Below, piece after piece: positions 1-64,000 of a stretch of DNA of 64,000 bases. Under the pieces are notes generated by a model. That model saw only the letters and a list, made by a program, of their open reading frames with translations, did not search any database and had not been told where the DNA came from. Every line of letters starts with the position of its first letter. Position 1 is the stretch's first letter. The DNA comes from Burkholderiales bacterium (lineage in GTDB: Bacteria > Pseudomonadota > Gammaproteobacteria > Burkholderiales > Burkholderiaceae_D): positions 1 to 64,000 of the forward strand of contig JACQDX010000044.1 in NCBI GenBank assembly GCA_016200895.1, read 5' to 3'. Both the position numbers and the translations under genes were made by a program.

Positions 1-1
1 C

Positions 2-118
2 TCACGCCGTGGTTTGATCATGATGGTTAACCGTCGTAAGAGTCTGTTGTCTTACCTGAAAGGTAAAGACTTGAATCGCTATCGCTCACTGATCGAAAAA
101 CTCGGCTTGCGTAAGTAA
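2..118 (+). CDS. rpsO: 30S ribosomal protein S15, C-terminal end (partial)
   Basis: The first 38 in-frame codons read as the conserved S15 C-terminus: an [18 protein letters not shown]-type helix, then [13 protein letters not shown] and a TAA stop. S15 binds the central domain of 16S rRNA early in 30S assembly. The start lies before the window, so only about 40% of the usual 89 residues is seen. The rpsO-pnp order downstream is the classical bacterial arrangement and supports the call. Confidence 0.93.
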
Positions 119-149
119 TTCTTGCTGAATTTAGCAAAAGATTTGTAGC

Positions 150-186
150 AAAAAGCCTGCGTCAGTTGACTGTCGCAGGCTTTTTG
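150..186 (+). terminator. Rho-independent terminator after rpsO
   Basis: GCCTGC (155-160) pairs with GCAGGC (175-180), with further partial pairing in the loop, an A-run before and five T after. It separates rpsO from pnp, though read-through into pnp is common at this locus in other bacteria. Confidence 0.8.
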
Positions 187-333
187 TCCATCTAGAGTTT
201 TAGTTTTACCCAGTTTTAGCCCGATTTTTGATGTAAATATTAAAAAACAGGCAAAAAGCAGTCCAGGCGGATTGCTCGTGGTGAGGTGAACGACAGCGCC
301 TGAAAATCTGTCGGCAAATAGAAAGGACACATT

Positions 334-2472
334 GTGTTTAATAAAATTACCAAAACCTTCCAATATGGTCAGCACCAGGTAACACTGGAAACCGGCGAAA
401 TCGCTCGCCAGGCATCGGGTGCAGTCCTGGTATCCATAGAAGATACCGTTGTACTGGCAACCGTCGTTGCCAAGAAAGATGCAAAACCAGGTCAGGATTT
501 CTTTCCTTTGACCGTGGACTACATGGAAAAAACTTACGCTGCCGGCCGTATTCCTGGTGGTTTCTTCAAGCGTGAAGGTCGTCCATCAGAAAAAGAAACA
601 CTGACTTCCCGTTTGATTGATCGTCCTATCCGCCCTCTGTTCCCAGAAGGCTATCTGAACGAAGTTCAGGTCATCATTCATGTATTGTCCGTCAATCCAG
701 AAATCGACCCTGATATCGCTGCCATGATCGGTGCTTCCGCAGCGATTTCCGTTGCTGGCATCCCATTTAGTGGCCCGGTTGGCGCTGCACGTGTTGGTTA
801 TATTGATGGTCAATATGTATTGAACCCAACCGCAACTCAACTGAAACAATCCAAGCTGGATCTGGTTGTTGCCGGCACTGAGCAAGCCGTGTTGATGGTC
901 GAGTCTGAAGCGCAGCAATTGTCCGAAGAAATCATGCTGGGCGCGGTTGTTTTTGGTCACGAGCAAATGAAAGCCGTTATCGATGCGATCCATGAACTGG
1001 TACGCGACGGTGGCAAGCCTGAAGTGCAATGGGCACCTGCCGCAAAAAATGAACCATTGATCGCTGCTGTGAGCGCAGTCGCAGAGCCTTTGTTGCGCGC
1101 TGCTTATCAAACCAAAGAAAAACAGGCACGTACTGAGCAATTGAAAGCGGCCACGTCTACAGTCGCTGCGGCGCTGGCAGAACAAGCTGCCGCCAAAGGC
1201 GAAGCGGCTCCTGATTCATCAGAAGTTGGCAATATCCTGTTTGATCTGGAAGCGAAAATCGTTCGTTCCCAAATCCTGGAAGGCGAGCCACGTATTGATG
1301 GTCGTGATACACGCACTGTGCGTCCTATCAGCATCCGTACTGGTGTTTTGCCACGTACGCATGGTACAGCCCTGTTCACACGTGGTGAAACACAGGCTTT
1401 GGTCATCGCCACTCTGGGTACTGCCCGTGACGAGCAAAAAATTGATGCGCTGATGGGTGAATACTCTGACCGCTTCATGCTGCATTACAACATGCCTCCG
1501 TTCGCTACTGGCGAAACTGGCCGTGTTGGCACGCCTAAGCGTCGTGAAATCGGTCATGGCCGTCTGGCTAAACGTGCATTGCAAGCTGCTCTGCCTGATC
1601 CGGAAGATTTCAGCTACTCAGTACGCCTGGTTTCCGAAATTACAGAATCCAATGGTTCTTCTTCCATGGCTTCCGTTTGCGGTGGCTGTCTGGCTTTGAT
1701 GGATGCTGGTGTGCCTATGAAAGCACACGTTGCTGGTATCGCTATGGGCCTGATCAAGGATGGCAACAAGTTTGCTGTTCTGACAGATATCCTGGGTGAC
1801 GAAGATCACCTTGGTGACATGGACTTTAAAGTAGCCGGTACTGCAGAAGGCATTACTGCCCTGCAAATGGATATCAAAATCCAGGGCATCACTAAAGAAA
1901 TCATGCAAGTCGCTTTGGCGCAAGCCAAAGAAGGCCGTATCCATATTCTGGGTAAAATGCAAGAAGCCGTGCCTGTCGGCAAATCCGAATTGTCTGACTT
2001 CGCACCACGCCTGATCACTGTCAAGATCAACCCTGAAAAAATCCGTGATGTTATCGGTAAGGGTGGTGCAGTGATCCGTGCCTTGACAGAAGAAACTGGT
2101 ACGCAAATCGATATCAGCGATGAAGGCGTGGTTACCATCGCCTCTGTTGATGCAGCCGCCGGCCAGGAAGCTAAACGTCGTATCGAAGAACTGACTGCAG
2201 AAGTTGAAGTTGGCAAAATCTACGAAGGTACAGTATTGAAGTTGCTGGACTTCGGCGCGATCGTACAAATCATGCCAGGTAAAGACGGTTTGTTGCACAT
2301 CAGCCAGATCGCCAATGAGCGTGTGAATGCAGTTGCTGACTACCTCAAAGAAGGTCAGCAAGTACGTGTAAAAGTACTGGAAACTGATGATCGCGGTCGC
2401 TTCAAGTTGTCGATGAAGGCAGCAGCTTCTGAGTCTGAAGCGCAAGCTCAACCACAGCAGCAGCAACAGTAG
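334..2472 (+). CDS. pnp: Polyribonucleotide nucleotidyltransferase (PNPase)
   Basis: This 712-residue 3'-5' phosphorolytic exoribonuclease degrades RNA to nucleoside diphosphates and is a degradosome partner in many proteobacteria. Two RNase PH-like domains (about residues 1-230 and 310-540) flank a helical linker. They are followed by a KH domain with a GKGG loop (around residue 575) and an S1 domain (about 625-690). The tail ends in a short glutamine run. The start is GTG at 334 with AAAGGA nine bases upstream. Length matches the family (about 700-715). It follows rpsO, as in most bacteria, and has its own terminator. Confidence 0.97.
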
Positions 2473-2539
2473 TAATAAATTCTCAGGCTGGGAAGCTGTC
2501 ATCCTAAGTTCGACAGTCCCCTTGTTTGTAAGAGTTGAA

Positions 2540-2567
2540 AACGCCCGTCTTGCACGGGCGTTTTTTT
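2540..2567 (+). terminator. Rho-independent terminator after pnp
   Basis: ACGCCCGT pairs with ACGGGCGT across a short CTTGC loop and is followed by seven T. It is the end of the pnp transcript. Confidence 0.9.
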
Positions 2568-2616
2568 ATTGGCTTACAATCGTGGATTGATATCGCTGGA
2601 TTCACAAAGGCTAAAG

Positions 2617-3609
2617 ATGAAAACTGAAATGCGCGCAATTGAAATTACCCAATATGGCAAACCTGAGGTCTTGCAAATTTGCAGCAGGCCTGTGCCAAGG
2701 CCGGGTAAGGGCGAACTATTGATCAAGGTTGCAGCAGCAGGCGTGAATCGCCCCGATGTCTTGCAGCGACTTGGTTTTTACCCTGTGCCGCCAGGTGCCT
2801 CGGATTTGCCGGGTCTGGAAGTGGCCGGCGAAATCGTCGGTGGTGATGTGCAGGGCAGCGGGTTTGAATTGGGTGATCAGGTTTGTGCGCTGGTGCAGGG
2901 TGGTGGCTATGCTGAGTATTGCGTGGCACCTGCGGGGCAGTGCCTGAAAGTGCCAACTGGCTTGACCATGATAGAAGCAGCCTCTTTGCCCGAGACCTAC
3001 TTTACGGTCTGGAGTAATGTATTCCAGCATGCACATTTGTCGCCAGGCGAAAGTTTTCTGGTGCAGGGTGGTACATCCGGCATAGGGGTGGCGGCGATAC
3101 AAATTGCAAAAGCTTTGGGACACAGGATTTTTGCTACAGCGGGTTCGGATGAAAAGTGCAGGGCGACAGAAAAACTGGGTGCTGAGCGCGGCATTAATTA
3201 CAAGACTGAGAATTTTGTCGATGTCGTCAAGGAATTGACTGCTGGTAAAGGTGTTGATGTCATTCTGGACATGGTAGCTGGTTCCTATGTGCCTAAAGAA
3301 ATTAATTGCCTTGCAGATGATGGCAGGTTGGCGATTATTGCTCTGCTGGGTGGCACTTCCGCCGAACTTGATCTCGGGCAGGTCTTGCGCAGGCGGTTGA
3401 CGGTGACTGGATCGACCTTGCGACCGCGTTCTGTTGCTTTCAAGGCAAAAATTGCTGCTGAGCTGCAAACGCATGTCTGGCCATTGCTGGTATCGAAGAA
3501 GATCGCGCCTGTGATACATCAGGTATTCCCTCTGGAGCAGGCTGCACAAGCTCATGCCATGATGGAAGAGGGCTTGCATATAGGTAAAATCATGCTGGCC
3601 CTGAACTAA
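2617..3609 (+). CDS. NAD(P)H quinone oxidoreductase, PIG3-type MDR family
   Basis: A zinc-free medium-chain dehydrogenase/reductase of 330 residues. It begins MKTEMRAIEITQYGKPEVL, has the GroES-like N-terminal fold (GVNRPDVLQR motif) and a Rossmann cofactor site reading VQGGTSGIGVAAIQIAKALG. The structural-zinc cysteine cluster of true alcohol dehydrogenases is absent, which fits NADPH:quinone reductases of the TP53I3/PIG3 class. I place the start at ATG 2617 because AAAGG lies six bases upstream. An in-frame TTG at 2569 would sit inside the pnp terminator and is unlikely. Physiological quinone substrate unknown. Confidence 0.85.
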   Translation: MKTEMRAIEITQYGKPEVLQICSRPVPRPGKGELLIKVAAAGVNRPDVLQRLGFYPVPPGASDLPGLEVAGEIVGGDVQGSGFELGDQVCALVQGGGYAEYCVAPAGQCLKVPTGLTMIEAASLPETYFTVWSNVFQHAHLSPGESFLVQGGTSGIGVAAIQIAKALGHRIFATAGSDEKCRATEKLGAERGINYKTENFVDVVKELTAGKGVDVILDMVAGSYVPKEINCLADDGRLAIIALLGGTSAELDLGQVLRRRLTVTGSTLRPRSVAFKAKIAAELQTHVWPLLVSKKIAPVIHQVFPLEQAAQAHAMMEEGLHIGKIMLALN

Positions 3610-3742
3610 GTTGCACTGCCAGCTTTCTGAGTTTTTTGCATGTATGTGGTGTGACTGCCTATCGTATTATCATATTGATCATATATCTGATGTAATTATG
3701 CCTTTGAAGTAAGTTCTTAATGTAAAAATTGGTCTTGCCGGT

Positions 3743-3771
3743 TTGACCCTGTCTGCGCCGAAGGCTACAAT
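3743..3771 (+). promoter_or_regulatory. Sigma-70 promoter for tpiA
   Basis: TTGACC (3743-3748) and TACAAT (3766-3771) are separated by exactly 17 bases, about 28 bases before the tpiA ATG. Each box differs from consensus at one position. It probably drives tpiA-secG. Confidence 0.75.
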
Positions 3772-3798
3772 AGACGGTTATTTATATTTTGGCTCACT

Positions 3799-4542
3799 AT
3801 GCGACGCACCTTAATAGCCGGTAACTGGAAAATGAATGGTAGTTTTGCTGTCAACCATTCATTGTTGTCTGAAGTCAGGGCGGGTTTGCCTGCTGATTTG
3901 CACTGTGATGTGTTGGTCTGCGCTCCTGCACCTTATTTCGCGCAATGTGCGGATTTGCTGGGTGATACTGCAGTGAGCTGGGGTGCGCAAGATGTATCTG
4001 TGCATGCGCATGGCGCTTACACTGGTGAGATTTCTGCTTCCATGTTGCAAGATTGTGCTTGCAAATATGCAATCGTCGGGCATTCTGAGCGCCGTGCCTA
4101 TCATGCCGAGAGCAACGAGCTGGTGGCGCAGAAGGCGCAGCAGTTGTTAAAGCACGGTGTGTTGCCCATAGTTTGTGTGGGTGAAACGTTGGAGCAGCGC
4201 GAGAGTGGCCGGACTAATGCAGTCGTGGCTGCGCAGTTGAATGCGGTACTGGATGTGCTAGGTGCGCTGGATGGTGTGGTGATTGCCTATGAGCCTGTAT
4301 GGGCCATCGGTACCGGTAAAACAGCAACACCAGAAATGGCGCAGGAAGTGCATCATTTCCTGCGTCAGCAAGTGGCTGCCCGAGATGCTGGTGCGGCAGA
4401 AAAAATACAGATTTTGTATGGTGGTAGCATGAAGCCGGAAAATGCCAAAGAGTTATTGGCAATGCCCGATATTGATGGTGGTTTGATTGGTGGGGCTGCA
4501 CTGAAATCCCAGGATTTTCTTGCGATTATCGCTGCCAGTTAA
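3799..4542 (+). CDS. tpiA: Triosephosphate isomerase
   Basis: Interconverts dihydroxyacetone phosphate and glyceraldehyde 3-phosphate in the cytosol. The 247-residue TIM barrel shows the N-terminal GNWKMNGS with catalytic Lys11, the VGHSERR electrophilic histidine, the [14 protein letters not shown] loop carrying the catalytic glutamate and the phosphate-binding hinge, and [10 protein letters not shown] near the end. Length is typical. A good promoter lies directly upstream and secG follows after 41 bases, the usual tpiA-secG pair. Confidence 0.97.
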
Positions 4543-4583
4543 TTGATTTATTGTAGTACTTAATTTTTTCTTGGATGTTTTGA

Positions 4584-4976
4584 ATGCAAACTTTACATAC
4601 GTTGGTCATCGTTATTCAGATTCTGTCTGCATTGACAATTATTGGTCTGGTTTTATTGCAGCACGGTAAAGGTGCTGACATGGGTGCCTCTTTCGGCTCT
4701 GGCGCTTCTGGTAGCCTGTTTGGTGCGACTGGTTCATCCAATTTCTTGTCCAAGGCGACGGGCGTGGCTGCTGCAATATTTTTTGCGGCGACTCTGGGCC
4801 TGGCAGTATTCAGCACTGGCGCCCGCAAGCCTTCCGGTGGTGTGATGGAAGGTGTAACCGTGGTTCAGCCTGCAGCTAATGCTGCAGCTGCAAGTACTCC
4901 GGCAGCCGCTTCTGGTGCAACTGCAACATCCGCGCCAGCTTCCTCTGCTGGTCAAGCTGGTCAGATTCCAAAATAA
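4584..4976 (+). CDS. secG: Protein-export membrane protein SecG
   Basis: Small auxiliary subunit of the SecYEG translocon in the inner membrane. It has two membrane segments (about residues 5-25 and 52-75) around the conserved cytoplasmic loop LLQHGKGADMGASFGSGASGSLFG. The C-terminal 45 residues are a low-complexity Ala/Ser/Thr/Pro tail, common in betaproteobacterial SecG and not expected to be structured. At 130 residues it is longer than the 110 of E. coli because of that tail. It is co-oriented with tpiA and precedes tRNA-Leu. Confidence 0.95.
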   Translation: MQTLHTLVIVIQILSALTIIGLVLLQHGKGADMGASFGSGASGSLFGATGSSNFLSKATGVAAAIFFAATLGLAVFSTGARKPSGGVMEGVTVVQPAANAAAASTPAAASGATATSAPASSAGQAGQIPK

Positions 4977-5021
4977 ATTGATTTTGCTCAGCAAAAAACA
5001 TTGAATTGCTGCAATTGCGCG

Positions 5022-5050
5022 TTGAACAATGAGGCTATACATAGTAGAAT
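5022..5050 (+). promoter_or_regulatory. Promoter of tRNA-Leu (and possibly nuo)
   Basis: TTGAAC (5022-5027) and TAGAAT (5045-5050) with a 17-base spacer, 11 bases before the tRNA 5' end, followed by a GC-rich discriminator (GCTGGGC). No separate strong promoter is obvious between the tRNA and nuoA, so complex I transcription may partly start here. Confidence 0.75.
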
Positions 5051-5061
5051 GCTGGGCTTAA

Positions 5062-5146
5062 GCCGACGTGGTGAAATTGGTAGACACGCTATCTTGAGGG
5101 GGTAGTGGCGAAAGCTGTACGAGTTCGAGTCTCGTCGTCGGCACCA
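5062..5146 (+). tRNA. tRNA-Leu (anticodon GAG)
   Basis: An 85-nt class II tRNA. The acceptor GCCGACG pairs with CGTCGGC and the gene-encoded CCA follows. The anticodon stem CTATC/GGTAG encloses the loop TTGAGGG, so the anticodon is GAG, reading CUC/CUU. A variable arm and the GTTCGAGTC T-loop are present. The position between secG and nuoA is a familiar betaproteobacterial arrangement. Confidence 0.95.
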
Positions 5147-5201
5147 ATGATCTTAAGAGATGACTTGCTTCAATCTGGCATTCAATTACAGGTAGCCTAA
5201 C

Positions 5202-5561
5202 GTGAACCTCGAAAATTATTTCCCAGTTCTTCTCTTTATTCTGGTTGGTATCGCTGTAGGTGTGGTGCCGCAAATCCTGGGGCGTGTTCTTGCTCCATAT
5301 AAACCGGATTCACAAAAAAATTCTGCTTACGAATGCGGTTTTGAGGCATTCGAAGACGCGCGCATGAAATTTGATGTGCGCTACTACCTGGTGGCAATTC
5401 TATTTATTTTGTTCGATCTGGAAACGGCATTCTTCTTCCCTTGGGGTGTAGCAATGCGTGATCTGGGCTGGACAGGTTTTCTGATTATGCTCGGCTTCGT
5501 GCTGGAGTTCGGCGTTGGATTTTGGTACATCTGGAAAAAAGGCGCTCTGGATTGGGAGTGA
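5202..5561 (+). CDS. nuoA: NADH-quinone oxidoreductase subunit A
   Basis: A 119-residue membrane subunit of complex I at the junction with the hydrophilic arm. Three membrane helices are visible (about 8-30, 64-84 and 88-110), with the conserved cytosolic loop [30 protein letters not shown]. The start codon is GTG at 5202. It is the first gene of a complete nuoA-N operon, 55 bases after the tRNA, and nuoB follows after six bases. Confidence 0.97.
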
Positions 5562-5567
5562 TGGATT

Positions 5568-6044
5568 ATGTCAATTGAAGGTGTATTGAACGAAGGCTTT
5601 GTTACGACAACAGCCGACAAGCTGATCAACTGGACGCGTACCGGCTCCATGTGGCCCATGACCTTTGGTCTGGCCTGTTGCGCGGTGGAGATGATGCACG
5701 CCGGTGCTTCGCGCTATGATCTGGATCGCTTTGGTGTGGTATTCCGTCCTTCTCCACGTCAGTCTGATGTCATGATCGTTGCCGGTACGCTGTGCAACAA
5801 GATGGCTCCTGCTTTGCGTAAAGTGTATGACCAGATGGCCGAGCCACGCTGGGTTATTTCTATGGGTTCTTGCGCCAATGGCGGTGGTTACTACCATTAT
5901 TCGTATTCAGTAGTACGTGGTTGCGACCGTATTGTGCCGGTTGATATTTATGTGCCAGGTTGCCCGCCAACTGCAGAAGCACTGATGTACGGCATCATAC
6001 AGTTGCAAAATAAGATCAAACGTACCAATACCATTGCTCGTTAA
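5568..6044 (+). CDS. nuoB: NADH-quinone oxidoreductase subunit B
   Basis: Carries cluster N2, the last iron-sulfur centre before ubiquinone. The 158-residue protein has the N2 ligand motifs [10 protein letters not shown] (tandem cysteines), GSCANGGG and [11 protein letters not shown]. It belongs to the Q module together with nuoC and nuoD, which follow directly. Length is typical for proteobacterial NuoB without an N-terminal extension. Confidence 0.98.
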
Positions 6045-6073
6045 TCGCGCGATCGCTGGGGCAATATTAAATT

Positions 6074-6670
6074 ATGACTACCAAACTGGAAAACCTTGAG
6101 GCAGCAGTAAAAAATGTCCTGGGTGAGCGTATTCTGGACTTGAAGAATGCGCTGGGTGAAATCACTGTCGTGGTTTCTGCAACTGCTTATCTGGATGTCA
6201 TGCGCACTTTGCGCGACCATGCAGAAACCAGTTTTGAAGAACTGATCGACCTTTGTGGTGTCGATTACTCTGCTTATGGTGATGGCTTGTGGGAAGGTGC
6301 GCGTTTTGCCGCGGTCTCACATTTGCTGTCGATCAAGCATAACTGGCGTTTGCGTGTGCGCGTGTTTGCGCCGGATGATGAAATGCCGGTCGTACCTTCG
6401 CTGATCGAAATCTGGAATTCAGCCAACTGGTATGAGCGTGAAGCGTTTGATCTGTACGGCATCCTGTTTGATGGTCACAATGACTTGCGTCGTATTTTGA
6501 CTGACTATGGTTTTATCGGTCATCCTTTCCGTAAAGACTTTCCAGTTTCCGGCTATGTTGAAATGCGCTATGACGCAGATCAAAAACGCGTCGTTTACCA
6601 GCCTGTCACGATAGAACCACGCGAAAATGTGCCGCGTGTGATTCGTGAAGAAAATTACGGGATGAAATAA
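6074..6670 (+). CDS. nuoC: NADH-quinone oxidoreductase subunit C
   Basis: The 30-kDa-type subunit of the complex I connecting arm, 198 residues, encoded separately from NuoD (the two are fused in E. coli). The signature [39 protein letters not shown] is present in the C-terminal half. Its stop codon overlaps the nuoD start by one base (TAATG), which suggests translational coupling. Confidence 0.97.
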
Positions 6671-7923
6671 TGGCTGAGATTAAGAATTACACCCTGAACT
6701 TTGGTCCTCAGCATCCTGCCGCGCATGGTGTGTTGCGCCTGGTGCTGGAACTTGATGGTGAAGTGATACAACGTGCCGATCCGCACATTGGTCTCTTGCA
6801 TCGCGCGACTGAAAAACTGGCAGAGCAAAAAACTTTCCTGCAATCCGTGCCTTACATGGATCGCCTCGACTATGTATCCATGATGGCCAATGAGCATGCC
6901 TATGTCATGGCCATAGAAAAGATGCTGGGTCTGGAAGTGCCTTTGCGGGCGCAGTACATCCGCGTCATGTTTGATGAAATAACGCGTTTGCTGAACCATT
7001 TGCTGTGGATAGGCGCGCATGCGCTGGACGTGGGCGCGATGGCGGTGTTCCTGTACGCATTCCGTGAGCGTGAAGATCTGATGGATTGCTATGAAGCAGT
7101 CTCAGGTGCACGTTTGCATGCTGCTTACTATCGTCCGGGTGGTGTGTATCGTGACTTGCCGGATCAAATGCCGCAATTCACGGTATCGGCTTTGAAGAAT
7201 GAAAAAGCCATGCGACTGTTGAATGAAAATCGCCAGGGTTCCCTGCTGGATTTCATTGAAGACTTTACCAACCGTTTCCCGAAATATGTCGACGAATATG
7301 AAACACTGTTGACCGACAACCGTATCTGGAAACAGCGTCTGGTTGGTATTGGCGTAGTGTCACCAGAGCGTGCGAAAGCCATGGGCTTTACCGGTCCTAT
7401 GCTGCGTGGTTCCGGTATCGAATGGGATTTGCGCAAGAAGCAACCGTATGAAGTCTACGACTTGCTGGACTTTGATATTCCAGTCGGCGTCAATGGCGAC
7501 AGTTATGACCGTTATCTGGTGCGCGTAGAAGAAATGCGTCAGTCCAACCGCATCATCAAACAATGCGTGGAGTGGCTGAGAAATAATCAGGGTCCTGTGA
7601 TTACTGATAACCACAAGGTTGCGCCACCACATCGCGTGAGCATGAAGTCGAATATGGAAGAACTCATCCATCACTTCAAACTTTTCACCGAGGGTTTCCA
7701 TGTTCCTGCTGGCGAAGCCTATGCCGCAGTTGAGCATCCTAAAGGCGAGTTTGGTATTTACTTGATGTCCGATGGTGCTAACAAGCCTTATCGTCTGAAA
7801 ATCCGTGCGCCAGGTTTCGCGCATTTGCAGGGTTTGGATGAAATGGCAAAAGGTCACATGATTGCTGATGCGGTAACGATCATCGGTACTCAGGATATTG
7901 TGTTTGGTGAGATTGACAGATAA
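6670..7923 (+). CDS. nuoD: NADH-quinone oxidoreductase subunit D
   Basis: The 49-kDa-type subunit, 417 residues, forms much of the ubiquinone-binding cavity with NuoB. It shows the N-terminal [22 protein letters not shown] motif, the [14 protein letters not shown] region and a C-terminal end (DIVFGEIDR) typical of the family, which derives from the NiFe-hydrogenase large subunit but lacks its metal-binding cysteines. A short CGTCC-TGA-GGACG hairpin follows before nuoE. Confidence 0.98.
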
Positions 7924-7960
7924 AGCGGCGTCCTGAGGACGTCGAATCGAGGCATTAGCT

Positions 7961-8449
7961 ATGGTGTTATCAGAGCAGGCATTTAAAAAAATTGATCGTG
8001 AACTTGCAAAGTTCCCGGCTGACCAGCGCCAGTCCGCTGTGATGGCCGCATTGGCTATTGCCCAGGATGAAACTGGCTGGGTATCCCCGGAAGTCATGCA
8101 GACCCTGGCTGACTACATCGGCATGCCGGCAGTAGCAGTGCAGGAAGTCGCGACTTTCTACAATATGTACAACACCAAACCGGTCGGCAAGTTCAAGATT
8201 TCGGTCTGTACCAATCTGCCTTGCGCCTTGTCTGGCGGCGAGCGTGCGGCACATCATCTGAAACAAAGACTCGGTATCGATTACAGGGAAACCACGGCCG
8301 ATGGTCAGTTCACCCTGGTTGAAGGCGAGTGCATGGGGGCCTGCGGTGATGCGCCTGTGATGCTGGTCAATAACAAACGCATGTGCAGTTTCATGTCGAA
8401 TGAAAAAATTGACGGTCTGGTCAATGAATTGAAAGAGGCGGGTAAATAA
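7961..8449 (+). CDS. nuoE: NADH-quinone oxidoreductase subunit E
   Basis: The 24-kDa-type thioredoxin-like subunit of the NADH dehydrogenase module, binding the [2Fe-2S] cluster N1a. The ligand cysteines are visible in [12 protein letters not shown] and [17 protein letters not shown]. The protein has 162 residues. Its stop overlaps the nuoF start (TAATG), as expected for co-translated partners of the flavin site. Confidence 0.97.
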
Positions 8450-9744
8450 TGACGAGTCTGCATAATCGCCATATTAAGCCTTTGATCCTGGCTGGCCTGG
8501 ACGGTAAAAACTGGCATCTGCAAGATTACGTAGCACGTGGTGGCTATGAATCTTTGAAGCGTATCCTGAATGAAAAAATCCCTCCTGAGCAAGTCATTGC
8601 TGAGTTGAAGGCTTCTTCATTGCGTGGCCGTGGTGGCGCGGGTTTTCCGACAGGCCTGAAGTGGAGCTTCATGCCGCGTCAGTTCCCTGGTCAAAAATAC
8701 CTGGTCTGCAATACAGATGAAGGCGAGCCTGGTACATTCAAGGACCGTGACATCATCCGTTATAACCCGCATGCCCTGATTGAAGGCATGGCCATAGGCG
8801 CTTATGCTATGGGCATCACGGTAGGTTACAACTACATCCACGGCGAAATTTTTGCTGACTACGACCGTTTTGAAGAAGCGCTGGAAGAAGCACGTGCCGC
8901 CAATATGCTTGGTGACAAGATTGCCGGTTCTGAATTCAACTTTCAGTTGCATGCTTTCCATGGTTACGGCGCGTATATCTGTGGCGAAGAAACAGCCTTG
9001 CTGGAATCACTGGAAGGCAAGAAAGGGCAGCCACGCTTCAAGCCGCCTTTCCCGGCCAGCTTTGGTTTGTATGGCAAGCCAACCACGATCAATAATACAG
9101 AGACGTTTGCTGCTGTGCCTTTCGTGTTTGCCATGGGCGGCGAAAAATATGCTGCATTGGGCAAGCCAAATAATGGTGGCACCAAGATTTTCTCCATGTC
9201 TGGCGACGTAGCAAAGCCTGGCAATTATGAAGTGCCTATGGGCACACCGTTTGCAACCCTGCTTGAGCTGGCTGGTGGCATGCGTGACGGTAAAAAGATC
9301 AAGGCAGTTATCCCTGGTGGTTCATCCATGCCGGTATTGACTGGTGATGTGATGATGGCGACCGACATGGACTATGACTCCATTGCCAAGGCTGGCTCCA
9401 TGCTGGGTTCTGGTGCTGTCATTGTCATGGATGAAACACGCTGCATGGTGAAGTCACTGTTGCGCCTGTCTTATTTCTATTTCGAAGAATCCTGCGGTCA
9501 GTGCACACCATGCCGTGAAGGTACGGGTTGGTTGTATCGTATGGTGCATCGTATTGAACATGGTCATGGCCGTCCAGATGACTTGGATATGCTGAACTCC
9601 ATCGCTGACAATATCCAGGGCAAAACAATTTGCGCTCTCGGTGATGCAGCGGCGATGCCAGTACGCGCAATGATCAAGAATTTCCGCGAAGAATTTGAAT
9701 ATCACATCGAGCATAAGCATTGCTTGGTGCCCACTTACATGTAA
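8449..9744 (+). CDS. nuoF: NADH-quinone oxidoreductase subunit F
   Basis: The 51-kDa-type subunit, 431 residues, where NADH is oxidised. The NADH and FMN motifs are present ([29 protein letters not shown]), as is the SLBB domain in the middle. The N3 [4Fe-4S] ligands are [13 protein letters not shown] plus a downstream cysteine (KTICALGD). Overlaps nuoE by one base; nuoG follows after 32 bases. Confidence 0.98.
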
Positions 9745-9776
9745 GCCAGCTTCGGTTAGCACACTTAGAGTAGACC

Positions 9777-12083
9777 ATGGTTGAAATCGAAATAGACGGC
9801 AAAAAAGTCGAAGTCCAAGAGGGCAGTATGGTGATGGACGCTGCCAATAAGCTTGGCACCTACATCCCGCACTTTTGCTATCACAAAAAATTATCTATTG
9901 CGGCAAACTGCCGCATGTGTCTGGTCGAGGTTGAAAAAGCACCGAAGCCTTTGCCTGCCTGCGCGACACCTGTCACGCCGGGCATGATCGTCCGTTCTTC
10001 CAGCGACAAGGCAGTAAAAGCGCAAAAAGCAGTGATGGAATTTTTGCTCATCAACCACCCGCTGGATTGTCCTATCTGCGATCAGGGCGGTGAATGCCAA
10101 TTGCAGGATATGGCTGTTGGCTACGGTGGCACAGCATCCCGTTACGATGAAGAAAAACGCGTGGTATTCCACAAGGACGTAGGTCCCCTGGTTTCCATGG
10201 AAGAAATGAGCCGCTGCATACACTGCACGCGCTGCGTTCGTTTTGGCCAGGAAATCGCTGGCGTCATGGAACTGGGCATGCTCAACCGTGGCGAACATTC
10301 TGAAATCACTTCTTTCGTCGGTAAGACAGTTGATTCCGAATTGTCAGGCAATATGATCGATCTGTGCCCAGTAGGTGCACTGACATCCAAGCCTTTCCGA
10401 TATTCTGCCCGTACCTGGGAACTGTCCCGCCGCAAGTCAGTGAGCGCCCATGATGGCCTGGGTTCCAACCTGATTGTTCAGGTCAAGAACCACAAGGTCA
10501 TGCGCGTAGTTCCTCTGGAAAACGAAGAGATCAACGAATGCTGGATTTCGGATAAAGACCGTTTTTCTTACGAAGCCCTGAACAGCACAGAACGCCTGAC
10601 CAAGCCCATGATCAAGCAGGGCGGGCTATGGCAGGAAACTGACTGGCAAACAGCACTCGAATATGTCGCGCACGGCTTGCGTAACGTCAAGCATGAGCAT
10701 GGCGCTGATGCTATCGCCGCTGTCGCTGCACCTAGTTCTACTCTGGAAGAACTGACACTGTTGCAACGCGTAGTCCGTGGTCTGGGTTCTGATAATATTG
10801 ATTTCCGCCTGCGTCAGTCTGACTTTGCGTTGAATTCTTCCGTCAAGCCTTGGTTGGGTACCAGCATCGCCAAGTTTGGTCAGTTGAAAAACGTTTTTGT
10901 TATCGGCTCCTTCCTGCGTAAAGACCATCCTTTGCTGGCAGCCCGTCTGCGTCAGTCAGTAAAAATGGGTGCCAAACTCAGCATCCTGCATGCTACGAAT
11001 GATGAATTGCTCATCAAGCTGGCAAACAATGCGGTAGTCGCTCCTTCGCTGTGGACAGCTTTCCTGGCTGAAGTTGCAGTTGCTATCGCAGCTAAAAAAG
11101 AAATCGCCAAACCAGCTGGTCTGGAAGCTGTGCAGGCATCTGCCAGAGCGGAAGCAATTGCGGCTAGTCTGTTGGCTGGCAACGCGGGTGTTTTCCTCGG
11201 TAACACAGCGTCTTACCATCCAGAAGCGTCGCAATTGCATGCGCTGGCACAATGGATCTCTGAAAACGCAGGTAGTGATTTCGGTTATCTGACAGAAGCA
11301 GCAAACACAGTTGGCGGTTACCTGGCAAATGCCATCCCTGCCAATAATGCCAAGCCAGTATTTACTGAAGCCAAAAAAGCCTACATCGTTTTGCACGCAG
11401 AGCCTTTGCTTGACAGTGCATATCCAGTGCAAGCCAAAGCGGCATTGGATAATGCTGAAATGGTCGTCGTCATGTCGCCATTCAAGCACGGTGCCGAATA
11501 TGCAGACGTCTTGCTGCCAGTGTCTCCATACACAGAAACATCCGGTACTTTCGTGAACTGCGAAGGCCGTGCACAAAGCTTCCACGGTGTGGTCAAGCCT
11601 CTGGGCGATACCCGTCCAGCATGGAAAGTCTTGCGTGTACTCGGTAATTTGTTGGGTCTGGAAAACTTTGATTTTGAAACAGCAGAAGCAGTGCGTGCAA
11701 CAGTATTGACGCAAGCTGACCTGACTACGCAATTGAATAACCTGGCCAAACTGGCTCCGGCAGTGTCTGCTAACGCTGTTGCAGGCATGGAGCGTATTGC
11801 TGACGTTGGTATTTACAGTACAGATGCTATCGTGCGTCGTGCCGAATCCCTGCAACTGACAGCCGATGCACGTGCACCGCAAGCATGGATCAGTCAGGTT
11901 GACGCCAGCAAGCTGGGTATAGCTGAAGGCGATATGGTGAGACTGAGTAAAACAGGTTCTACCCTGATCCCAGTCGGAATCGATAAATCCTTGCCTGATA
12001 ATGTAGTCAGGATTGCTGCAGGCCATAGCCTGACAAGTAATCTGGACGGCATGTTCGGTGCCATCAAACTGGAGCGTGCATAA
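9777..12083 (+). CDS. nuoG: NADH-quinone oxidoreductase subunit G
   Basis: The largest peripheral subunit, 768 residues. The N-terminal ferredoxin domain carries the [2Fe-2S] motif [22 protein letters not shown]. The His-Cys motif [19 protein letters not shown] and the [18 protein letters not shown] cluster motif follow, then a long molybdopterin-oxidoreductase-like region with no sign of an active molybdenum site. The C-terminal third is Ala/Lys-rich and variable, which is normal in Burkholderiales. The stop overlaps the nuoH start. Confidence 0.97.
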
Positions 12084-13147
12084 TGAATTTGCTGCTCTCT
12101 ATCCAAGAACTGGGTCAGCACTACCTTGGCAGCTTGTGGCTTCCTTTGTGGACACTGATCAAGATCGTCTGCATTACCCTGCCAGTGATGGGTTGCGTAG
12201 CCTACCTGACCTTGTGGGAACGCAAGATGATAGGCTGGATGCATATCCGTCTTGGCCCGAATCGTGTAGGCCCTGCAGGTTTGCTGCAGCCTATCGCTGA
12301 TGCACTGAAGCTGCTGCTCAAAGAAATCATCATCCCGGCAAAAGCAAATAAAATCCTGTTCGTGCTGGCACCTATCATGACCATCATGCCTGCGCTGGCA
12401 GCCTGGTCGGTGATACCTTTCGGTCCTGAAACTGTGCTGGCAAATGTCAACGCAGGTTTGTTGCTGATCATGGCAATCACCTCGATGGAAGTCTACGGCA
12501 TCATCATCGCCGGTTGGGCATCCAACTCCAAGTATGCTTTCCTTGGTGCCATGCGTGCATCTGCACAGATGGTGTCGTATGAAATCGCCATGGGCTTCGT
12601 ACTGGTTATCGTGCTGATGGTGTCCGGCAGCCTGAACATGACTGATATCGTCAATGCACAAACCAAAGGTTTTGCAGCCAGCTATGGTTTCAACCTGTTT
12701 TCATGGAACTGGTTGCCGCTGTTGCCTATGTTCGTGGTGTATGTGATTTCCGGTATTGCTGAAACCAACCGTCATCCGTTTGACGTGGTTGAGGGTGAGT
12801 CCGAGATCGTTGCCGGTCACATGGTTGAATACTCCGGTATGTCTTTCGCCATGTTCTTCCTGGCTGAATATGCCAACATGATTTTGATCTCCGCCATGGC
12901 ATCTTTGATGTTCCTCGGCGGCTGGTCTGCACCGTTCAGCTTCCTGGATTTCATTCCTGGCTGGATCTGGCTCGGTATCAAGACTTTTGTTGTGGTTTCC
13001 ATGTTCATCTGGGCACGCGCATCTTTCCCACGCTATCGCTATGACCAGATCATGCGTCTGGGCTGGAAAGTATTTATCCCGCTGACTCTGGTGTACCTGG
13101 TGATCGTCGCAGCATGGATGCAAACTCCATGGAATATTTGGAAGTAA
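12083..13147 (+). CDS. nuoH: NADH-quinone oxidoreductase subunit H
   Basis: Membrane subunit (ND1 homologue) of 354 residues with about eight helices. It joins the hydrophilic arm to the proton-pumping arm and lines the quinone entry. Diagnostic stretches are [26 protein letters not shown] after helix 1 and [27 protein letters not shown] with its conserved acidic residues. The final helix is followed by a TAA, and nuoI starts twelve bases later. Confidence 0.97.
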
Positions 13148-13159
13148 GAGGCTAAAAAA

Positions 13160-13648
13160 ATGGAAGCAATCAAGGATTTTTTTGGCAGCCTGATGCTGCG
13201 CGAACTGATCAAGGGCCTGGCCCTGACAGGCCGCTATATGTTCGCCCGCAAGATCACGGTGCAATTTCCAGAGGAAAAAACACCGCAGTCTCCACGTTTT
13301 CGTGGTCTGCATGCCTTGCGTCGTTACCCGAATGGGGAAGAGCGCTGTATCGCCTGTAAATTGTGTGAAGCAGTGTGCCCGGCAATGGCAATCACGATCG
13401 AGTCTGAACAACGTGCTGACGGTAGCCGTCGTACTACCCGTTATGACATTGACCTGACCAAGTGCATTTTCTGCGGTTTTTGCGAAGAATCCTGCCCGGT
13501 CGATTCCATCGTGGAAACCCATGTACTGGAATATCACGGTGAAAAACGCGGCGATCTGTATTTTACCAAAGAGATGTTGCTGGCTGTAGGTGATCGTTAC
13601 GAGCCACAAATTGCAGCAGCGCGCGCCGCTGATGCCACATACCGCTAA
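13160..13648 (+). CDS. nuoI: NADH-quinone oxidoreductase subunit I
   Basis: The TYKY-type ferredoxin subunit, 162 residues, carrying clusters N6a and N6b. Two CxxCxxCxxxCP motifs are explicit: [12 protein letters not shown] and [12 protein letters not shown]. They pass electrons from the NuoG chain towards N2 in NuoB. An amphipathic N-terminal helix ([20 protein letters not shown]) lies on the membrane. ATG at 13160 follows an A-rich spacer. Confidence 0.98.
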
Positions 13649-13664
13649 CTGGACCTGGTTCGAT

Positions 13665-14312
13665 ATGGAATTTACTACCGTTTTATTTTATGTTTTTGCA
13701 GCGATCATGATAGTCGCTGCGATCCAGGTGATTTCTGCACGCAACCCTGTGCATGCTGCCTTGTTCCTGGTGTTGACCTTCTTCAATGCGGCAGGTATCT
13801 GGATGTTGCTGAAGGCTGAGTTCCTGGCCATCGTACTGGTGCTGGTGTATGTCGGTGCGGTCATGGTGCTGTTCCTGTTTGTGGTGATGATGCTGGATAT
13901 CAATCTTGACAAACTCAGGGAAGGTTTCTGGAGTCATTTTCCATTGGCAGCAGCCGTAGGTGTGATCATTGTTTTGGAAATGTCGGCAGTATTGCTGCGC
14001 GGCTTTTTGCGTCCTGATAACCATACCCCGGCCGCATCCGACAAGATAGGTAATACCAAATATCTGGGTATAGAGATTTTCACGCATTACCAGTTTGCTT
14101 TTGAAGTTGCAGCAGCCATTCTGTTGCTGGCTATCGTTGCTGCGGTTGCGCTGACTTTGCGTCGTCGTAAAGACAGCAAATATTTTGACCCTGCTGCTGC
14201 GGTTAAAGTTAAAGCCAAGGACCGTATCCGTATCGTCAGCATGAAAGCTGAATCCGAACGCGCCGAGAATAATGCCACTGCTGCGGCAGCTACTGTGAAT
14301 CCGGAGGTTTAA
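13665..14312 (+). CDS. nuoJ: NADH-quinone oxidoreductase subunit J
   Basis: Membrane subunit (ND6 homologue), 215 residues from the ATG at 13665, reading MEFTTVLFYVFAAIM. In-frame codons upstream (13590, 13632) would give an extension overlapping nuoI and are less likely. Five membrane segments with the LVYVGAVMVLFLFVVMMLDI region, which forms the pi-bulge helix central to coupling. The C-terminal 60 residues are hydrophilic, Ala/Lys-rich and probably cytosolic. nuoK begins at the base after the stop. Confidence 0.93.
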   Translation: MEFTTVLFYVFAAIMIVAAIQVISARNPVHAALFLVLTFFNAAGIWMLLKAEFLAIVLVLVYVGAVMVLFLFVVMMLDINLDKLREGFWSHFPLAAAVGVIIVLEMSAVLLRGFLRPDNHTPAASDKIGNTKYLGIEIFTHYQFAFEVAAAILLLAIVAAVALTLRRRKDSKYFDPAAAVKVKAKDRIRIVSMKAESERAENNATAAAATVNPEV

Positions 14313-14627
14313 ATGGCTTTGACTTTAAGTTTGACGCACTACCTGATTTTGGGCGCAATCCTGTTTGCGATTTCCATCGTCGGTATTTTCCTCAATCGTA
14401 AAAACATCATCGTCTTGCTGATGGCCATTGAATTGATGTTGCTGGCGGTGAATATCAACTTCATCGCATTCTCCCATTATCTGGGTGATGCAGCAGGGCA
14501 GGTATTTGTGTTCTTCATACTTACCGTTGCTGCTGCTGAGTCAGCGATAGGTCTGGCGATCCTGGTGGTCTTGTTCCGTAATCTGGACACCATCAATGTC
14601 GAAGATCTGGATGCATTAAAAGGTTAA
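14313..14627 (+). CDS. nuoK: NADH-quinone oxidoreductase subunit K
   Basis: Small membrane subunit (ND4L homologue), 104 residues with three helices. It contains the conserved glutamates in [14 protein letters not shown] and [18 protein letters not shown], part of the proton half-channel between NuoJ and NuoN. GGAGG stands at 14303-14307, directly before the start. About 100 bases containing a short direct repeat (AGTCCGGT twice near 14665-14680) separate it from nuoL. Confidence 0.97.
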
Positions 14628-14724
14628 TCAGGTTAATGGTGCGGATTGTCGCCTGCTGCGGCAGTCCGGTAGTCCGGTATACGCTGGCGATTTAGAAAAG
14701 TAATAAAGCTAACAAAGGGTCATC

Positions 14725-16800
14725 ATGGCGGGGCAACTTAACCCACAATTATTATTGGCAGTACCACTGGCGCCCCTGGTCGGGTCTGCTATTGCAGGTC
14801 TGCTAGGAACGAAGTTTTTCGGCAATGTGGTTGGCCGCAAGGTATCCCATACAGTCACCATACTTGGTGTACTGATTGCATTGATCATCTCCTGCATGAC
14901 CTTGTCTGCCGTGATGGATGGCGGAACTTATAACGAGACCCTGTATCAATGGATGAAGGTCGGCAACATGAAGCTGGAAGTCGGCTTCATGGTAGACAGC
15001 CTGACCGCGATGATGATGTGCGTCGTGACCTTTGTGTCGCTGATGGTGCATATCTACACCATTGGCTATATGGCAGAAGACGAGGGCTATAACCGCTTCT
15101 TCTCCTATATCTCCTTGTTCACCTTCGCCATGCTGATGCTGGTCATGAGTAACAACTTCCTGCAATTGTTCTTTGGCTGGGAAGCTGTGGGCCTGGTGTC
15201 TTATTTGCTGATTGGTTTCTGGTACACCAAACCAACGGCCATTTACGCCAACATGAAAGCCTTTCTGGTTAACCGTGTCGGTGACTTTGGTTTCATCCTG
15301 GGTATAGGCTTGCTGGTCGCAAATACTGGTTCCATGAACTATGTTGAAGTATTTGCCAAGAAAAATGAACTGGCTGCCATGCTGTTGCCGCATACCGACT
15401 GGATGTTGATTACTGTTGCCTGTATCTGCCTGTTCATCGGCGCGATGGGTAAGTCTGCACAATTCCCTCTGCATGTCTGGTTGCCAGATTCCATGGAAGG
15501 CCCGACACCGATTTCTGCACTGATCCACGCGGCGACCATGGTTACCGCAGGTATCTTCATGGTGTCACGCATGTCACCATTGTTTGAATTGTCTGACACT
15601 GCCTTGTCTTTCATCCTGGTGATCGGTGCGATTACTGCACTGTTCATGGGCTTCATGGGCATCATCCAGAACGATATCAAGCGCGTCGTGGCTTATTCCA
15701 CGTTGTCACAACTGGGTTACATGACAGTAGCACTGGGTGCTTCTGCTTACTCTGTTGCGGTATTCCATCTGATGACGCATGCGTTCTTTAAAGCGCTGTT
15801 GTTCCTGGGTGCCGGTTCCGTGATTATCGGTATGCATCATGATCAGGATATCCGCAACATGGGTGGCTTGAGGAAGTACATGCCTATCACCTGGCTGACA
15901 TCTCTGGCTGGTTCGCTGGCATTGATAGGTACGCCTTTCCTGTCCGGTTTCTATTCCAAGGACAGCATTATTGAAGCGGTACAGGCCAGCCATTTGCCCG
16001 GTGCCGGTTTTGCTCAGTTTGCTGTGCTGGCAGGTGTATTTGTGACAGCATTCTATTCCTTCCGTATGTATTTCCTGGTCTTCCATGGCAAGGAAAACTT
16101 TGGCAAGGCACATGCGCATGATCATCACGATAGTCACAAAGATGCACACAAAGACGACCACCATGCTGCTGATGATCATCATGACGACCATCACCATGGT
16201 TTGGCTCCCGGTCAAAAACCGCATGAGTCACCGATAGTTGTCTGGTTGCCTTTGGTTCTGCTGGCAATTCCTTCGCTGTTTATTGGTGCGATTGCAATTG
16301 AACCCATGTTGTTTGGTGGCTTCTTCAAAAATGTGATCTTTGTCAATGAAGCACATCATGCGATGGAAGAACTGCATCACGAATTCCATGGCGCTGGTGC
16401 CATGGGTTTGCATTCCTTCATGACGCCACCGTTCTGGCTGGCCCTGGCGGGTGTGGTAACTGCTTATGTGTTCTATATGGTCAAACCGGAAATTCCAGCG
16501 GCGATCAAGAAGGCCGTCAACCCGCTGTACACCTTGCTTGAGAATAAATACTACATGGACCGCTTTAACGAAATCGTATTCGCCGGTGGCGCACGTGTAC
16601 TCGGTGGTGGTTTATGGAACATTGGTGACAAAGGCCTCATCGATGGCCTGGTAGTTAACGGCAGCGCGAAACTAGTCGGCTGGGTCTCCAAACTGATACG
16701 TCATTTGCAGAGTGGTTATATCTATCACTATGCATTTGTGATGATACTCGGCGTAATGGGTTTCCTGGCTTATACAGTGCTGTTTCCCTTTGCTAAATAA
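14725..16800 (+). CDS. nuoL: NADH-quinone oxidoreductase subunit L
   Basis: The distal antiporter-like subunit (ND5 homologue), 691 residues, with about 16 helices and the long lateral helix at the C-terminus. Core motifs include the HAATMVTAGIFMVSRMSP stretch and the NDIKRVVAYSTLSQLGYM helix. Residues 463-491 form an unusual loop with 13 His and 9 Asp, encoded at 16111-16197 between two membrane segments; it could bind divalent metal but has no known role in complex I. Otherwise full length. Confidence 0.97.
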   Translation: MAGQLNPQLLLAVPLAPLVGSAIAGLLGTKFFGNVVGRKVSHTVTILGVLIALIISCMTLSAVMDGGTYNETLYQWMKVGNMKLEVGFMVDSLTAMMMCVVTFVSLMVHIYTIGYMAEDEGYNRFFSYISLFTFAMLMLVMSNNFLQLFFGWEAVGLVSYLLIGFWYTKPTAIYANMKAFLVNRVGDFGFILGIGLLVANTGSMNYVEVFAKKNELAAMLLPHTDWMLITVACICLFIGAMGKSAQFPLHVWLPDSMEGPTPISALIHAATMVTAGIFMVSRMSPLFELSDTALSFILVIGAITALFMGFMGIIQNDIKRVVAYSTLSQLGYMTVALGASAYSVAVFHLMTHAFFKALLFLGAGSVIIGMHHDQDIRNMGGLRKYMPITWLTSLAGSLALIGTPFLSGFYSKDSIIEAVQASHLPGAGFAQFAVLAGVFVTAFYSFRMYFLVFHGKENFGKAHAHDHHDSHKDAHKDDHHAADDHHDDHHHGLAPGQKPHESPIVVWLPLVLLAIPSLFIGAIAIEPMLFGGFFKNVIFVNEAHHAMEELHHEFHGAGAMGLHSFMTPPFWLALAGVVTAYVFYMVKPEIPAAIKKAVNPLYTLLENKYYMDRFNEIVFAGGARVLGGGLWNIGDKGLIDGLVVNGSAKLVGWVSKLIRHLQSGYIYHYAFVMILGVMGFLAYTVLFPFAK

Positions 16801-16829
16801 GTGACCACGGCTATAAAAAGATAATTATT

Positions 16830-18320
16830 ATGCAGTCAACTTCTACTCTACTTAGCCTTTCGATCTGGTTACCGATTGCCTTCGGTATCTTCATACTGGC
16901 CTTTGGTCGCGATAACAATCCTGCGCTGGTGCGCGGTGTTGCGCTGATCGGTTCGATTTGCAGTTTTATCGTCACGCTGCCTTTGATCAAGCTTTTTGAC
17001 AATACTGCGCATGGCATGCAGTTTGTTGAAAAACACAGCTGGATAGAACGCTTCAATGTGTTCTATGCATTGGGTATAGACGGCATCTCTTTGTGGCTGA
17101 TACCTTTGACAGCCTTTATCACTGTGATTGTGGTGATCGCCGCCTGGGAAGTCATAGAAAAGCAAGTCTCCCAGTACATGGGTGCCTTCCTGATTTTGTC
17201 TGGTTTGATGATAGGTGTGTTCTGCGCGACTGACGGCATGTTGTTCTATGTCTTCTTTGAAGCGACGCTGATCCCTATGTACATCATCGTTGGTGTCTGG
17301 GGTGGCCCGAATCGCGTGTATGCGGCATTCAAGTTCTTCCTGTACACCTTGATGGGTTCCTTGCTGACGCTGCTTGCGATCATTTACCTGTACCTGAAAG
17401 CCGGTCATTCATTTGATATTCTGGTATGGCATAAACTGCCGTTACCATTGACTACCCAGATCATGATTTTCTGCGCCTTCCTGATGGCGTTTGCAGTCAA
17501 GGTGCCAATGTGGCCAGTGCATACCTGGTTGCCGGATGCCCACGTAGAAGCGCCTACTGGTGGTTCCGTTGTACTGGCAGCTATCATGTTGAAACTGGGT
17601 GCGTATGGCTTCCTGCGTTTCTCTTTGCCTATCGCGCCTGACGCCAGCCATTACATGGCAGGTTTCATGATTACACTTTCGCTGATTGCCGTGATTTACA
17701 TCGGTCTGGTGGCACTGGTGCAAAAAGATATGAAAAAGCTGGTGGCGTATTCTTCAATTGCGCATATGGGCTTCGTGACGCTGGGCTTTTTCATGTTCAA
17801 CGACATGTCAGTGCAGGGCGCTATCGTACAAATGATTTCTCACGGCTTTATCTCCGGTGCGATGTTCCTGTGTATCGGTGTCTTGTATGACCGGGTACAC
17901 TCCCGCGAAATTGCTGACTACGGTGGCGTAGTCAATACCATGCCAAAGTTTGCTGCCTTGTTCGTGTTCTTCTCCATGGCCAATTGCGGCTTGCCGGCAA
18001 CTTCCGGTTTTGTTGGCGAATTCATGGTGATCCTGGGCGCAGTGCAGTTCAATTTCTGGATAGGTATGCTGGCAGCAACAGCCCTGATTTTTGGTGCAGC
18101 CTACTCTTTGTGGATGGTCAAGCGCGTTGTGTTTGGCAATATCACAAATGAACATGTAGCTCACCTCCGCGACTTGAATAAACGTGAATTCTTCATGCTA
18201 GGTGTGTTGGCAATAGCAGTGCTGGTAATGGGTTTGTATCCGGCGCCATTTACAGATGCAATGCAGGTCTCGGTCGCTGATCTGTTGCAACATGTGTCAG
18301 TTCCGAAGCTGACACCCTGA
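16830..18320 (+). CDS. nuoM: NADH-quinone oxidoreductase subunit M
   Basis: Antiporter-like proton-pumping subunit (ND4 homologue), 496 residues and about 14 helices. It shows the conserved helix-5 glutamate region FFEATLIPMYIIVGVWGG, FAVKVPMWPVHTWLPDAHVEAPTGGSV and KDMKKLVAYSSIAHMGFVTLG. It starts 29 bases after nuoL. The 82 bases between its stop and nuoN contain a hairpin at 18341-18371 (GCCACG/CGTGGC plus inner pairing) without a T-run. Confidence 0.97.
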   Translation: MQSTSTLLSLSIWLPIAFGIFILAFGRDNNPALVRGVALIGSICSFIVTLPLIKLFDNTAHGMQFVEKHSWIERFNVFYALGIDGISLWLIPLTAFITVIVVIAAWEVIEKQVSQYMGAFLILSGLMIGVFCATDGMLFYVFFEATLIPMYIIVGVWGGPNRVYAAFKFFLYTLMGSLLTLLAIIYLYLKAGHSFDILVWHKLPLPLTTQIMIFCAFLMAFAVKVPMWPVHTWLPDAHVEAPTGGSVVLAAIMLKLGAYGFLRFSLPIAPDASHYMAGFMITLSLIAVIYIGLVALVQKDMKKLVAYSSIAHMGFVTLGFFMFNDMSVQGAIVQMISHGFISGAMFLCIGVLYDRVHSREIADYGGVVNTMPKFAALFVFFSMANCGLPATSGFVGEFMVILGAVQFNFWIGMLAATALIFGAAYSLWMVKRVVFGNITNEHVAHLRDLNKREFFMLGVLAIAVLVMGLYPAPFTDAMQVSVADLLQHVSVPKLTP

Positions 18321-18402
18321 CCGGGAATTTGGATACGCAAGCCACGGCAGTCTGCATCAGGCAGTCGTGGCAGCAGATCAATGCTAGTAAAAATTGAATA
18401 AT

Positions 18403-19878
18403 ATGAACCTGATACCACTTTATCCTGAAATCTTTTTGCTGCTGGCGATTTGCGCCATCTTGCTGATCGATATGTTTTTGCCCGACAGCAAACGCAATGT
18501 GACTTATGCACTCAGCATACTGGCATTGACGATCTGTGGTGTCTTGACTGTGGCATTCGCTGATCCGGTGAAGTCGGAATACGTCAGTAACAATATGTTT
18601 GTTTCTGACCCCATGGCCGTGCTGCTGAAACTGTTTTCTTATATCGCAGTAGGCGTCACCCTGATTTATTCGCGCCAATATGTCAGCGACCGTGCGATGA
18701 CCAATACTCACCTTGGCGGTGAGTACTATGTGCTGGCGCTGTTTGCCTTGCTGGGCCAGATGGTGATGATTTCCGGTAATAACTTCCTGGTGATTTACCT
18801 GGGTCTGGAATTGATGTCCCTGTCACTGTATGCCCTGGTTGCCCTGCGCCGTGATCACACTGTGTCTACTGAAGCGGCGATGAAGTATTTCATCCTGGGT
18901 GCACTGGCTTCCGGTTTCATGTTGTACGGTATTTCCATGTTGTACGGTGCTACTGGTTCTTTGCAGTTGAATGAAGTCGTTAAAGTCACTGCTACTGCAA
19001 CGGCGAATAAAACTATCCTGGTATTCGGTATTGTTTTCCTGGTTGCCGGTCTGGCATTTAAACTGGGCGTGGTTCCTTTCCATATGTGGGTACCTGACGT
19101 CTATCAGGGCGCACCGACTGCAGTGACTTTGCTCCTGGGGGGGGCGCCTAAACTGGCCGCATTTGCAATCACCTTCCGTTTGTTGGTAGAAGGATTGTTT
19201 CCGCTTGCTGTCGACTGGCAGCAAATGCTGGTGGTGCTGGCAGTCTTGTCGATGGCGATAGGTAACCTGACCGCGATTGCACAAACCAATTTGAAGCGTA
19301 TGCTGGCTTATTCCACCATATCGCAGATGGGTTTCATGCTGCTGGGCTTGTTGTCTGGCGTGGCGAATGGCAATTCTGATCTGGCAGTGGATGCCTACAG
19401 CTCGTCCATGTTCTACAGCATTACCTATGTGCTGACAACGCTGGGCACCTTCGGTGTCATCATGTTGCTGGCACGTTCAGGCTTTGAAGCAGAAAATCTG
19501 GAAGACCTGAAAGGCCTGAACAAGCGCAATCCATGGTTTGCCCTGGTCATGCTGTTGTTGATGTTCTCGCTGGCTGGTATCCCGCCTATGATGGGCTTCT
19601 ATGCCAAGCTGTCAGTCTTGCAGGCTGTTTTGTCCACTGGCAAATTGTGGCTTGCTCTGGTTGCCGTCGCATTCTCGCTGATTGGTACTTTCTATTACCT
19701 GCGCATCGTCAAACTCATGTACTTTGATGATCCGCTGGACCATAGTCCTATCGTTGCCAGCGCCGATATGCGCATGGTATTGAGCGTGAATGGTTTGATC
19801 GTCCTGGTCCTGGGTATCATGCCAGGCTCGCTGATGACAGCTTGTGTGAACGCCATTTCCAATACTCTTAAATACTGA
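18403..19878 (+). CDS. nuoN: NADH-quinone oxidoreductase subunit N
   Basis: Antiporter-like subunit (ND2 homologue), 491 residues from ATG 18403 ([14 protein letters not shown]). A TTG three codons earlier is possible, but neither start has a clear Shine-Dalgarno sequence. About 14 helices, with [21 protein letters not shown] and [22 protein letters not shown]. It completes the 14-subunit operon; the next small gene starts eleven bases downstream. Confidence 0.95.
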
Positions 19879-19889
19879 TACGGCCAGCA

Positions 19890-20201
19890 GTGGGTAATTC
19901 TGCATCTACCTGGTTGATCATCGTGTTGGCAGTTCTTGCTGCCAACCTGCCTTTCTTGAATGAACGCTGCTTTGCTGTTGTCGCAATGCAGCGGCTTTCA
20001 AATCCCAAACCTATCTGGTTCCGTTTGCTGGAACTCATCATCCTGTATTTCTGCGTCGGTGGCATTGCTTTTGTTCTTGAGTCCGCCGCAGGTAACCGCT
20101 TCCCGCAGGGATGGGAGTTCTATGCCATCAATGCCTGCCTGTTTCTGGTATTGGCTTTTCCTGGTTTTGTGTATCGTTATTTGAAGCGCAATCATGGCTG
20201 A
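19890..20201 (+). CDS. DUF2818 family small membrane protein
   Basis: A 103-residue protein with three hydrophobic segments (about 6-25, 47-67 and 78-98) and the N-terminal region AANLPFLNERCFAV. It starts with GTG at 19890. Proteins of this family are regularly found directly after nuoN in Burkholderiales, but no function is established. The position suggests a complex I accessory or assembly role, which is inference only. Its end overlaps the NUDIX gene by eight bases. Confidence 0.8.
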   Translation: MGNSASTWLIIVLAVLAANLPFLNERCFAVVAMQRLSNPKPIWFRLLELIILYFCVGGIAFVLESAAGNRFPQGWEFYAINACLFLVLAFPGFVYRYLKRNHG

Positions 20202-20760
20202 GAAAATCACTAGTAAGCTGGATCTGCAAGAAAACAAGATCAGCAGCGAGCTGGTGTACGAAGGCAGTTTTCTCAAAGTCGACAAAGACGTCGTGTCCTT
20301 GCCTGATGGGCAGACTGCTACCCGCGAATACATACGCCACCCCGGAGCCGTCGTTATCATCCCCTTGTTTGATGATGGGCGCATCCTGCTGGAAAAACAG
20401 TTCCGCTATCCCTTGCATCAAGTCTTCATTGAGTTCCCGGCTGGCAAAATAGATGAAGGTGAAGATCCCTTGCTCTGCGCCCAGCGCGAGTTGCGTGAAG
20501 AAACCGGTTACACCGCCAGCGACTGGTCTTTCGTCTGCACCATACACAACGCCATTGCCTATTCAGACGAACATCTGGACATCTACCTGGCCAAAGGCCT
20601 GACGGCAGGACAGGCTGCCCTTGATGAAGAAGAATTCCTCGAAGTATTCACCGCCACACTGCCAGAGATGCTGGACTGGATCAAATCCGGCCAGATCACC
20701 GACGTAAAAACTGTCATAGGCACATTCTGGCTGGAGAAAATTCTGGCTGGCAAGTGGTGA
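20194..20760 (+). CDS. NUDIX hydrolase, ADP-ribose pyrophosphatase type
   Basis: The 188-residue protein carries a perfect Nudix box: Gly84, Glu90 and REL-REETG at 98-105, matching GX5EX7REUXEEXGU. The surrounding sequence (GAVVIIPLFDDGRILLEKQFRYP; WSFVCTIHNAIAYSDEHLDIYLAKGL) resembles ADP-ribose pyrophosphatases that cleave ADP-ribose to AMP and ribose 5-phosphate. It overlaps the DUF2818 gene and is the last gene of the nuo transcript. A link between NADH oxidation and clearing ADP-ribose from NAD breakdown is plausible but unproven. Confidence 0.88.
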   Translation: MAEKITSKLDLQENKISSELVYEGSFLKVDKDVVSLPDGQTATREYIRHPGAVVIIPLFDDGRILLEKQFRYPLHQVFIEFPAGKIDEGEDPLLCAQRELREETGYTASDWSFVCTIHNAIAYSDEHLDIYLAKGLTAGQAALDEEEFLEVFTATLPEMLDWIKSGQITDVKTVIGTFWLEKILAGKW

Positions 20761-20793
20761 TTGAAACTTGAAGTCGTAAAAGACTTTGCAAAC

Positions 20794-20824
20794 GAAAAAA
20801 GCCGCTGATCAGCGGCTTTTTTCG
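20794..20824 (+). terminator. Rho-independent terminator of the nuo operon
   Basis: GCCGCTGATCAGCGGC is a perfect inverted repeat with A-runs before and six T after. It would work in both directions and lies between the convergent NUDIX and ETF-QO genes. Confidence 0.92.
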
Positions 20825-20854
20825 TTTGGTTCTGTTGTCCAATTTTCGTCGCAG

Positions 20855-20973
20855 GAGGCGCTGAGTAAGCGTAGCGAGCGGTCTTAATTTTAGTTAAGAA
20901 GCGCAATCGTACTTTAGTACGACGAGCATCGCAGGCTAAAAGTAAGGTCGCGCAGTAGCTTAATCAGCGCCTC
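20855..20973. repeat. Long hairpin-forming intergenic element, copy 1
   Basis: Outer arms at 20855-20870 and 20958-20973 are complementary at 15 of 16 positions. Inside them are GTAGCGAGCG, then middle arms (around 20880-20895 and 20933-20949) that pair with wobbles. The centre is a hairpin TCGTAC-TTTA-GTACGA at 20907-20922, followed by GAGCAT and GCGCAGTA. The same skeleton recurs at 36279-36419 with different outer arms. It ends three bases from the ETF-QO stop codon. No coding capacity is apparent. Confidence 0.75.
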
Positions 20974-20976
20974 ATG

Positions 20977-22641
20977 CTACATGTTTGGATAATTGGGCCC
21001 ACCCCCACCTTCAGGCGTCACCCAGACGATGTTCTGTGTCGGGTCCTTGATATCGCAGGTTTTGCAATGCACGCAGTTTTGCGCATTGATTTGCAGACGG
21101 TCTGCACCTTCTTCAGTCTTTACGAACTCATACACACCAGCTGGACAATAACGCGCTTCAGGGCCTGCAAATTTGGCGAGGTTAATAGACACCGGTACAT
21201 CGGCATTTTTCAAGGTCAGATGGATGGGTTGGTCTTCCGCATGATTGGTATTCGAAATGAACACAGATGAGAGGCGGTCAAAGGTCAGCTTGCCATCCGG
21301 CTTTGGATATACGATGGGCTTGCATTCTGATGCCGGGCGCAGGCATTCATGATCAGCCTTGTTGTGATGCAGCGTCCATGGTGCCTTGCCGCGCAAGACG
21401 ACCTGGTCCAGCCACACCAGCGGTGAACCATAAGTGCCGCGCTTGAGCAGGGGTTTGACATTGCGTGCGGTGTACAGCTCTTCATGCAGCCAGGATTGTT
21501 CAAACGCAGTTGAATAAGCACTCAGCTCATCATGCTGGCGGTTGGCAGATACTGCTTCAAAGGCGGCCGTTGCTGCCAGCATACCCGTCTTGATCGCTGC
21601 ATGGCTACCCTTGATGCGGCTCATGTTCAGGAAGCCAGCATCACAACCTATGAGCGCACCACCTGGGAATACCAGCTTGGGCAGGGATTGCAAACCACCG
21701 GCAGTGATCGCCCGCGCGCCATAAGAAATACGCTTGCCACCTTCAAAGAAAGTGCGAATCGCAGGATGGGTCTTGAAGCGCTGGAATTCTTCGTATGGAG
21801 AAAGGTAAGGGTTTTCATAAGCCAGGCCAACCACATAGCCAACTGCCACCAGATTGTCTTCCAGGTGGTACAGGAAAGAGCCGCTATACTGGTCCATCAA
21901 AGGCCAGCCTGTCGTGTGCACCACTAGGCCTGACTTGTGCTGTTTGGGATCAATTTCCCACAATTCCTTGATGCCTATGCCATAGGATTGTGGGTCTTTA
22001 CCCTTACTCAAATCGTATTTGGCGATGACTTGTTTACCCAGATGGCCGCGTGCACCTTCGGCAAACAGGGTGTATTTCGCATGCAATTCCATGCCGAGCT
22101 GGAAAGAGGAGGTTGGCTGACCATGGCGGTCTACGCCCATATTGCCTGTGGCAACGCCTTTGACTGAGCCATCTTCGTTATACAAGACTTCTGCTGCAGC
22201 AAAGCCGGGAAATACTTCCACGCCCAGTGCCTCGGCCTGCTGACCCAGCCAGCGGGTGACATTAGCCAGCGAAACGATGTAGTTGCCATGATTCTCGAAA
22301 CAGGCAGGTAGCATCCAGTTGGGCGTGCGGATGGCACTTTTCTCTGTCAGTACCAGAACGCGGTCTTCAGTGACTTCAGTATTCAATGGCGCGCCCATTT
22401 CCTTCCAGTTGGGAAAGAGTTCGGTCAGCGCCTTGGGGTCCATGACTGCACCAGACAGTATGTGGGCGCCAGGTTCGCCACCTTTTTCCAGTACGCAGAC
22501 TGATACTTCCGAGCCTTTTTCTGCGGCCAGTTGCTTCAGCTTGATGGCGGCCGACAAGCCAGCTGGTCCGCCACCGACAACAACGACGTCATATTCCATT
22601 GCGTCGCGGGGACCGTACTGTTCAAGTATGCTTTGTGTCAT
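20977..22641 (-). CDS. Electron transfer flavoprotein-ubiquinone oxidoreductase
   Basis: Inner-membrane-associated flavoprotein that passes electrons from ETF (acyl-CoA and other dehydrogenases) to ubiquinone. The N-terminal FAD site reads YDVVVVGGGPAGLSAAIKL. The ubiquinone and membrane-docking region is in the middle. The C-terminal [4Fe-4S] domain has CPAGVYEF and NCVHCKTCDIKDPTQNI. 554 residues from ATG at 22641 (MTQSILEQYG); a GTG four codons upstream (22653) is an alternative. Length matches the family (about 550). No ETF genes are in the window. Confidence 0.95.
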   Translation of the reverse strand: MTQSILEQYGPRDAMEYDVVVVGGGPAGLSAAIKLKQLAAEKGSEVSVCVLEKGGEPGAHILSGAVMDPKALTELFPNWKEMGAPLNTEVTEDRVLVLTEKSAIRTPNWMLPACFENHGNYIVSLANVTRWLGQQAEALGVEVFPGFAAAEVLYNEDGSVKGVATGNMGVDRHGQPTSSFQLGMELHAKYTLFAEGARGHLGKQVIAKYDLSKGKDPQSYGIGIKELWEIDPKQHKSGLVVHTTGWPLMDQYSGSFLYHLEDNLVAVGYVVGLAYENPYLSPYEEFQRFKTHPAIRTFFEGGKRISYGARAITAGGLQSLPKLVFPGGALIGCDAGFLNMSRIKGSHAAIKTGMLAATAAFEAVSANRQHDELSAYSTAFEQSWLHEELYTARNVKPLLKRGTYGSPLVWLDQVVLRGKAPWTLHHNKADHECLRPASECKPIVYPKPDGKLTFDRLSSVFISNTNHAEDQPIHLTLKNADVPVSINLAKFAGPEARYCPAGVYEFVKTEEGADRLQINAQNCVHCKTCDIKDPTQNIVWVTPEGGGGPNYPNM

Positions 22642-22942
22642 GGCTATTTTCACTTTCTGAAGATTTTCGAACGAGCGTGCTTATTTGCTGTCAGCATGTT
22701 ATCTGCTACCTATACATTTCGCAAGCGAGGGTATGCTCGAATTATTATTGTTGTAGGTTCACAAAATACACAGAATTATCGCAGAGCCAACATTGGTATG
22801 CATCAAGATCATGCGAAATAGCAGGAAAATTTCTGTAAAAATCTTCAAGTAATTCAAATCCATACAACACAAGCATAATCAGTATGTCATCATAGAGTCT
22901 TATAGAATAGTGAATTTATTCCAAATATTTGCGGAGAATCAG
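22642..22942. other. Divergent intergenic region, ETF-QO / SDR
   Basis: 301 AT-rich bases between two divergently transcribed genes. It should hold promoters for both, but I see no pair of boxes good enough to call, no hairpin with a T-run and no convincing small gene. Confidence 0.5.
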
Positions 22943-23719
22943 ATGGGCATAGAAGTCAATTTCGAAGGCAAGATTGCACTGGTCACAGGCGCTTCCAGTG
23001 GTCTTGGCGCACGATTTGCCAAAATTCTGGCGCAGGCAGGCGCACAAGTCGTGCTGGCGTCACGCCGTATAGACAGGCTTAAAGAATTGCGTGCAGAAAT
23101 CGAATCCGAAGGTGGTGCCGCTCACGTGGTTGCTCTGGATGTCACGGATTACGGCAGCATCAAATCAGCCATTGCGCATGCCGAGACCGAGGCCGGCCCT
23201 ATCGACATCCTGATCAATAATTCTGGTGTATCAACGACGCAACGCCTGGTTGACGTAACACCGGATGATTATGCCTATGTGATGGACACCAATCAGCGTG
23301 GTGCCTTTTTTGTAGCGCAAGAAGCAGCCAAGCGCATGATCGCCCGTCACAAGGGTGATCCTAAAAAGCAACACCGCATTATCAATATCGCTTCTGTTGC
23401 CGGTTTGCGCGTTTTGCCGCAGATAGGTATTTATTGCATGAGTAAAGCTGCAGTCGTGCACATGACCAAGGCCATGGCGGTGGAGTGGGGCAAGTATGGT
23501 ATCAATGTGAATGCAATTTGCCCTGGCTATATTTCGACTGAAATCAATTCAGATTATTTTGCCACCGAGGCCGGCCAAAAACTGGTCGACATGCTGCCAA
23601 GGAAGCGTGTCGGCACACCAGAAGACCTGGATGGCCTGTTGCTCTTGTTGGCGGCAGAAGAATCACGTTTCCTCAATGGTGCCATAGTCACTGCAGATGA
23701 TGGTATGAGCGTGCAATGA
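22943..23719 (+). CDS. Short-chain dehydrogenase/reductase (SDR)
   Basis: A 258-residue classical SDR with the cofactor motif TGASSGLG (residues 15-22), the NNSG motif, and the catalytic Ser-Tyr-Lys set in IINIASVAG...YCMSKAA. The start at ATG 22943 is supported by GGAG seven bases upstream; the GTG at 22910 lacks one. It overlaps the downstream thioesterase by four bases (ATGA), so the two are probably co-translated. This suggests a shared acyl-CoA or hydroxyacyl substrate. Specific substrate unknown. Confidence 0.88.
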   Translation: MGIEVNFEGKIALVTGASSGLGARFAKILAQAGAQVVLASRRIDRLKELRAEIESEGGAAHVVALDVTDYGSIKSAIAHAETEAGPIDILINNSGVSTTQRLVDVTPDDYAYVMDTNQRGAFFVAQEAAKRMIARHKGDPKKQHRIINIASVAGLRVLPQIGIYCMSKAAVVHMTKAMAVEWGKYGINVNAICPGYISTEINSDYFATEAGQKLVDMLPRKRVGTPEDLDGLLLLLAAEESRFLNGAIVTADDGMSVQ

Positions 23720-24177
23720 TAGAGAATAAGGTTACGGAAAAGAAGCTGGTCTATACCGTCACCATTCCTATCCGGTGGGGCGATATGGATGCCATGGGCC
23801 ATGTCAACAATACCGTATATTTTCGCTATATGGAGCAGGCGCGTATTGAGTGGCTGAGCATGATGGGTTGCCTGCCGGATGAGGCGGGCAATGGTCCCGT
23901 CATCGTCAATGCCTACTGCACCTTCAAAAAGCCTTTGAAGTATCCGGGGCAGGTTGAAGTGTGTACCTATATCGGTGCAGCAGGCCGCAGCAGTTTTGAA
24001 ACCATGCAGGAAATGCGTTCAGTCGGTGACGGTTATGCCCTGTATGCAGAAGGTGGTGCCAAGGTAGTCTGGGTGTCAGCTGAGACAGGCAAATCTGAGG
24101 CTCTGCCCGAAGCGATCAAGCAAAAGCTCAGTGAAATCAAAGTCGCAAAACGTAAAAATAAAACTGTGAAGATTTGA
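23716..24177 (+). CDS. Acyl-CoA thioesterase, 4HBT hotdog family
   Basis: A 153-residue hotdog thioesterase. The 4HBT active-site stretch RWGDMDAMGHVNNTVYFRYMEQARIEW (residues 20 onward) has the catalytic Asp region and HVNN. Such enzymes hydrolyse short or medium acyl-CoA. Translationally coupled to the SDR gene. The 79 bases after its stop hold loosely repeated TTTGA/GTTTGCG units and lead to a convergent regulator. Confidence 0.88.
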   Translation: MIENKVTEKKLVYTVTIPIRWGDMDAMGHVNNTVYFRYMEQARIEWLSMMGCLPDEAGNGPVIVNAYCTFKKPLKYPGQVEVCTYIGAAGRSSFETMQEMRSVGDGYALYAEGGAKVVWVSAETGKSEALPEAIKQKLSEIKVAKRKNKTVKI

Positions 24178-24256
24178 ATTTACGTTTGAATTTGCGATTG
24201 AGTTTGCGTTAATGAGGCAAGAGATACTGCATCTGGTACTTGGATGGGTTGGCAGC

Positions 24257-24817
24257 TTAGCGCATGATGCCCAGCAGCTTGTGCACCAGTTCGCTGGATG
24301 TTGCTGAATTGAATTTGCGCATCAGTTTTGCCCTGTGCATTTCCACGGTCCGTGGGCTGAGGTTGATTTGGCGGGCGATCAGTTTGCTGGTCTTGCCTTC
24401 TACCAGCAGTGCAGCGATTTCTCGTTCACGGGGTGTCAGTTCGGCGGTTACTGAGCGTTTGGCACTGAGGTCTTCAAAAGTCCAGATGCCGGCAGCATGT
24501 GGATTGTCCTTGTTCAAGCCACGGCCTGATACGTGACACCAGAACAGTTCCTGGTTCGCCCGTCTCATGATGCGTTCATCAGAATAATAGCCCTTGGCAT
24601 TTATGATGGGCGTGATGCGTGCACCGGTACGTTCAAACTCGTCAGGACTGGGGTAAAGTACCAAAAAAGACTTACCCAGCAATTCATCTTTTTGATAGCC
24701 AAACATGTTAGCCAGATCATCATTGCAGGCCTGGATAATACGGTTTTGCGACACGCACATACCAACAGGTGCATGTTGAAATATGGATTCAAAATCGATG
24801 GGCTGTACGACATTCAT
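24257..24817 (-). CDS. PAS-domain LuxR-family transcriptional regulator
   Basis: 186 residues. An N-terminal PAS sensor (about 8-115; FQHAPVGMCVSQNRIIQACNDDLANMFGY, typical of small-molecule or redox PAS folds) is joined to a LuxR/GerE helix-turn-helix (TPREREIAALLVEGKTSKLIARQINLSPRTVEMHRAKLM). The start is ATG 24817; an in-frame TTG at 24823 is an alternative. It has no receiver domain, so it is a one-component regulator. It is divergent from scoAB with a 169-base shared spacer and is a plausible regulator of ketone-body use, by position only. Confidence 0.88.
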   Translation of the reverse strand: MNVVQPIDFESIFQHAPVGMCVSQNRIIQACNDDLANMFGYQKDELLGKSFLVLYPSPDEFERTGARITPIINAKGYYSDERIMRRANQELFWCHVSGRGLNKDNPHAAGIWTFEDLSAKRSVTAELTPREREIAALLVEGKTSKLIARQINLSPRTVEMHRAKLMRKFNSATSSELVHKLLGIMR

Positions 24818-24986
24818 TTCCAATGATCCGCTAACATTTGTAGTAAAGGCGTATTTTTACGGTATTGCGCAGTATAACGCAGCATCATATCCTGTAAGAC
24901 TAATCATTTGCGTGGCTCCTTGTTGTATTTTGTAAGGGGCCATTTGACAAAAGAAATATCGATTTAAAACCTGGAGAGGGGACATT

Positions 24987-25688
24987 ATGGACAAAGTTTA
25001 TCCTGACGCAGCCAGTGCGCTGGCTGGCATTATCAAGGATGGTCAGACCATTGCTGTTGGTGGTTTTGGTCTGTGTGGCATACCTGAGGCACTGATAGTT
25101 GCCTTGCGTGATTCTGGCGTCAAGGAACTGACTGCCATTTCAAATAATGCCGGTGTTGATGGTTTTGGTCTGGGCCAGTTGTTGACGACCCGCCAGATCA
25201 AGAAAATGATTTCATCCTATGTTGGTGAAAACAAGGAATTTGAACGCCAATACCTGGCTGGTGAACTGGAGCTGGAATTCACCCCGCAAGGTACATTAGC
25301 AGAAAAACTGCGTGCTGGTGGTGCTGGTATCCCGGCCTTTTTCACCAAGACTGGCGTAGGTACCATTGTTGCCGATGGCAAGGAAATTCGCGAATTCGAT
25401 GGTCAAAAATATGTGATGGAACGTTCGCTGGTATCTGACGTATCCCTGGTCAAAGCCTGGAAGGCCGACAAAGCCGGTAATTTGGTCTATCGCAAAACTG
25501 CACGCAACTTCAACCCCAATGTAGCGATGGCCGGTAAATTTACCGTGGCAGAGGTCGAGGTGTTGGTGGAAATTGGTGAGCTGGACCCGGATGAAGTCCA
25601 CACACCAGGTATTTTCGTGCAGCGCATCGTCGTCAATGCCAATCCAGAAAAACGTATAGAACAGCGTACCGTACGCCCATCGAAATAA
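24987..25688 (+). CDS. scoA: Succinyl-CoA:3-ketoacid CoA-transferase subunit A
   Basis: Alpha subunit (233 residues) of the class I CoA-transferase that moves CoA from succinyl-CoA to acetoacetate. The family glycine motif VGGFGLCGIPEALI (about residues 25-38) is present, as are NNAGVDGFGLG and the FTPQGTLAEKLRAGGAGIPAFFTKTGVGT stretch. A strong GGAGAGGGG site precedes the ATG. It pairs with scoB 18 bases downstream. The 3-hydroxybutyrate dehydrogenase gene at 27060 supplies the acetoacetate substrate. Confidence 0.95.
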   Translation: MDKVYPDAASALAGIIKDGQTIAVGGFGLCGIPEALIVALRDSGVKELTAISNNAGVDGFGLGQLLTTRQIKKMISSYVGENKEFERQYLAGELELEFTPQGTLAEKLRAGGAGIPAFFTKTGVGTIVADGKEIREFDGQKYVMERSLVSDVSLVKAWKADKAGNLVYRKTARNFNPNVAMAGKFTVAEVEVLVEIGELDPDEVHTPGIFVQRIVVNANPEKRIEQRTVRPSK

Positions 25689-25706
25689 GACAGCAGGAGA
25701 CAAGAC

Positions 25707-26348
25707 ATGGCATGGAATCGTGATGAAATGGCTGCGCGTGCAGCACAAGAATTGCAAGACGGCTTTTACGTCAATCTGGGAATAGGCTTGCCGACGATGG
25801 TCGCCAACCATGTGCCGCAAGGCATGGAAGTCTGGCTGCAATCAGAAAACGGCTTATTGGGCATAGGTCCTTTCCCGACCGAAGAGGAAGTTGATCCAGA
25901 CATGATCAACGCAGGCAAGCAAACGGTAACGACCTTGCCTGGCTCATCCATATTCAGCTCGGCCGACTCTTTCGCCATGATACGTGGTGGCAAGATCAAC
26001 CTGGCTATTCTGGGCGCAATGCAAGTCAGCGAACATGGCGACCTGGCTAACTGGATGATCCCTGGCAAGATGGTCAAGGGTATGGGCGGTGCCATGGATC
26101 TGGTGGCAGGTGTAGGCCGCGTCGTGGTCTTGATGGAGCATGTGGCCAAGGGTGATGCGCACAAAATCTTGAAGGCCTGCAATCTGCCTTTGACTGGAGT
26201 GGCCGTGGTGAACCGTATTATCACCGACCTCGGCGTGATTGACGTTACTCCTGCTGGTTTGAAACTGGTGGAATTGGCGACTGGCGTAAGCAAGGAAGAA
26301 ATTATCGCCAAAACTGAAGCCGCACTGGATGTCAGTGCTGTAGCCTGA
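25707..26348 (+). CDS. scoB: Succinyl-CoA:3-ketoacid CoA-transferase subunit B
   Basis: Beta subunit (213 residues) with the catalytic glutamate in [11 protein letters not shown] (Glu47), which forms the enzyme-CoA thioester. [11 protein letters not shown], the [16 protein letters not shown] segment and the [18 protein letters not shown] segment are typical. CAGGAGA precedes the ATG. Ends with a bidirectional terminator shared with the convergent DUF3617 remnant. Confidence 0.95.
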
Positions 26349-26364
26349 TACTTGGGTTACTTAA

Positions 26365-26402
26365 AAAATAAAGGCTGGTGTGTATGCGCCAGCCTTTTTT
26401 TG
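26365..26402 (+). terminator. Bidirectional terminator after scoAB
   Basis: AAGGCTGG (26370-26377) pairs with CCAGCCTT (26389 onward) across a TGTGTATGCG loop, with seven T on one side and an A-rich tract on the other. It serves scoB and the convergent DUF3617 gene. Confidence 0.9.
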
Positions 26403-26432
26403 TATTGAAGCCTATCGAAATTTCACTTGGAT

Positions 26433-26957
26433 TTATTTCTTCTGAGGCATAGGAAAGGGTTTGGTATCTCCGCAGTTACTACCCAGCCATTTGCCTGTGG
26501 TTTCCATATGATGATTAATCGGCTTGCCATGTGAGTTGCCGTTAAAATCATAGACCGAATTCACGCTATCTGGAGTCATGCTGCCCTTGACGATACCTGT
26601 GCCTTTCATGTCCGGGCTGTCGCAGACAATTTCGGCAGTGTAGTTATTGCCAGAGCGGTTGAAACTCTTGTTCTGACAGTGCTGTTCACGGCCACTGGCT
26701 GGTGGTTTTTCCTGGTCAACCATTTCCTTGGTGAGACAGACCTTACTCACCATCGCACCGTTTTGCATATCAGGCATTTTGATGCCCATCTGCTTCATTT
26801 TTTCTAATTGCTAAGGCGGAATCTTGGGCATGGCTTTCATGGCATCTGACTTGGTCGTCATTTCCCACAGACCCGGCTTCATCTTGTCAGCCGCAACGCA
26901 GGTAGCGGCATTCAGTAAAATTGCAGAAACCAGGACGATGCGTATAGCAGTTTGCAT
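26433..26957 (-). pseudogene. DUF3617 family secreted protein, interrupted by an amber codon
   Basis: Reading from ATG 26957, the protein opens with a signal peptide (MQTAIRIVLVSAILLNAATCVAA), then KMKPGLWEMTTKSDAM, the usual DUF3617 opening. Codon 49 is TAG (26813-26811), and the same frame continues without a gap for 125 more codons (QLEKMKQMGIKMPDM... FNGNSHGKPINHHMETTGKWLGSNCG) to a normal stop. A single C-to-T change (CAG to TAG) explains this. The downstream part has an in-frame ATG (26798) but would lack the signal peptide and the Trp motif. Family function unknown; periplasmic location inferred. Confidence 0.85.
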
Positions 26958-27059
26958 GGGTGCTCCCTATTCAAATGTGTGATGAAACTATACATCTGAA
27001 ACTTGGGACGCTACTAGTGAAACAAAATACTTTGTCGCATCGCGCCCCAGGTTTGTAGT

Positions 27060-27854
27060 TTATTGGGCTACCCAGCCACCATCCATATTCCAGGCTACGC
27101 CACGGATCTGATCGGCTGCTGCGCTGCAAAAAAATACGGCAAGTGCACCTAGTTGTTCAGGTGTGACAAATTCACCTGAAGGTTGTTTTTCGGCTAGCAA
27201 GCGTTTTTTTGCCGTTTCATTGTCAACGCCGTCTATTTCTGCTCGGGCATCTACCTGTTTTTGCACCAGTGGTGTCAGCACCCAACCCGGGCAGATGGCA
27301 TTGCATGTAATGCCGGTCTGGGCGGTTTCCAGTGCTGTGGTCTTGGTAAAGCCAACCAAGCCATGCTTGGCTGCCACATAGGCAGACTTTTGTGCCGAAG
27401 CAACCAGGCCATGGACGGATGCCAGGTTGATGATGCGGCCCCAGTTCTTTTGCTTCATATACGGCAGGGCCAGACGGGTAGTATGGAAGCTGGAAGTCAG
27501 GTTGATGGCAATAATGGCATCCCATTTTTCCACCGGGAAATCTTCAATATTGGCGACATGCTGTATGCCTGCGTTATTGATCAGGATATCAACACCACCA
27601 AAATTGCTGCTGGCAAATGTCATCATGGCTTCGATTTCGGCAGCTTTGCTCATGTCAGCATTGTGATAAACAGTCTTCACGCCAAATTCGCTTTCCACCG
27701 TTGTTTGCATAGCTTGTATCTCTTGTCTGTCGCCAAAGCCATTAAAGACGATATTTGCGCCTTCAGCAGCCAGGGAGCGGGCTATGCCCAGTCCTATGCC
27801 GGAAGTTGACCCTGTAACCAGCGCGGTTTTGCTTTTAAGCGAAGATAATGACAT
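27060..27854 (-). CDS. bdhA: 3-Hydroxybutyrate dehydrogenase
   Basis: NAD-dependent SDR that oxidises D-3-hydroxybutyrate to acetoacetate. It has 264 residues from ATG 27854 (MSLSSLKSKTALVTGSTSGIG), with AGGAGA six bases upstream; longer in-frame starts lack a ribosome site. TGSTSGIG (14-21), NNAGIQH, and the Ser/Tyr/Lys triad in NLASVHG...YVAAKHG are visible. The C-terminus (VAWNMDGGWVAQ) and the LAEKQPSGEFVTPEQLG segment match the 3HB dehydrogenase subfamily closely. Together with scoAB nearby it completes 3-hydroxybutyrate to acetoacetyl-CoA. Confidence 0.93.
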   Translation of the reverse strand: MSLSSLKSKTALVTGSTSGIGLGIARSLAAEGANIVFNGFGDRQEIQAMQTTVESEFGVKTVYHNADMSKAAEIEAMMTFASSNFGGVDILINNAGIQHVANIEDFPVEKWDAIIAINLTSSFHTTRLALPYMKQKNWGRIINLASVHGLVASAQKSAYVAAKHGLVGFTKTTALETAQTGITCNAICPGWVLTPLVQKQVDARAEIDGVDNETAKKRLLAEKQPSGEFVTPEQLGALAVFFCSAAADQIRGVAWNMDGGWVAQ

Positions 27855-28027
27855 GCTGTCTCCTGTAGAGTAGTTTTTAGTAAGGGGATAAGTGCGGATA
27901 GCGGTTGGTGCAAGCTTTTTTTGTTTAAAAAGCATGCATGTCAACAGTTAACAATGATTTTAAGCGCAACGAACGGTAAAATGTCGGACATATACGCTAG
28001 TAAAAATACTGTTCACGAGGATAATCC

Positions 28028-28897
28028 ATGCAGGCCAGACGCAAATCAGTGCAATGTATCTCGCCTACCGGCTTGCACGCCATGTCATATAAAGAGTGGG
28101 GTGACCCGCTTAATCCAAAGGTCTTAGTTTGTGTTCACGGCGTGACACGGGTAGCTGAGGATTTTGATTCTTTGGCCGTGGCTTTGTGTCACGATTACCG
28201 CGTAGTGTGCCCTGACGTGGTTGGGCGCGGTTATTCAGGCCGTTTGCGCAATCCCATGCATTATCAGATACCACAATATGTCAGTGACATGGTCAGCCTG
28301 CTGGCGAGGCTGGATGCAGAAACCGTGCACTGGTTTGGTACATCCATGGGGGGGCTGATAGGCATGAGTCTTGCGAGTTTGCCTGATAACCCTATCAAGA
28401 AGCTGGTGTTGAATGATGTGGGGCCCGTGCTCAATCCGGATGCTCTGGCCAGAATCGGTGACTATATAGGGCAGGATGTGCGCTTTGACAGCTTTGATGA
28501 GGCGCAGGCCTATATCAAGGCGATCTCGATTTCCTTTGGGCCGCATAGCCCTGCTCAGTGGGAAAAGCTGGCGCGGGATGTTTTGCGTCAAAACGAACAA
28601 GGACAATGGGTGCGACATTACGACTTGGGGCTGGCGCAGCCTATCAAGGCCAGCACGCCAGAATTGGCAGCAATTGCCCAGACCATGCTGTGGGCAGCGT
28701 ATGATGCTATACAGTGCCCGACTTTGCTGGTACGTGGGGCAGAATCAGATTTGCTGACTGCCGAATCTGCGCAAGCAATGACGCAGCGTGGCCCGCGTGC
28801 AAGGCTGGTGGAGTTTGCCGGTGTCGGGCATGCGCCAACTTTTGTCCAGCCTGAGCAGATAGCGGTGGCGGTTGATTTTTTATTGAACCAAGAATAA
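28028..28897 (+). CDS. Alpha/beta hydrolase
   Basis: 289 residues with an alpha/beta hydrolase fold. The oxyanion region VCVHGVTR is followed by the nucleophile elbow GTSMGG (GXSXG), an acid late in the fold near LLVRGAESDLL, and the C-terminal catalytic His in GVGHAPTF. GAGGAT precedes the ATG. It is divergent from 3-hydroxybutyrate dehydrogenase (173 bases apart) and just upstream of ridA-type and relA genes in the same direction. Substrate unknown. A role with 3HB esters is possible from position but not shown. Confidence 0.85.
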   Translation: MQARRKSVQCISPTGLHAMSYKEWGDPLNPKVLVCVHGVTRVAEDFDSLAVALCHDYRVVCPDVVGRGYSGRLRNPMHYQIPQYVSDMVSLLARLDAETVHWFGTSMGGLIGMSLASLPDNPIKKLVLNDVGPVLNPDALARIGDYIGQDVRFDSFDEAQAYIKAISISFGPHSPAQWEKLARDVLRQNEQGQWVRHYDLGLAQPIKASTPELAAIAQTMLWAAYDAIQCPTLLVRGAESDLLTAESAQAMTQRGPRARLVEFAGVGHAPTFVQPEQIAVAVDFLLNQE

Positions 28898-28918
28898 GTT
28901 AAAAAATAGAGTCAAAAA

Positions 28919-29269
28919 ATGAGTATCCAAAGATTTCACATAGGTCCGCGTTTATCCGAAACCGCCATTTTTAATAAAGTTGTTTATTTGGCCGGACAAA
29001 TTCCTGATGATGCCAGTCAGGATATAGCAGGGCAGACAGCGCAAGTACTGGCCCATATCGACCGCTTGCTGGCAGAAGCTGGGAGTGACAAGTCGCGCAT
29101 CCTCAGTTGCCAGATATTTTTGTCTGACATCAGTTTGATAGGTGGCATGAACCAGGTATGGGATGCCTGGGTTGCCCAGGGTAATACGCCACCACGTGCC
29201 ACGGTAGAAGCTAAACTGGCTAATCCGGCCTGGCTCATAGAGGTCGTTGTAACAGCTGCACAGATATAA
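28919..29269 (+). CDS. RidA family (YjgF/YER057c) protein
   Basis: 116 residues. Proteins of this family include enamine/imine deaminases that clear reactive 2-aminoacrylate. The sequence shows the VYLAGQIPDD core, TPPRATVEAKL with the conserved arginine, and LIEVVVTA with the conserved glutamate. It is therefore likely to be catalytically competent, although sequence alone does not separate RidA from Rid2-7 subgroups. It lies between the hydrolase and relA with very short gaps (21 and 5 bases). Confidence 0.88.
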   Translation: MSIQRFHIGPRLSETAIFNKVVYLAGQIPDDASQDIAGQTAQVLAHIDRLLAEAGSDKSRILSCQIFLSDISLIGGMNQVWDAWVAQGNTPPRATVEAKLANPAWLIEVVVTAAQI

Positions 29270-29274
29270 ATCAT

Positions 29275-31512
29275 ATGGTATCAATCTCGACCACAGCAAC
29301 AGAAGCGGCTTTGCTGGAAGGCTTGTCCGAAGCCGACGCAGAGCGCGTCATCGCGGCATTGGAATATGTCACACCCTTGTATGCCAACAAGTGCGTCATC
29401 ACAGAGCAAAATGCCCTGCAGTTTGTCAATGGTGTGGTGGCAACGCTGGCCATGTTGCGTACCGATGTTGATACCCGTATCGCTGCCATCCTGTTTGAAT
29501 TGCCAGAACTGAACCCAATCGCAGCAGAGCAGATAGAAATCCGCTTTGGCAAGGAAATCGCCGATCTTGTCACAGGCATACGCCGCTTAATGAAGTTGCG
29601 TGAAGCTGCCTTGACCCAGCATGATGTAGGTCGTGGTAAAGACGCTGCCGAAAAAGCCGCCAGTCAGATGGAAACCCTGCGCAAGATGGTGTTGGCAATG
29701 GCAACCGACATGCGCGTGGTCCTGGTGCGCCTGGCATCCCGGGTAACCACCTTGCGTTATTTTGCTGAATGCAAGCGTGAAGATGGCGCGGCCCAGCAAT
29801 ATGCCAGTGAAACCATGGACTTGTACGCGCCGCTGGCAAACCGCCTTGGCGTCTGGCAATTAAAGTGGGAACTGGAAGACCTGTCTTTTCGTTTTCTCGA
29901 GCCGCAACAATACAAGCGCATTGCCAAGATGCTGGAAGAAAAGCGCCTGGAACGTGAGAGCTTTGTCGTCAATGCGATAGAAAGACTGAACAAGGAATTG
30001 CAGATCGCTGGCGTCAAGGCTGAAGTATCAGGGCGACCAAAGCATATCTATAGTATCTGGAAAAAAATGAAGGGCAAGTCAGTCAACTTTGACGAGTTGT
30101 ATGACGTGCGTGCCTTCCGCGTCATCGTCGACGACATCAAGGATTGCTACACCGTCCTGGGCATGGTTCACAATGCATGGACACCGATACCCAAAGAGTT
30201 CGACGACTATATTTCCCGTCCCAAACCGAATGGCTATAAATCATTGCATACGGTCGTGGTGGTAGAAGATGGCAGGCCGCTGGAAGTGCAGATACGTACG
30301 CGTGAAATGCACCAGTTTGCCGAGTATGGCGTAGCTGCGCACTGGCGCTATAAAGAGTCGGGTGGCTCAAATTTTTCAGCGCAAGAATATGACGAAAAAA
30401 TCGCCTGGCTCAGGCAATTACTGGCCTGGAAAACCGATGTCACCGATGTCGTCGTCGAGCAGGAAGAGTTGCAACGCGAGTGGGTGGAAAAACTCAAGGC
30501 CGCCAGCCTGGATGACAGAATTTATGTACTGACCCCGCAAGCCCGAGTCATAGAATTGCCCTGCAATTCCACTCCTGTGGATTTTGCTTATCACCTGCAT
30601 ACCGACGTTGGACATCGCTGTCGTGGTGCGCGGGTCGACAATGTCATGGTGCCGCTGAATACGCCCTTGCAAAATGGGCAGACAGTAGAAATCATCACCC
30701 TCAAGGTGGGGTCGTCGCAGGCTGGCCCATCGCGCGACTGGCTCTCGCCTGATTACTCTGCCAGTACCCGTACGCGTACCAAAATCCGCGCCTGGTTCAA
30801 TGCCATCGATCAGGAAGAAACCCTGTCGAATGGCCGCGCTTTGGTTGAAAAGACTTTGCAGCGCGAAGGCAAGACCGCAGTTAATCTTGAAGAACTGGCG
30901 CACAAGCTGGGTTTTGCCGATGTGAATGATCTTTTCCTGTCGGTGGGCAAAGATGAATTCAGTCTCAGGCAAATCGAAACAGTCTTGCGGGAAAATGTAC
31001 CCGAAGTAGAGCCGGATGAACTCAGTTTCACCAACAAGAGCCGTGCATCCAGCGTCACACAAGGTGCCAAATCCGGTGTGCTGGTGGTCGGTACTGAAGG
31101 TTTGATGACGCAGCTCGCGCGTTGTTGCAAGCCAGCGCCGCCAGATGATATCGTCGGCTTTGTCACTCGTGGTAAAGGTGTTTCCATTCACCGCCTGACT
31201 TGCAAGAATTTTGCCGAGATGCGCAACAAGGCACCGGAGCGCGTCATACAGACTACTTGGGGCGATCACGGCAAGGACACGGTGTACCCTGTCGATATCT
31301 TCGTGCTGGCGCAAGACCGCCAGGGTTTGTTGCGTGATATTTCTGAAGTGTTTTCCCGCGAAAAAATCAATGTGATAGGCGTTAATACCCAGAGTGCAAA
31401 AGCACAGGCACGCATGTCTTTTACGGTAGAAATAGGCGGTACGACACAACTGCAAAAGGCACTGCATGTGTTATATGAGGTTAGCGGTGTACTGGAAGTA
31501 CGCAGGAATTAA
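29275..31512 (+). CDS. relA: GTP pyrophosphokinase (ppGpp synthetase) RelA
   Basis: 745-residue long RSH protein. The N-terminal HD hydrolase-like domain lacks the HD pair (the equivalent region reads AAILFELPELNP), so hydrolase activity should be absent. The synthetase domain carries the RelA-type acidic motif EFDD (around residue 308) rather than the SpoT-type RxKD, then KPNGYKSLHTVV and EVQIRTREMHQFAEYGVAAHW. TGS (about 410-470) and C-terminal ACT (about 665-740) domains follow. It makes (p)ppGpp on starved ribosomes. Confidence 0.93.
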   Translation: MVSISTTATEAALLEGLSEADAERVIAALEYVTPLYANKCVITEQNALQFVNGVVATLAMLRTDVDTRIAAILFELPELNPIAAEQIEIRFGKEIADLVTGIRRLMKLREAALTQHDVGRGKDAAEKAASQMETLRKMVLAMATDMRVVLVRLASRVTTLRYFAECKREDGAAQQYASETMDLYAPLANRLGVWQLKWELEDLSFRFLEPQQYKRIAKMLEEKRLERESFVVNAIERLNKELQIAGVKAEVSGRPKHIYSIWKKMKGKSVNFDELYDVRAFRVIVDDIKDCYTVLGMVHNAWTPIPKEFDDYISRPKPNGYKSLHTVVVVEDGRPLEVQIRTREMHQFAEYGVAAHWRYKESGGSNFSAQEYDEKIAWLRQLLAWKTDVTDVVVEQEELQREWVEKLKAASLDDRIYVLTPQARVIELPCNSTPVDFAYHLHTDVGHRCRGARVDNVMVPLNTPLQNGQTVEIITLKVGSSQAGPSRDWLSPDYSASTRTRTKIRAWFNAIDQEETLSNGRALVEKTLQREGKTAVNLEELAHKLGFADVNDLFLSVGKDEFSLRQIETVLRENVPEVEPDELSFTNKSRASSVTQGAKSGVLVVGTEGLMTQLARCCKPAPPDDIVGFVTRGKGVSIHRLTCKNFAEMRNKAPERVIQTTWGDHGKDTVYPVDIFVLAQDRQGLLRDISEVFSREKINVIGVNTQSAKAQARMSFTVEIGGTTQLQKALHVLYEVSGVLEVRRN

Positions 31513-31516
31513 ATTG

Positions 31517-31554
31517 TTTGCACGGGATGCTATTTCATCCCGTGTTTATATTTT
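31517..31554 (+). terminator. Rho-independent terminator after relA
   Basis: CACGGGATG (31521-31529) pairs perfectly with CATCCCGTG (31536-31544), followed by TTTATATTTT. It also borders the convergent cation-efflux gene, whose stop lies at 31553. Confidence 0.88.
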
Positions 31555-32488
31555 AATCCTGATATTCTTCGCTCTCAGCGACTTCCGCCTGCAGCGTAAT
31601 ATGATCGATCTTGTGTTTGCTGAGCAGCATGGACTTGACGCTTTCGAGTATGCGAGGCCAGGCGCTGAGGTCTTCGATTTCCAGGTGGCCAATCAGGGCA
31701 GGGTAGCCGGGTGACATTTCCCATACATGCAAGTCATGTACTGACAGTACGCCATTGATGTCTTCGAGGTCGGCACCGATTTGCACATAGTCTATGTGAT
31801 GTGGCACGCCTTCCATCAGGAAGTGGTAAGACTCCGTTAATACTGAGAATGTGGATTTCAAAATCAGCAGTGAAACGAAAATCGATAGTAGCGGATCAAT
31901 TTGCATCCAGCCGGTTTTGTAAATCACAGCGCCAGAAACAATCGCGGCGATGGAACCTAGTAAATCTCCCATGACATGCACCAGTGCGGCCTTGGTGTTA
32001 ACGCTTTCCTTATCATGTGACAGTACCCAGGCAACCACGATATTGATTGCCAGGCCTATGCCTGCCACCAGCATGACAGTGCCGCCCTGTACAGGCTCAG
32101 GCGCTGAAAAACGCTGTATCGCTTCTTTGCAGATCCAGACGATGACACCCAGCATCACCAGGCCGTTGACAAAGGCGGCAAGTGCTTCGGCGCGGCCAAA
32201 GCCAAAAGAATTTTTTGCGGTGGGTGGGCGCTTGGCAATGATTTGCGCCAATAAGGCCAGACCCAGTGCGGCAGCATCAGTCACCATGTGCCCTGCATCG
32301 GAGATCAGTGCCAGGGAATTTGACAGGAAACCAAATGCGACTTCGACGCCAGCAAAGCCCAGGGTCAGGCCCAGGGCCCAGGCAAGGATTTTCTGGCTAC
32401 GGTTTTCAAAATAATGCCTGTGCTCAGCATCGCCGCGCCGGTGGTCGTGCAGATGATCGCTGTTCTGGTGGGGAGTATGGTAGGTCAT
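31553..32488 (-). CDS. Cation diffusion facilitator, CzcD/ZitB type
   Basis: Inner-membrane zinc/divalent cation-proton antiporter of 311 residues from ATG 32488 (MTYHTPHQNSDHLHDH). Six membrane helices are visible. The metal-site motifs are HxxxD pairs: ISDAGHMVTD in helix 2 and VHVMGD in helix 5. A cytosolic ferredoxin-like C-terminal domain follows (about 215-311; VLSVHDLHVWEMSPG is typical). The His-rich N-terminus probably chelates metal. Longer in-frame starts up to 32542 lack support. Confidence 0.9.
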   Translation of the reverse strand: MTYHTPHQNSDHLHDHRRGDAEHRHYFENRSQKILAWALGLTLGFAGVEVAFGFLSNSLALISDAGHMVTDAAALGLALLAQIIAKRPPTAKNSFGFGRAEALAAFVNGLVMLGVIVWICKEAIQRFSAPEPVQGGTVMLVAGIGLAINIVVAWVLSHDKESVNTKAALVHVMGDLLGSIAAIVSGAVIYKTGWMQIDPLLSIFVSLLILKSTFSVLTESYHFLMEGVPHHIDYVQIGADLEDINGVLSVHDLHVWEMSPGYPALIGHLEIEDLSAWPRILESVKSMLLSKHKIDHITLQAEVAESEEYQD

Positions 32489-32659
32489 GGAAAATATGCT
32501 GCGTGATAAACATGTCATTAGTGTAGCCGAAGGTGCTCTCATATATATGTATGGAAATCTCCCGCAGTGAAATTACGTTGCAGAGGCGAGGAAATCGCAG
32601 GTTCCTAGAGTGCACGGAAATATTTTGCCCAAGGGGGCTAGCAATTTTCTGCAAGTCTC

Positions 32660-32668
32660 TGCTATACT
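32660..32668 (+). promoter_or_regulatory. Extended -10 promoter of tRNA-Val
   Basis: TGC-TATACT is an extended -10 element ending 10 bases before the tRNA 5' end. No good -35 box is visible at 16-18 bases, consistent with an extended -10 promoter. Confidence 0.6.
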
Positions 32669-32678
32669 CTTGTTTCTT

Positions 32679-32755
32679 AGGCGCGTAGCTCAGCTGGTTA
32701 GAGCACTACCTTGACATGGTAGGGGTCGTTGGTTCGAGTCCAATCGTGCCTACCA
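32679..32755 (+). tRNA. tRNA-Val (anticodon GAC)
   Basis: 77 nt including the encoded CCA. Acceptor AGGCGCG pairs with CGTGCCT (one G-T wobble). The D-arm is GCTCAGCTGGTTAGAGC. The anticodon arm CTACC-TTGACAT-GGTAG gives anticodon GAC, reading GUC/GUU. The T-arm contains GGTTCGAGTCC. Confidence 0.95.
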
Positions 32756-32884
32756 AAGGTTTTAAAATTATTAAAACATTATAGTTAAGAGCGAGAAAGG
32801 CATCCCTGGTTATGACACCGCGAACTACCACTAAACTGGTTTGGGAGCGACTCTAGTCGAGGATACTTTTCGTTTGAAACAAAC

Positions 32885-32916
32885 TGAAAAAGCACGGCTA
32901 GCCGTGCTTTTTTTTC
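32885..32916 (+). terminator. Rho-independent terminator between tRNA-Val and thrS
   Basis: AGCACGGC-TA-GCCGTGCT, a perfect inverted repeat followed by eight or more T. It ends the tRNA-Val transcript. Because it lies only about 70 bases before thrS it could also act in the thrS leader, but there is no evidence for an antiterminator. Confidence 0.88.
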
Positions 32917-32983
32917 GTCTGCGTTTTTTAGACTCATCTTTTATCTCAATTATTTTTGTATTTTTTCCGCTTTGGAGAGTGAC

Positions 32984-34891
32984 ATGGTTTCAGTAAAACT
33001 TCCTGATGGTTCGCAACGACAATTCGATGTGCCGGTAACGGTGGCGCAAGTTGCTGCCAGCATCGGTGCTGGCCTGGCAAAAGCTGCTCTGGCTGGTCGC
33101 GTCAATGGCAAGCTGGTCGATACCTCGCATCTGATTGATGCTGATGCGGATCTGGCCATCGTCACGGACAAGGATGCTGATGGCCTCGAAGTGATACGTC
33201 ACTCTACTGCTCACTTGCTGGCCTATGCTGTCAAGGAATTGTACCCAGATGCGCAAGTCACTATCGGTCCTGTCATCGAAAATGGCTTTTACTATGACTT
33301 TTCTTACAAGCGCCCATTTACCCCAGACGATCTGGTGGCGATAGAAAAGAAAATGACTGAGCTGGCGAAAAAAGACGAGCCAGTCACACGCAAGGTCTTG
33401 CCGCGTGATGAGGCTGTTGCCTATTTCAAATCCATAGGTGAAGCCTATAAGGCTGAGATCATAGAATCGATCCCAGCTGATCAGGATGTGTCGTTGTACA
33501 CAGAAGGTAATTTCACGGACTTGTGCCGTGGTCCGCACGTGCCATCGACTGGCAAGCTGAAAGTATTCAAGCTCATGAAGCTGGCCGGTGCTTACTGGCG
33601 CGGCGACTCCAAAAACGAAATGCTGCAACGTGTTTATGGTACTGCTTTTGCCAAGAAAGAAGACCAGGAAGCCTATCTGCACATGCTGGAAGAGGCAGAA
33701 AAGCGCGATCACCGCAAGTTGGGCAAGGCACTTGACCTGTTCCACTTCCAGGATGAGGCACCTGGACTGGTATTCTGGCATGCAAAAGGCTGGACTATCT
33801 GGCAGCAAGTTGAGCAATACATGCGCAAGGTCTATCAGGACTGTGGCTATCAGGAAGTCAAGGGCCCGCAAATTCTGGATAGTAGCTTGTGGGGCAAGAC
33901 GGGTCACTGGGATAACTATAAAGACAATATGTTTGTCACTGAGTCGGAAAACCGCATTTATGCGTTGAAGCCGATGAATTGCCCTGGTCATGTACAGATT
34001 TTCAATTCTGGCATGAAGAGTTACCGTGACCTGCCTTTGCGTTTTGGTGAATTCGGTCAGTGTCATCGCAATGAGCCATCTGGTGCGCTGCACGGCATCA
34101 TGCGTGTACGTGGTTTTACACAGGATGATGGTCATATCTTCTGTACGGAAGAGCAAATCCAGGCTGAAGTAATGGCTTTCCATCCTCAGGCAATGAAAGT
34201 GTATGAAGACTTTGGCTTTGACAAAATCTTCATCAAGCTGGCTTTGCGCCCTGAAAACCGTATCGGTAGTGATGAAATCTGGGATAAGGCAGAAGCTACC
34301 CTGCGTACTGCCTTGAGTTCTTGCGGTGTGGAGTGGGAGGAGTTGCCGGGTGAGGGTGCTTTCTATGGCCCTAAAATTGAATACCACCTGAAAGACAGCC
34401 TGGGTCGTCCATGGCAGGTTGGCACCATGCAAGTCGATTTCTTCATGCCAGGTCGTTTGGGTGCGGAATATGTAGCAGATGACAATAGCCGCAAAGTACC
34501 TATCATGTTGCACCGTGCGATCGTGGGCTCGATGGAGCGCTTCATCGGGATCTTGATAGAAAATCATGCTGCTGCCTTGCCTTTATGGCTGGCACCGGTG
34601 CAGGTTTCTGTCCTGAATATCTCGGAATCGCAGGCAGAGTATTCACAATCTGTTGCTGAAATCCTGAAGAAACAAGGGTTTAGAGTGAAAACTGATTTGC
34701 GTAATGAGAAAATTACCTTTAAAATACGCGAGCATTCCATTCAAAAACTGCCATACATCCTCGTGATAGGCGATAAAGAGAGGGATGCTAATACAGTGGC
34801 TGTGCGTACGCGTGGCAATCTGGATCTGGGGGTAATGCCTCTGGACGCCTTTATAGCTCGTTTAAAAAACGAAGTTGAAACCAAGGTTTAA
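32984..34891 (+). CDS. thrS: Threonyl-tRNA synthetase
   Basis: Class II synthetase of 635 residues, charging tRNA-Thr. Domains in order: TGS (1-62), the editing/SAD domain with [16 protein letters not shown] (about 70-85), [12 protein letters not shown], the catalytic core with [13 protein letters not shown] (zinc-binding Cys and nearby His) and [30 protein letters not shown], and the C-terminal anticodon-binding domain (about 535-635). The start is ATG 32984 with GGAGAG five bases upstream. It is the first gene of the thrS-infC-rpmI-rplT-pheST-ihfA order seen across proteobacteria. Confidence 0.97.
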
Positions 34892-34904
34892 CAGATTAGC
34901 AGCG

Positions 34905-34923
34905 ACCCTGTTTTAAACAGGGT
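34905..34923 (+). promoter_or_regulatory. Hairpin between thrS and infC
   Basis: ACCCTGTTT-T-AAACAGGGT forms a 19-base inverted repeat. A T-rich tract (TTTTTATTATTATTTT) begins about ten bases later. It may be a weak terminator or a processing/regulatory hairpin in the operon; the offset of the T-run argues against a standard terminator. Confidence 0.45.
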
Positions 34924-34961
34924 TGCACAGCTTTTTATTATTATTTTCGAAGGAAACTGCA

Positions 34962-35483
34962 ATAGCTACTGACAAGTCACATCGCATCAACGGTGAAATT
35001 ACAGCGCCAGAAGTGCGCTTATCCGGCGTTGAGAACGAGCCTCTGGGCATCGTAAAACTGGGTGAAGCCTTCCGTTTAGCGGAAGAGGCCAATGTTGATT
35101 TGGTGGAAATAGCGCCGACGGCGCAGCCGCCAGTTTGCCGTTTGATGGATTACGGCAAGTTCAAATACCAGGAGCAAAAGAAAGCTCACGAAGCCAAGCT
35201 GAAGCAAAAAGTCATTCTGGTCAAGGAAGTCAAATTCCGTCCAGGTACAGATGATGGTGATTACAATATCAAATTGCGTAATCTGACCAAGTTCCTGGAT
35301 GATGGCGACAAGACCAAGATCACACTGCGTTTCCGTGGTCGTGAAATGGCGCATCAGGAAATCGGCATGCGTATGTTGGAGCGTTTGAAGCTTGATCTGG
35401 AACCGTATGGCCAGGTTGAACAGTTTCCAAAGATGGAAGGTCGTCAGATGATCATGATTCTGGCACCTAAGAAAAAGAAATAA
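34962..35483 (+). CDS. infC: Translation initiation factor IF-3 (AUA start)
   Basis: IF-3 prevents subunit association and proofreads start codons. The conserved N-terminus ([21 protein letters not shown]) is preceded by no ATG, GTG or TTG at a sensible place. The codon at its head is ATA (34962), with AGGA seven bases upstream. A rare start is the known autoregulatory device of infC, where IF-3 represses its own mRNA. The protein from here is 173 residues, the usual length. An in-frame TTG at 34923 would add 13 atypical hydrophobic residues and has no ribosome site. Confidence 0.92.
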
Positions 35484-35684
35484 TGAGAAATAACAGGAAA
35501 TAAGTTTTTGCTTGTTTTCTGTTTATTTTGAGTAAATTTGTGAGGCACGCATCAGCGCGCATTACGAAAGACCCACCCTCAAAGTGGGTCACAATAAGTG
35601 AGAAGTAGGCATCCAAGAGTAGCGATTGTTGCTGCCACCTACCATCATATAAAAGTGGAGCTGTCTTAAAAGACAGATAGTACT
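35484..35684 (+). promoter_or_regulatory. Structured infC-rpmI leader, possible L20 control region
   Basis: 201 non-coding bases within the operon. Two hairpins stand out: GACCCAC/GTGGGTC (35570-35590), and CTGTCT-TAAA-AGACAG (35661-35676), which sits between GGAG (35657-35660) and the rpmI ATG (35685). Without the second hairpin the GGAG is too far away to act; with it folded, the spacing is about eight bases. In E. coli and Bacillus L20 represses this operon through mRNA structure, so a similar role here is inferred. Confidence 0.45.
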
Positions 35685-35882
35685 ATGCCAAAAATGAAGA
35701 CGAAAAGCAGCGCCAAGAAGCGCTTCCGCGTCCGTCCAGGTGGTACCGTTAAACGCGGTCAAGCTTTCAAACGTCACATCCTGACCAAGAAAACTACCAA
35801 GAACAAACGTCAATTGCGCGGTTCCGTAGGTGTTCATGACACCAACATGGTATCCGTCATGCGCATGATGCCAACAGCTTAA
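35685..35882 (+). CDS. rpmI: 50S ribosomal protein L35
   Basis: 65 residues, very basic: [38 protein letters not shown] is the standard L35 N-terminal half. Small late-assembly protein of the large subunit. No Shine-Dalgarno directly precedes the ATG; see the hairpin leader at 35484-35684. rplT follows after 28 bases. Confidence 0.97.
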
Positions 35883-35910
35883 CCTCATACTCATTATTTA
35901 AGGAGTTATT

Positions 35911-36270
35911 ATGCCTAGAGTAAAACGTGGGGTTACAGCTCGTGCCCGTCATAAGAAAGTTCTCAACCTTGCCAAAGGTTACCGTGGTCGTCGTAGTAAG
36001 GTATTCCGTATTGCCAAGCAAGCAGTTATGCGCGCTGGTCAATATGCATACCGTGATCGCAGCAACAAGAAACGTGTATTCCGCGCTTTGTGGATCACAC
36101 GTATCAATGCAGCGGCTCGCCAGCATGGCCTGACTTACAGTGTGTTTATGAACGGCCTGAAAAAAGCCGCAATTGAACTCGACCGTAAAGTACTGGCTGA
36201 CATGGCTGTGACTGACAAACCAGCATTTGCTGCGATTGTTAATCAAGTCAAAGCTAACCTGGCTGCCTAA
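35911..36270 (+). CDS. rplT: 50S ribosomal protein L20
   Basis: 119 residues, beginning [32 protein letters not shown], the long basic N-terminal helix that penetrates 23S rRNA, with a globular C-terminal domain. AAGGAG precedes the ATG. L20 is essential for early 50S assembly and represses the rpmI-rplT mRNA in several bacteria. The downstream spacer contains a long hairpin repeat and a terminator before pheS. Confidence 0.97.
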
Positions 36271-36278
36271 TTACATTG

Positions 36279-36419
36279 GAACCCATTTACGATCTGTAGC
36301 GAGCGAGCGTCAGCGGGGTGAAGAGCAGCGCAAAAAGCGGAATGTACTTTGGTACATGAGCATTTTGAGCAGCACATGAGCCCCGATCACGCTCGCGCAG
36401 TAAGATCGCAAATAGGTTC
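36279..36419. repeat. Long hairpin-forming intergenic element, copy 2
   Basis: Outer arms 36279-36295 and 36403-36419 pair at 15 of 17 positions, with the two differences compatible with G-U pairs. Next inside are GCGAGCGT/ACGCTCGC and CGGGG/CCCCG. The centre is TGTAC-TTTG-GTACA. The elements GTAGCGAGCG, AGCGCAA, GTACTTTNGTAC, GAGCAT and CGCGCAGTA occur in the same order as in 20855-20973. It begins eight bases after the rplT stop codon. Confidence 0.75.
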
Positions 36420-36477
36420 TTAGTGATTGCAATCAGTGAGTCGTAGCGACTGACCAAGTTCAGTTGCAAATATCAAG

Positions 36478-36514
36478 CGGGGCAGAGGTTGAATCCTATG
36501 CCCCGTTTTGTTTT
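36478..36514 (+). terminator. Terminator or attenuator before pheS
   Basis: CGGGGCA (36478-36484) pairs with TGCCCCG (36499-36505), followed by TTTTGTTTT. It lies 40 bases before the pheS ATG. In enterobacteria pheST is controlled by attenuation, but no clean Phe-rich leader peptide precedes this hairpin, so simple separation of rplT from pheS is equally likely. Confidence 0.75.
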
Positions 36515-36554
36515 CAGATCATTATTTCAGCTTCACAGTAAGCGGGAACAAGGC

Positions 36555-37571
36555 ATGAACCCTTTAGATCAAATCGTCAGCCAGGCACGTGCTGATTTTC
36601 TGGCAGCAAATGATGCTGCAGCATTAGAGAACGCGAAAGCACTTTACCTTGGTAAGAGTGGTCAGATTACAGAACAGATGAAAAGTCTGGGTAAATTGCC
36701 ACCAGAGGAAAAAAAAGTACAGGGCGCAGTGATCAATGCCGCCAAAGTACAGATAGAAGAAGCCCTGACTGAAAGACGCGATGCCCTGGCGAATGCACAA
36801 ATGCAGGCACGCCTGAATGCAGAAGCGATCGATGTCAGCTTGCCAGGTCGTGGCCGTGGCGTTGGCGGTATCCATCCTGTCATGCGTACCTGGCAGCGTG
36901 TTGAAGAAATTTTCCGTTCCATCGGTTTTGACGTGGCAGACGGCCCCGAAATCGAAACGGACTGGACCAATTTTACCGCACTCAATAGCCCGGAAAACCA
37001 TCCTGAACGCTCCATGCAGGACACCTTTTATGTCGATGGCAAAGATAGCCAGGGCAAACAATTATTGCTGCGCACCCATACCAGCCCCATGCAGGTACGT
37101 TATGCGCGCATGCACAAACCACCGATCAAGGTCATCGCACCTGGCCGTACTTATCGCGTTGATAGCGATGCCACGCACTCCCCGATGTTCCATCAGGTCG
37201 AGGGCTTGTGGATTGCTGAAGATATCAGCTTTGCCGACCTCAAAGGTGTGTACCTGAATTTTGTCAAAGCCTTCTTTGAAACTGACGATTTGCAAGTGCG
37301 TTTCCGCCCATCGTATTTTCCGTTCACGGAACCATCTGCCGAAATCGATATCGCCTTTGGTAGCGGTCCTTTGAAAGGCTGCTGGCTGGAAGTGTCCGGC
37401 TCTGGCCAGGTACATCCTAACGTGGTACGCAATATGGGTCTGGACCCGGAAAAATATATAGGCTTCGCCTTCGGTTCTGGTCTTGAACGCCTGGCCATGC
37501 TGCGTTATGGCGTCAATGATTTGCGTCTGTTCTACGAAGGCGATTTGCGCTTCCTGAAGCAATTCAACTAA
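36555..37571 (+). CDS. pheS: Phenylalanyl-tRNA synthetase alpha subunit
   Basis: 338-residue class II catalytic subunit. The N-terminal coiled coil (about 1-85) contacts tRNA-Phe. The core begins at [25 protein letters not shown] and includes the motif 2 region [15 protein letters not shown]...[20 protein letters not shown] and a C-terminal [19 protein letters not shown] (motif 3). The start is ATG 36555 with GGGA upstream; an in-frame extension to 36489 would run through the terminator stem. pheT follows after 74 bases. Confidence 0.96.
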
Positions 37572-37645
37572 ACGAATTACACCGCGCATCCCTGAATTTT
37601 TGAGTGGCGCATCGCGCCCTGCATCCAACATTAGACGGCTGAATT

Positions 37646-40072
37646 ATGCAATTTTCTGAAAACTGGCTACGTACCATGGTCGATCCGAAGATGACTTCGG
37701 ATGAGTTGTCCCATCTGCTCACCATGTCGGGATTGGAAGTCGAAGAGGTGGAGCCGGTTGCTCCTCCATTTAATAATGTCGTCGTCGCGGAAATCCGCGA
37801 AATCGCCAAGCATCCTGATGCTGATAAGCTCAATATCTGCCAGGTCGACGTAGGCACAGGCAGCTTGCTCAACATCGTCTGCGGCGCACCGAATGTACGG
37901 GTTGGCATGAAAGTGCCTTGCGCCATGGTTGGTGCCATCCTGCCTCCTGGTGCAGATGGCAAACCATTTGAAATCAAGATAGGCAAGCTGCGCGGCGTAG
38001 AATCTTACGGCATGCTGTGCTCAGCCCGTGAATTGAAATTGTCGGAAGACCACGGTGGCTTGATGGACTTACCATCCGATGCGCCTGTCGGCCAAAACTT
38101 CCGAGATTATTATCAACTGAATGACCTCAAATTCACCATCAAGCTGACCCCGAACAAGGCAGATTGCCTGTCCGTACTTGGCGTGGCGCGTGAAGTATCT
38201 GCCTTGACGGGCACTGCCATGCAATTACCGGAAGTGGTCGTGTTGCCAGTGACTTTGCAAGAAATTTTGCCTGTTAAAGTCAGTGCGCCTGACTTGTGCG
38301 GTCGTTTTGCTGGCCGTGTTATCCGTGGCGTCAATGCCCGTGCCGCAACGCCAGAATGGATGAAGCAAAGGCTGGAGCGCAGCGGTCAGCGTCCTATCTC
38401 AGCACTGGTCGATATCTCCAACTATGTCATGCTGGAACTTGGCCGTCCGTCCCACGTGTTTGACCTGGACAAGATCCACGGTGGCCTGGAAGTGCGCTGG
38501 GGTAAAACAGGTGAATCACTGAAACTTTTGAATGGTAATACCGTAGAAGTGGATGACTGGGTTGGTGTTATTTCTGATGATAAAGAAATTGAATCTCTGG
38601 CCGGTATCATGGGCGGTGATTCCACTGCTGTGAGTCTGGACACGCAAAACATTTATCTGGAAGCCGCTTTCTGGTGGCCGCAAGCGATACAGGGCCGTGC
38701 ACGTCGTTTCAATTTCTCTACCGATGCAGCGCATCGTTTTGAGCGTGGCGTGGACTTTGCCTCCATCGTAGAACACATAGAACGCATCAGCGCCCTGATC
38801 GTCGAGATTTGCGGTGGCACTGAACAAGTCAAGCTGGGTCCGGTTGATGACCAGATCGTCAATCTGCCACAACGTCTGCCAGTCAAGCTGCGTACAGCAC
38901 GTGCGGTGAAAGTTATCGGTGTGGCGCTGGATGATGCCAGGATTGCCGATATTTTCACCCGTCTGGGTTTGCAATTCACCCAGCAGCCAGGTGAATTCCT
39001 GGTGACGCCGCCGTCTTATCGCTTCGATATAGAAATCGAAGAAGATCTGATCGAAGAAGTGGCGCGTGTATATGGCTTTGAGAATATTCCTGCATTGCCG
39101 CCAGTAGCTGCAAATGCCATGCTGATCGCACCAGAAAACCAGCGTTCGCTGTTTGCCGTGCGTCGCCTCGTGGCTGACCAGGATTATCAGGAAGTCGTGA
39201 ATTACAGCTTCGTTGAAGAGGCATGGGAAAAAGATTTTGCTGGCAATAATACACCAGTCAAATTGCTCAATCCTATTGCCAGCCAGATGAGTGTCATGCG
39301 TACCAGCATGATAGGTAGCCTGGTGGCGAATACCCGTTATAACCTGAACCGCAAACTGAACCGCGTACGCATATTTGAAATCGGTGCAGTGTACTTGCAA
39401 GATGCACGCGTGCAAGATGGCCCGCTGGAAGTGGCGGGTTACAATCAGCCCAAGCGTCTGGCGGCATTGGCATATGGCCCGGTAGCAGAAGAGCAATGGG
39501 GGCAAGATACCCGTAATGTCGATTTCTTTGATATCAAGGCTGACCTTGAGGCGCTGTTTGCACCCGGCTCCCTGCGGTTCGTGAAAAATGAGCATGTCGC
39601 CCTGCATCCTGGTCGCAGCGCAAGTGTAGAATTTAATGGTAAAGTCATTGGTTTTATTGGTGAATTGCATCCACGCCTGCAGCAAAAATATGACCTGCCT
39701 TTGGCGCCAGTGGTATTTGAAGTTGATGTGACAGCCTTGCAACAAGTGCAGGTGCCCTCATATCAGGAAATATCCAAGTTTCAGGCAGTCACCCGTGATT
39801 TGGCGCTAGTTGTCAAGCAGACAGTTGTCGTGCAAAATCTGCTGGATGTTTTCAAACAGGAAACGCAGCAAAACGAAGTCTGTAAAATCGTGCAAGGCTT
39901 TGTTTTGTTTGATGAATATCGTGGAAAAGGTCTGGAAGCAGATGAGAAAAGTCTTGCTTTCCGCTTTAGCTTGCAAGATACTCAAAGTACTCTGCAAGAC
40001 GATAAAGTGGAGGCAGCGATGCAAGCCCTGGTGCAAGCCGCAAGTCAGCAATTTGCTGCCAAACTGCGTTGA
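37646..40072 (+). CDS. pheT: Phenylalanyl-tRNA synthetase beta subunit
   Basis: 808 residues. Domains in order: an N-terminal region with an EMAP-like tRNA-binding fold (about 40-150; [15 protein letters not shown]), B3/B4 editing domain (about 210-390), B5 domain (about 405-475), a catalytic-like core, and the C-terminal FDX-ACB anticodon-binding domain (about 710-808; [14 protein letters not shown]). Forms the alpha2-beta2 enzyme with PheS and edits Tyr-tRNA-Phe. Full length. Confidence 0.97.
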
Positions 40073-40114
40073 TCTTGTCTGTAATTGTTAGTATTAATTG
40101 AGAAGAGTTTCGAA

Positions 40115-40528
40115 ATGAATGATGTAATTTCCGCTGAGTTCCAGTCAGTGCTGGATGCTGATTTGAATCGCGCAATGCAAGAAGCCAGGGCGCGGTCACA
40201 GGCGGAAAAGGAATTGCCTACCTTAACCAAGGCAGAATTGGCCGAGCTTTTGTTTGAACATGTAGGCTTGAACAAGCGCGAAGCCAAGGACATGGTAGAA
40301 ACTTTTTTTGATGAAATCCGTGATGCACTGGAAAGGGGCGAGGCCGTCAAGTTGTCGGGCTTTGGCAATTTCCAGTTGCGTGACAAACCGCAACGCCCTG
40401 GTCGCAATCCTAAAACCGGTGAAGAAATTCCTATTACTGCACGTCGTGTCGTCACTTTTCATGCCAGCCAGAAACTCAAAGGCATGGTCGACGATGTCGG
40501 TAATCAACCTCTTGCCCATGCTGCCTGA
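40115..40528 (+). CDS. ihfA: Integration host factor alpha subunit
   Basis: DNA-bending HU-family protein. The conserved core runs from [42 protein letters not shown] to the DNA-binding arm [26 protein letters not shown]. The ATG at 40115 gives 137 residues, about 35 more than E. coli IHF-alpha, with an acidic N-terminal extension ([17 protein letters not shown]). An internal ATG (codon 20 from there) could give a shorter form. GAGAAGAG precedes the chosen start. The pheT-ihfA-merR order is conserved. Confidence 0.93.
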
Positions 40529-40536
40529 TATTTTCC

Positions 40537-40911
40537 ATGACTGAAATCAAGATTGAGTCTTTTGTACTGCCGCCTATTCCGGCCAAGCGGTATTTTACGA
40601 TAGGCGAAGTTGGTGAATTGTGTGGCGTCAAACCGCATGTTTTGCGTTATTGGGAGCAGGAATTTACCCAACTCAAGCCAGTCAAGCGTCGCGGCAACCG
40701 TCGTTATTATCAGCATCATGAAGTTTTGCTGATACGCCGTATCCGCGAATTGTTATATGAGCAGGGCTTTACCATCAATGGCGCGAGAAATAAACTCAAC
40801 GTCAATGGCGGCCCTGTGGAATCGTCATCCAATGACCCGGTCGATGAACCTGTGAATTTGCACCAGATCAGGGATGAATTGCAATCCATACTGGGTTTGT
40901 TGAAGGTTTGA
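40537..40911 (+). CDS. MerR-family transcriptional regulator
   Basis: 124 residues. The N-terminal winged helix reads RYFTIGEVGELCGVKPHVLRYWEQEFTQLKPVKRRGNRRYYQHHEVLLIRRIRELLYEQGFTINGARN. It is followed by a short acidic C-terminal segment with no metal-binding cysteines, so it is not a metal sensor of the MerR/CueR kind. It lies nine bases after ihfA and regularly accompanies that gene in proteobacteria. Target genes unknown. Confidence 0.9.
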   Translation: MTEIKIESFVLPPIPAKRYFTIGEVGELCGVKPHVLRYWEQEFTQLKPVKRRGNRRYYQHHEVLLIRRIRELLYEQGFTINGARNKLNVNGGPVESSSNDPVDEPVNLHQIRDELQSILGLLKV

Positions 40912-40962
40912 AATAAAATCTGAGACATCAATCAACTGCGCAAACAACTGCAGCGCCAAGAT

Positions 40963-40996
40963 AAAGCCACCAGCGGATTTGCCCGGTGGCTTTTTT
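40963..40996 (+). terminator. Rho-independent terminator after merR
   Basis: AAAGCCACC pairs with GGTGGCTTT, loop of about thirteen bases, six T following. It closes the thrS-merR operon and lies between convergent genes. Confidence 0.92.
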
Positions 40997-41035
40997 CATG
41001 CTTGCGAGTTGCCGGCGGATCGTTATCGAATTACT

Positions 41036-43024
41036 TTATGCTGCCAGTTTTTTCTTCTCTCGTGCAGTCAGTGTAAAGCTGTCGTTTGAACTGCTGGCCA
41101 GATGCAGGCGCTGCGCTTCTGTAGTGACGGCCTGGGTTTTAAAGACGCTGACTGCAGCACCCAGCGATGCAGCCTGTTCTTCCAGCTTGGCAGTGGATGC
41201 ACTCGCCATTTCAACCAGACGGGTATTGTCCTGCGTGATTTGATCAATATCACTTATCGCCTGGTTCACGTCAGAAATCCCTATGCTTTGTTCCTGGCTG
41301 GCCTTGGCAATCTGCTTGATGAGTTCAGTGACCACCTCCACATTGTCGGCAATATTGCGCATGGTCTGGCCTGCCGTGTTAATCATTTTGCTACCGGCTT
41401 CCACTGCCTGGGCTGAAGAGGCGATCAGGCCTTTAATCTCTTTGGCGGCATTCGCGCTGCGTTGCGCCAGGTTACGTACCTCTGCAGCCACTACGGCAAA
41501 GCCACGGCCTTCCTGGCCTGCTCTGGCTGCCTCTACTGCAGCATTCAGGGCCAGGATATTGGTCTGGAAGGCGATGCCATCCATGACGCCGATGATTTCG
41601 GTAATTTTTTTGGAGCTTGCGCTGACGGTTTGCATCGACAAGATGCTGCTCTCCATCACTTCCAGACCCTGTTGCACGCGTTCAGCCGAGCTATGCATGA
41701 GGCTGTTTGCTTGCGCCAGGTTGCAAGCGTTCTCGGCAATGGTGGCGGTCAGTTCATCAATTGCTGTGGCGGTTTGCTGTAGGGAAATTGCCTGGCTTTC
41801 TGTACGGCAGGCCAAGTCTGTATTTTCATTATGAATTTCTCTGGCTATGACATCCACGGTTTGCGCACTATGGCGAATATTGGCGACCAGATTACTTAAT
41901 TCCACGTTCATCCTGCCAACAGCATTAATTAACTGCGCCAGTTCATCTTTGCCACGGCTGCTGACCCGGTTTTGTAAATTGCCTGCCGCAGTTTCTGCGA
42001 TTGCATTTGTCAATGTGTTGAGATCCGTACTTAATGCCTGATAGATTGCCACCAGGAGGTAGCTGGCGATCAGCAAAAGCAGGACAATACCTGCAGACAT
42101 TTGCCATGCATACTGATTGGCCTTCTCAATTTCATGCGCAAGATTATTCGCGATAAGGCTGGCGATCGCCGTTTTTGTTGCGGCGAGTTTATTCAAGCTG
42201 TCTGCACCTGCCTGCAGGAATGCATCACCGTTACTTTGATTGACCGATGCCAGCACTTCATCTTGTGAGCGCTCCAGGAATTTTTTGGCATCGGCGATGC
42301 TGGCCTGCATAGTGATATTTGCTACTGCATATTCTTTCCCATATGCGCCCAGATTTTGCATGTTCAGGCTAAGCTCTGACAAATTCAGCCTTGCCAGCAT
42401 ATGCAGAGAATTCAACGTCACATCTTCACCAGCCTCAAATAAACCAGTATCAATATAAGCCGCACCACGGCCAGCAATGATGGATAACTTCTCTTCTATG
42501 TGCGGCAGGGTGTTGATGTAGATAGTGACGAGTTGATGGGTTTTTAAATCGCTATCCAATGCCAGTTTTGAACTATTGGCAATTTCTGTAATCTCAAGTT
42601 CGATGGCATCGAGTAGCCTGCTGTGCTCAATAAAACTTTCCGCTGCCTTGAGCACAGTCTGTCTCGCCAGTAGCGCAGGCCACAGATTTTTGACGGGACT
42701 GGTCTGATCAGTCTGCTTTAACAATTTATCTATCTTGTCCTGATTTTCGGCGATGCTGGCTGCCAGTTGTTTGTTGCCAAGCAGTCGCATGTGCTGCAAG
42801 GCGCGCTGTTTTTGTATCGACAGGCGCAGATCATTTCTTGCAGCAATACTTTTGATGGCAACTTGCTTTGCCTGGGTTTGTAATACATCTTCACGCAAGT
42901 TTTGAAATAGCAAGGCCAGCACTACAAACAAGGGAATTGCAAAAGCAAGAGCGACAAAACTGAGCTTGTGGGCAATTTTAAAGTTGCGTAGCAGGCGGAT
43001 GGTGGGGGAGGTCAGCAGGGTCAT
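41036..43024 (-). CDS. Methyl-accepting chemotaxis protein
   Basis: 662 residues. TM1 (about 21-42) and TM2 (about 305-328) enclose a helical periplasmic sensor of about 260 residues of unknown ligand. HAMP (about 330-385) follows, then the signalling hairpin with the invariant tip [42 protein letters not shown]-like sequence ([10 protein letters not shown] here). The protein ends [11 protein letters not shown], without a CheR-tethering pentapeptide. ATG 43024 has no strong ribosome site. No other chemotaxis gene lies nearby. Confidence 0.93.
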
Positions 43025-43186
43025 TTTGAGATACCAAATGAGTTTGTGAAAGCAGATAGGGCGAAGCCTAAACGGTCAATGTGACTATGCAGTGACAGCA
43101 GGCAACATCCTTGTGAATGGAAGGGGTTTGTCCATCCGGTCTTGGATTTTAATTTGCTAATGCTCTCTACTCTGGCATGGAGTAGT

Positions 43187-43206
43187 TAAATCAAACGTTT
43201 GATTTA
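43187..43206. promoter_or_regulatory. 20-bp perfect palindrome, probable TetR operator
   Basis: TAAATCAAACGTTTGATTTA is identical on both strands and ends nine bases before the first tetR-family start codon. Perfect palindromes of this size just upstream of an autoregulated TetR gene are typical operators. The likely -10 (TAGTAT, 43211-43216) lies immediately downstream, so bound repressor would block the polymerase. Confidence 0.75.
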
Positions 43207-43215
43207 TATGCTAGT

Positions 43216-43962
43216 ATGCATCGCATGAAAACATCCAGCCAGAAAAAAGCCTTAGTACGGCAAACTCAGCCAGACAAGCAGGTAGCTACACCCGATGGAA
43301 AAATATTGCGTGTCGATGGGATAGAGGCGCGTACGCGTCTGCTGGACACGGCCTTGATATTATTTGCAGAAAAAGGTTTCGCCAAAACCTCGATACGTGA
43401 AATTTCCAGAGCTGCCAATGTCAATGTTTCTGCCATCAGCTATTATTTTTCTGATAAAGCGGGTTTGTACCGTGCAGTGTTCAACGACCCGCGTACCAAT
43501 CCAAATGTAGATCCAGAGATATTTGAGGCAGATGTTGCAGACATGCGTGCTGTTTTGCTGAAACTGATCTGCACTTTTACCGATTCTTTGAAGCAGGGTG
43601 AAATCATCGAGACCTGCATGAAGCTGCATTTTCGTGAAATGCTGGAGCCCACAGGACTGTGGATGGAAGAAATTGACACCGTCATCAAGCCCTCGCACCA
43701 GGGGTTTGTCAGGCTCTTGTGCCGTTATCTTGGTATCACCAAGGCAGATGATGATGTACACAGGCTGGCGATTTCAATTACTGGCCTGGCGATTTCACTG
43801 CTGATCAGCGGTGACGTGATACAGGCGATCAGACCAGCGTTGATCGCCAAACCCAAGGCAATTGATGCCTATGCTTCACGCCTGGTGGACTATGCCATTG
43901 CCATGTGTGAAGACGAAAAACGACGCCGGCTTTTAACAAGTTCTGATAAACCACATCTTTGA
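43216..43962 (+). CDS. TetR-family regulator, CerR/YbiH-like
   Basis: 248 residues. After a basic 35-residue N-terminus comes a TetR helix-turn-helix (ARTRLLDTALILFAEKGFAKTSIREISRAANVNVSAISYYFSDKAGLYRAVF, about 39-88). The large C-terminal domain (ADMRAVLLKLI... LLCRYLG) resembles the DUF1956 type found in CerR/CecR repressors. It heads an operon with three efflux genes, eight bases before the first. ATG 43216 is used; ATG 43225 is possible. Neither has a Shine-Dalgarno site, so a very short or leaderless transcript is possible. Confidence 0.9.
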   Translation: MHRMKTSSQKKALVRQTQPDKQVATPDGKILRVDGIEARTRLLDTALILFAEKGFAKTSIREISRAANVNVSAISYYFSDKAGLYRAVFNDPRTNPNVDPEIFEADVADMRAVLLKLICTFTDSLKQGEIIETCMKLHFREMLEPTGLWMEEIDTVIKPSHQGFVRLLCRYLGITKADDDVHRLAISITGLAISLLISGDVIQAIRPALIAKPKAIDAYASRLVDYAIAMCEDEKRRRLLTSSDKPHL

Positions 43963-43969
43963 CAGCGAT

Positions 43970-45394
43970 ATGACTATACGACATTTCATTCTTATGCCTG
44001 CCATTGCCGTCTTGTTGGCAGCATGCTCGACTACTGCTTCAATGACATCCAGTACCGGTAGCGTGCCCGCACAATGGCAGGCTGTATTGCCCTCTGTGGA
44101 AAAAAATACCGAATTGCGCAACTGGTGGCAAACCAATGGCGATGCCAGTTTGCTGGAATTGATTGAGTCCGCACAAAAGGCCAGCCCTTCCATTTCCCAA
44201 GCCTGGTCACGCATAGAAACTGCCAGAGCCGCGAGGGTGGCCAGTGGTGCAGCACTCTTGCCTTCGCTGGATGCTGTTGCCAACGCAACCCGGGCAAAAA
44301 ACCAGCCAGGTATGCCTGTCGCCACCACATCACAGGCAGGTTTGCAGACCGCATGGGAAATTGATGTGTTTGGCGCGAACAGGGCAACTAATCAGGCTGC
44401 CCAGGCTGAACTGGAAGGTACTCAGGCGCTTTGGCATGATGCACGGATATCGGTCGCGGCTGAAGTGGCGCAGTTGTATTTCTCTGTCATCAGTTGCCAG
44501 CAAACTGCCGACCTGACCTGGCAAGACGCCAAGTCTCGCGCAGAAACTGCCAGGCTGACTGAACTCAGCGCCCAGGCAGGTATGTCCTCCAGTGCTACGT
44601 CAGCACTGGCACGCGCCAGCGCTGCAGAAGGCAATAGCCGTGCCATACAACAGGCTGCATTATGTGATCTGGATGTGAAGGCCCTGGTCGCACTGACCGC
44701 CAAGCCAGAGCCGGACCTCAGGCAGCTACTGACAATTGCCCAGGCCAGTTTCAAAAACCTGTTGCCTCTGGCTGTCACCACCTTGCCTGCACAATTGCTG
44801 GCACAAAGACCAGACGTATATGCGGCAGAGAAAGAAGTCGCGACCGCCAGTGCCCAGGTGGGTGCCGCAGAGGCGCGCCGTTATCCGCGTCTGACGCTCA
44901 GCGGTTCCATTGGCACCATGCGCTATGACGTCGCTGGCAGTACGACGAGGATGGATACCTGGTCTGTCGGCCCACTGGCCTTGACACTGCCCATATTCAA
45001 TGGCGGCCAGACGACGGCCAATATTGAAGCTGCCAAAGCACGCTACCTGAGTGCCACTAGTAATTATCACGGCAAGGTCAGGCAAGCAGTGCGCGAAGTT
45101 GAAGAAGCACTGGTCAACCTGAATAGCACGGATGCACGCCGTCTTGATTCTGAAATTTCTGCAAAGGGCTACGATCAGGCTTTGCAGGCGACTGCCCAGC
45201 GTTACAACAAGGGCATGGCCAGCTTGCTGGAACTGGAAGATACGCGGCGCATTGCCTTTGCTTCCCAGTCTGCCCTGATCGCATTGCAGCTAGAAAGAAA
45301 TCGTGCCTGGATCGCGCTATATCGTGCGTTGGGCGGTGGCTGGGACTTGAGTGCACAAGCAGCTGCCCAGCCCCAACGCCAGGCAAATTCCTGA
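43970..45394 (+). CDS. RND efflux outer membrane lipoprotein, NodT/OprM type
   Basis: 474-residue TolC-fold channel. The lipobox LLAAC places the lipidated cysteine at residue 19. Two outer-membrane-factor repeats follow, with typical stretches such as RNWWQTNGDASLLELIESA, TAWEIDVFGANRATNQAAQAELEGTQAL and LPLAVTTLPAQLLAQRPDV. Forms the exit duct for the pump encoded by the next two genes. Placing the channel gene first, just after the repressor, is common for local efflux operons. Confidence 0.92.
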   Translation: MTIRHFILMPAIAVLLAACSTTASMTSSTGSVPAQWQAVLPSVEKNTELRNWWQTNGDASLLELIESAQKASPSISQAWSRIETARAARVASGAALLPSLDAVANATRAKNQPGMPVATTSQAGLQTAWEIDVFGANRATNQAAQAELEGTQALWHDARISVAAEVAQLYFSVISCQQTADLTWQDAKSRAETARLTELSAQAGMSSSATSALARASAAEGNSRAIQQAALCDLDVKALVALTAKPEPDLRQLLTIAQASFKNLLPLAVTTLPAQLLAQRPDVYAAEKEVATASAQVGAAEARRYPRLTLSGSIGTMRYDVAGSTTRMDTWSVGPLALTLPIFNGGQTTANIEAAKARYLSATSNYHGKVRQAVREVEEALVNLNSTDARRLDSEISAKGYDQALQATAQRYNKGMASLLELEDTRRIAFASQSALIALQLERNRAWIALYRALGGGWDLSAQAAAQPQRQANS

Positions 45395-45425
45395 ATTTAA
45401 AAATTAAACAGAAAGCGTATCAGAC

Positions 45426-46676
45426 ATGATGAAACTCATTTCACGCAAACCATTATCCCTGAGCCTGGCTGGCATGATCGCTGTTGGCGCAGGTGGCATC
45501 TGGCTGTCAGCCACATCGAATGCTGCGGATGAACCTGCCAAGACTGCCAGTGCCTCTGCAACTGCGGCCAAGGTCAAGCCAGCCTTGACGGTTACCACGA
45601 CCAAAGCCAGTAGCGGCAATCTCGTCATCAAGCTGGCCGCCAACGGCAGCGTCGCAGCCTGGCAAGAAGCCTTGATAGGCTCAGAAGCAACCGGCCTGCG
45701 CATACAGGAGTTGCATGCCAATATAGGAGATGTGGTGCAGCGTGGCCAGTTACTGGTCAGCTTCGCCAGTGAAACCGTGAAAGCCGATCTGGCGCTGGCA
45801 CAAGCCAGCCTGGCTGAGGCGCAGGCCAATCTGGCTGATGCCGTCGCCAATGCCGAGCGCACCCGCGCCCTGCAAACCAGCGGTGCACTGAGTGCCCAGC
45901 AAGTCGGCCAATACCTGACGGCAGAACAAACCGCGAAAGCAAGGGTTGAATCGGCCAAGGCAAGTGTAGAAGCGCAGCAATTACGCATGCGCCATACCCG
46001 CGTTCTTGCACCCGATAGTGGCATCATCAGCGCACGTGCAGCTACCCTGGGTTCGGTCGTCGGTAATGGCGCAGAATTGTTCCGCATGATACGTCAAGGG
46101 CGCCTGGAGTGGCGTGCTGAAGTGACAGCCAGTGAAATGGCGAAAATAATGCCAGGTATTGAAGCCATTGTTACTGCACCAGGTGGCACGCAATGGAAGG
46201 GCAAGGTCAGGGTAGTATCACCGACGGTAGATGCACAAACCAGGATGGGTTTGGTGTATGTTGATCTGGTGCCAGATACAACTATTACGACTACTGCAAG
46301 CGGTACCAAACCACAAGCAGCCACGGCCTCTCTGGCATTCAAGCCGGGCATGTACGCCAAGGGTGAATTTATGATGGGTAGCTCACAAGCCTTGACCATA
46401 CCGCAGCAGGCCGTGGTGGTCAGGGATGGTTTCAGCTATGCCTTCCGCCTTAATGCTGATGGTCGCGTGACTCAAATCAAAGTGCAGACTGGCCGCCGCG
46501 TATCCAGTGCGCAAGGCGACCTGGTGGAAGTGGTTTCTGGTTTGAATGCAGACAGCACCATCGTTTCCAGCGGTGCAGGCTTCCTCAATGATGGCGATAC
46601 GGTAAAAGTTGTGACAGCAACCAAGCCAGCCAATGCTGCTGCCAGCGCAGCCACAGTAGCTGCTGCAAAAAATTAA
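45426..46676 (+). CDS. RND efflux periplasmic adaptor (membrane fusion protein)
   Basis: 416 residues with an N-terminal signal or anchor segment (about 10-32), a lipoyl-like barrel split around an alpha-helical hairpin (about 110-190; LALAQASLAEAQANLADAVANAE), a beta-barrel domain and a membrane-proximal domain ending in an Ala-rich tail. Bridges the inner-membrane pump and the outer channel. No lipobox is obvious. Co-oriented, 31 bases after the channel gene and 9 before the pump gene. Confidence 0.92.
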   Translation: MMKLISRKPLSLSLAGMIAVGAGGIWLSATSNAADEPAKTASASATAAKVKPALTVTTTKASSGNLVIKLAANGSVAAWQEALIGSEATGLRIQELHANIGDVVQRGQLLVSFASETVKADLALAQASLAEAQANLADAVANAERTRALQTSGALSAQQVGQYLTAEQTAKARVESAKASVEAQQLRMRHTRVLAPDSGIISARAATLGSVVGNGAELFRMIRQGRLEWRAEVTASEMAKIMPGIEAIVTAPGGTQWKGKVRVVSPTVDAQTRMGLVYVDLVPDTTITTTASGTKPQAATASLAFKPGMYAKGEFMMGSSQALTIPQQAVVVRDGFSYAFRLNADGRVTQIKVQTGRRVSSAQGDLVEVVSGLNADSTIVSSGAGFLNDGDTVKVVTATKPANAAASAATVAAAKN

Positions 46677-46685
46677 GGGGTTCAT

Positions 46686-49600
46686 GTGAATTTCTCTTCC
46701 CTCTCCATTAAAAATCCCATACCGGCGATCATGCTGTTTATCTTGCTAACGCTGGCAGGAATATTGTCGTTTCGCTCTACCATAGTCCAGGATTTTCCTG
46801 ATATTGAATTACCCATCGTCACCGTCAGTGCTCCTTTGTCTGGCGCTGCACCTGCACAATTGGAAACTGAGGTCGCCCGCAAGATAGAAGATGCTGTCGC
46901 TTCACTGCAAGGCGTGAAAAACGTTTACACCAAAGTGTTGGATGGTGATGTTGAAGTCACTGTTGAATTCGTGCTGGAAAAAGTGATCTCGGATGCAGTC
47001 AATGAAGTGCGTGATGCGGTGGCAACCGTGCGCGCTGATTTGCCCAGCGAAATGCGTGACCCTACCGTGACCAAGGCATCTACTGCTGGCCGTGTCATCA
47101 TGACTTACACGGTAGAAGCTGCAGAGGATGGCAAGGACAGCAAAGTTGTTGCTGGCGAAAGCAGCAAACCGGATGCACAAGAGCTTAGCTGGTTCGTTGA
47201 CAATACCGTGGCAAAACGTTTGCGTGCCGTACCTGGTGTCGGTGCAGTCAGACGCATGGGTGGTGTCAGCCGTGAAGTGCGGGTTGAACTTGATACCAGC
47301 AAGATGGCAGCTTTGAATGTCGCTGCTGTTGACGTATCGCGTCGCTTGAAGCTGGTGCAGCAAGAAGCACCAGGCGGTCGCGGTGACGTCAGTGGTGCTG
47401 AGCAATCTGTGCGTACCATTGCCACCGTCAAGACGGCGGCGGAGCTTGCTGTTCTGGACATCCCTTTGCCAGATGGCAGGCATATACGCCTCGATCAGGT
47501 AGCACGTGTACTGGACACCGTCAGCGAACCACGCTCTGTGGCGACGCTGGACGGCAAAGCTGTAGTCGGTTTTGAAGTCTTCCGTACCAAGGGCGCCAGT
47601 GAAGTTGATGTAGCCCAAGGTTCACATGCGGCGGTGGATGAATTGCAGGCTGCTCATCCGAACATGAAGTTCCACCAGGCCATTGATAACGCCCAGCCAG
47701 TAGAAGAAAACTTCGATGGTTCCATGGACCTGCTGTACGAAGGTGCCTTGCTGGCCATCCTGGTGGTCTGGTGGTTCTTGCGCGACTGGCGTGCGACGCT
47801 GGTGGCGGCAGCTGCCTTGCCTTTGTCTGTGATACCTACTTTCCTTGGTCTCAAATATTTTGGTTATACCCTCAACACCGTGACCTTGCTGTCACTTGCC
47901 CTGGTGGTGGGTGTGCTGGTTGATGACGCGATTGTGGAGATAGAAAACATCGCCCGCCATTTGCACATGGGTAAAACCCCTATGCAGGCAGCGATGGAAG
48001 CAGCGGATGAAATTGGCATGGCCGTCATTGCCACCACTTTTGCCCTGGTTGCCGTGTTCTTGCCAACTGCCTTCATGGGTGGTGTACCTGGCCTGTTCTT
48101 CAAGCAGTTTGGCTGGACAGCAGTGATTGCGATTCTGGCTTCGCTGGTGGTGGCGCGTTTGTTGACACCAATGATGGCGGCTTACATCATGAAATCACCC
48201 AAGCCTGGCAAGGCCGGTGTGCATGGCCAGAAAGATGGCTGGATCATGACGCATTATATGAAAACCATGCAATGGTGTTTGCATCATCGTCTGATCACCA
48301 TGATAGCTGCGACGATATTTTTCTTCTCCTCAATCGGCTTGGTGTTTTTGTTGCCCACGGGTTTTGTGCCTTCGGCCGATCGTGCGCAAACACAGGTCAA
48401 TATCGAACTGCCACCAGGCAGCACGCTGGCAGAAACCCGCATAGTGGCCGAACAGGCCAGGGTCGCCATCATGAAGAACAAGGAAATTATCAATGTCTTC
48501 AGTTCTATCGGTGGTGGTTCAAGTGGCGATGCTTTTGCCCCAGGTGCCGCAGCAGAAGCAAGACGTGCAGTGTTGACCGTGACAGCAGTGCACAGAAATA
48601 AACGTAAAGATTCGATCGCCGATATTGATGCCAAAATCCGTGCTGAGGTGGCAGATATTTCCGGGGCCAGGTTCAACGTAGGCCCACCGGATACTGGTGT
48701 CAAAATGCAGCTGGTTTTGCAAAGTGAAGACCCGCTGGCTTTGCTTGAAGCTGCACAAAAAGTCGAGAGGGAATTGCGTACACTCAAAGGCGTCGGCAAT
48801 GTCAGTTCCAGTGCTTCTCTGGTACGTCCAGAAATCATTGTGCGTCCCGACTCAGCGAGGGCTGCTGACCTTGGTGTGACTGCATCTGCCATCGGTGAAA
48901 CCGTGCGGGTGGCAACGGCGGGTGATTATGATCAGGCCTTGCCCAAGCTGAATCTGTCGCAACGTCAGGTGCCTATCCGTGTCAAATTACCTGATAGCTT
49001 CAGGGCTGATCTGGCCGAGATAGAGCGCTTGACTGTGCCTGGCAAAAATGGCCCCGTCATGCTGGGCAGCGTTGCCAGTGTCACCATGGAATCTGGCCCG
49101 GCGCAGATAGATCGCTTGAACCGCAAACGTAACGTGACTCTGGATGTTGAATTGGGTAACCGTCAGTTGGGTGAAGTCAATGAAGAAGCCCGCGCTTTGC
49201 CGAGTATGAAAAATTTGCCACCATCAGTCAGCATTGCTGAGCTTGGTGATGCGCAGGAGATGCAAGCCCTGTTCGCCAGCTTTGGTATTGCCATCATGAT
49301 TGGTGTGCTGTGTATTTACGGTGTGCTGGTTTTGCTGTTCAAGGACTTCTTGCAACCTGTGACTATCCTGGCAGCCTTACCTTTGAGTATCGGTGGTGCA
49401 TTCGTAGCCTTGTTGGTGACTGGCCGCGCTTTGTCCATGCCATCCATGATAGGTCTGATCATGCTCATGGGCATAGTCACCAAGAACTCGATCTTGCTGG
49501 TTGATTATGCAGTACTGGCAAGAGAAGCCGGCATGACTCGATTTGATGCTCTGGTCGATGCCTGCCACAAACGCAGTCGCCCCATCATCATGACCACTAT

Positions 49601-49832
49601 TGCCATGGGCGCAGGCATGATGCCTTTGGCGCTGGGTTGGGGAGCTGACCCCAGCTTCCGTTCGCCAATGGCGATTGCGGTCATCGGCGGTTTGATTACT
49701 TCAACTTTGTTGAGCCTGTTGGTGGTGCCAGCCGTGTTCACCTATATTGATGACTTTGAGCATTTGCTCGGGAAAATCAGACGCAAATTGTCTGGTAAAT
49801 CTGCAAACCAGCTTACAACGGATGCTCATTAA
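46686..49832 (+). CDS. RND multidrug efflux pump, HAE1/AcrB-type
   Basis: Inner-membrane proton-driven transporter, 1048 residues with two repeats of six membrane helices and large periplasmic loops. The proton-relay aspartates in TM4 are present (LSLALVVGVLVDDAIVEIENIARH). The start is GTG 46686, following AAGGGG; an ATG two bases earlier is in another frame and hits a stop at once. A full-length HAE1-like protein. Substrate cannot be told from sequence. A strong terminator follows. Confidence 0.94.
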   Translation: MNFSSLSIKNPIPAIMLFILLTLAGILSFRSTIVQDFPDIELPIVTVSAPLSGAAPAQLETEVARKIEDAVASLQGVKNVYTKVLDGDVEVTVEFVLEKVISDAVNEVRDAVATVRADLPSEMRDPTVTKASTAGRVIMTYTVEAAEDGKDSKVVAGESSKPDAQELSWFVDNTVAKRLRAVPGVGAVRRMGGVSREVRVELDTSKMAALNVAAVDVSRRLKLVQQEAPGGRGDVSGAEQSVRTIATVKTAAELAVLDIPLPDGRHIRLDQVARVLDTVSEPRSVATLDGKAVVGFEVFRTKGASEVDVAQGSHAAVDELQAAHPNMKFHQAIDNAQPVEENFDGSMDLLYEGALLAILVVWWFLRDWRATLVAAAALPLSVIPTFLGLKYFGYTLNTVTLLSLALVVGVLVDDAIVEIENIARHLHMGKTPMQAAMEAADEIGMAVIATTFALVAVFLPTAFMGGVPGLFFKQFGWTAVIAILASLVVARLLTPMMAAYIMKSPKPGKAGVHGQKDGWIMTHYMKTMQWCLHHRLITMIAATIFFFSSIGLVFLLPTGFVPSADRAQTQVNIELPPGSTLAETRIVAEQARVAIMKNKEIINVFSSIGGGSSGDAFAPGAAAEARRAVLTVTAVHRNKRKDSIADIDAKIRAEVADISGARFNVGPPDTGVKMQLVLQSEDPLALLEAAQKVERELRTLKGVGNVSSSASLVRPEIIVRPDSARAADLGVTASAIGETVRVATAGDYDQALPKLNLSQRQVPIRVKLPDSFRADLAEIERLTVPGKNGPVMLGSVASVTMESGPAQIDRLNRKRNVTLDVELGNRQLGEVNEEARALPSMKNLPPSVSIAELGDAQEMQALFASFGIAIMIGVLCIYGVLVLLFKDFLQPVTILAALPLSIGGAFVALLVTGRALSMPSMIGLIMLMGIVTKNSILLVDYAVLAREAGMTRFDALVDACHKRSRPIIMTTIAMGAGMMPLALGWGADPSFRSPMAIAVIGGLITSTLLSLLVVPAVFTYIDDFEHLLGKIRRKLSGKSANQLTTDAH

Positions 49833-49886
49833 AGTTTATAGAATTCGTTTTGCTATGTAGTAAGCTTATAGAAAGTAAATCAGAAT

Positions 49887-49924
49887 AAAACCCCCGCAGC
49901 ATGAAAGTGTTGCGGGGGTTTTAT
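49887..49924 (+). terminator. Rho-independent terminator of the RND operon
   Basis: AAAACCCCCGCA pairs with TGCGGGGGTTTT across GCATGAAAGTGT. A very stable stem with A and T flanks. Confidence 0.95.
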
Positions 49925-50059
49925 CGTTTGCACATTGGCAACGACCAATATTTTTCCAAATCAGCAGTCGCCGCTATCATTTATCTGATAGCACTTTTCC
50001 TTTGAGAAACAAAGGCTTGAATCAAAAAAGACAAATAATCAATCCAGCGATATATCAGA

Positions 50060-50089
50060 TTGTGGACTCTATTCATGCTTTGCTATAAT
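50060..50089 (+). promoter_or_regulatory. Probable promoter of the polyene cluster (extended -10)
   Basis: TATAAT at 50084-50089 is a perfect -10 box and is preceded by TGC, giving an extended -10. The -35 (TTGTGG, 50060-50065, 18-base spacer) is weak. It is the only clear promoter upstream of the tightly packed gene series starting at 50172. Confidence 0.65.
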
Positions 50090-50171
50090 GCCTCCCTCAT
50101 TTGTTACAAATTGTATAGGGCAACACTTATATAACCCGTGACATGCTAAAAATGGATAAAAAAATATAATA

Positions 50172-50909
50172 ATGCGTGTTAATGGCGTTCGTTTCTCAAT
50201 TGACAATTATGCTGCCTGGTCTCCTGGCGTCGCAAGCATGGACGCGTGGAAGGAATGGGCAATATCGCCATTTCCCCTGACTGGTGATGCTGAGCCTGGT
50301 GTTGCCGCAATGCCAGCAATGTTGCGCAGACGTGCCGGTTTTCTAGGAAAAATGGCACTGGAAGTTGCATATCAGTGCCTGAATGGGCAGACTAATGTTC
50401 CCACGGTATTTTGTTCACGCCATGGCGAGGTGGCGCGTGCTGTCGATTTATTGACAGAGTTGATGCAGGATGCATCAGTATCGCCGACTGGCTTTGGTCT
50501 GGCTGTACACAATGCCAGCGCAGGTTTGTTTTCTATTGCGCGCAAGGATCAGGCCAACCATATTGCCCTGGCTGGTGGGAAAAGCACAGTAGAACATGGT
50601 GTTATTGAAGCATGTGGTTTATTGGCAGATGGTGCCCCTATGGTGATGCTGGTGGCTTATGATAACGCTTTACCATCTGTTTTTGCATCATTTCAGGATT
50701 GTGATGAACAGCCTTATGCCTGGGCCTGGTTGATGGTGCCAGCGCGGGAAGATGCCACTCATCTGAAATGGGATGAAGTTGAAGCACAAGAATTAAACAC
50801 CAATGATATATCTGGGGGGCTGGAGGTTTTGCGTTTTCAAATCGGAGAACAAGCTCAGATGCAGCGTATATCAGGTAAGCGGCGCTGGCTGTGGTCGCGT
50901 CATGGTTGA
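50172..50909 (+). CDS. Ketosynthase-like chain length factor (polyene cluster)
   Basis: 245 residues of the short beta-ketoacyl synthase N-terminal-like type (ketoacyl-synt_2) found at the head of aryl polyene clusters. The VFCSRHGEV strand resembles ketosynthases, but at the position of the nucleophile elbow the sequence is VHNASAGLFSIA (112-123), with no catalytic cysteine. It should therefore act as a partner that sets chain length with a true ketosynthase such as the one at 62831. It overlaps the next gene by eight bases. Confidence 0.85.
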   Translation: MRVNGVRFSIDNYAAWSPGVASMDAWKEWAISPFPLTGDAEPGVAAMPAMLRRRAGFLGKMALEVAYQCLNGQTNVPTVFCSRHGEVARAVDLLTELMQDASVSPTGFGLAVHNASAGLFSIARKDQANHIALAGGKSTVEHGVIEACGLLADGAPMVMLVAYDNALPSVFASFQDCDEQPYAWAWLMVPAREDATHLKWDEVEAQELNTNDISGGLEVLRFQIGEQAQMQRISGKRRWLWSRHG

Positions 50910-51675
50910 AAAACTTGATCGTTGCTGGCGAGTCTTGGCAACAGGTATCAGTTTTCTGACTTTTGGCATAGGCGGCTTGTTGTTGCGGGTGCTGGTGTTT
51001 CCGGCCTTGTACCTGCTGGTATGGCGACAGGAAAAACATACCAAGGCAGCGCGCCACATCATACGCCTGACATTTCGTGGCTTTGTTGGCTTGATGCGAT
51101 TGCTTGGTGTATTGCGGTATGAGATCACGGGCCTCGACAGGCTGGAGCGTGGTGGCTTGCTGATATTGGCAAATCATCCTACCCTGATTGATACCGTTTT
51201 TTTGATGGCTTTTGTAAAAAATGCAGATTGCATCGTCAAAAGCCATTTATGGAATAACCCGTTTACCCGTGGTCCGGTAAGAGCAGCTGCTTATATCAGT
51301 AACGAGCAGGGCACAGAATTACTGGAAGCCTGTATAGCGTCTTTGCAGGCAGGCAATAATCTGATCGTGTTTCCGGAAGGGACGCGTACTCCTGCTGATG
51401 GCACCATTTGCATGAAGCGCGGTGCAGCCAATATTGCTGTACGCGGTGTCTGTGCAATAACACCGGTGGTGATACGTTGTGACCCGCCAACTTTGGGCAA
51501 GGGTGAAAAGTGGTGGCATGTGCCAGAACGTTTTGCGCAGTTCAAAATAGAAGTGAAAGAAGATATTCCGATTCAGCATTTTATTGGTGATGGCAAGTCG
51601 GATGTCATGGCAGCCCGTCATTTGACGGAGCATCTGCAGCATTATTTTACCGAGGAAAATCAACGTCATGCTTGA
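50902..51675 (+). CDS. Lysophospholipid acyltransferase, PlsC type (polyene cluster)
   Basis: 257 residues from ATG 50902 (MVEKLDRCWRVLATG). An N-terminal membrane segment (about 12-42), the catalytic HPTLID (HX4D, 92-97) and the acyl-acceptor motif FPEGTR (157-162) identify a PlsC-like 1-acylglycerol-phosphate acyltransferase. In this setting it probably esterifies the polyene or builds its lipid anchor, and is not expected to be the housekeeping PlsC. The ATG overlaps the preceding stop; the next gene (ACP) also overlaps by eight bases. Confidence 0.88.
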   Translation: MVEKLDRCWRVLATGISFLTFGIGGLLLRVLVFPALYLLVWRQEKHTKAARHIIRLTFRGFVGLMRLLGVLRYEITGLDRLERGGLLILANHPTLIDTVFLMAFVKNADCIVKSHLWNNPFTRGPVRAAAYISNEQGTELLEACIASLQAGNNLIVFPEGTRTPADGTICMKRGAANIAVRGVCAITPVVIRCDPPTLGKGEKWWHVPERFAQFKIEVKEDIPIQHFIGDGKSDVMAARHLTEHLQHYFTEENQRHA

Positions 51676-51922
51676 GCAAGAAGTAAAAGAACTGATCATC
51701 GAAGTGTTGCAACTGGAAGATATCACGGCTGCTGACATTGATAGCGATGCGCCCTTGTTTGTTGAAGGCCTGGGTCTGGATTCTATCGATGCACTTGAAC
51801 TGGGTGTGGCCTTGCAAAAGCGCTATGGTATTTCTTTGTCAGCTGATTCCGAAGATACGCGTCGCCATTTTGCATCGGTGAACGCATTGGCTGCATTAAT
51901 TGCTGCAAATAGAAAGAAGTAA
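51668..51922 (+). CDS. Acyl carrier protein 1 (polyene cluster)
   Basis: 84 residues, acidic, with the phosphopantetheine attachment motif LGLDSIDALEL (Ser39). It is distinct from the fatty-acid ACP and paired with a second ACP directly downstream, as in aryl polyene systems where one ACP carries the starter and the other the growing chain. Overlaps the acyltransferase end by eight bases. Confidence 0.92.
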   Translation: MLEQEVKELIIEVLQLEDITAADIDSDAPLFVEGLGLDSIDALELGVALQKRYGISLSADSEDTRRHFASVNALAALIAANRKK

Positions 51923-51932
51923 GGAGTCTGTA

Positions 51933-52205
51933 ATGGTAGTGGTAAGTGAAATGAGCAGAGACGAGCTCTATGTTTGGGTGGTGGACCTGCTGGCCGAAAT
52001 GTTTGAGCTGGATAAATCAGCGTTGACAATGGAATCCAACCTGTACGCAGATCTGGATATCGACAGCATTGATGCGGTCGATCTGGCAGTCAAGCTCAAA
52101 CAAATGACAGGCATGCGCTTGCAACCCGAAGTATTTAAAAAGATACGCACCATTGGTGACGTGATTGATGCCCTGCTCAATCTGCAGGCGGAGCAGTCAA
52201 CATAG
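51933..52205 (+). CDS. Acyl carrier protein 2 (polyene cluster)
   Basis: 90 residues from ATG 51933, which has AAGGAG six bases upstream. The 4'-phosphopantetheine site is DLDIDSIDAVDL (Ser45). A longer in-frame reading from 51900 would overlap ACP 1 and lacks a ribosome site. It is only weakly similar to ACP 1, so the two are probably specialised rather than recent duplicates. Confidence 0.92.
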   Translation: MVVVSEMSRDELYVWVVDLLAEMFELDKSALTMESNLYADLDIDSIDAVDLAVKLKQMTGMRLQPEVFKKIRTIGDVIDALLNLQAEQST

Positions 52206-52756
52206 TTCGCGCAATCCTGACCGTTGTTGCGGTCATACTCACGGTGCTTTATCCACTCGTCATCTGGTTTGGCCAGGGGCAGGTAGAACCACGCTGGTTG
52301 GCAGTCTTATTGCTATTGGCAGCGGCAACCAGATTGCCAACTTTCAAGGTCAGCCAGGTAGCGCGCTGGTCCATGCTCTGTGCCTTGCTACTGGCTGGCT
52401 GTGCTGTGTGGGCCAACGCACTGTTGCCCCTTAAGTTGTATCCGGTATTGGTGAATGGCGTATTGCTGGCTGTTTTTTCTTACAGTCTGGCGGTGCCACC
52501 ATCCATGGTGGAGCGATTTGCACGCCTGCGAGAGCCTGAATTGCCTGATGTCGCAATCGCCTACACACGCCGTGTGACGCAAGTCTGGTGCGTATTTTTC
52601 GTCATCAACGGGACTATCGCTTTTGCCACGGCAATGTGGGCTTCACCAGCAGTCTGGTCGCTGTATACCGGTGTCATCGCCTATATCCTCATGGGTATGT
52701 TATTCGCTATTGAATACCTGGTGCGCCTGCGATTTAAACGAATTCATCATGTCTGA
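52202..52756 (+). CDS. COG4648-like membrane protein (polyene cluster)
   Basis: A hydrophobic protein with about five membrane segments, of the type consistently found beside the ACPs in aryl polyene clusters; function unknown. The first canonical start, GTG 52244, has no ribosome site and cuts into the first membrane helix. The frame is open upstream through VRAILTVVAVILTV, and ATA at 52202 sits eight bases after GGAG, overlapping the ACP 2 stop. I therefore propose an AUA start (184 residues); from GTG it is 170. The end overlaps the next gene by eight bases. Confidence 0.75.
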   Translation: MVRAILTVVAVILTVLYPLVIWFGQGQVEPRWLAVLLLLAAATRLPTFKVSQVARWSMLCALLLAGCAVWANALLPLKLYPVLVNGVLLAVFSYSLAVPPSMVERFARLREPELPDVAIAYTRRVTQVWCVFFVINGTIAFATAMWASPAVWSLYTGVIAYILMGMLFAIEYLVRLRFKRIHHV

Positions 52757-54482
52757 TTTTTCTCCCGATCCTTGCCTTGCGCTGGCAGCTCGTCCCGGCC
52801 ACGCCATCATAGGCTGGAATGCCACTGGCGTAGTATTGCATAGCGATTTCTTGCAACGTATAGGCGCATGGAACACTGCGATCCGCAATACGCCAGGAAC
52901 ACAACTGGCCCTGTATCTCGAAGACAGTCTTGAATTCTCTGCCGCCTTGCTGGCAGCCTGGCTGGAAAACAAAACTGTCTGGCTGACAGCCGATACCTTG
53001 CCTGCCACATGTCTTGCGTTGTCCAAATCTGTGGATGCGTTTTTTGGTGAGTTCCCTCAAGAATATCAGCCGGTAAAAGCAGCGGTCACAGCTGCGCCTG
53101 TAATATTGAAAGCGCTTGACCCCGATTTTACTGGCCTGGTCGTGCACACTTCAGGCAGTACCGGGCAGCCGCAGGCGATACCTAAAAAACTCTCGCAACT
53201 GATGAGCGAAGTCGGCAGCCTGGAGCAAGTATTTGGCCAGCGTCTCGGCGATGCTGAGATTGTCACTACTGTATCTCATCAACATATTTATGGCTTGCTG
53301 TTCAAGGTCTTGTGGCCTTTGTCGGCAGGGCGTGCCATTCATGCCTTGAGCGTGAACTTTCCTGAACAACTGGCGCAAGTATTGGCACAGTGCAATTGCG
53401 CCCTGATTGCCAGTCCCGCTCACCTGAAACGACTGCCAGAATACCTGGACTGGCAGGCAGGCAAGCAAAGATTGCGCGCCATTTTTTCATCTGGTGGCCC
53501 ACTGGCTGCAGAGACTGCATATACCGTCGGCGATATGCTAGGGCACGTCCCCTTCGAAGTTTACGGCAGTTCTGAAACCGGCGGCATCGCCTGGCGCCAG
53601 CGCCAGGCGGGTGCAATCGAAAGCTGGGAGGCTTTGCCAAAAGTCGATTTGCGCATAGTAGAAGAAGATTTGCTGGAAGTGCGTTCGCCACACCTGGGCC
53701 AAACAGACTGGTTGCGTATGGCAGACAAGGCTCAACTGACAGGCAATGGTCGTCTACTATTGCAGGGGCGTAGTGACCGCATCGTCAAAATCGAAGAAAA
53801 ACGTATTTCACTGGATGCCATCGAGCAGACTTTATTGGCCTCTGATCTGGTCAGTGAAGCCAGAGTGATCGCGGATCATGAAGTGCCTGGGCAAAGACAA
53901 AAACTGTCCGCCTTTATTGTAACGACTGAACAAGGCCGTCAACTGCTGGGCCTTGAAGGGAAGAGGGCATTCAATCTGCGTATGCGTGCAATATTGAGCG
54001 GGCTGGTAGAGGCGATTGCCTTGCCACGTCGCTGGCGTTATCTGGAGCAAATGCCAGTCAATGCACAGGGCAAGACTACACTCGCACAACTGCATGCCTT
54101 GCTGGATGATGTGAGTGATCCGCGCCCACGTTTGCCACAAATACGTCTGCTGGAACGAGCGCCAGAGAAAGTCTTGTTTGAGCTGATCGTACCAGCGACA
54201 TTATTTTATTTTGATGGACATTTTTCGGTGGCACCTGTGCTGCCTGGCGTGGTGCAACTAGATTGGGTGATCAAATATGGCCGCCAGTATTTTGCATTGC
54301 CGCCCATATTCAAGTCCGTTCATGCACTCAAATTCCAGCATGTGATACATCCTGAAGTACCAGTCATGCTTGAGCTCCTATATGACGTAGTAAAAGACAG
54401 TCTGCAATTCCGTTATTTTTCTGAGGCCGGGCAACATGCCGGTGGTCGTATTATTTTCGCTAATGAAAAGCCCGCATGCTAG
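52749..54482 (+). CDS. Acyl-activating enzyme fused to hotdog dehydratase (polyene cluster)
   Basis: 577 residues from ATG 52749. Residues 1-460 are an AMP-forming ligase: P-loop HTSGSTGQPQ (133-142), EVYGSSETGGIAWR, and the hinge DRIVKIEEKRISL. From about 470 there is a FabZ/ApeI-like hotdog domain with FDGHFSVAPVLPGVVQLDW, the catalytic His region. The ligase would load an aryl starter (for example a hydroxycinnamate) onto an ACP, and the dehydratase would make double bonds. The fusion is typical of aryl polyene clusters. Overlaps the methyltransferase by seven bases. Confidence 0.87.
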   Translation: MSDFSPDPCLALAARPGHAIIGWNATGVVLHSDFLQRIGAWNTAIRNTPGTQLALYLEDSLEFSAALLAAWLENKTVWLTADTLPATCLALSKSVDAFFGEFPQEYQPVKAAVTAAPVILKALDPDFTGLVVHTSGSTGQPQAIPKKLSQLMSEVGSLEQVFGQRLGDAEIVTTVSHQHIYGLLFKVLWPLSAGRAIHALSVNFPEQLAQVLAQCNCALIASPAHLKRLPEYLDWQAGKQRLRAIFSSGGPLAAETAYTVGDMLGHVPFEVYGSSETGGIAWRQRQAGAIESWEALPKVDLRIVEEDLLEVRSPHLGQTDWLRMADKAQLTGNGRLLLQGRSDRIVKIEEKRISLDAIEQTLLASDLVSEARVIADHEVPGQRQKLSAFIVTTEQGRQLLGLEGKRAFNLRMRAILSGLVEAIALPRRWRYLEQMPVNAQGKTTLAQLHALLDDVSDPRPRLPQIRLLERAPEKVLFELIVPATLFYFDGHFSVAPVLPGVVQLDWVIKYGRQYFALPPIFKSVHALKFQHVIHPEVPVMLELLYDVVKDSLQFRYFSEAGQHAGGRIIFANEKPAC

Positions 54483-55555
54483 ATAAGAAATTTTCTCCAG
54501 AACGCCAATCCGCTTTTGCCGCGCGTTTTGAAGCGCAAAAAATTGCCTTTGGTCCCGTCGTTTTCCAATGCGTACGTTATGCCTGGAAGCGCGGCATGTT
54601 ACAGACGCTTGCCGACGCCGGAGGAACAGGGCTGACGATTGCAGACATGGCAGCCACAGGTAAATGGACTGAATATGCATTGAAGGTGGTGCTGGAAACC
54701 TGCCTTTCATCTGGCGTGGTGTATCTGAGCGCTGGTTCTTATGTACTGGACAAGGCGGGTTATTGTGTACTGACTGATTCCATCACCCAGGTCAATCTCG
54801 ATTTCAATCATGATGTCTGTTACGAAGGTTTGTTCAAGCTTGATGAGTCGCTGGATAATGAAAAACCTCTGGGTTTGAGTGCCTTGGGTAACTGGCCTAC
54901 CCTGTATCAGGGTTTGTCGCAATTGCCAGAACCGGCAAAAACCAGCTGGTTTGCTTTTGACCATCATTATTCTGATACTTCTTTCCCCAGCATTTTGCCG
55001 GATGTATTTGCCACAGCACCACGCAAGCTGATGGACATTGGTGCCAACACTGGCAAATTCAGTTGTGCTGCACTGGCTTACAATCCTGCGGTAGAAATGC
55101 ATCTGGTGGATTTGCCACGGCAATTGTCAGTCGCTGAAGAAAATTTGAAAAATGCCGGTGTGCATGAACGCGCCCATTTTCACTCCATTGATTTGCTGGA
55201 CAATGAAGCTGCCTTGCCTGCAGGCATGGACTTGATCTGGATGAGCCAGTTCCTCAGTTGTTTTTCAGAGCCTGCCATTGCCAGTATCTTGCAACGTGCT
55301 GCCAAAGCGCTGGCCCCCAATGGGCAATTGCTGATCATGGATACTTTCTGGGACAGGCAGCGTTACGATATCGCCGCTTTTTGTCTCATCAATACTTCAC
55401 CTTATTTCACAGCCATGGCCAGTGGTAACAGCAAGATTTATGAAAGCGGTGACTATGTGCGCCTGGCAGGAGCCGCTGGCTTGCACTTGATCACGACCCG
55501 CGACGATATCGGCTATTGCCATTCCCTGCTGCGTTTTTCGAGGGTGGAGAAGTAA
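54476..55555 (+). CDS. SAM-dependent methyltransferase (polyene cluster)
   Basis: 359 residues. An N-terminal helical, winged-helix-like region (about 20-110; FQCVRYAWKRGMLQTLADAGG, TIADMAATGKWTEYALKVVLETCLSSGVV) resembles the dimerisation domain of plant-type O-methyltransferases. The Rossmann SAM site is KLMDIGANTGKFSC (about 184-197), followed by LVDLPRQL. A likely job is O- or C-methylation of the aromatic head group, as in methylated aryl polyenes. ATGCTAG overlaps the stop of the ligase gene. Confidence 0.85.
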   Translation: MLDKKFSPERQSAFAARFEAQKIAFGPVVFQCVRYAWKRGMLQTLADAGGTGLTIADMAATGKWTEYALKVVLETCLSSGVVYLSAGSYVLDKAGYCVLTDSITQVNLDFNHDVCYEGLFKLDESLDNEKPLGLSALGNWPTLYQGLSQLPEPAKTSWFAFDHHYSDTSFPSILPDVFATAPRKLMDIGANTGKFSCAALAYNPAVEMHLVDLPRQLSVAEENLKNAGVHERAHFHSIDLLDNEAALPAGMDLIWMSQFLSCFSEPAIASILQRAAKALAPNGQLLIMDTFWDRQRYDIAAFCLINTSPYFTAMASGNSKIYESGDYVRLAGAAGLHLITTRDDIGYCHSLLRFSRVEK

Positions 55556-55556
55556 A

Positions 55557-56315
55557 GTGTTCAAGCCCTGCGTCCTCATTCCCGTGTATAACCATGAACA
55601 TGCGATAGCTGCCGTAGTGCAGGCTATGCTGACGCATGAGGTGGATTGTGTGCTGGTGGATGATGGCAGCTCGGCTGCCTGTGCGCAGGTATTGCACGAT
55701 TTGCAGGCCGCAACACCAGGTCGAGTGACTTTGCTGCGTCACGATATCAATCAGGGCAAGGGCGCAGCCGTGCTGACAGGTTTTCGCTATGCAGCGCAAG
55801 CTACATATACCCATCTCTTGCAGATTGATGCAGATGGCCAGCATTGCGTAGCCGATGTGCCGCAATTCCTGGCGCAGGCAAAGGCACACCCGCAGGCGGT
55901 GATTGCCGGTTACCCGGTCTATGATGAATCAGTGCCTGCCATACGCCTGTATGCCCGTTACCTGACCCATGTCTGGGTATGGATTAATACCTTGTCGCTG
56001 GCCATACGTGATTCCATGTGCGGCTTCCGGGTCTATCCTGTGGATGCCGTGATCGCGTTGATGGCCAGGCAGGACATAGGCAGGCGCATGAATTTTGACA
56101 CTGATATCCTGGTCAGGTTGTACTGGGATGGCGCGGCTGTAATCAACCTGCCAACCCGTGTTGCTTATCCCACGGACGGTGTTTCTCATTTCCGCGTCTG
56201 GCGTGACAATGCACTGATTACCGTCATGCATACCAAGTTATTCTTTGGCATGTTGTTGCGCATTCCTACTCTGCTGGCACGTCACTGGCGTAGCCAGCCT
56301 GAGGTGGGGAAATGA
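55557..56315 (+). CDS. GT2-family glycosyltransferase (polyene cluster)
   Basis: 252 residues with a GT-A fold: CVLIPVYNHEHAI at the start, VLVDDGSS, and the metal/nucleotide motif DADGQ at 91-95. There is a possible membrane-associated segment near 215-235. GT2 enzymes of this kind in polyene clusters probably add a sugar or transfer a sugar phosphate to the lipid anchor. The start codon is GTG, one base after the methyltransferase stop. Overlaps the next gene by four bases. Confidence 0.87.
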   Translation: MFKPCVLIPVYNHEHAIAAVVQAMLTHEVDCVLVDDGSSAACAQVLHDLQAATPGRVTLLRHDINQGKGAAVLTGFRYAAQATYTHLLQIDADGQHCVADVPQFLAQAKAHPQAVIAGYPVYDESVPAIRLYARYLTHVWVWINTLSLAIRDSMCGFRVYPVDAVIALMARQDIGRRMNFDTDILVRLYWDGAAVINLPTRVAYPTDGVSHFRVWRDNALITVMHTKLFFGMLLRIPTLLARHWRSQPEVGK

Positions 56316-57277
56316 AACAGCATACACAACATACAGGCCCTGCCTGGCATTGGGCCAGCATCAATGAAGTCAGCTTTGTGGCTGGTATGCGCTTTCTGTT
56401 CTGGGTATTCAAGGTCTGTGGACGCTGGCCATTCCGCATATTCTTGTATCCGGTACTGGCCTGGTATGTCCTCACCAAGCCAGTACCGCGCCGTGCATCA
56501 ATGGCTTACCTGCAACGCATGAGCGGCTATACCAAAGTCGCTCAGGGTTGGGCTGGTGTGTTGCATCATTTTGCCGCCTTTGCAGAAAACATACTCGACA
56601 AGATGTTGTTATGGGGTGGCTTGTTTGACGAGACCAAGGTCAAGTATATAGGGCAAGAGGAAATGCATGTTCAAGTCGCCCAAAAACGTGGTGGACTGAT
56701 CGTATGTTCTCATCTGGGTAACCTGGAAATGTGCCGCGTACTGTCGCGCCGTTTTCCAGACGTGAAATTGACAGTGCTGGTGCATACCAAGCATGCCCGG
56801 GCATTTAACCGCATGCTGGCCAGGCTTGATCCTGACAGCCAGATGAATTTATTGCAGGTGACAGAAATGACACCCGCCACGGCCATGCTATTGGCAGACA
56901 AAATTGCTGAAGGTGGTTTTGTCGTGATTGCTGGTGACCGTATCCCGGTAGCGCCGCAACCCAGGGTGACGGCGGCCCCTTTTCTTGGGCAGGATGCAGC
57001 GTTCCCAGTTGGCCCTTATGTGCTGGCCAGTGTATTGCAATGCCCGGTCTATTTGCTGTTTTCCTTGCAAATGGATGGTGTGCCGCAAGTCTGCTTTGAA
57101 CTCTTGCGTGAGACTATCAGGTTGCCACGCAAAGGGCGTGATGAAGCCTTACGCTGTGTAACCGCTGAGTATGCCGCCCGCCTCGAATATTACGCAGTGC
57201 GGGCACCGCTGCAATGGTTTAATTTTTATGATTTTTGGCATTTACCCGAATTGGAAAAACAAGATGCAATCCGCTGA
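56312..57277 (+). CDS. LpxL/HtrB-like acyltransferase (polyene cluster)
   Basis: 321 residues of the lysophospholipid/lipid A acyltransferase family. One N-terminal membrane segment (about 25-60) is followed by the catalytic SHLGNLE (HX4E, about 133-139) and a late GDRIPV region. It probably transfers the polyene acyl chain to a glycolipid acceptor and is distinct from the PlsC-type enzyme at 50902. ATGA overlap with the glycosyltransferase suggests the two act in sequence. Confidence 0.87.
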   Translation: MKQHTQHTGPAWHWASINEVSFVAGMRFLFWVFKVCGRWPFRIFLYPVLAWYVLTKPVPRRASMAYLQRMSGYTKVAQGWAGVLHHFAAFAENILDKMLLWGGLFDETKVKYIGQEEMHVQVAQKRGGLIVCSHLGNLEMCRVLSRRFPDVKLTVLVHTKHARAFNRMLARLDPDSQMNLLQVTEMTPATAMLLADKIAEGGFVVIAGDRIPVAPQPRVTAAPFLGQDAAFPVGPYVLASVLQCPVYLLFSLQMDGVPQVCFELLRETIRLPRKGRDEALRCVTAEYAARLEYYAVRAPLQWFNFYDFWHLPELEKQDAIR

Positions 57278-58820
57278 TCAGAGCACCAAGCTGCGCACCG
57301 TACAATTCGACCGTAACAGATTGAGCATAGAAGATATCGTCGATATCGCCCATGGCCGCGCCAATGCGGCGCTGTCTGCTTCCCCTGAGTTTCGTGCAGC
57401 GATAGCCCGTGGTGCAGATTTTTTGGATCGCCTGTTGCGTGAAGATGGCACTATTTATGGCGTCACGACTGGCTATGGTGATTCCTGTACTGTCACCGTA
57501 CCGCCAGCCCTGGTGGCAGAATTGCCGCACCATTTGTATACCTATCACGGTTGTGGCCTGGGTGAATATCTTTCACCGGCGCAAACCCGTGCTGTCATGG
57601 CTACACGTCTGGCATCTTTGTCCAAAGGATTTTCTGGCGTTAGTGTAGAGCTGCTGGAACAGATCTGCCGTTTGCTGGATGCTGGCCTTTTGCCACTGAT
57701 ACCCAGCGAAGGCTCTGTCGGTGCCAGTGGTGACCTGACGCCTTTATCTTATCTGGCCGCAGTCTTGTGTGGCGAGCGTGAAGTCTGGCGCGATGGCGTG
57801 CAAATACCAGCTGCACAGGCGCTACGTGAAGCGGGAATCACACCTTTACGCTTGCGCCCGAAAGAGGGCCTGGCCATCATGAATGGTACGGCTGTCATGA
57901 CTGCACTGGCCTGCATGGCCTATGACCGTGCTGATTACCTCGTCAGGCTGACCACGCGTATTACAGCGATGGCATCTGTGACGCTGGACGGCAATGCTCA
58001 CCATTTTGATGAAGTATTGTTTTCAGTGAAACCGCATCCAGGCATGCAGGATGTGGCAGCATGGTTGCGCCAGGATTTGCCAGTCGGGCAAGCTGAACGC
58101 AATGGCAAACGCCTGCAAGACCGTTATTCGATACGCTGCGCCCCGCACGTGATAGGTGTGCTGGCCGATGCCATGCCTTTCTTCCGTCAATCCATAGAAA
58201 ATGAATTGAACAGCGCCAACGATAATCCGATTATCGACGGCGACAATGAACGCGTACTTCATGGCGGCCATTTCTACGGAGGCCATATCGCCTTCGTCAT
58301 GGATGGCATGAAGAATGCTGTCGCCAATCTGGCAGATTTGCTGGACAGGCAAATGGCATTGATGGTCGATAGTCGTTATAACCACGGTTTGCCCGCCAAT
58401 CTGTCTGGCATGGAAGGGCCGCGTGCGGCAATCAATCATGGCTTGAAAGCCCTGCAAATCAGTGCTTCAGCCTGGACAGCAGAAGCATTGAAGCTGACCA
58501 TGCCTGCCTCGGTCTTTTCACGATCCACCGAATGCCATAACCAGGACAAGGTCAGCATGGGTACCATCGCTGCCCGCGATTGCCTGCGTGTGCTGGAGTT
58601 GACAGAACAGGTAGTGGCAGCCTTGCTTATCACAGTAAGGCAGGGCATATGGCTGCGTTCACGCGTGAATCAGGATTTGCAATTGTCGCCAGCGTTGACG
58701 CAGATGATGGATGCACTGGCGAGTGATATAGCTGCAGTGCAGGAAGATCGCCGCCTGGAGCCTGACCTGCGCCTGATGCTGGAGCGTATCCGCCAGCAAG
58801 AATGGAAGCTCTATGCGTAA
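57264..58820 (+). CDS. MIO-type aromatic amino acid ammonia-lyase (HAL/PAL/TAL family)
   Basis: 518 residues. The Ala-Ser-Gly triad that cyclises to the MIO cofactor is at 154-156 (GSVGASGDLTPLSYLAA). The catalytic Tyr is in TIYGVTTGYGD (Tyr65). At the selectivity site the sequence is YTYHGCGLG, giving Tyr94-His95, unlike His-Leu of Rhodobacter TAL or Ser-His of histidine ammonia-lyase. In this cluster a tyrosine or phenylalanine lyase making a cinnamate starter is most likely. The start is ATG 57264; it overlaps the upstream gene by 14 bases. No other Hut genes are near. Confidence 0.87.
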   Translation: MQSADQSTKLRTVQFDRNRLSIEDIVDIAHGRANAALSASPEFRAAIARGADFLDRLLREDGTIYGVTTGYGDSCTVTVPPALVAELPHHLYTYHGCGLGEYLSPAQTRAVMATRLASLSKGFSGVSVELLEQICRLLDAGLLPLIPSEGSVGASGDLTPLSYLAAVLCGEREVWRDGVQIPAAQALREAGITPLRLRPKEGLAIMNGTAVMTALACMAYDRADYLVRLTTRITAMASVTLDGNAHHFDEVLFSVKPHPGMQDVAAWLRQDLPVGQAERNGKRLQDRYSIRCAPHVIGVLADAMPFFRQSIENELNSANDNPIIDGDNERVLHGGHFYGGHIAFVMDGMKNAVANLADLLDRQMALMVDSRYNHGLPANLSGMEGPRAAINHGLKALQISASAWTAEALKLTMPASVFSRSTECHNQDKVSMGTIAARDCLRVLELTEQVVAALLITVRQGIWLRSRVNQDLQLSPALTQMMDALASDIAAVQEDRRLEPDLRLMLERIRQQEWKLYA

Positions 58821-59247
58821 AAAAAATGCGCCCAGCCCATGGGCTGCTGAAGTCGAGATGCAAGTCCAGTTCTTTGACCTTGATCCTATGGAAATCGTCT
58901 GGCATGGCAACTACGTCAAATATCTGGAAATAGCGCGCTGTGCCTTGCTGGATCATATCAATTACAACTACGTGCAGATGAAAGAGTCCGGCTACGCCTG
59001 GCCTGTCATCGACATGCAGTTGCGCTATATCGCTCCCGCCAGTTTTGGCCAGAAACTGACCCTGCGCGCCGAGATTGTCGAATGGGAAAACCGTTTGAAG
59101 ATAGATTACCTGATCACCGACACCGCCACAGGAAAGCGCCTGAACCGCGCCAGCACGACCCAGGTTGCCGTTGAAATCGCCAATGGAGAAATGTGCTTTG
59201 TTTCTCCTGCCATCTTGTTTGAAAAACTGGGAGTGCCTGTTCCATGA
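58813..59247 (+). CDS. Acyl-CoA/ACP thioesterase, 4HBT family (polyene cluster)
   Basis: 144 residues. Hotdog fold with the 4HBT/YbgC active-site stretch FFDLDPMEIVWHGNYVKYLEIAR (Asp22/Asp24, His31). It probably releases polyene chains or removes stalled products. Overlaps the lyase by eight bases and the LolA-like gene by four. Confidence 0.88.
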   Translation: MRKKNAPSPWAAEVEMQVQFFDLDPMEIVWHGNYVKYLEIARCALLDHINYNYVQMKESGYAWPVIDMQLRYIAPASFGQKLTLRAEIVEWENRLKIDYLITDTATGKRLNRASTTQVAVEIANGEMCFVSPAILFEKLGVPVP

Positions 59248-59873
59248 TGCCCACGAAGCGTTTGCTATCCATTATCTGCATGCTGTTGCTGGGCCTTTCA
59301 TGGGCGGATGTCAGTAATGCCGCTGCACCTATCAACAAAATCCAGAACATGCTTGCCAAGCCGCCAGTGCTGTGCGGCAGGTTTGACCAGACCAAGCAAT
59401 TGCAGGGCATGAAAAAGCCACTGGCATCCAATGGCCGTTTTTGTGTCGTTAATGGCAAGGGCATCTTGTGGCGCACTCTGCAACCATTCCCCAACACCTT
59501 GCGTCTGACACGTGATGAGATTGTGCATCTGCAAGGTGAGCGCGTAGCAATGCGCCTGGATGCACAAAAAGAACCTACGGTACGCATGATCAATAGCGTG
59601 CTGTTTTCTTTGCTGTCTGGTGACCTGGGCAAGCTGGAAACTCTGTTTGAAGTCGAAGGCAGCGCCGATGCCACTAGCTGGAAGGTGGCCCTCAAAGCTC
59701 GTGAAGCAGCACTGGCAAAAGCGATAGGTGCAATCTCGCTGGATGGTGCAGCCTACGTAAAAAATATCCATATCGACGAAGCCAGTGGCGACCGTACCAC
59801 TATCATTTTTTCAGATATCAAAACTGGTGAAACGGCCATGACGGCGGAAGAACTCGCCTTGTTTGCTCAATAA
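59244..59873 (+). CDS. LolA-like periplasmic lipid carrier (polyene cluster)
   Basis: 209 residues with a clear signal peptide (RLLSIICMLLLGLSWADVSNA, cleavage near residue 26). The mature part has the LolA-type outer-membrane lipoprotein carrier fold pattern: GRFDQTKQLQGMKKPLASNGRF, KGILWRTLQPFPNTLRLT. It should bind a hydrophobic cargo in a half-open barrel. Next to an MMPL exporter it is probably dedicated to carrying the polyene lipid across the periplasm, distinct from housekeeping LolA. Confidence 0.85.
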   Translation: MMPTKRLLSIICMLLLGLSWADVSNAAAPINKIQNMLAKPPVLCGRFDQTKQLQGMKKPLASNGRFCVVNGKGILWRTLQPFPNTLRLTRDEIVHLQGERVAMRLDAQKEPTVRMINSVLFSLLSGDLGKLETLFEVEGSADATSWKVALKAREAALAKAIGAISLDGAAYVKNIHIDEASGDRTTIIFSDIKTGETAMTAEELALFAQ

Positions 59874-59888
59874 GGGAAAAGCAAACTC

Positions 59889-62279
59889 ATGAGGGACGGT
59901 ATGAAAAAACAGCATGGATGGACTAAAGGGCTGGCAATTACATGGGCAATCGTGGTTTGCCTGTTGCTGGCTCATCATGCCTATTTGTGGCTGGGCAAGC
60001 GTATCGCGCCTGATACCGATATCCTGGCCTTGCTGCCTGTACAGGAGAGAGACCCGGTCTTGCAGCAATCCTTCGCCCACATGGTGGACACTGCCCAGCA
60101 AAGGCTAGTGGTACTGATCGGTGCGAATGACTGGGAACAGGCCAAACATGCCGCCTCTGCTTATCAAAAAGTGCTGGCAACTCGCAGCGATTTGCTGACA
60201 GCCACCAATATCAGCGACCAGGCCCAGAATGATTGGCTGGCGGTATTCCAAAAGCAAAGCCTGGGTTTGCTGACAGCACAACAAGAACAGCAATTGCGTA
60301 CAGAACCGGCGCAATACTGGACTGATCTGGCACTGGCAAAAATGTATAGCGCATTTTCTGGCCCCAAACTAGGCAGCTTTCAGGATGACCCTTTTAACCT
60401 GTTTTCTGGCTGGGTACAGGAACGAGCACAAGAAACACCGGTGCGCCCACGCGAAGGTTATCTGTTCGTGGCAGACAGAGAAAAACAATATGTACTGTTG
60501 CCCCTGAATCTAAAGCCATCGGCATTTTCCCTGACTGCGCAAGAGGCAGTTGTGCCTTTGCTGGGCAAGGCAGCCGAAGCAGCTTTGCTGGCAACGCCTT
60601 CGGTAGAAATCATCAGCGCAGGTGTTGTCCTGCATGCAGCCGCAGCCGGGCAGCAGGCTGGCGGCGAAGTATCGACGATAGGCTTGGGCTCACTGATTGG
60701 CATTATCTTGCTGATGTGGCTGAGTTTCCGTTCCCTGAAACCCATCACTTTGATTTTGCTTTCCATAGGCGTAGGGTTTCTTGGTGCCTTGTCAGTGTGC
60801 TGGATGCTGTTTGGCGGCATACATTTGCTGACCCTGGTATTTGGTGCCAGCCTGATCGGTGTGGCGCAGGATTATGGTATTTATTTTCTGTGCAATCGCC
60901 TGAGTGCTGACGCCAGTATTGATTCGCCCACTTTATTGAAACGCTTGCTACCAGGCCTGTGCCTGACTTTGCTGGCAGCAGTCATTGGTTATCTGGGTCT
61001 GGGGCTGACGCCTTTCCCTGGCTTGCGCCATATGGCAGTATTTTCTGCACTGGGCCTGGTGTTTGCATGGCTCACTGTGATTTGCTGGTTTCCGCAACTG
61101 ATCAGTGCTGGCAGCCTGAGAAGTGGCAAGCTGGTTGCGCGTTATTCGGCAGCCCTCATGCATTGGCCACGCCTGGGAATGAATCCGCGCAGCTTGCTAG
61201 TATTGGCTATTTTTGCGATAGGCACAGCGATAGGTTGTTCGCGCCTGGGTGCCAATGATGATATTCGCCTGCTGCAGAACTCCCCCAAGCATCTGATTGC
61301 TGATCAGATCAAACTGGGCAAATTGCTGGATGCGCCAACGCCAGTCCAGTATTTCCTGGTGCGTGGTGGCAGCGCAGAAATCGTTTTGCAACGTGAAGAA
61401 GCCCTGAAGCGCAAACTTGATTCTCTGATAGAACGTCATACCATCTCCGGCTATCAGGCTTTGTCAAACTGGATACCGTCTGCACAATTACAAAAACAGC
61501 GCCATCAGCTGATAGATGAAAAACTCTTGGCAGAAGGAGGGGCTTTGAGTCTATTGGCCAGCAAGGTGGAAGAAGATGCTGTCTGGGCTGCTGCCATACG
61601 CAAGCATTTGCTGACGCTTACAGCCAGCACTTCTATCGATGAGTTTTTGAAGACCTCAGCAGGTGAACCGTGGCGACATCTATGGTTGAGAAAAATCGGC
61701 AATGAATATGCTAGCATCGTCGCCTTGCGCGGTCTCAGTTATGCCAATAATGGCCTGGCGACTTTGCAGCAGACAGGGCAGGGGCTGGAAGGTGTCCAAT
61801 GGGTAGATAAAGTCAACGAGATATCCTCGGTGCTGGGGCGCTATCGTGTCTATATGGGCTGGGTAGTGTCCGCTGCTTATCTGGTGGTATTTGCCTTGTT
61901 ATTTCCGCGTTACCGCCGCAATGCCTGGCGCGTGCTGGCACCTACCTTGTGTGCCAGCCTGGTGACTCTGGGTTTGCTGGGTCTGGCGGGGCAAAGCCTG
62001 CAGTTATTCCACGTCCTGGCGCTGATGTTATTGCTGGGTGTGGGTGTTGATTACGGTATCTTCATGCAAGAGCATCCTGACAGGCGCAATGCCACGCCCT
62101 GGCTGGCAGTTGGTTTATCGGCTGCCAATACCTTGCTGTCTTTCGGTTTATTGGGATTGAGCCGCACCCCGGCATTGCAGGCCTTTGGTTTGACGATGCT
62201 GATAGGAACCGCGCTGGTGTGGTTGATTGTTCCCTGTTTTACTTCTACTACAGAAAGTGCGCATGTCGCTCAAGCTTAA
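59889..62279 (+). CDS. MMPL/RND-superfamily exporter (polyene cluster)
   Basis: 796 residues with one N-terminal helix (about 14-33), a periplasmic domain, five helices (about 260-440), a second periplasmic domain and five more helices (about 645-785). GAQDYGI/GVDYGIF-like motifs (VAQDYGIYFL, GVGVDYGIFMQE) carry the aspartates expected to couple to protons. Related predicted exporters accompany xanthomonadin and aryl polyene clusters. Likely extracts the polyene lipid from the inner membrane for the LolA-like carrier. ATG 59889 is used; ATG 59901, after GAGGGA, is possible. Confidence 0.88.
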   Translation: MRDGMKKQHGWTKGLAITWAIVVCLLLAHHAYLWLGKRIAPDTDILALLPVQERDPVLQQSFAHMVDTAQQRLVVLIGANDWEQAKHAASAYQKVLATRSDLLTATNISDQAQNDWLAVFQKQSLGLLTAQQEQQLRTEPAQYWTDLALAKMYSAFSGPKLGSFQDDPFNLFSGWVQERAQETPVRPREGYLFVADREKQYVLLPLNLKPSAFSLTAQEAVVPLLGKAAEAALLATPSVEIISAGVVLHAAAAGQQAGGEVSTIGLGSLIGIILLMWLSFRSLKPITLILLSIGVGFLGALSVCWMLFGGIHLLTLVFGASLIGVAQDYGIYFLCNRLSADASIDSPTLLKRLLPGLCLTLLAAVIGYLGLGLTPFPGLRHMAVFSALGLVFAWLTVICWFPQLISAGSLRSGKLVARYSAALMHWPRLGMNPRSLLVLAIFAIGTAIGCSRLGANDDIRLLQNSPKHLIADQIKLGKLLDAPTPVQYFLVRGGSAEIVLQREEALKRKLDSLIERHTISGYQALSNWIPSAQLQKQRHQLIDEKLLAEGGALSLLASKVEEDAVWAAAIRKHLLTLTASTSIDEFLKTSAGEPWRHLWLRKIGNEYASIVALRGLSYANNGLATLQQTGQGLEGVQWVDKVNEISSVLGRYRVYMGWVVSAAYLVVFALLFPRYRRNAWRVLAPTLCASLVTLGLLGLAGQSLQLFHVLALMLLLGVGVDYGIFMQEHPDRRNATPWLAVGLSAANTLLSFGLLGLSRTPALQAFGLTMLIGTALVWLIVPCFTSTTESAHVAQA

Positions 62280-62814
62280 ATCATGGCTCATGTTGGTCAC
62301 TACAGCTGCGCTGCTGAGTGCTTGCGCCAGCAAACCTGTGCAACCAGAAGCGCGCCTGGGCCTGATGCTGGCCCCTGCTGCGCTGGATGCTTCTTTCAGT
62401 GTGCAGCAGCATTTGATCGTGGAAAGAAATGGTCGCATAGACGAACTGGATGCCGCGCTGGAAGTTGAACCTGCTCATCTCGAACTGGTGGGACTGGCTT
62501 TTGGGCAGCGCGTCCTGAGCCTCAGTTATGATGGCAAGCAGTTAAAGTCCTGGCGACATGTCATGCTGCCTGCACAGGTCAGGGCAGAAGACGTGCTGGA
62601 AGACATGCAACTCAGCCTGTGGCCAGTGAATGCCATTGCCCAGGCTTTGCCTGCAGGCTGGCGAATTGAAGAGCAGGGTTTGCATCGTTCGCTTTATCTT
62701 GATGACAAACTTGTCGTCACCATTGACTACAGTAGCATGCCACGCTGGAGCGGAATGGTTGTGTTGAATAATTTGCGTTACCACTATCGCCTGACCATAC
62801 AGTCAGCACCTTGA
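62263..62814 (+). CDS. DUF3261 lipoprotein (polyene cluster)
   Basis: 183 residues from ATG 62263, overlapping the exporter end by 17 bases. It has a lipoprotein signal (LVTTAALLSAC, Cys21; the next residue Ala argues for outer-membrane sorting) followed by a beta-rich domain. DUF3261 proteins are a fixed component of aryl polyene clusters. An outer-membrane receiver for the LolA-like carrier, analogous to LolB, is an attractive inference but not shown. Confidence 0.82.
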   Translation: MSLKLKSWLMLVTTAALLSACASKPVQPEARLGLMLAPAALDASFSVQQHLIVERNGRIDELDAALEVEPAHLELVGLAFGQRVLSLSYDGKQLKSWRHVMLPAQVRAEDVLEDMQLSLWPVNAIAQALPAGWRIEEQGLHRSLYLDDKLVVTIDYSSMPRWSGMVVLNNLRYHYRLTIQSAP

Positions 62815-62830
62815 ACACCTTGATATCATT

Positions 62831-64000
62831 ATGAAGCTGTATTTACATTACTGCGGCATCGTCTGCGCATTAGGCGACAATCATCAGGACATCCTGCGCC
62901 GTTTGCTGGATGAGGCTGGGAGTGGCGTCTTGCCTACTGATGCCTGGTCAAGTGGACGCACATTGCCCTTGGGGCAAGTCACCAGTACATTGCCGGATAT
63001 CAGCGCCATGCCGCTAAGCATGCGCAGCCGCAATAACCAGTTGGCACTGGCAGCACTGACACAGATACGGCCAGCACTGGATGCTGCCATAGCACGCTTT
63101 GGCGCAGACCGTATTGGCATTGTGATAGGCACCAGTACCTCAGGCATCGCCAGTACCGAAGCTGCCTTGCGCCAATTCAGCGCTGATGCTTCACTGCCTG
63201 CAGAGTTTCATTATGGCCAGCAAGAGATGGCTTCACCTGCTGATTTCCTGGCCCATGTTGCGGGTATCACTGGTCCTGCCTATGTGCATTCCAGTGCCTG
63301 TTCTTCCAGCGCCAAGGCCATGGCCAGCGCTGCGCGCCTGATCAAAATGGGGCTTTGCGATGTTGTCCTGACAGGTGGTGTCGATACGCTATGCGCTTTT
63401 ACCGTAGCTGGATTTTCAGCACTTGAATCAGTCAGTGACAGCCTGTGCAACCCCTTGAGTGCCAATCGTCACGGTATCAATATCGGTGAGGGCGCAGCCC
63501 TGTTCCTGATGAGTGCTGAAGCTGATAGCGCAAGTTCTGGCGTGGCTTTGTGTGGCTGGGGTGAGTCGTCCGACGGCCATCATATGTCGGCACCTGATCC
63601 TGCAGGTGGCGGTGCACGCCTGGCGATTAGCCAAGCTTTGCAACGTGCCGGTATTTCTGCTTCGGACATCGATTACATCAATCTGCATGGCACGGCCACC
63701 CCGCAAAATGATGCGATGGAATCACGCGTAGTTCATGATTTGTTTGGCGATGCTGTGCCAGTCAGTTCCACCAAGCCATTTACCGGACATACATTGGGTG
63801 CCGCTGCTGCGGTAGAAGCCGCATTGTGCTGGTTGACGATGCAGAGTGATAATGTGCAAGGCAGATTGCCCCCCCATTTGTGGGATGCTGTCGCCGACCC
63901 GCAATTGCCAGCACTGAATGTGGTTGCCCATGGACAGCAACTGGGCCGGCCAATACGTTATGCACTGAGCAATTCCTTTGCATTTGGCGGTTCCAATGCG
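62831..64000 (+). CDS. Beta-ketoacyl-ACP synthase (polyene cluster), 3' end cut by window
   Basis: 390 codons are visible and the frame is still open at 64000. All catalytic residues are present: Cys157 in HSSACSSSAKAM, His286 in NLHGTATPQND and His320 in KPFTGHTLGAAAA. The last visible residues are the FGGSNA motif, so only about 15-20 residues should be missing. This is the active condensing enzyme that could pair with the cysteine-less partner at 50172. The ATG follows the DUF3261 stop by sixteen bases. Confidence 0.92.
   Translation, partial: MKLYLHYCGIVCALGDNHQDILRRLLDEAGSGVLPTDAWSSGRTLPLGQVTSTLPDISAMPLSMRSRNNQLALAALTQIRPALDAAIARFGADRIGIVIGTSTSGIASTEAALRQFSADASLPAEFHYGQQEMASPADFLAHVAGITGPAYVHSSACSSSAKAMASAARLIKMGLCDVVLTGGVDTLCAFTVAGFSALESVSDSLCNPLSANRHGINIGEGAALFLMSAEADSASSGVALCGWGESSDGHHMSAPDPAGGGARLAISQALQRAGISASDIDYINLHGTATPQNDAMESRVVHDLFGDAVPVSSTKPFTGHTLGAAAAVEAALCWLTMQSDNVQGRLPPHLWDAVADPQLPALNVVAHGQQLGRPIRYALSNSFAFGGSNA

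Follow-up and report, generated by a model that had tools for sequence, protein, structure and literature searches.

The genes at positions 50172-64000 of the window (the whole stretch of 64,000 nucleotides analysed, positions 1 to 64,000 of contig JACQDX010000044.1) very probably belong to a complete gene cluster for an aryl polyene (APE) lipid, a member of the proteobacterial APE family. The cluster comes from an Undibacterium close to U. pigrum, and the product is predicted to be a yellow aryl polyene pigment lipid for the outer membrane. In the window the cluster comprises 15 co-directional genes on the + strand, all with intact open reading frames. As described in the initial annotation, most of them overlap: 9 of the 14 junctions do so, by 4, 4, 7, 8, 8, 8, 8, 14 and 17 bases, and the remaining 5 are gaps of 1, 10, 15, 16 and 38 bases. 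The contig extends past the window to 69411 and carries, up to 68300, the end of apeO (64024), apeP, apeQ, apeR, two small genes and a gene for a PPTase. A check for ketoreductase, dehydratase and ketosynthase partners beyond 64000 was therefore positive, with the dehydratase ApeP (PF22817, 68.7 bits vs a cut-off of 27), the FabG-like reductase ApeQ (TIGR01831, 399.6 bits vs 338.85) and ApeR, a second FabF/FabB-like ketosynthase (NF006587, 724.6 bits vs 470), in addition to the PPTase. A promoter scan gave 3 promoter-like sites near the start of apeC vs 1.3 expected, and a terminator scan at the far end of the cluster gave nothing decisive.

The first gene encodes ApeC (50172..50909), the chain-length-factor partner of the ketosynthase, with a PF13723 match of 225 bits and 28% identity to ApeC of E. 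coli CFT073. Its sole matches among solved structures are the chains 7f28_A and 6qsp_B, and 6QSP and 7F28 are ApeO-ApeC structures from X. doucetiae and A. baumannii. This protein had been called cysteine-less; it contains four cysteines, and what holds is that HNASAG replaces the cysteine motif at the active-site position. ApeD, a PlsC-type lysophospholipid acyltransferase (50902..51675; PF01553; 42% to CFT073 ApeD), is followed by the two acyl carrier proteins ApeE (51668..51922; PF00550; 63% to CFT073 ApeE), with the serine in GLDSIDA, and ApeF (51933..52205; PF00550; 45% to CFT073 ApeF), with DIDSIDA. The membrane protein ApeG (52244..52756) showed no Pfam match and is 51% identical over 104 aa to CFT073 ApeG. 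The next gene (52749..54482) encodes an ApeH-ApeI fusion of an aryl-ACP ligase and a dehydratase, with PF00501 and the ApeI-like domain PF22818 (46.6 bits vs a cut-off of 28.5). The top solved match of its C-terminal part is 6qsr_A, and its top NCBIfam model is 4-coumarate-CoA ligase, at 108 bits, below the cut-off of 334.7.

The ApeB/FlxJ-related methyltransferase (54476..55555), 43% identical over 350 aa to CFT073 ApeB, is an ApeB relative. The GT2 glycosyltransferase (55557..56315; PF00535; 54% to one end of CFT073 ApeJ) and the LpxL-like acyltransferase (56312..57277; PF03279, 24.8 bits vs a cut-off of 22.3; 39% to the opposite end of the same protein) represent the two halves of a split ApeJ. 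They precede the APE-clade MIO aromatic amino acid ammonia-lyase (57264..58820; PF00221, 535 bits) and the ApeK thioesterase (58813..59247; PF13279; 52% to CFT073 ApeK). Then come the LolA-like periplasmic carrier ApeL (59244..59873; PF19574/PF03548; 27% to CFT073 ApeL), the MMPL/RND-type lipid exporter ApeM (59889..62279; PF03176; 30% over 787 aa to CFT073 ApeM) and the DUF3261 protein ApeN (62263..62814; PF11659, 145 bits; 30% to CFT073 ApeN), which has a lipobox-like LLSAC close to its N-terminus. The ketosynthase ApeO (62831..64000 in the window, ending at 64024) carries Cys-His-His motifs, and its top solved match is 6qsp_A (E 2.3e-97). The domains initially assigned to the 15 genes are borne out by these Pfam matches and, for ApeG, by the CFT073 match.

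Comparison with the E. coli CFT073 APE cluster (apeA-R), for which mutant data exist (PMC8253772), gave matches for 17 of 22 translated genes at 27-63% identity. The order C-D-E-F-G-H-I-J-K-L-M-N-O-P-Q-R is shared, except for the methyltransferase and the lyase. In CFT073 the methyltransferase lies upstream of ApeC, an ApeA lipoprotein is present, ApeH and ApeI are separate and ApeJ is a single protein, whereas here H and I are fused and J is split; the CFT073 cluster has neither a lyase match nor a PPTase. The features by which an APE cluster is recognised were found here: ApeO with a reduced ApeC chain length factor, two consecutive free ACPs, an aryl-ACP ligase, ApeR, ApeQ, ApeI, ApeP, the attachment and transport set ApeK, L, M, N, G, D and J, and the gene order. 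The order and the ApeO/ApeC, ApeI and ApeP matches thus support an APE lipid cluster equipped with a lyase and an export set of its own, as initially annotated, and do not support the label "flexirubin-type" given in the same annotation. A flexirubin-type pigment, in which a polyene acid is esterified to a dialkylresorcinol, is very improbable here. The flx cluster of Chitinophaga pinensis (Bacteroidota, dialkylresorcinol ester) shares the lyase and ligase start, the methyltransferase, LolA and the exporter, and our methyltransferase, reductase, LolA-like protein and lyase each match flexirubin models. However, all four matches stay under the curated cut-offs (FlxA 315.9 of 700 bits, FlxB 280.9 of 340, FlxJ, the methyltransferase, 450.2 of 560, and LolA2 57.5 of 125), the reductase and the two ketosynthases score above the cut-offs of other models, and the gene order is that of APE clusters. 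Xanthomonadin clusters use 3-hydroxybenzoate, made by the chorismatase XanB2, as starter.

The megaplasmid CP076682 of Pseudoalteromonas shioyasakiensis carries an APE cluster of the same order as the one described here; as in our locus, the acyltransferase and thioesterase genes flank a gene annotated as an aromatic amino acid ammonia-lyase (62%). In that cluster, however, a halogenase-like FAD gene separates ApeM from ApeN, there is no methyltransferase match, and ligase and dehydratase are encoded separately; a probable halogenase beside APE genes has already been published (PMC8776678, in the part available). The accessible portions of PMC8719888 and PMC5851621 treat the Aliivibrio fischeri ES114 cluster APE Vf (BGC0000837) as the reference for APE clusters and count an ammonia lyase among the genes characteristic of it. 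The combination of a lyase, a methyltransferase and two acyltransferases had been put forward as special in the initial annotation, but all are parts of known APE clusters (the lyase, an ApeB-type enzyme, ApeD and ApeJ). The idea of a novel combination was rejected, because the lyase is frequent in APE loci and is in print as a characteristic gene. Our literature search found nothing joining Undibacterium with aryl polyene. The cluster is complete and of an ordinary APE kind, so that it contributes a well-formed Undibacterium member and not a new system.

Gene content, order, homology and conserved catalytic motifs were read directly, and the pathway that we propose takes each of its reactions from characterised relatives. 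The MIO lyase would deaminate tyrosine, giving 4-coumarate, or phenylalanine, giving cinnamate, its role as source of the starter being the least certain step. The ApeH domain would transfer the aryl acid to ApeE, and the chain would be extended with malonyl units by ApeO-ApeC, with the help of ApeR. In each cycle, reduction by ApeQ and dehydration by ApeI/ApeP, without enoyl reduction, would lead to a conjugated polyene. The ring may be methylated by the ApeB-type enzyme and the acid released by ApeK, before attachment to a lipid anchor by the GT2, LpxL-like and PlsC-like enzymes and transfer to the outer membrane by ApeM, ApeL, ApeN and ApeG. The PPTase would prime the ACPs.

The lyase was examined in an alignment covering 122 of 122 loci; its counterpart in Undibacterium pigrum DSM 19792 is 97% identical. 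It presents the ASG triad, QDRYS, NSANDNP and HNQD, and groups with the other APE-type lyases in one clade (support 100/100). The Gln of motive 2 (HNQD) is present in 87/87 APE-type lyases, as in Tyr/Phe lyases. The selectivity switch (motive 1) is YH in 82/87 and FH in 5/87 of them; our lyase has Tyr-His, the Tyr being Tyr94, unlike the Ser-His of 34/36 comparison lyases. Where APE lyases have QDRYS and NSANDNP, the histidine ammonia-lyase (HAL)-type rows mostly have QDPY and N(A/G)V(T/S)DNP. APE lyases form a single clade whose active site has a signature of its own (a Tyr/Phe-His switch plus Gln), which is a new detail; no assay of an APE-clade lyase was found in the literature. HAL has Glu at motive 2. 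According to the available part of PMC3992019, Tyr/Phe lyases have Gln at motive 2 and His or Phe at the first switch position; our lyase has the Gln, with Tyr in place of His or Phe. The same text reports that the flexirubin lyase FlxA converts Tyr to 4-coumarate and Phe to cinnamate, with no product detected from His, that FlxA is TAL/PAL-like at motive 2 and departs at motive 1, yet acts on Tyr and Phe, and that lyase specificity is not predictable from sequence alone.

It is extremely improbable that the enzyme is a histidine ammonia-lyase providing an imidazole (urocanate) head group, or belongs to histidine breakdown. It scores below the cut-off of every lyase model and the best NCBIfam ones are histidine ammonia-lyases (406.6 bits vs 524, and 402 vs 539), but the hutH cut-off is not reached (402 vs 539.15 bits), motive 2 has Gln instead of Glu, the motive 2 Gln holds in all APE-type lyases, and QDRYS, NSANDNP and the separate clade set it apart from HAL. 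Moreover, histidine catabolism is unlikely because no urocanase was found in its own genome (93.8% complete), and this role was rejected.

The aromatic lyase reading is to be weighed against a cluster starting, as in E. coli, from UbiC-made 4-hydroxybenzoate, with the lyase serving another step or an alternative starter. We regard this as possible, though not likely. A 4-hydroxybenzoate starter is possible because a UbiC-family gene is present, and the accessible part of PMC8253772 describes this compound as APE starter in E. coli and Xenorhabdus and reports that Xenorhabdus ApeH activates 4-HBA. Lyase-free APE clusters also exist: in the phylum sample the lyase is present in 6/12 APE loci and absent from 6/12. 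Two Massilia strains (n=2 genomes) have kept an intact lyase while the APE cluster is gone. On the other hand, of the 27 strong matches to DUF3261, the APE marker, in the same-family sample, 23 have an ammonia-lyase no more than 8 kb away, and the lyase gene of our locus overlaps both its neighbours, which together argue for a role in the pathway. Outside the family, six APE loci have the lyase in this same slot, with the ApeJ acyltransferase on one side and ApeK on the other. Because a dedicated lyase in this fixed slot is present in some APE clusters and absent from others, two routes to the aryl starter are suggested, from an amino acid or from chorismate. A further proposal, which we consider rather doubtful, is that APE lyases constitute a separate MIO specificity class, marked by the Tyr/Phe-His switch and the aromatic-type Gln. 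They would commit a proteobacterial APE pathway to a starter that derives from an amino acid and may be substituted, in place of 4-hydroxybenzoate from chorismate. Their product would also have a function other than in the pigment, which would let the lyase outlive the loss of the cluster.

All 17 core genes sought were present in 73 of 80 lyase-anchored related loci, in the same order in 72 of these 73, and chance grouping is thereby excluded. The exception, locus L022, ends inside apeQ, and its apeR match is therefore a paralogue. The upstream RND efflux operon was considered as part of the cluster and rejected, since the pump gene adjoins it in only 3/80 loci (L004, L006 and L008), a count in which the 10 kb flanks cover only the last part of the pump gene. 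In the Oxalobacteraceae APE loci, the methyltransferase and FAD oxygenase genes nearly exclude each other, which points to a switch in how the head group is tailored inside a single bacterial family.

The fifteen plus-strand genes claimed by the initial annotation were confirmed, from apeC starting at 50172 to apeO ending at 64024, with 9 of the 14 junctions overlapping by 4-17 bases and each of the named domains backed by Pfam. Contig C110 is 69411 bases long and belongs to a genome of 5.9 Mb; the window takes up its bases 1-64000, and the remainder was examined for the missing partners. ApeP (64021-64491), ApeQ (64494-65219) and ApeR (65216-66460) are all present there on the plus strand; the lack of partners that would speak against the pigment cluster is therefore not observed. 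They are followed on the same strand by two small genes (66502-66951 and 67063-67644; 4503-5645 of L003, the own contig past the window), both encoding secreted-looking proteins, and by a phosphopantetheinyl transferase (PPTase) gene (67680-68300), which adjoins a minus-strand polysaccharide deacetylase gene (68289-69272). The flexirubin cluster of C. pinensis has a putative deacetylase too (PMC3992019). The region immediately upstream of the present cluster, 43216-49832, encodes a TetR/CecR-type regulator, an outer membrane factor, a membrane fusion protein and an RND pump.

Seventeen of the 22 translated genes match the aryl polyene (APE) region of E. coli CFT073, where only the methyltransferase has a different place in the gene order. 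The other five, namely the lyase, the PPTase, the two small genes and the RND pump upstream, have no counterpart there. Functions and mutants of the E. coli ape genes are described in PMC8253772, and structures of ApeO-ApeC and ApeR in PMC8358021. The first solved matches of ApeC and ApeO are chains of 6QSP, the X. doucetiae ApeO-ApeC, and of 7F28, the A. baumannii pair (PMC8358021). E. coli has one ApeJ gene, whose opposite ends are matched by the GT2 (54%) and LpxL-like (39%) genes, and the methyltransferase is 43% identical to E. coli ApeB over 350 residues, while it scores 450 bits against the FlxJ model, under the cut-off of 560. For the dehydratase domain fused to the ligase, the first match is 6qsr_A, which we take to be an APE dehydratase. 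ApeJ joins some aryl polyenes to N-acetylglucosamine (PMC8776678). The cluster is thus a real and complete APE cluster of a known kind. A second, weak match to DUF3261, the ApeN family, lies elsewhere in the genome (L144:5292-5561, contig C136) with no APE genes nearby, and may represent a LolB-like protein that belongs to a different system.

With DUF3261 as marker, 97 genomes sampled from the same family yielded 27 loci with a strong match (E <= 1e-20), which were taken as APE loci; 10 weaker matches, one of them from the own genome, were excluded. In 23 of the 27, a lyase lies no more than 8 kb away on that contig; among the other four, the DUF3261 match of genome G205 lies less than 1 kb from a contig start, and in G150, G155 and G139 the lyase is absent from the DUF3261-bearing contig. 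In the phylum sample, DUF3261 was matched with an E value of at most 0.001 in 12 of 120 genomes. The 11 matches outside the own genome all lie in APE clusters, and six of the 12 loci (own counted) carry the lyase, in each case with the ApeJ acyltransferase on one side and ApeK on the other. As the six others are without it, the lyase is not required of the APE family. A named and annotated case of such a cluster is that of Pseudoalteromonas shioyasakiensis CP076682; an ammonia lyase is named as a characteristic APE gene in PMC8719888, and lyase genes in common with the Vibrio fischeri APE cluster are described in PMC5851621. The special, perhaps undescribed combination proposed by the initial annotation was therefore not borne out, since the lyase is frequent in same-family APE loci and already in print, and the novelty asserted for the cluster is not supported. 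The interest lies in lyase specificity and tailoring, not in a novel system.

When the genome collection was searched with the lyase, 249 relatives were obtained, of which the best 80, all from Oxalobacteraceae or other Burkholderiales, were compared; the E. coli locus is left out of the counts. Among these 80, the named organism with the most similar lyase is Undibacterium pigrum DSM 19792 (97%), so the host would be an Undibacterium near U. pigrum. Ligase, GT2, ApeM and ApeO were all found, defining a complete locus, in 73 of the 80, and all 17 core genes (lyase counted, methyltransferase not) were matched in 73/73. Contig ends interrupt L020, L031, L047, L077 and L078, and L063 and L080 are without a cluster. 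One gene order is kept in 72 of the 73; the exception, L022, ends inside apeQ, so its apeR match is a paralogue. The first small gene was found in 54 and the second in 20 of the 80 loci, the RND pump neighbour in only three, all Undibacterium.

The lyase (57264-58820, plus strand) was aligned with those of the 80 loci, including the cluster-less L063 and L080, and six from outside the family. The MIO triad ASG, NSANDNP, QDRYS and HNQD are present in 87/87 of these APE-type lyases, and the selectivity switch is Tyr-His in 82 and Phe-His in five; the comparison lyases show Ser-His in 34/36 and NQED in 32/36. In a tree of 31 rows, a branch with a support of 100/100 separates the 16 APE-type rows from all others; an aminomutase row appears as their sister, a placement that is unsure because this row is a long branch. 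Comparison with Tyr/Phe lyases follows the rule of PMC3992019, the aligned rows holding no characterised Tyr or Phe lyase: in motive 2, the HNQD region, Tyr/Phe lyases are recognised by Gln and histidine lyases by Glu. The same source describes FlxA, the flexirubin lyase, as HAL-like in motive 1 and TAL/PAL-like in motive 2, active on Tyr and Phe and giving no product with His, and cautions that lyase specificity is not predictable from sequence alone. The own genome holds one MIO lyase and a UbiC-family match, and no urocanase match was found in it (completeness 93.8%). Against a Tyr/Phe substrate, the best curated models of the lyase are histidine ammonia-lyases, all under cut-off. The favoured product of the lyase is 4-coumarate or cinnamate, which would probably serve as polyene starter. 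No assay of an APE-embedded lyase was found in passages of papers that join aryl polyenes with ammonia lyases.

Roughly half of the Oxalobacteraceae loci that are complete have a halogenase-like FAD gene in place of the methyltransferase (at L054:14875-16192, for example, and in the ApeM-ApeN gap of other loci). CP076682 carries an annotated tryptophan 7-halogenase to which this FAD-dependent oxygenase is 52% identical. Of the 73 complete loci, the methyltransferase alone occurs in 33, the oxygenase alone in 33, both in three and neither in four (Fisher's test, 6e-13, related loci not being independent). When the combined label is mapped onto a FastTree built from ApeQ, ApeR and lyase, at least 9 changes are needed; the mean over 200 shuffles was 29. 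The FAD gene lies between ApeM and ApeO in 41 of the 42 loci with matches to all three, and the methyltransferase between ligase and GT2; these slots differ, so location by itself would not keep the two genes from occurring together.

The lyase is intact in Massilia sp. 9I (L063:9589-11794, 82% to that of the window) and Massilia sp. YIM B02443 (L080:1907-3460, 80%), while DUF3261 and ApeC gave no match in either genome and both were found in the U. pigrum control. In L063, the lyase still stands between fragmentary relics of ApeK and of the ApeJ acyltransferase. A FastTree of lyases does not place the two as sisters, which suggests that the cluster was lost twice; but a PAS/LuxR-like gene and a CoA-transferase gene come after both, an arrangement that a single shared loss could also explain. 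These are only two cases, and the losses may have happened recently; the dN/dS between the two lyases is 0.20, and two cluster-bearing Massilia pairs gave 0.09 and 0.21.
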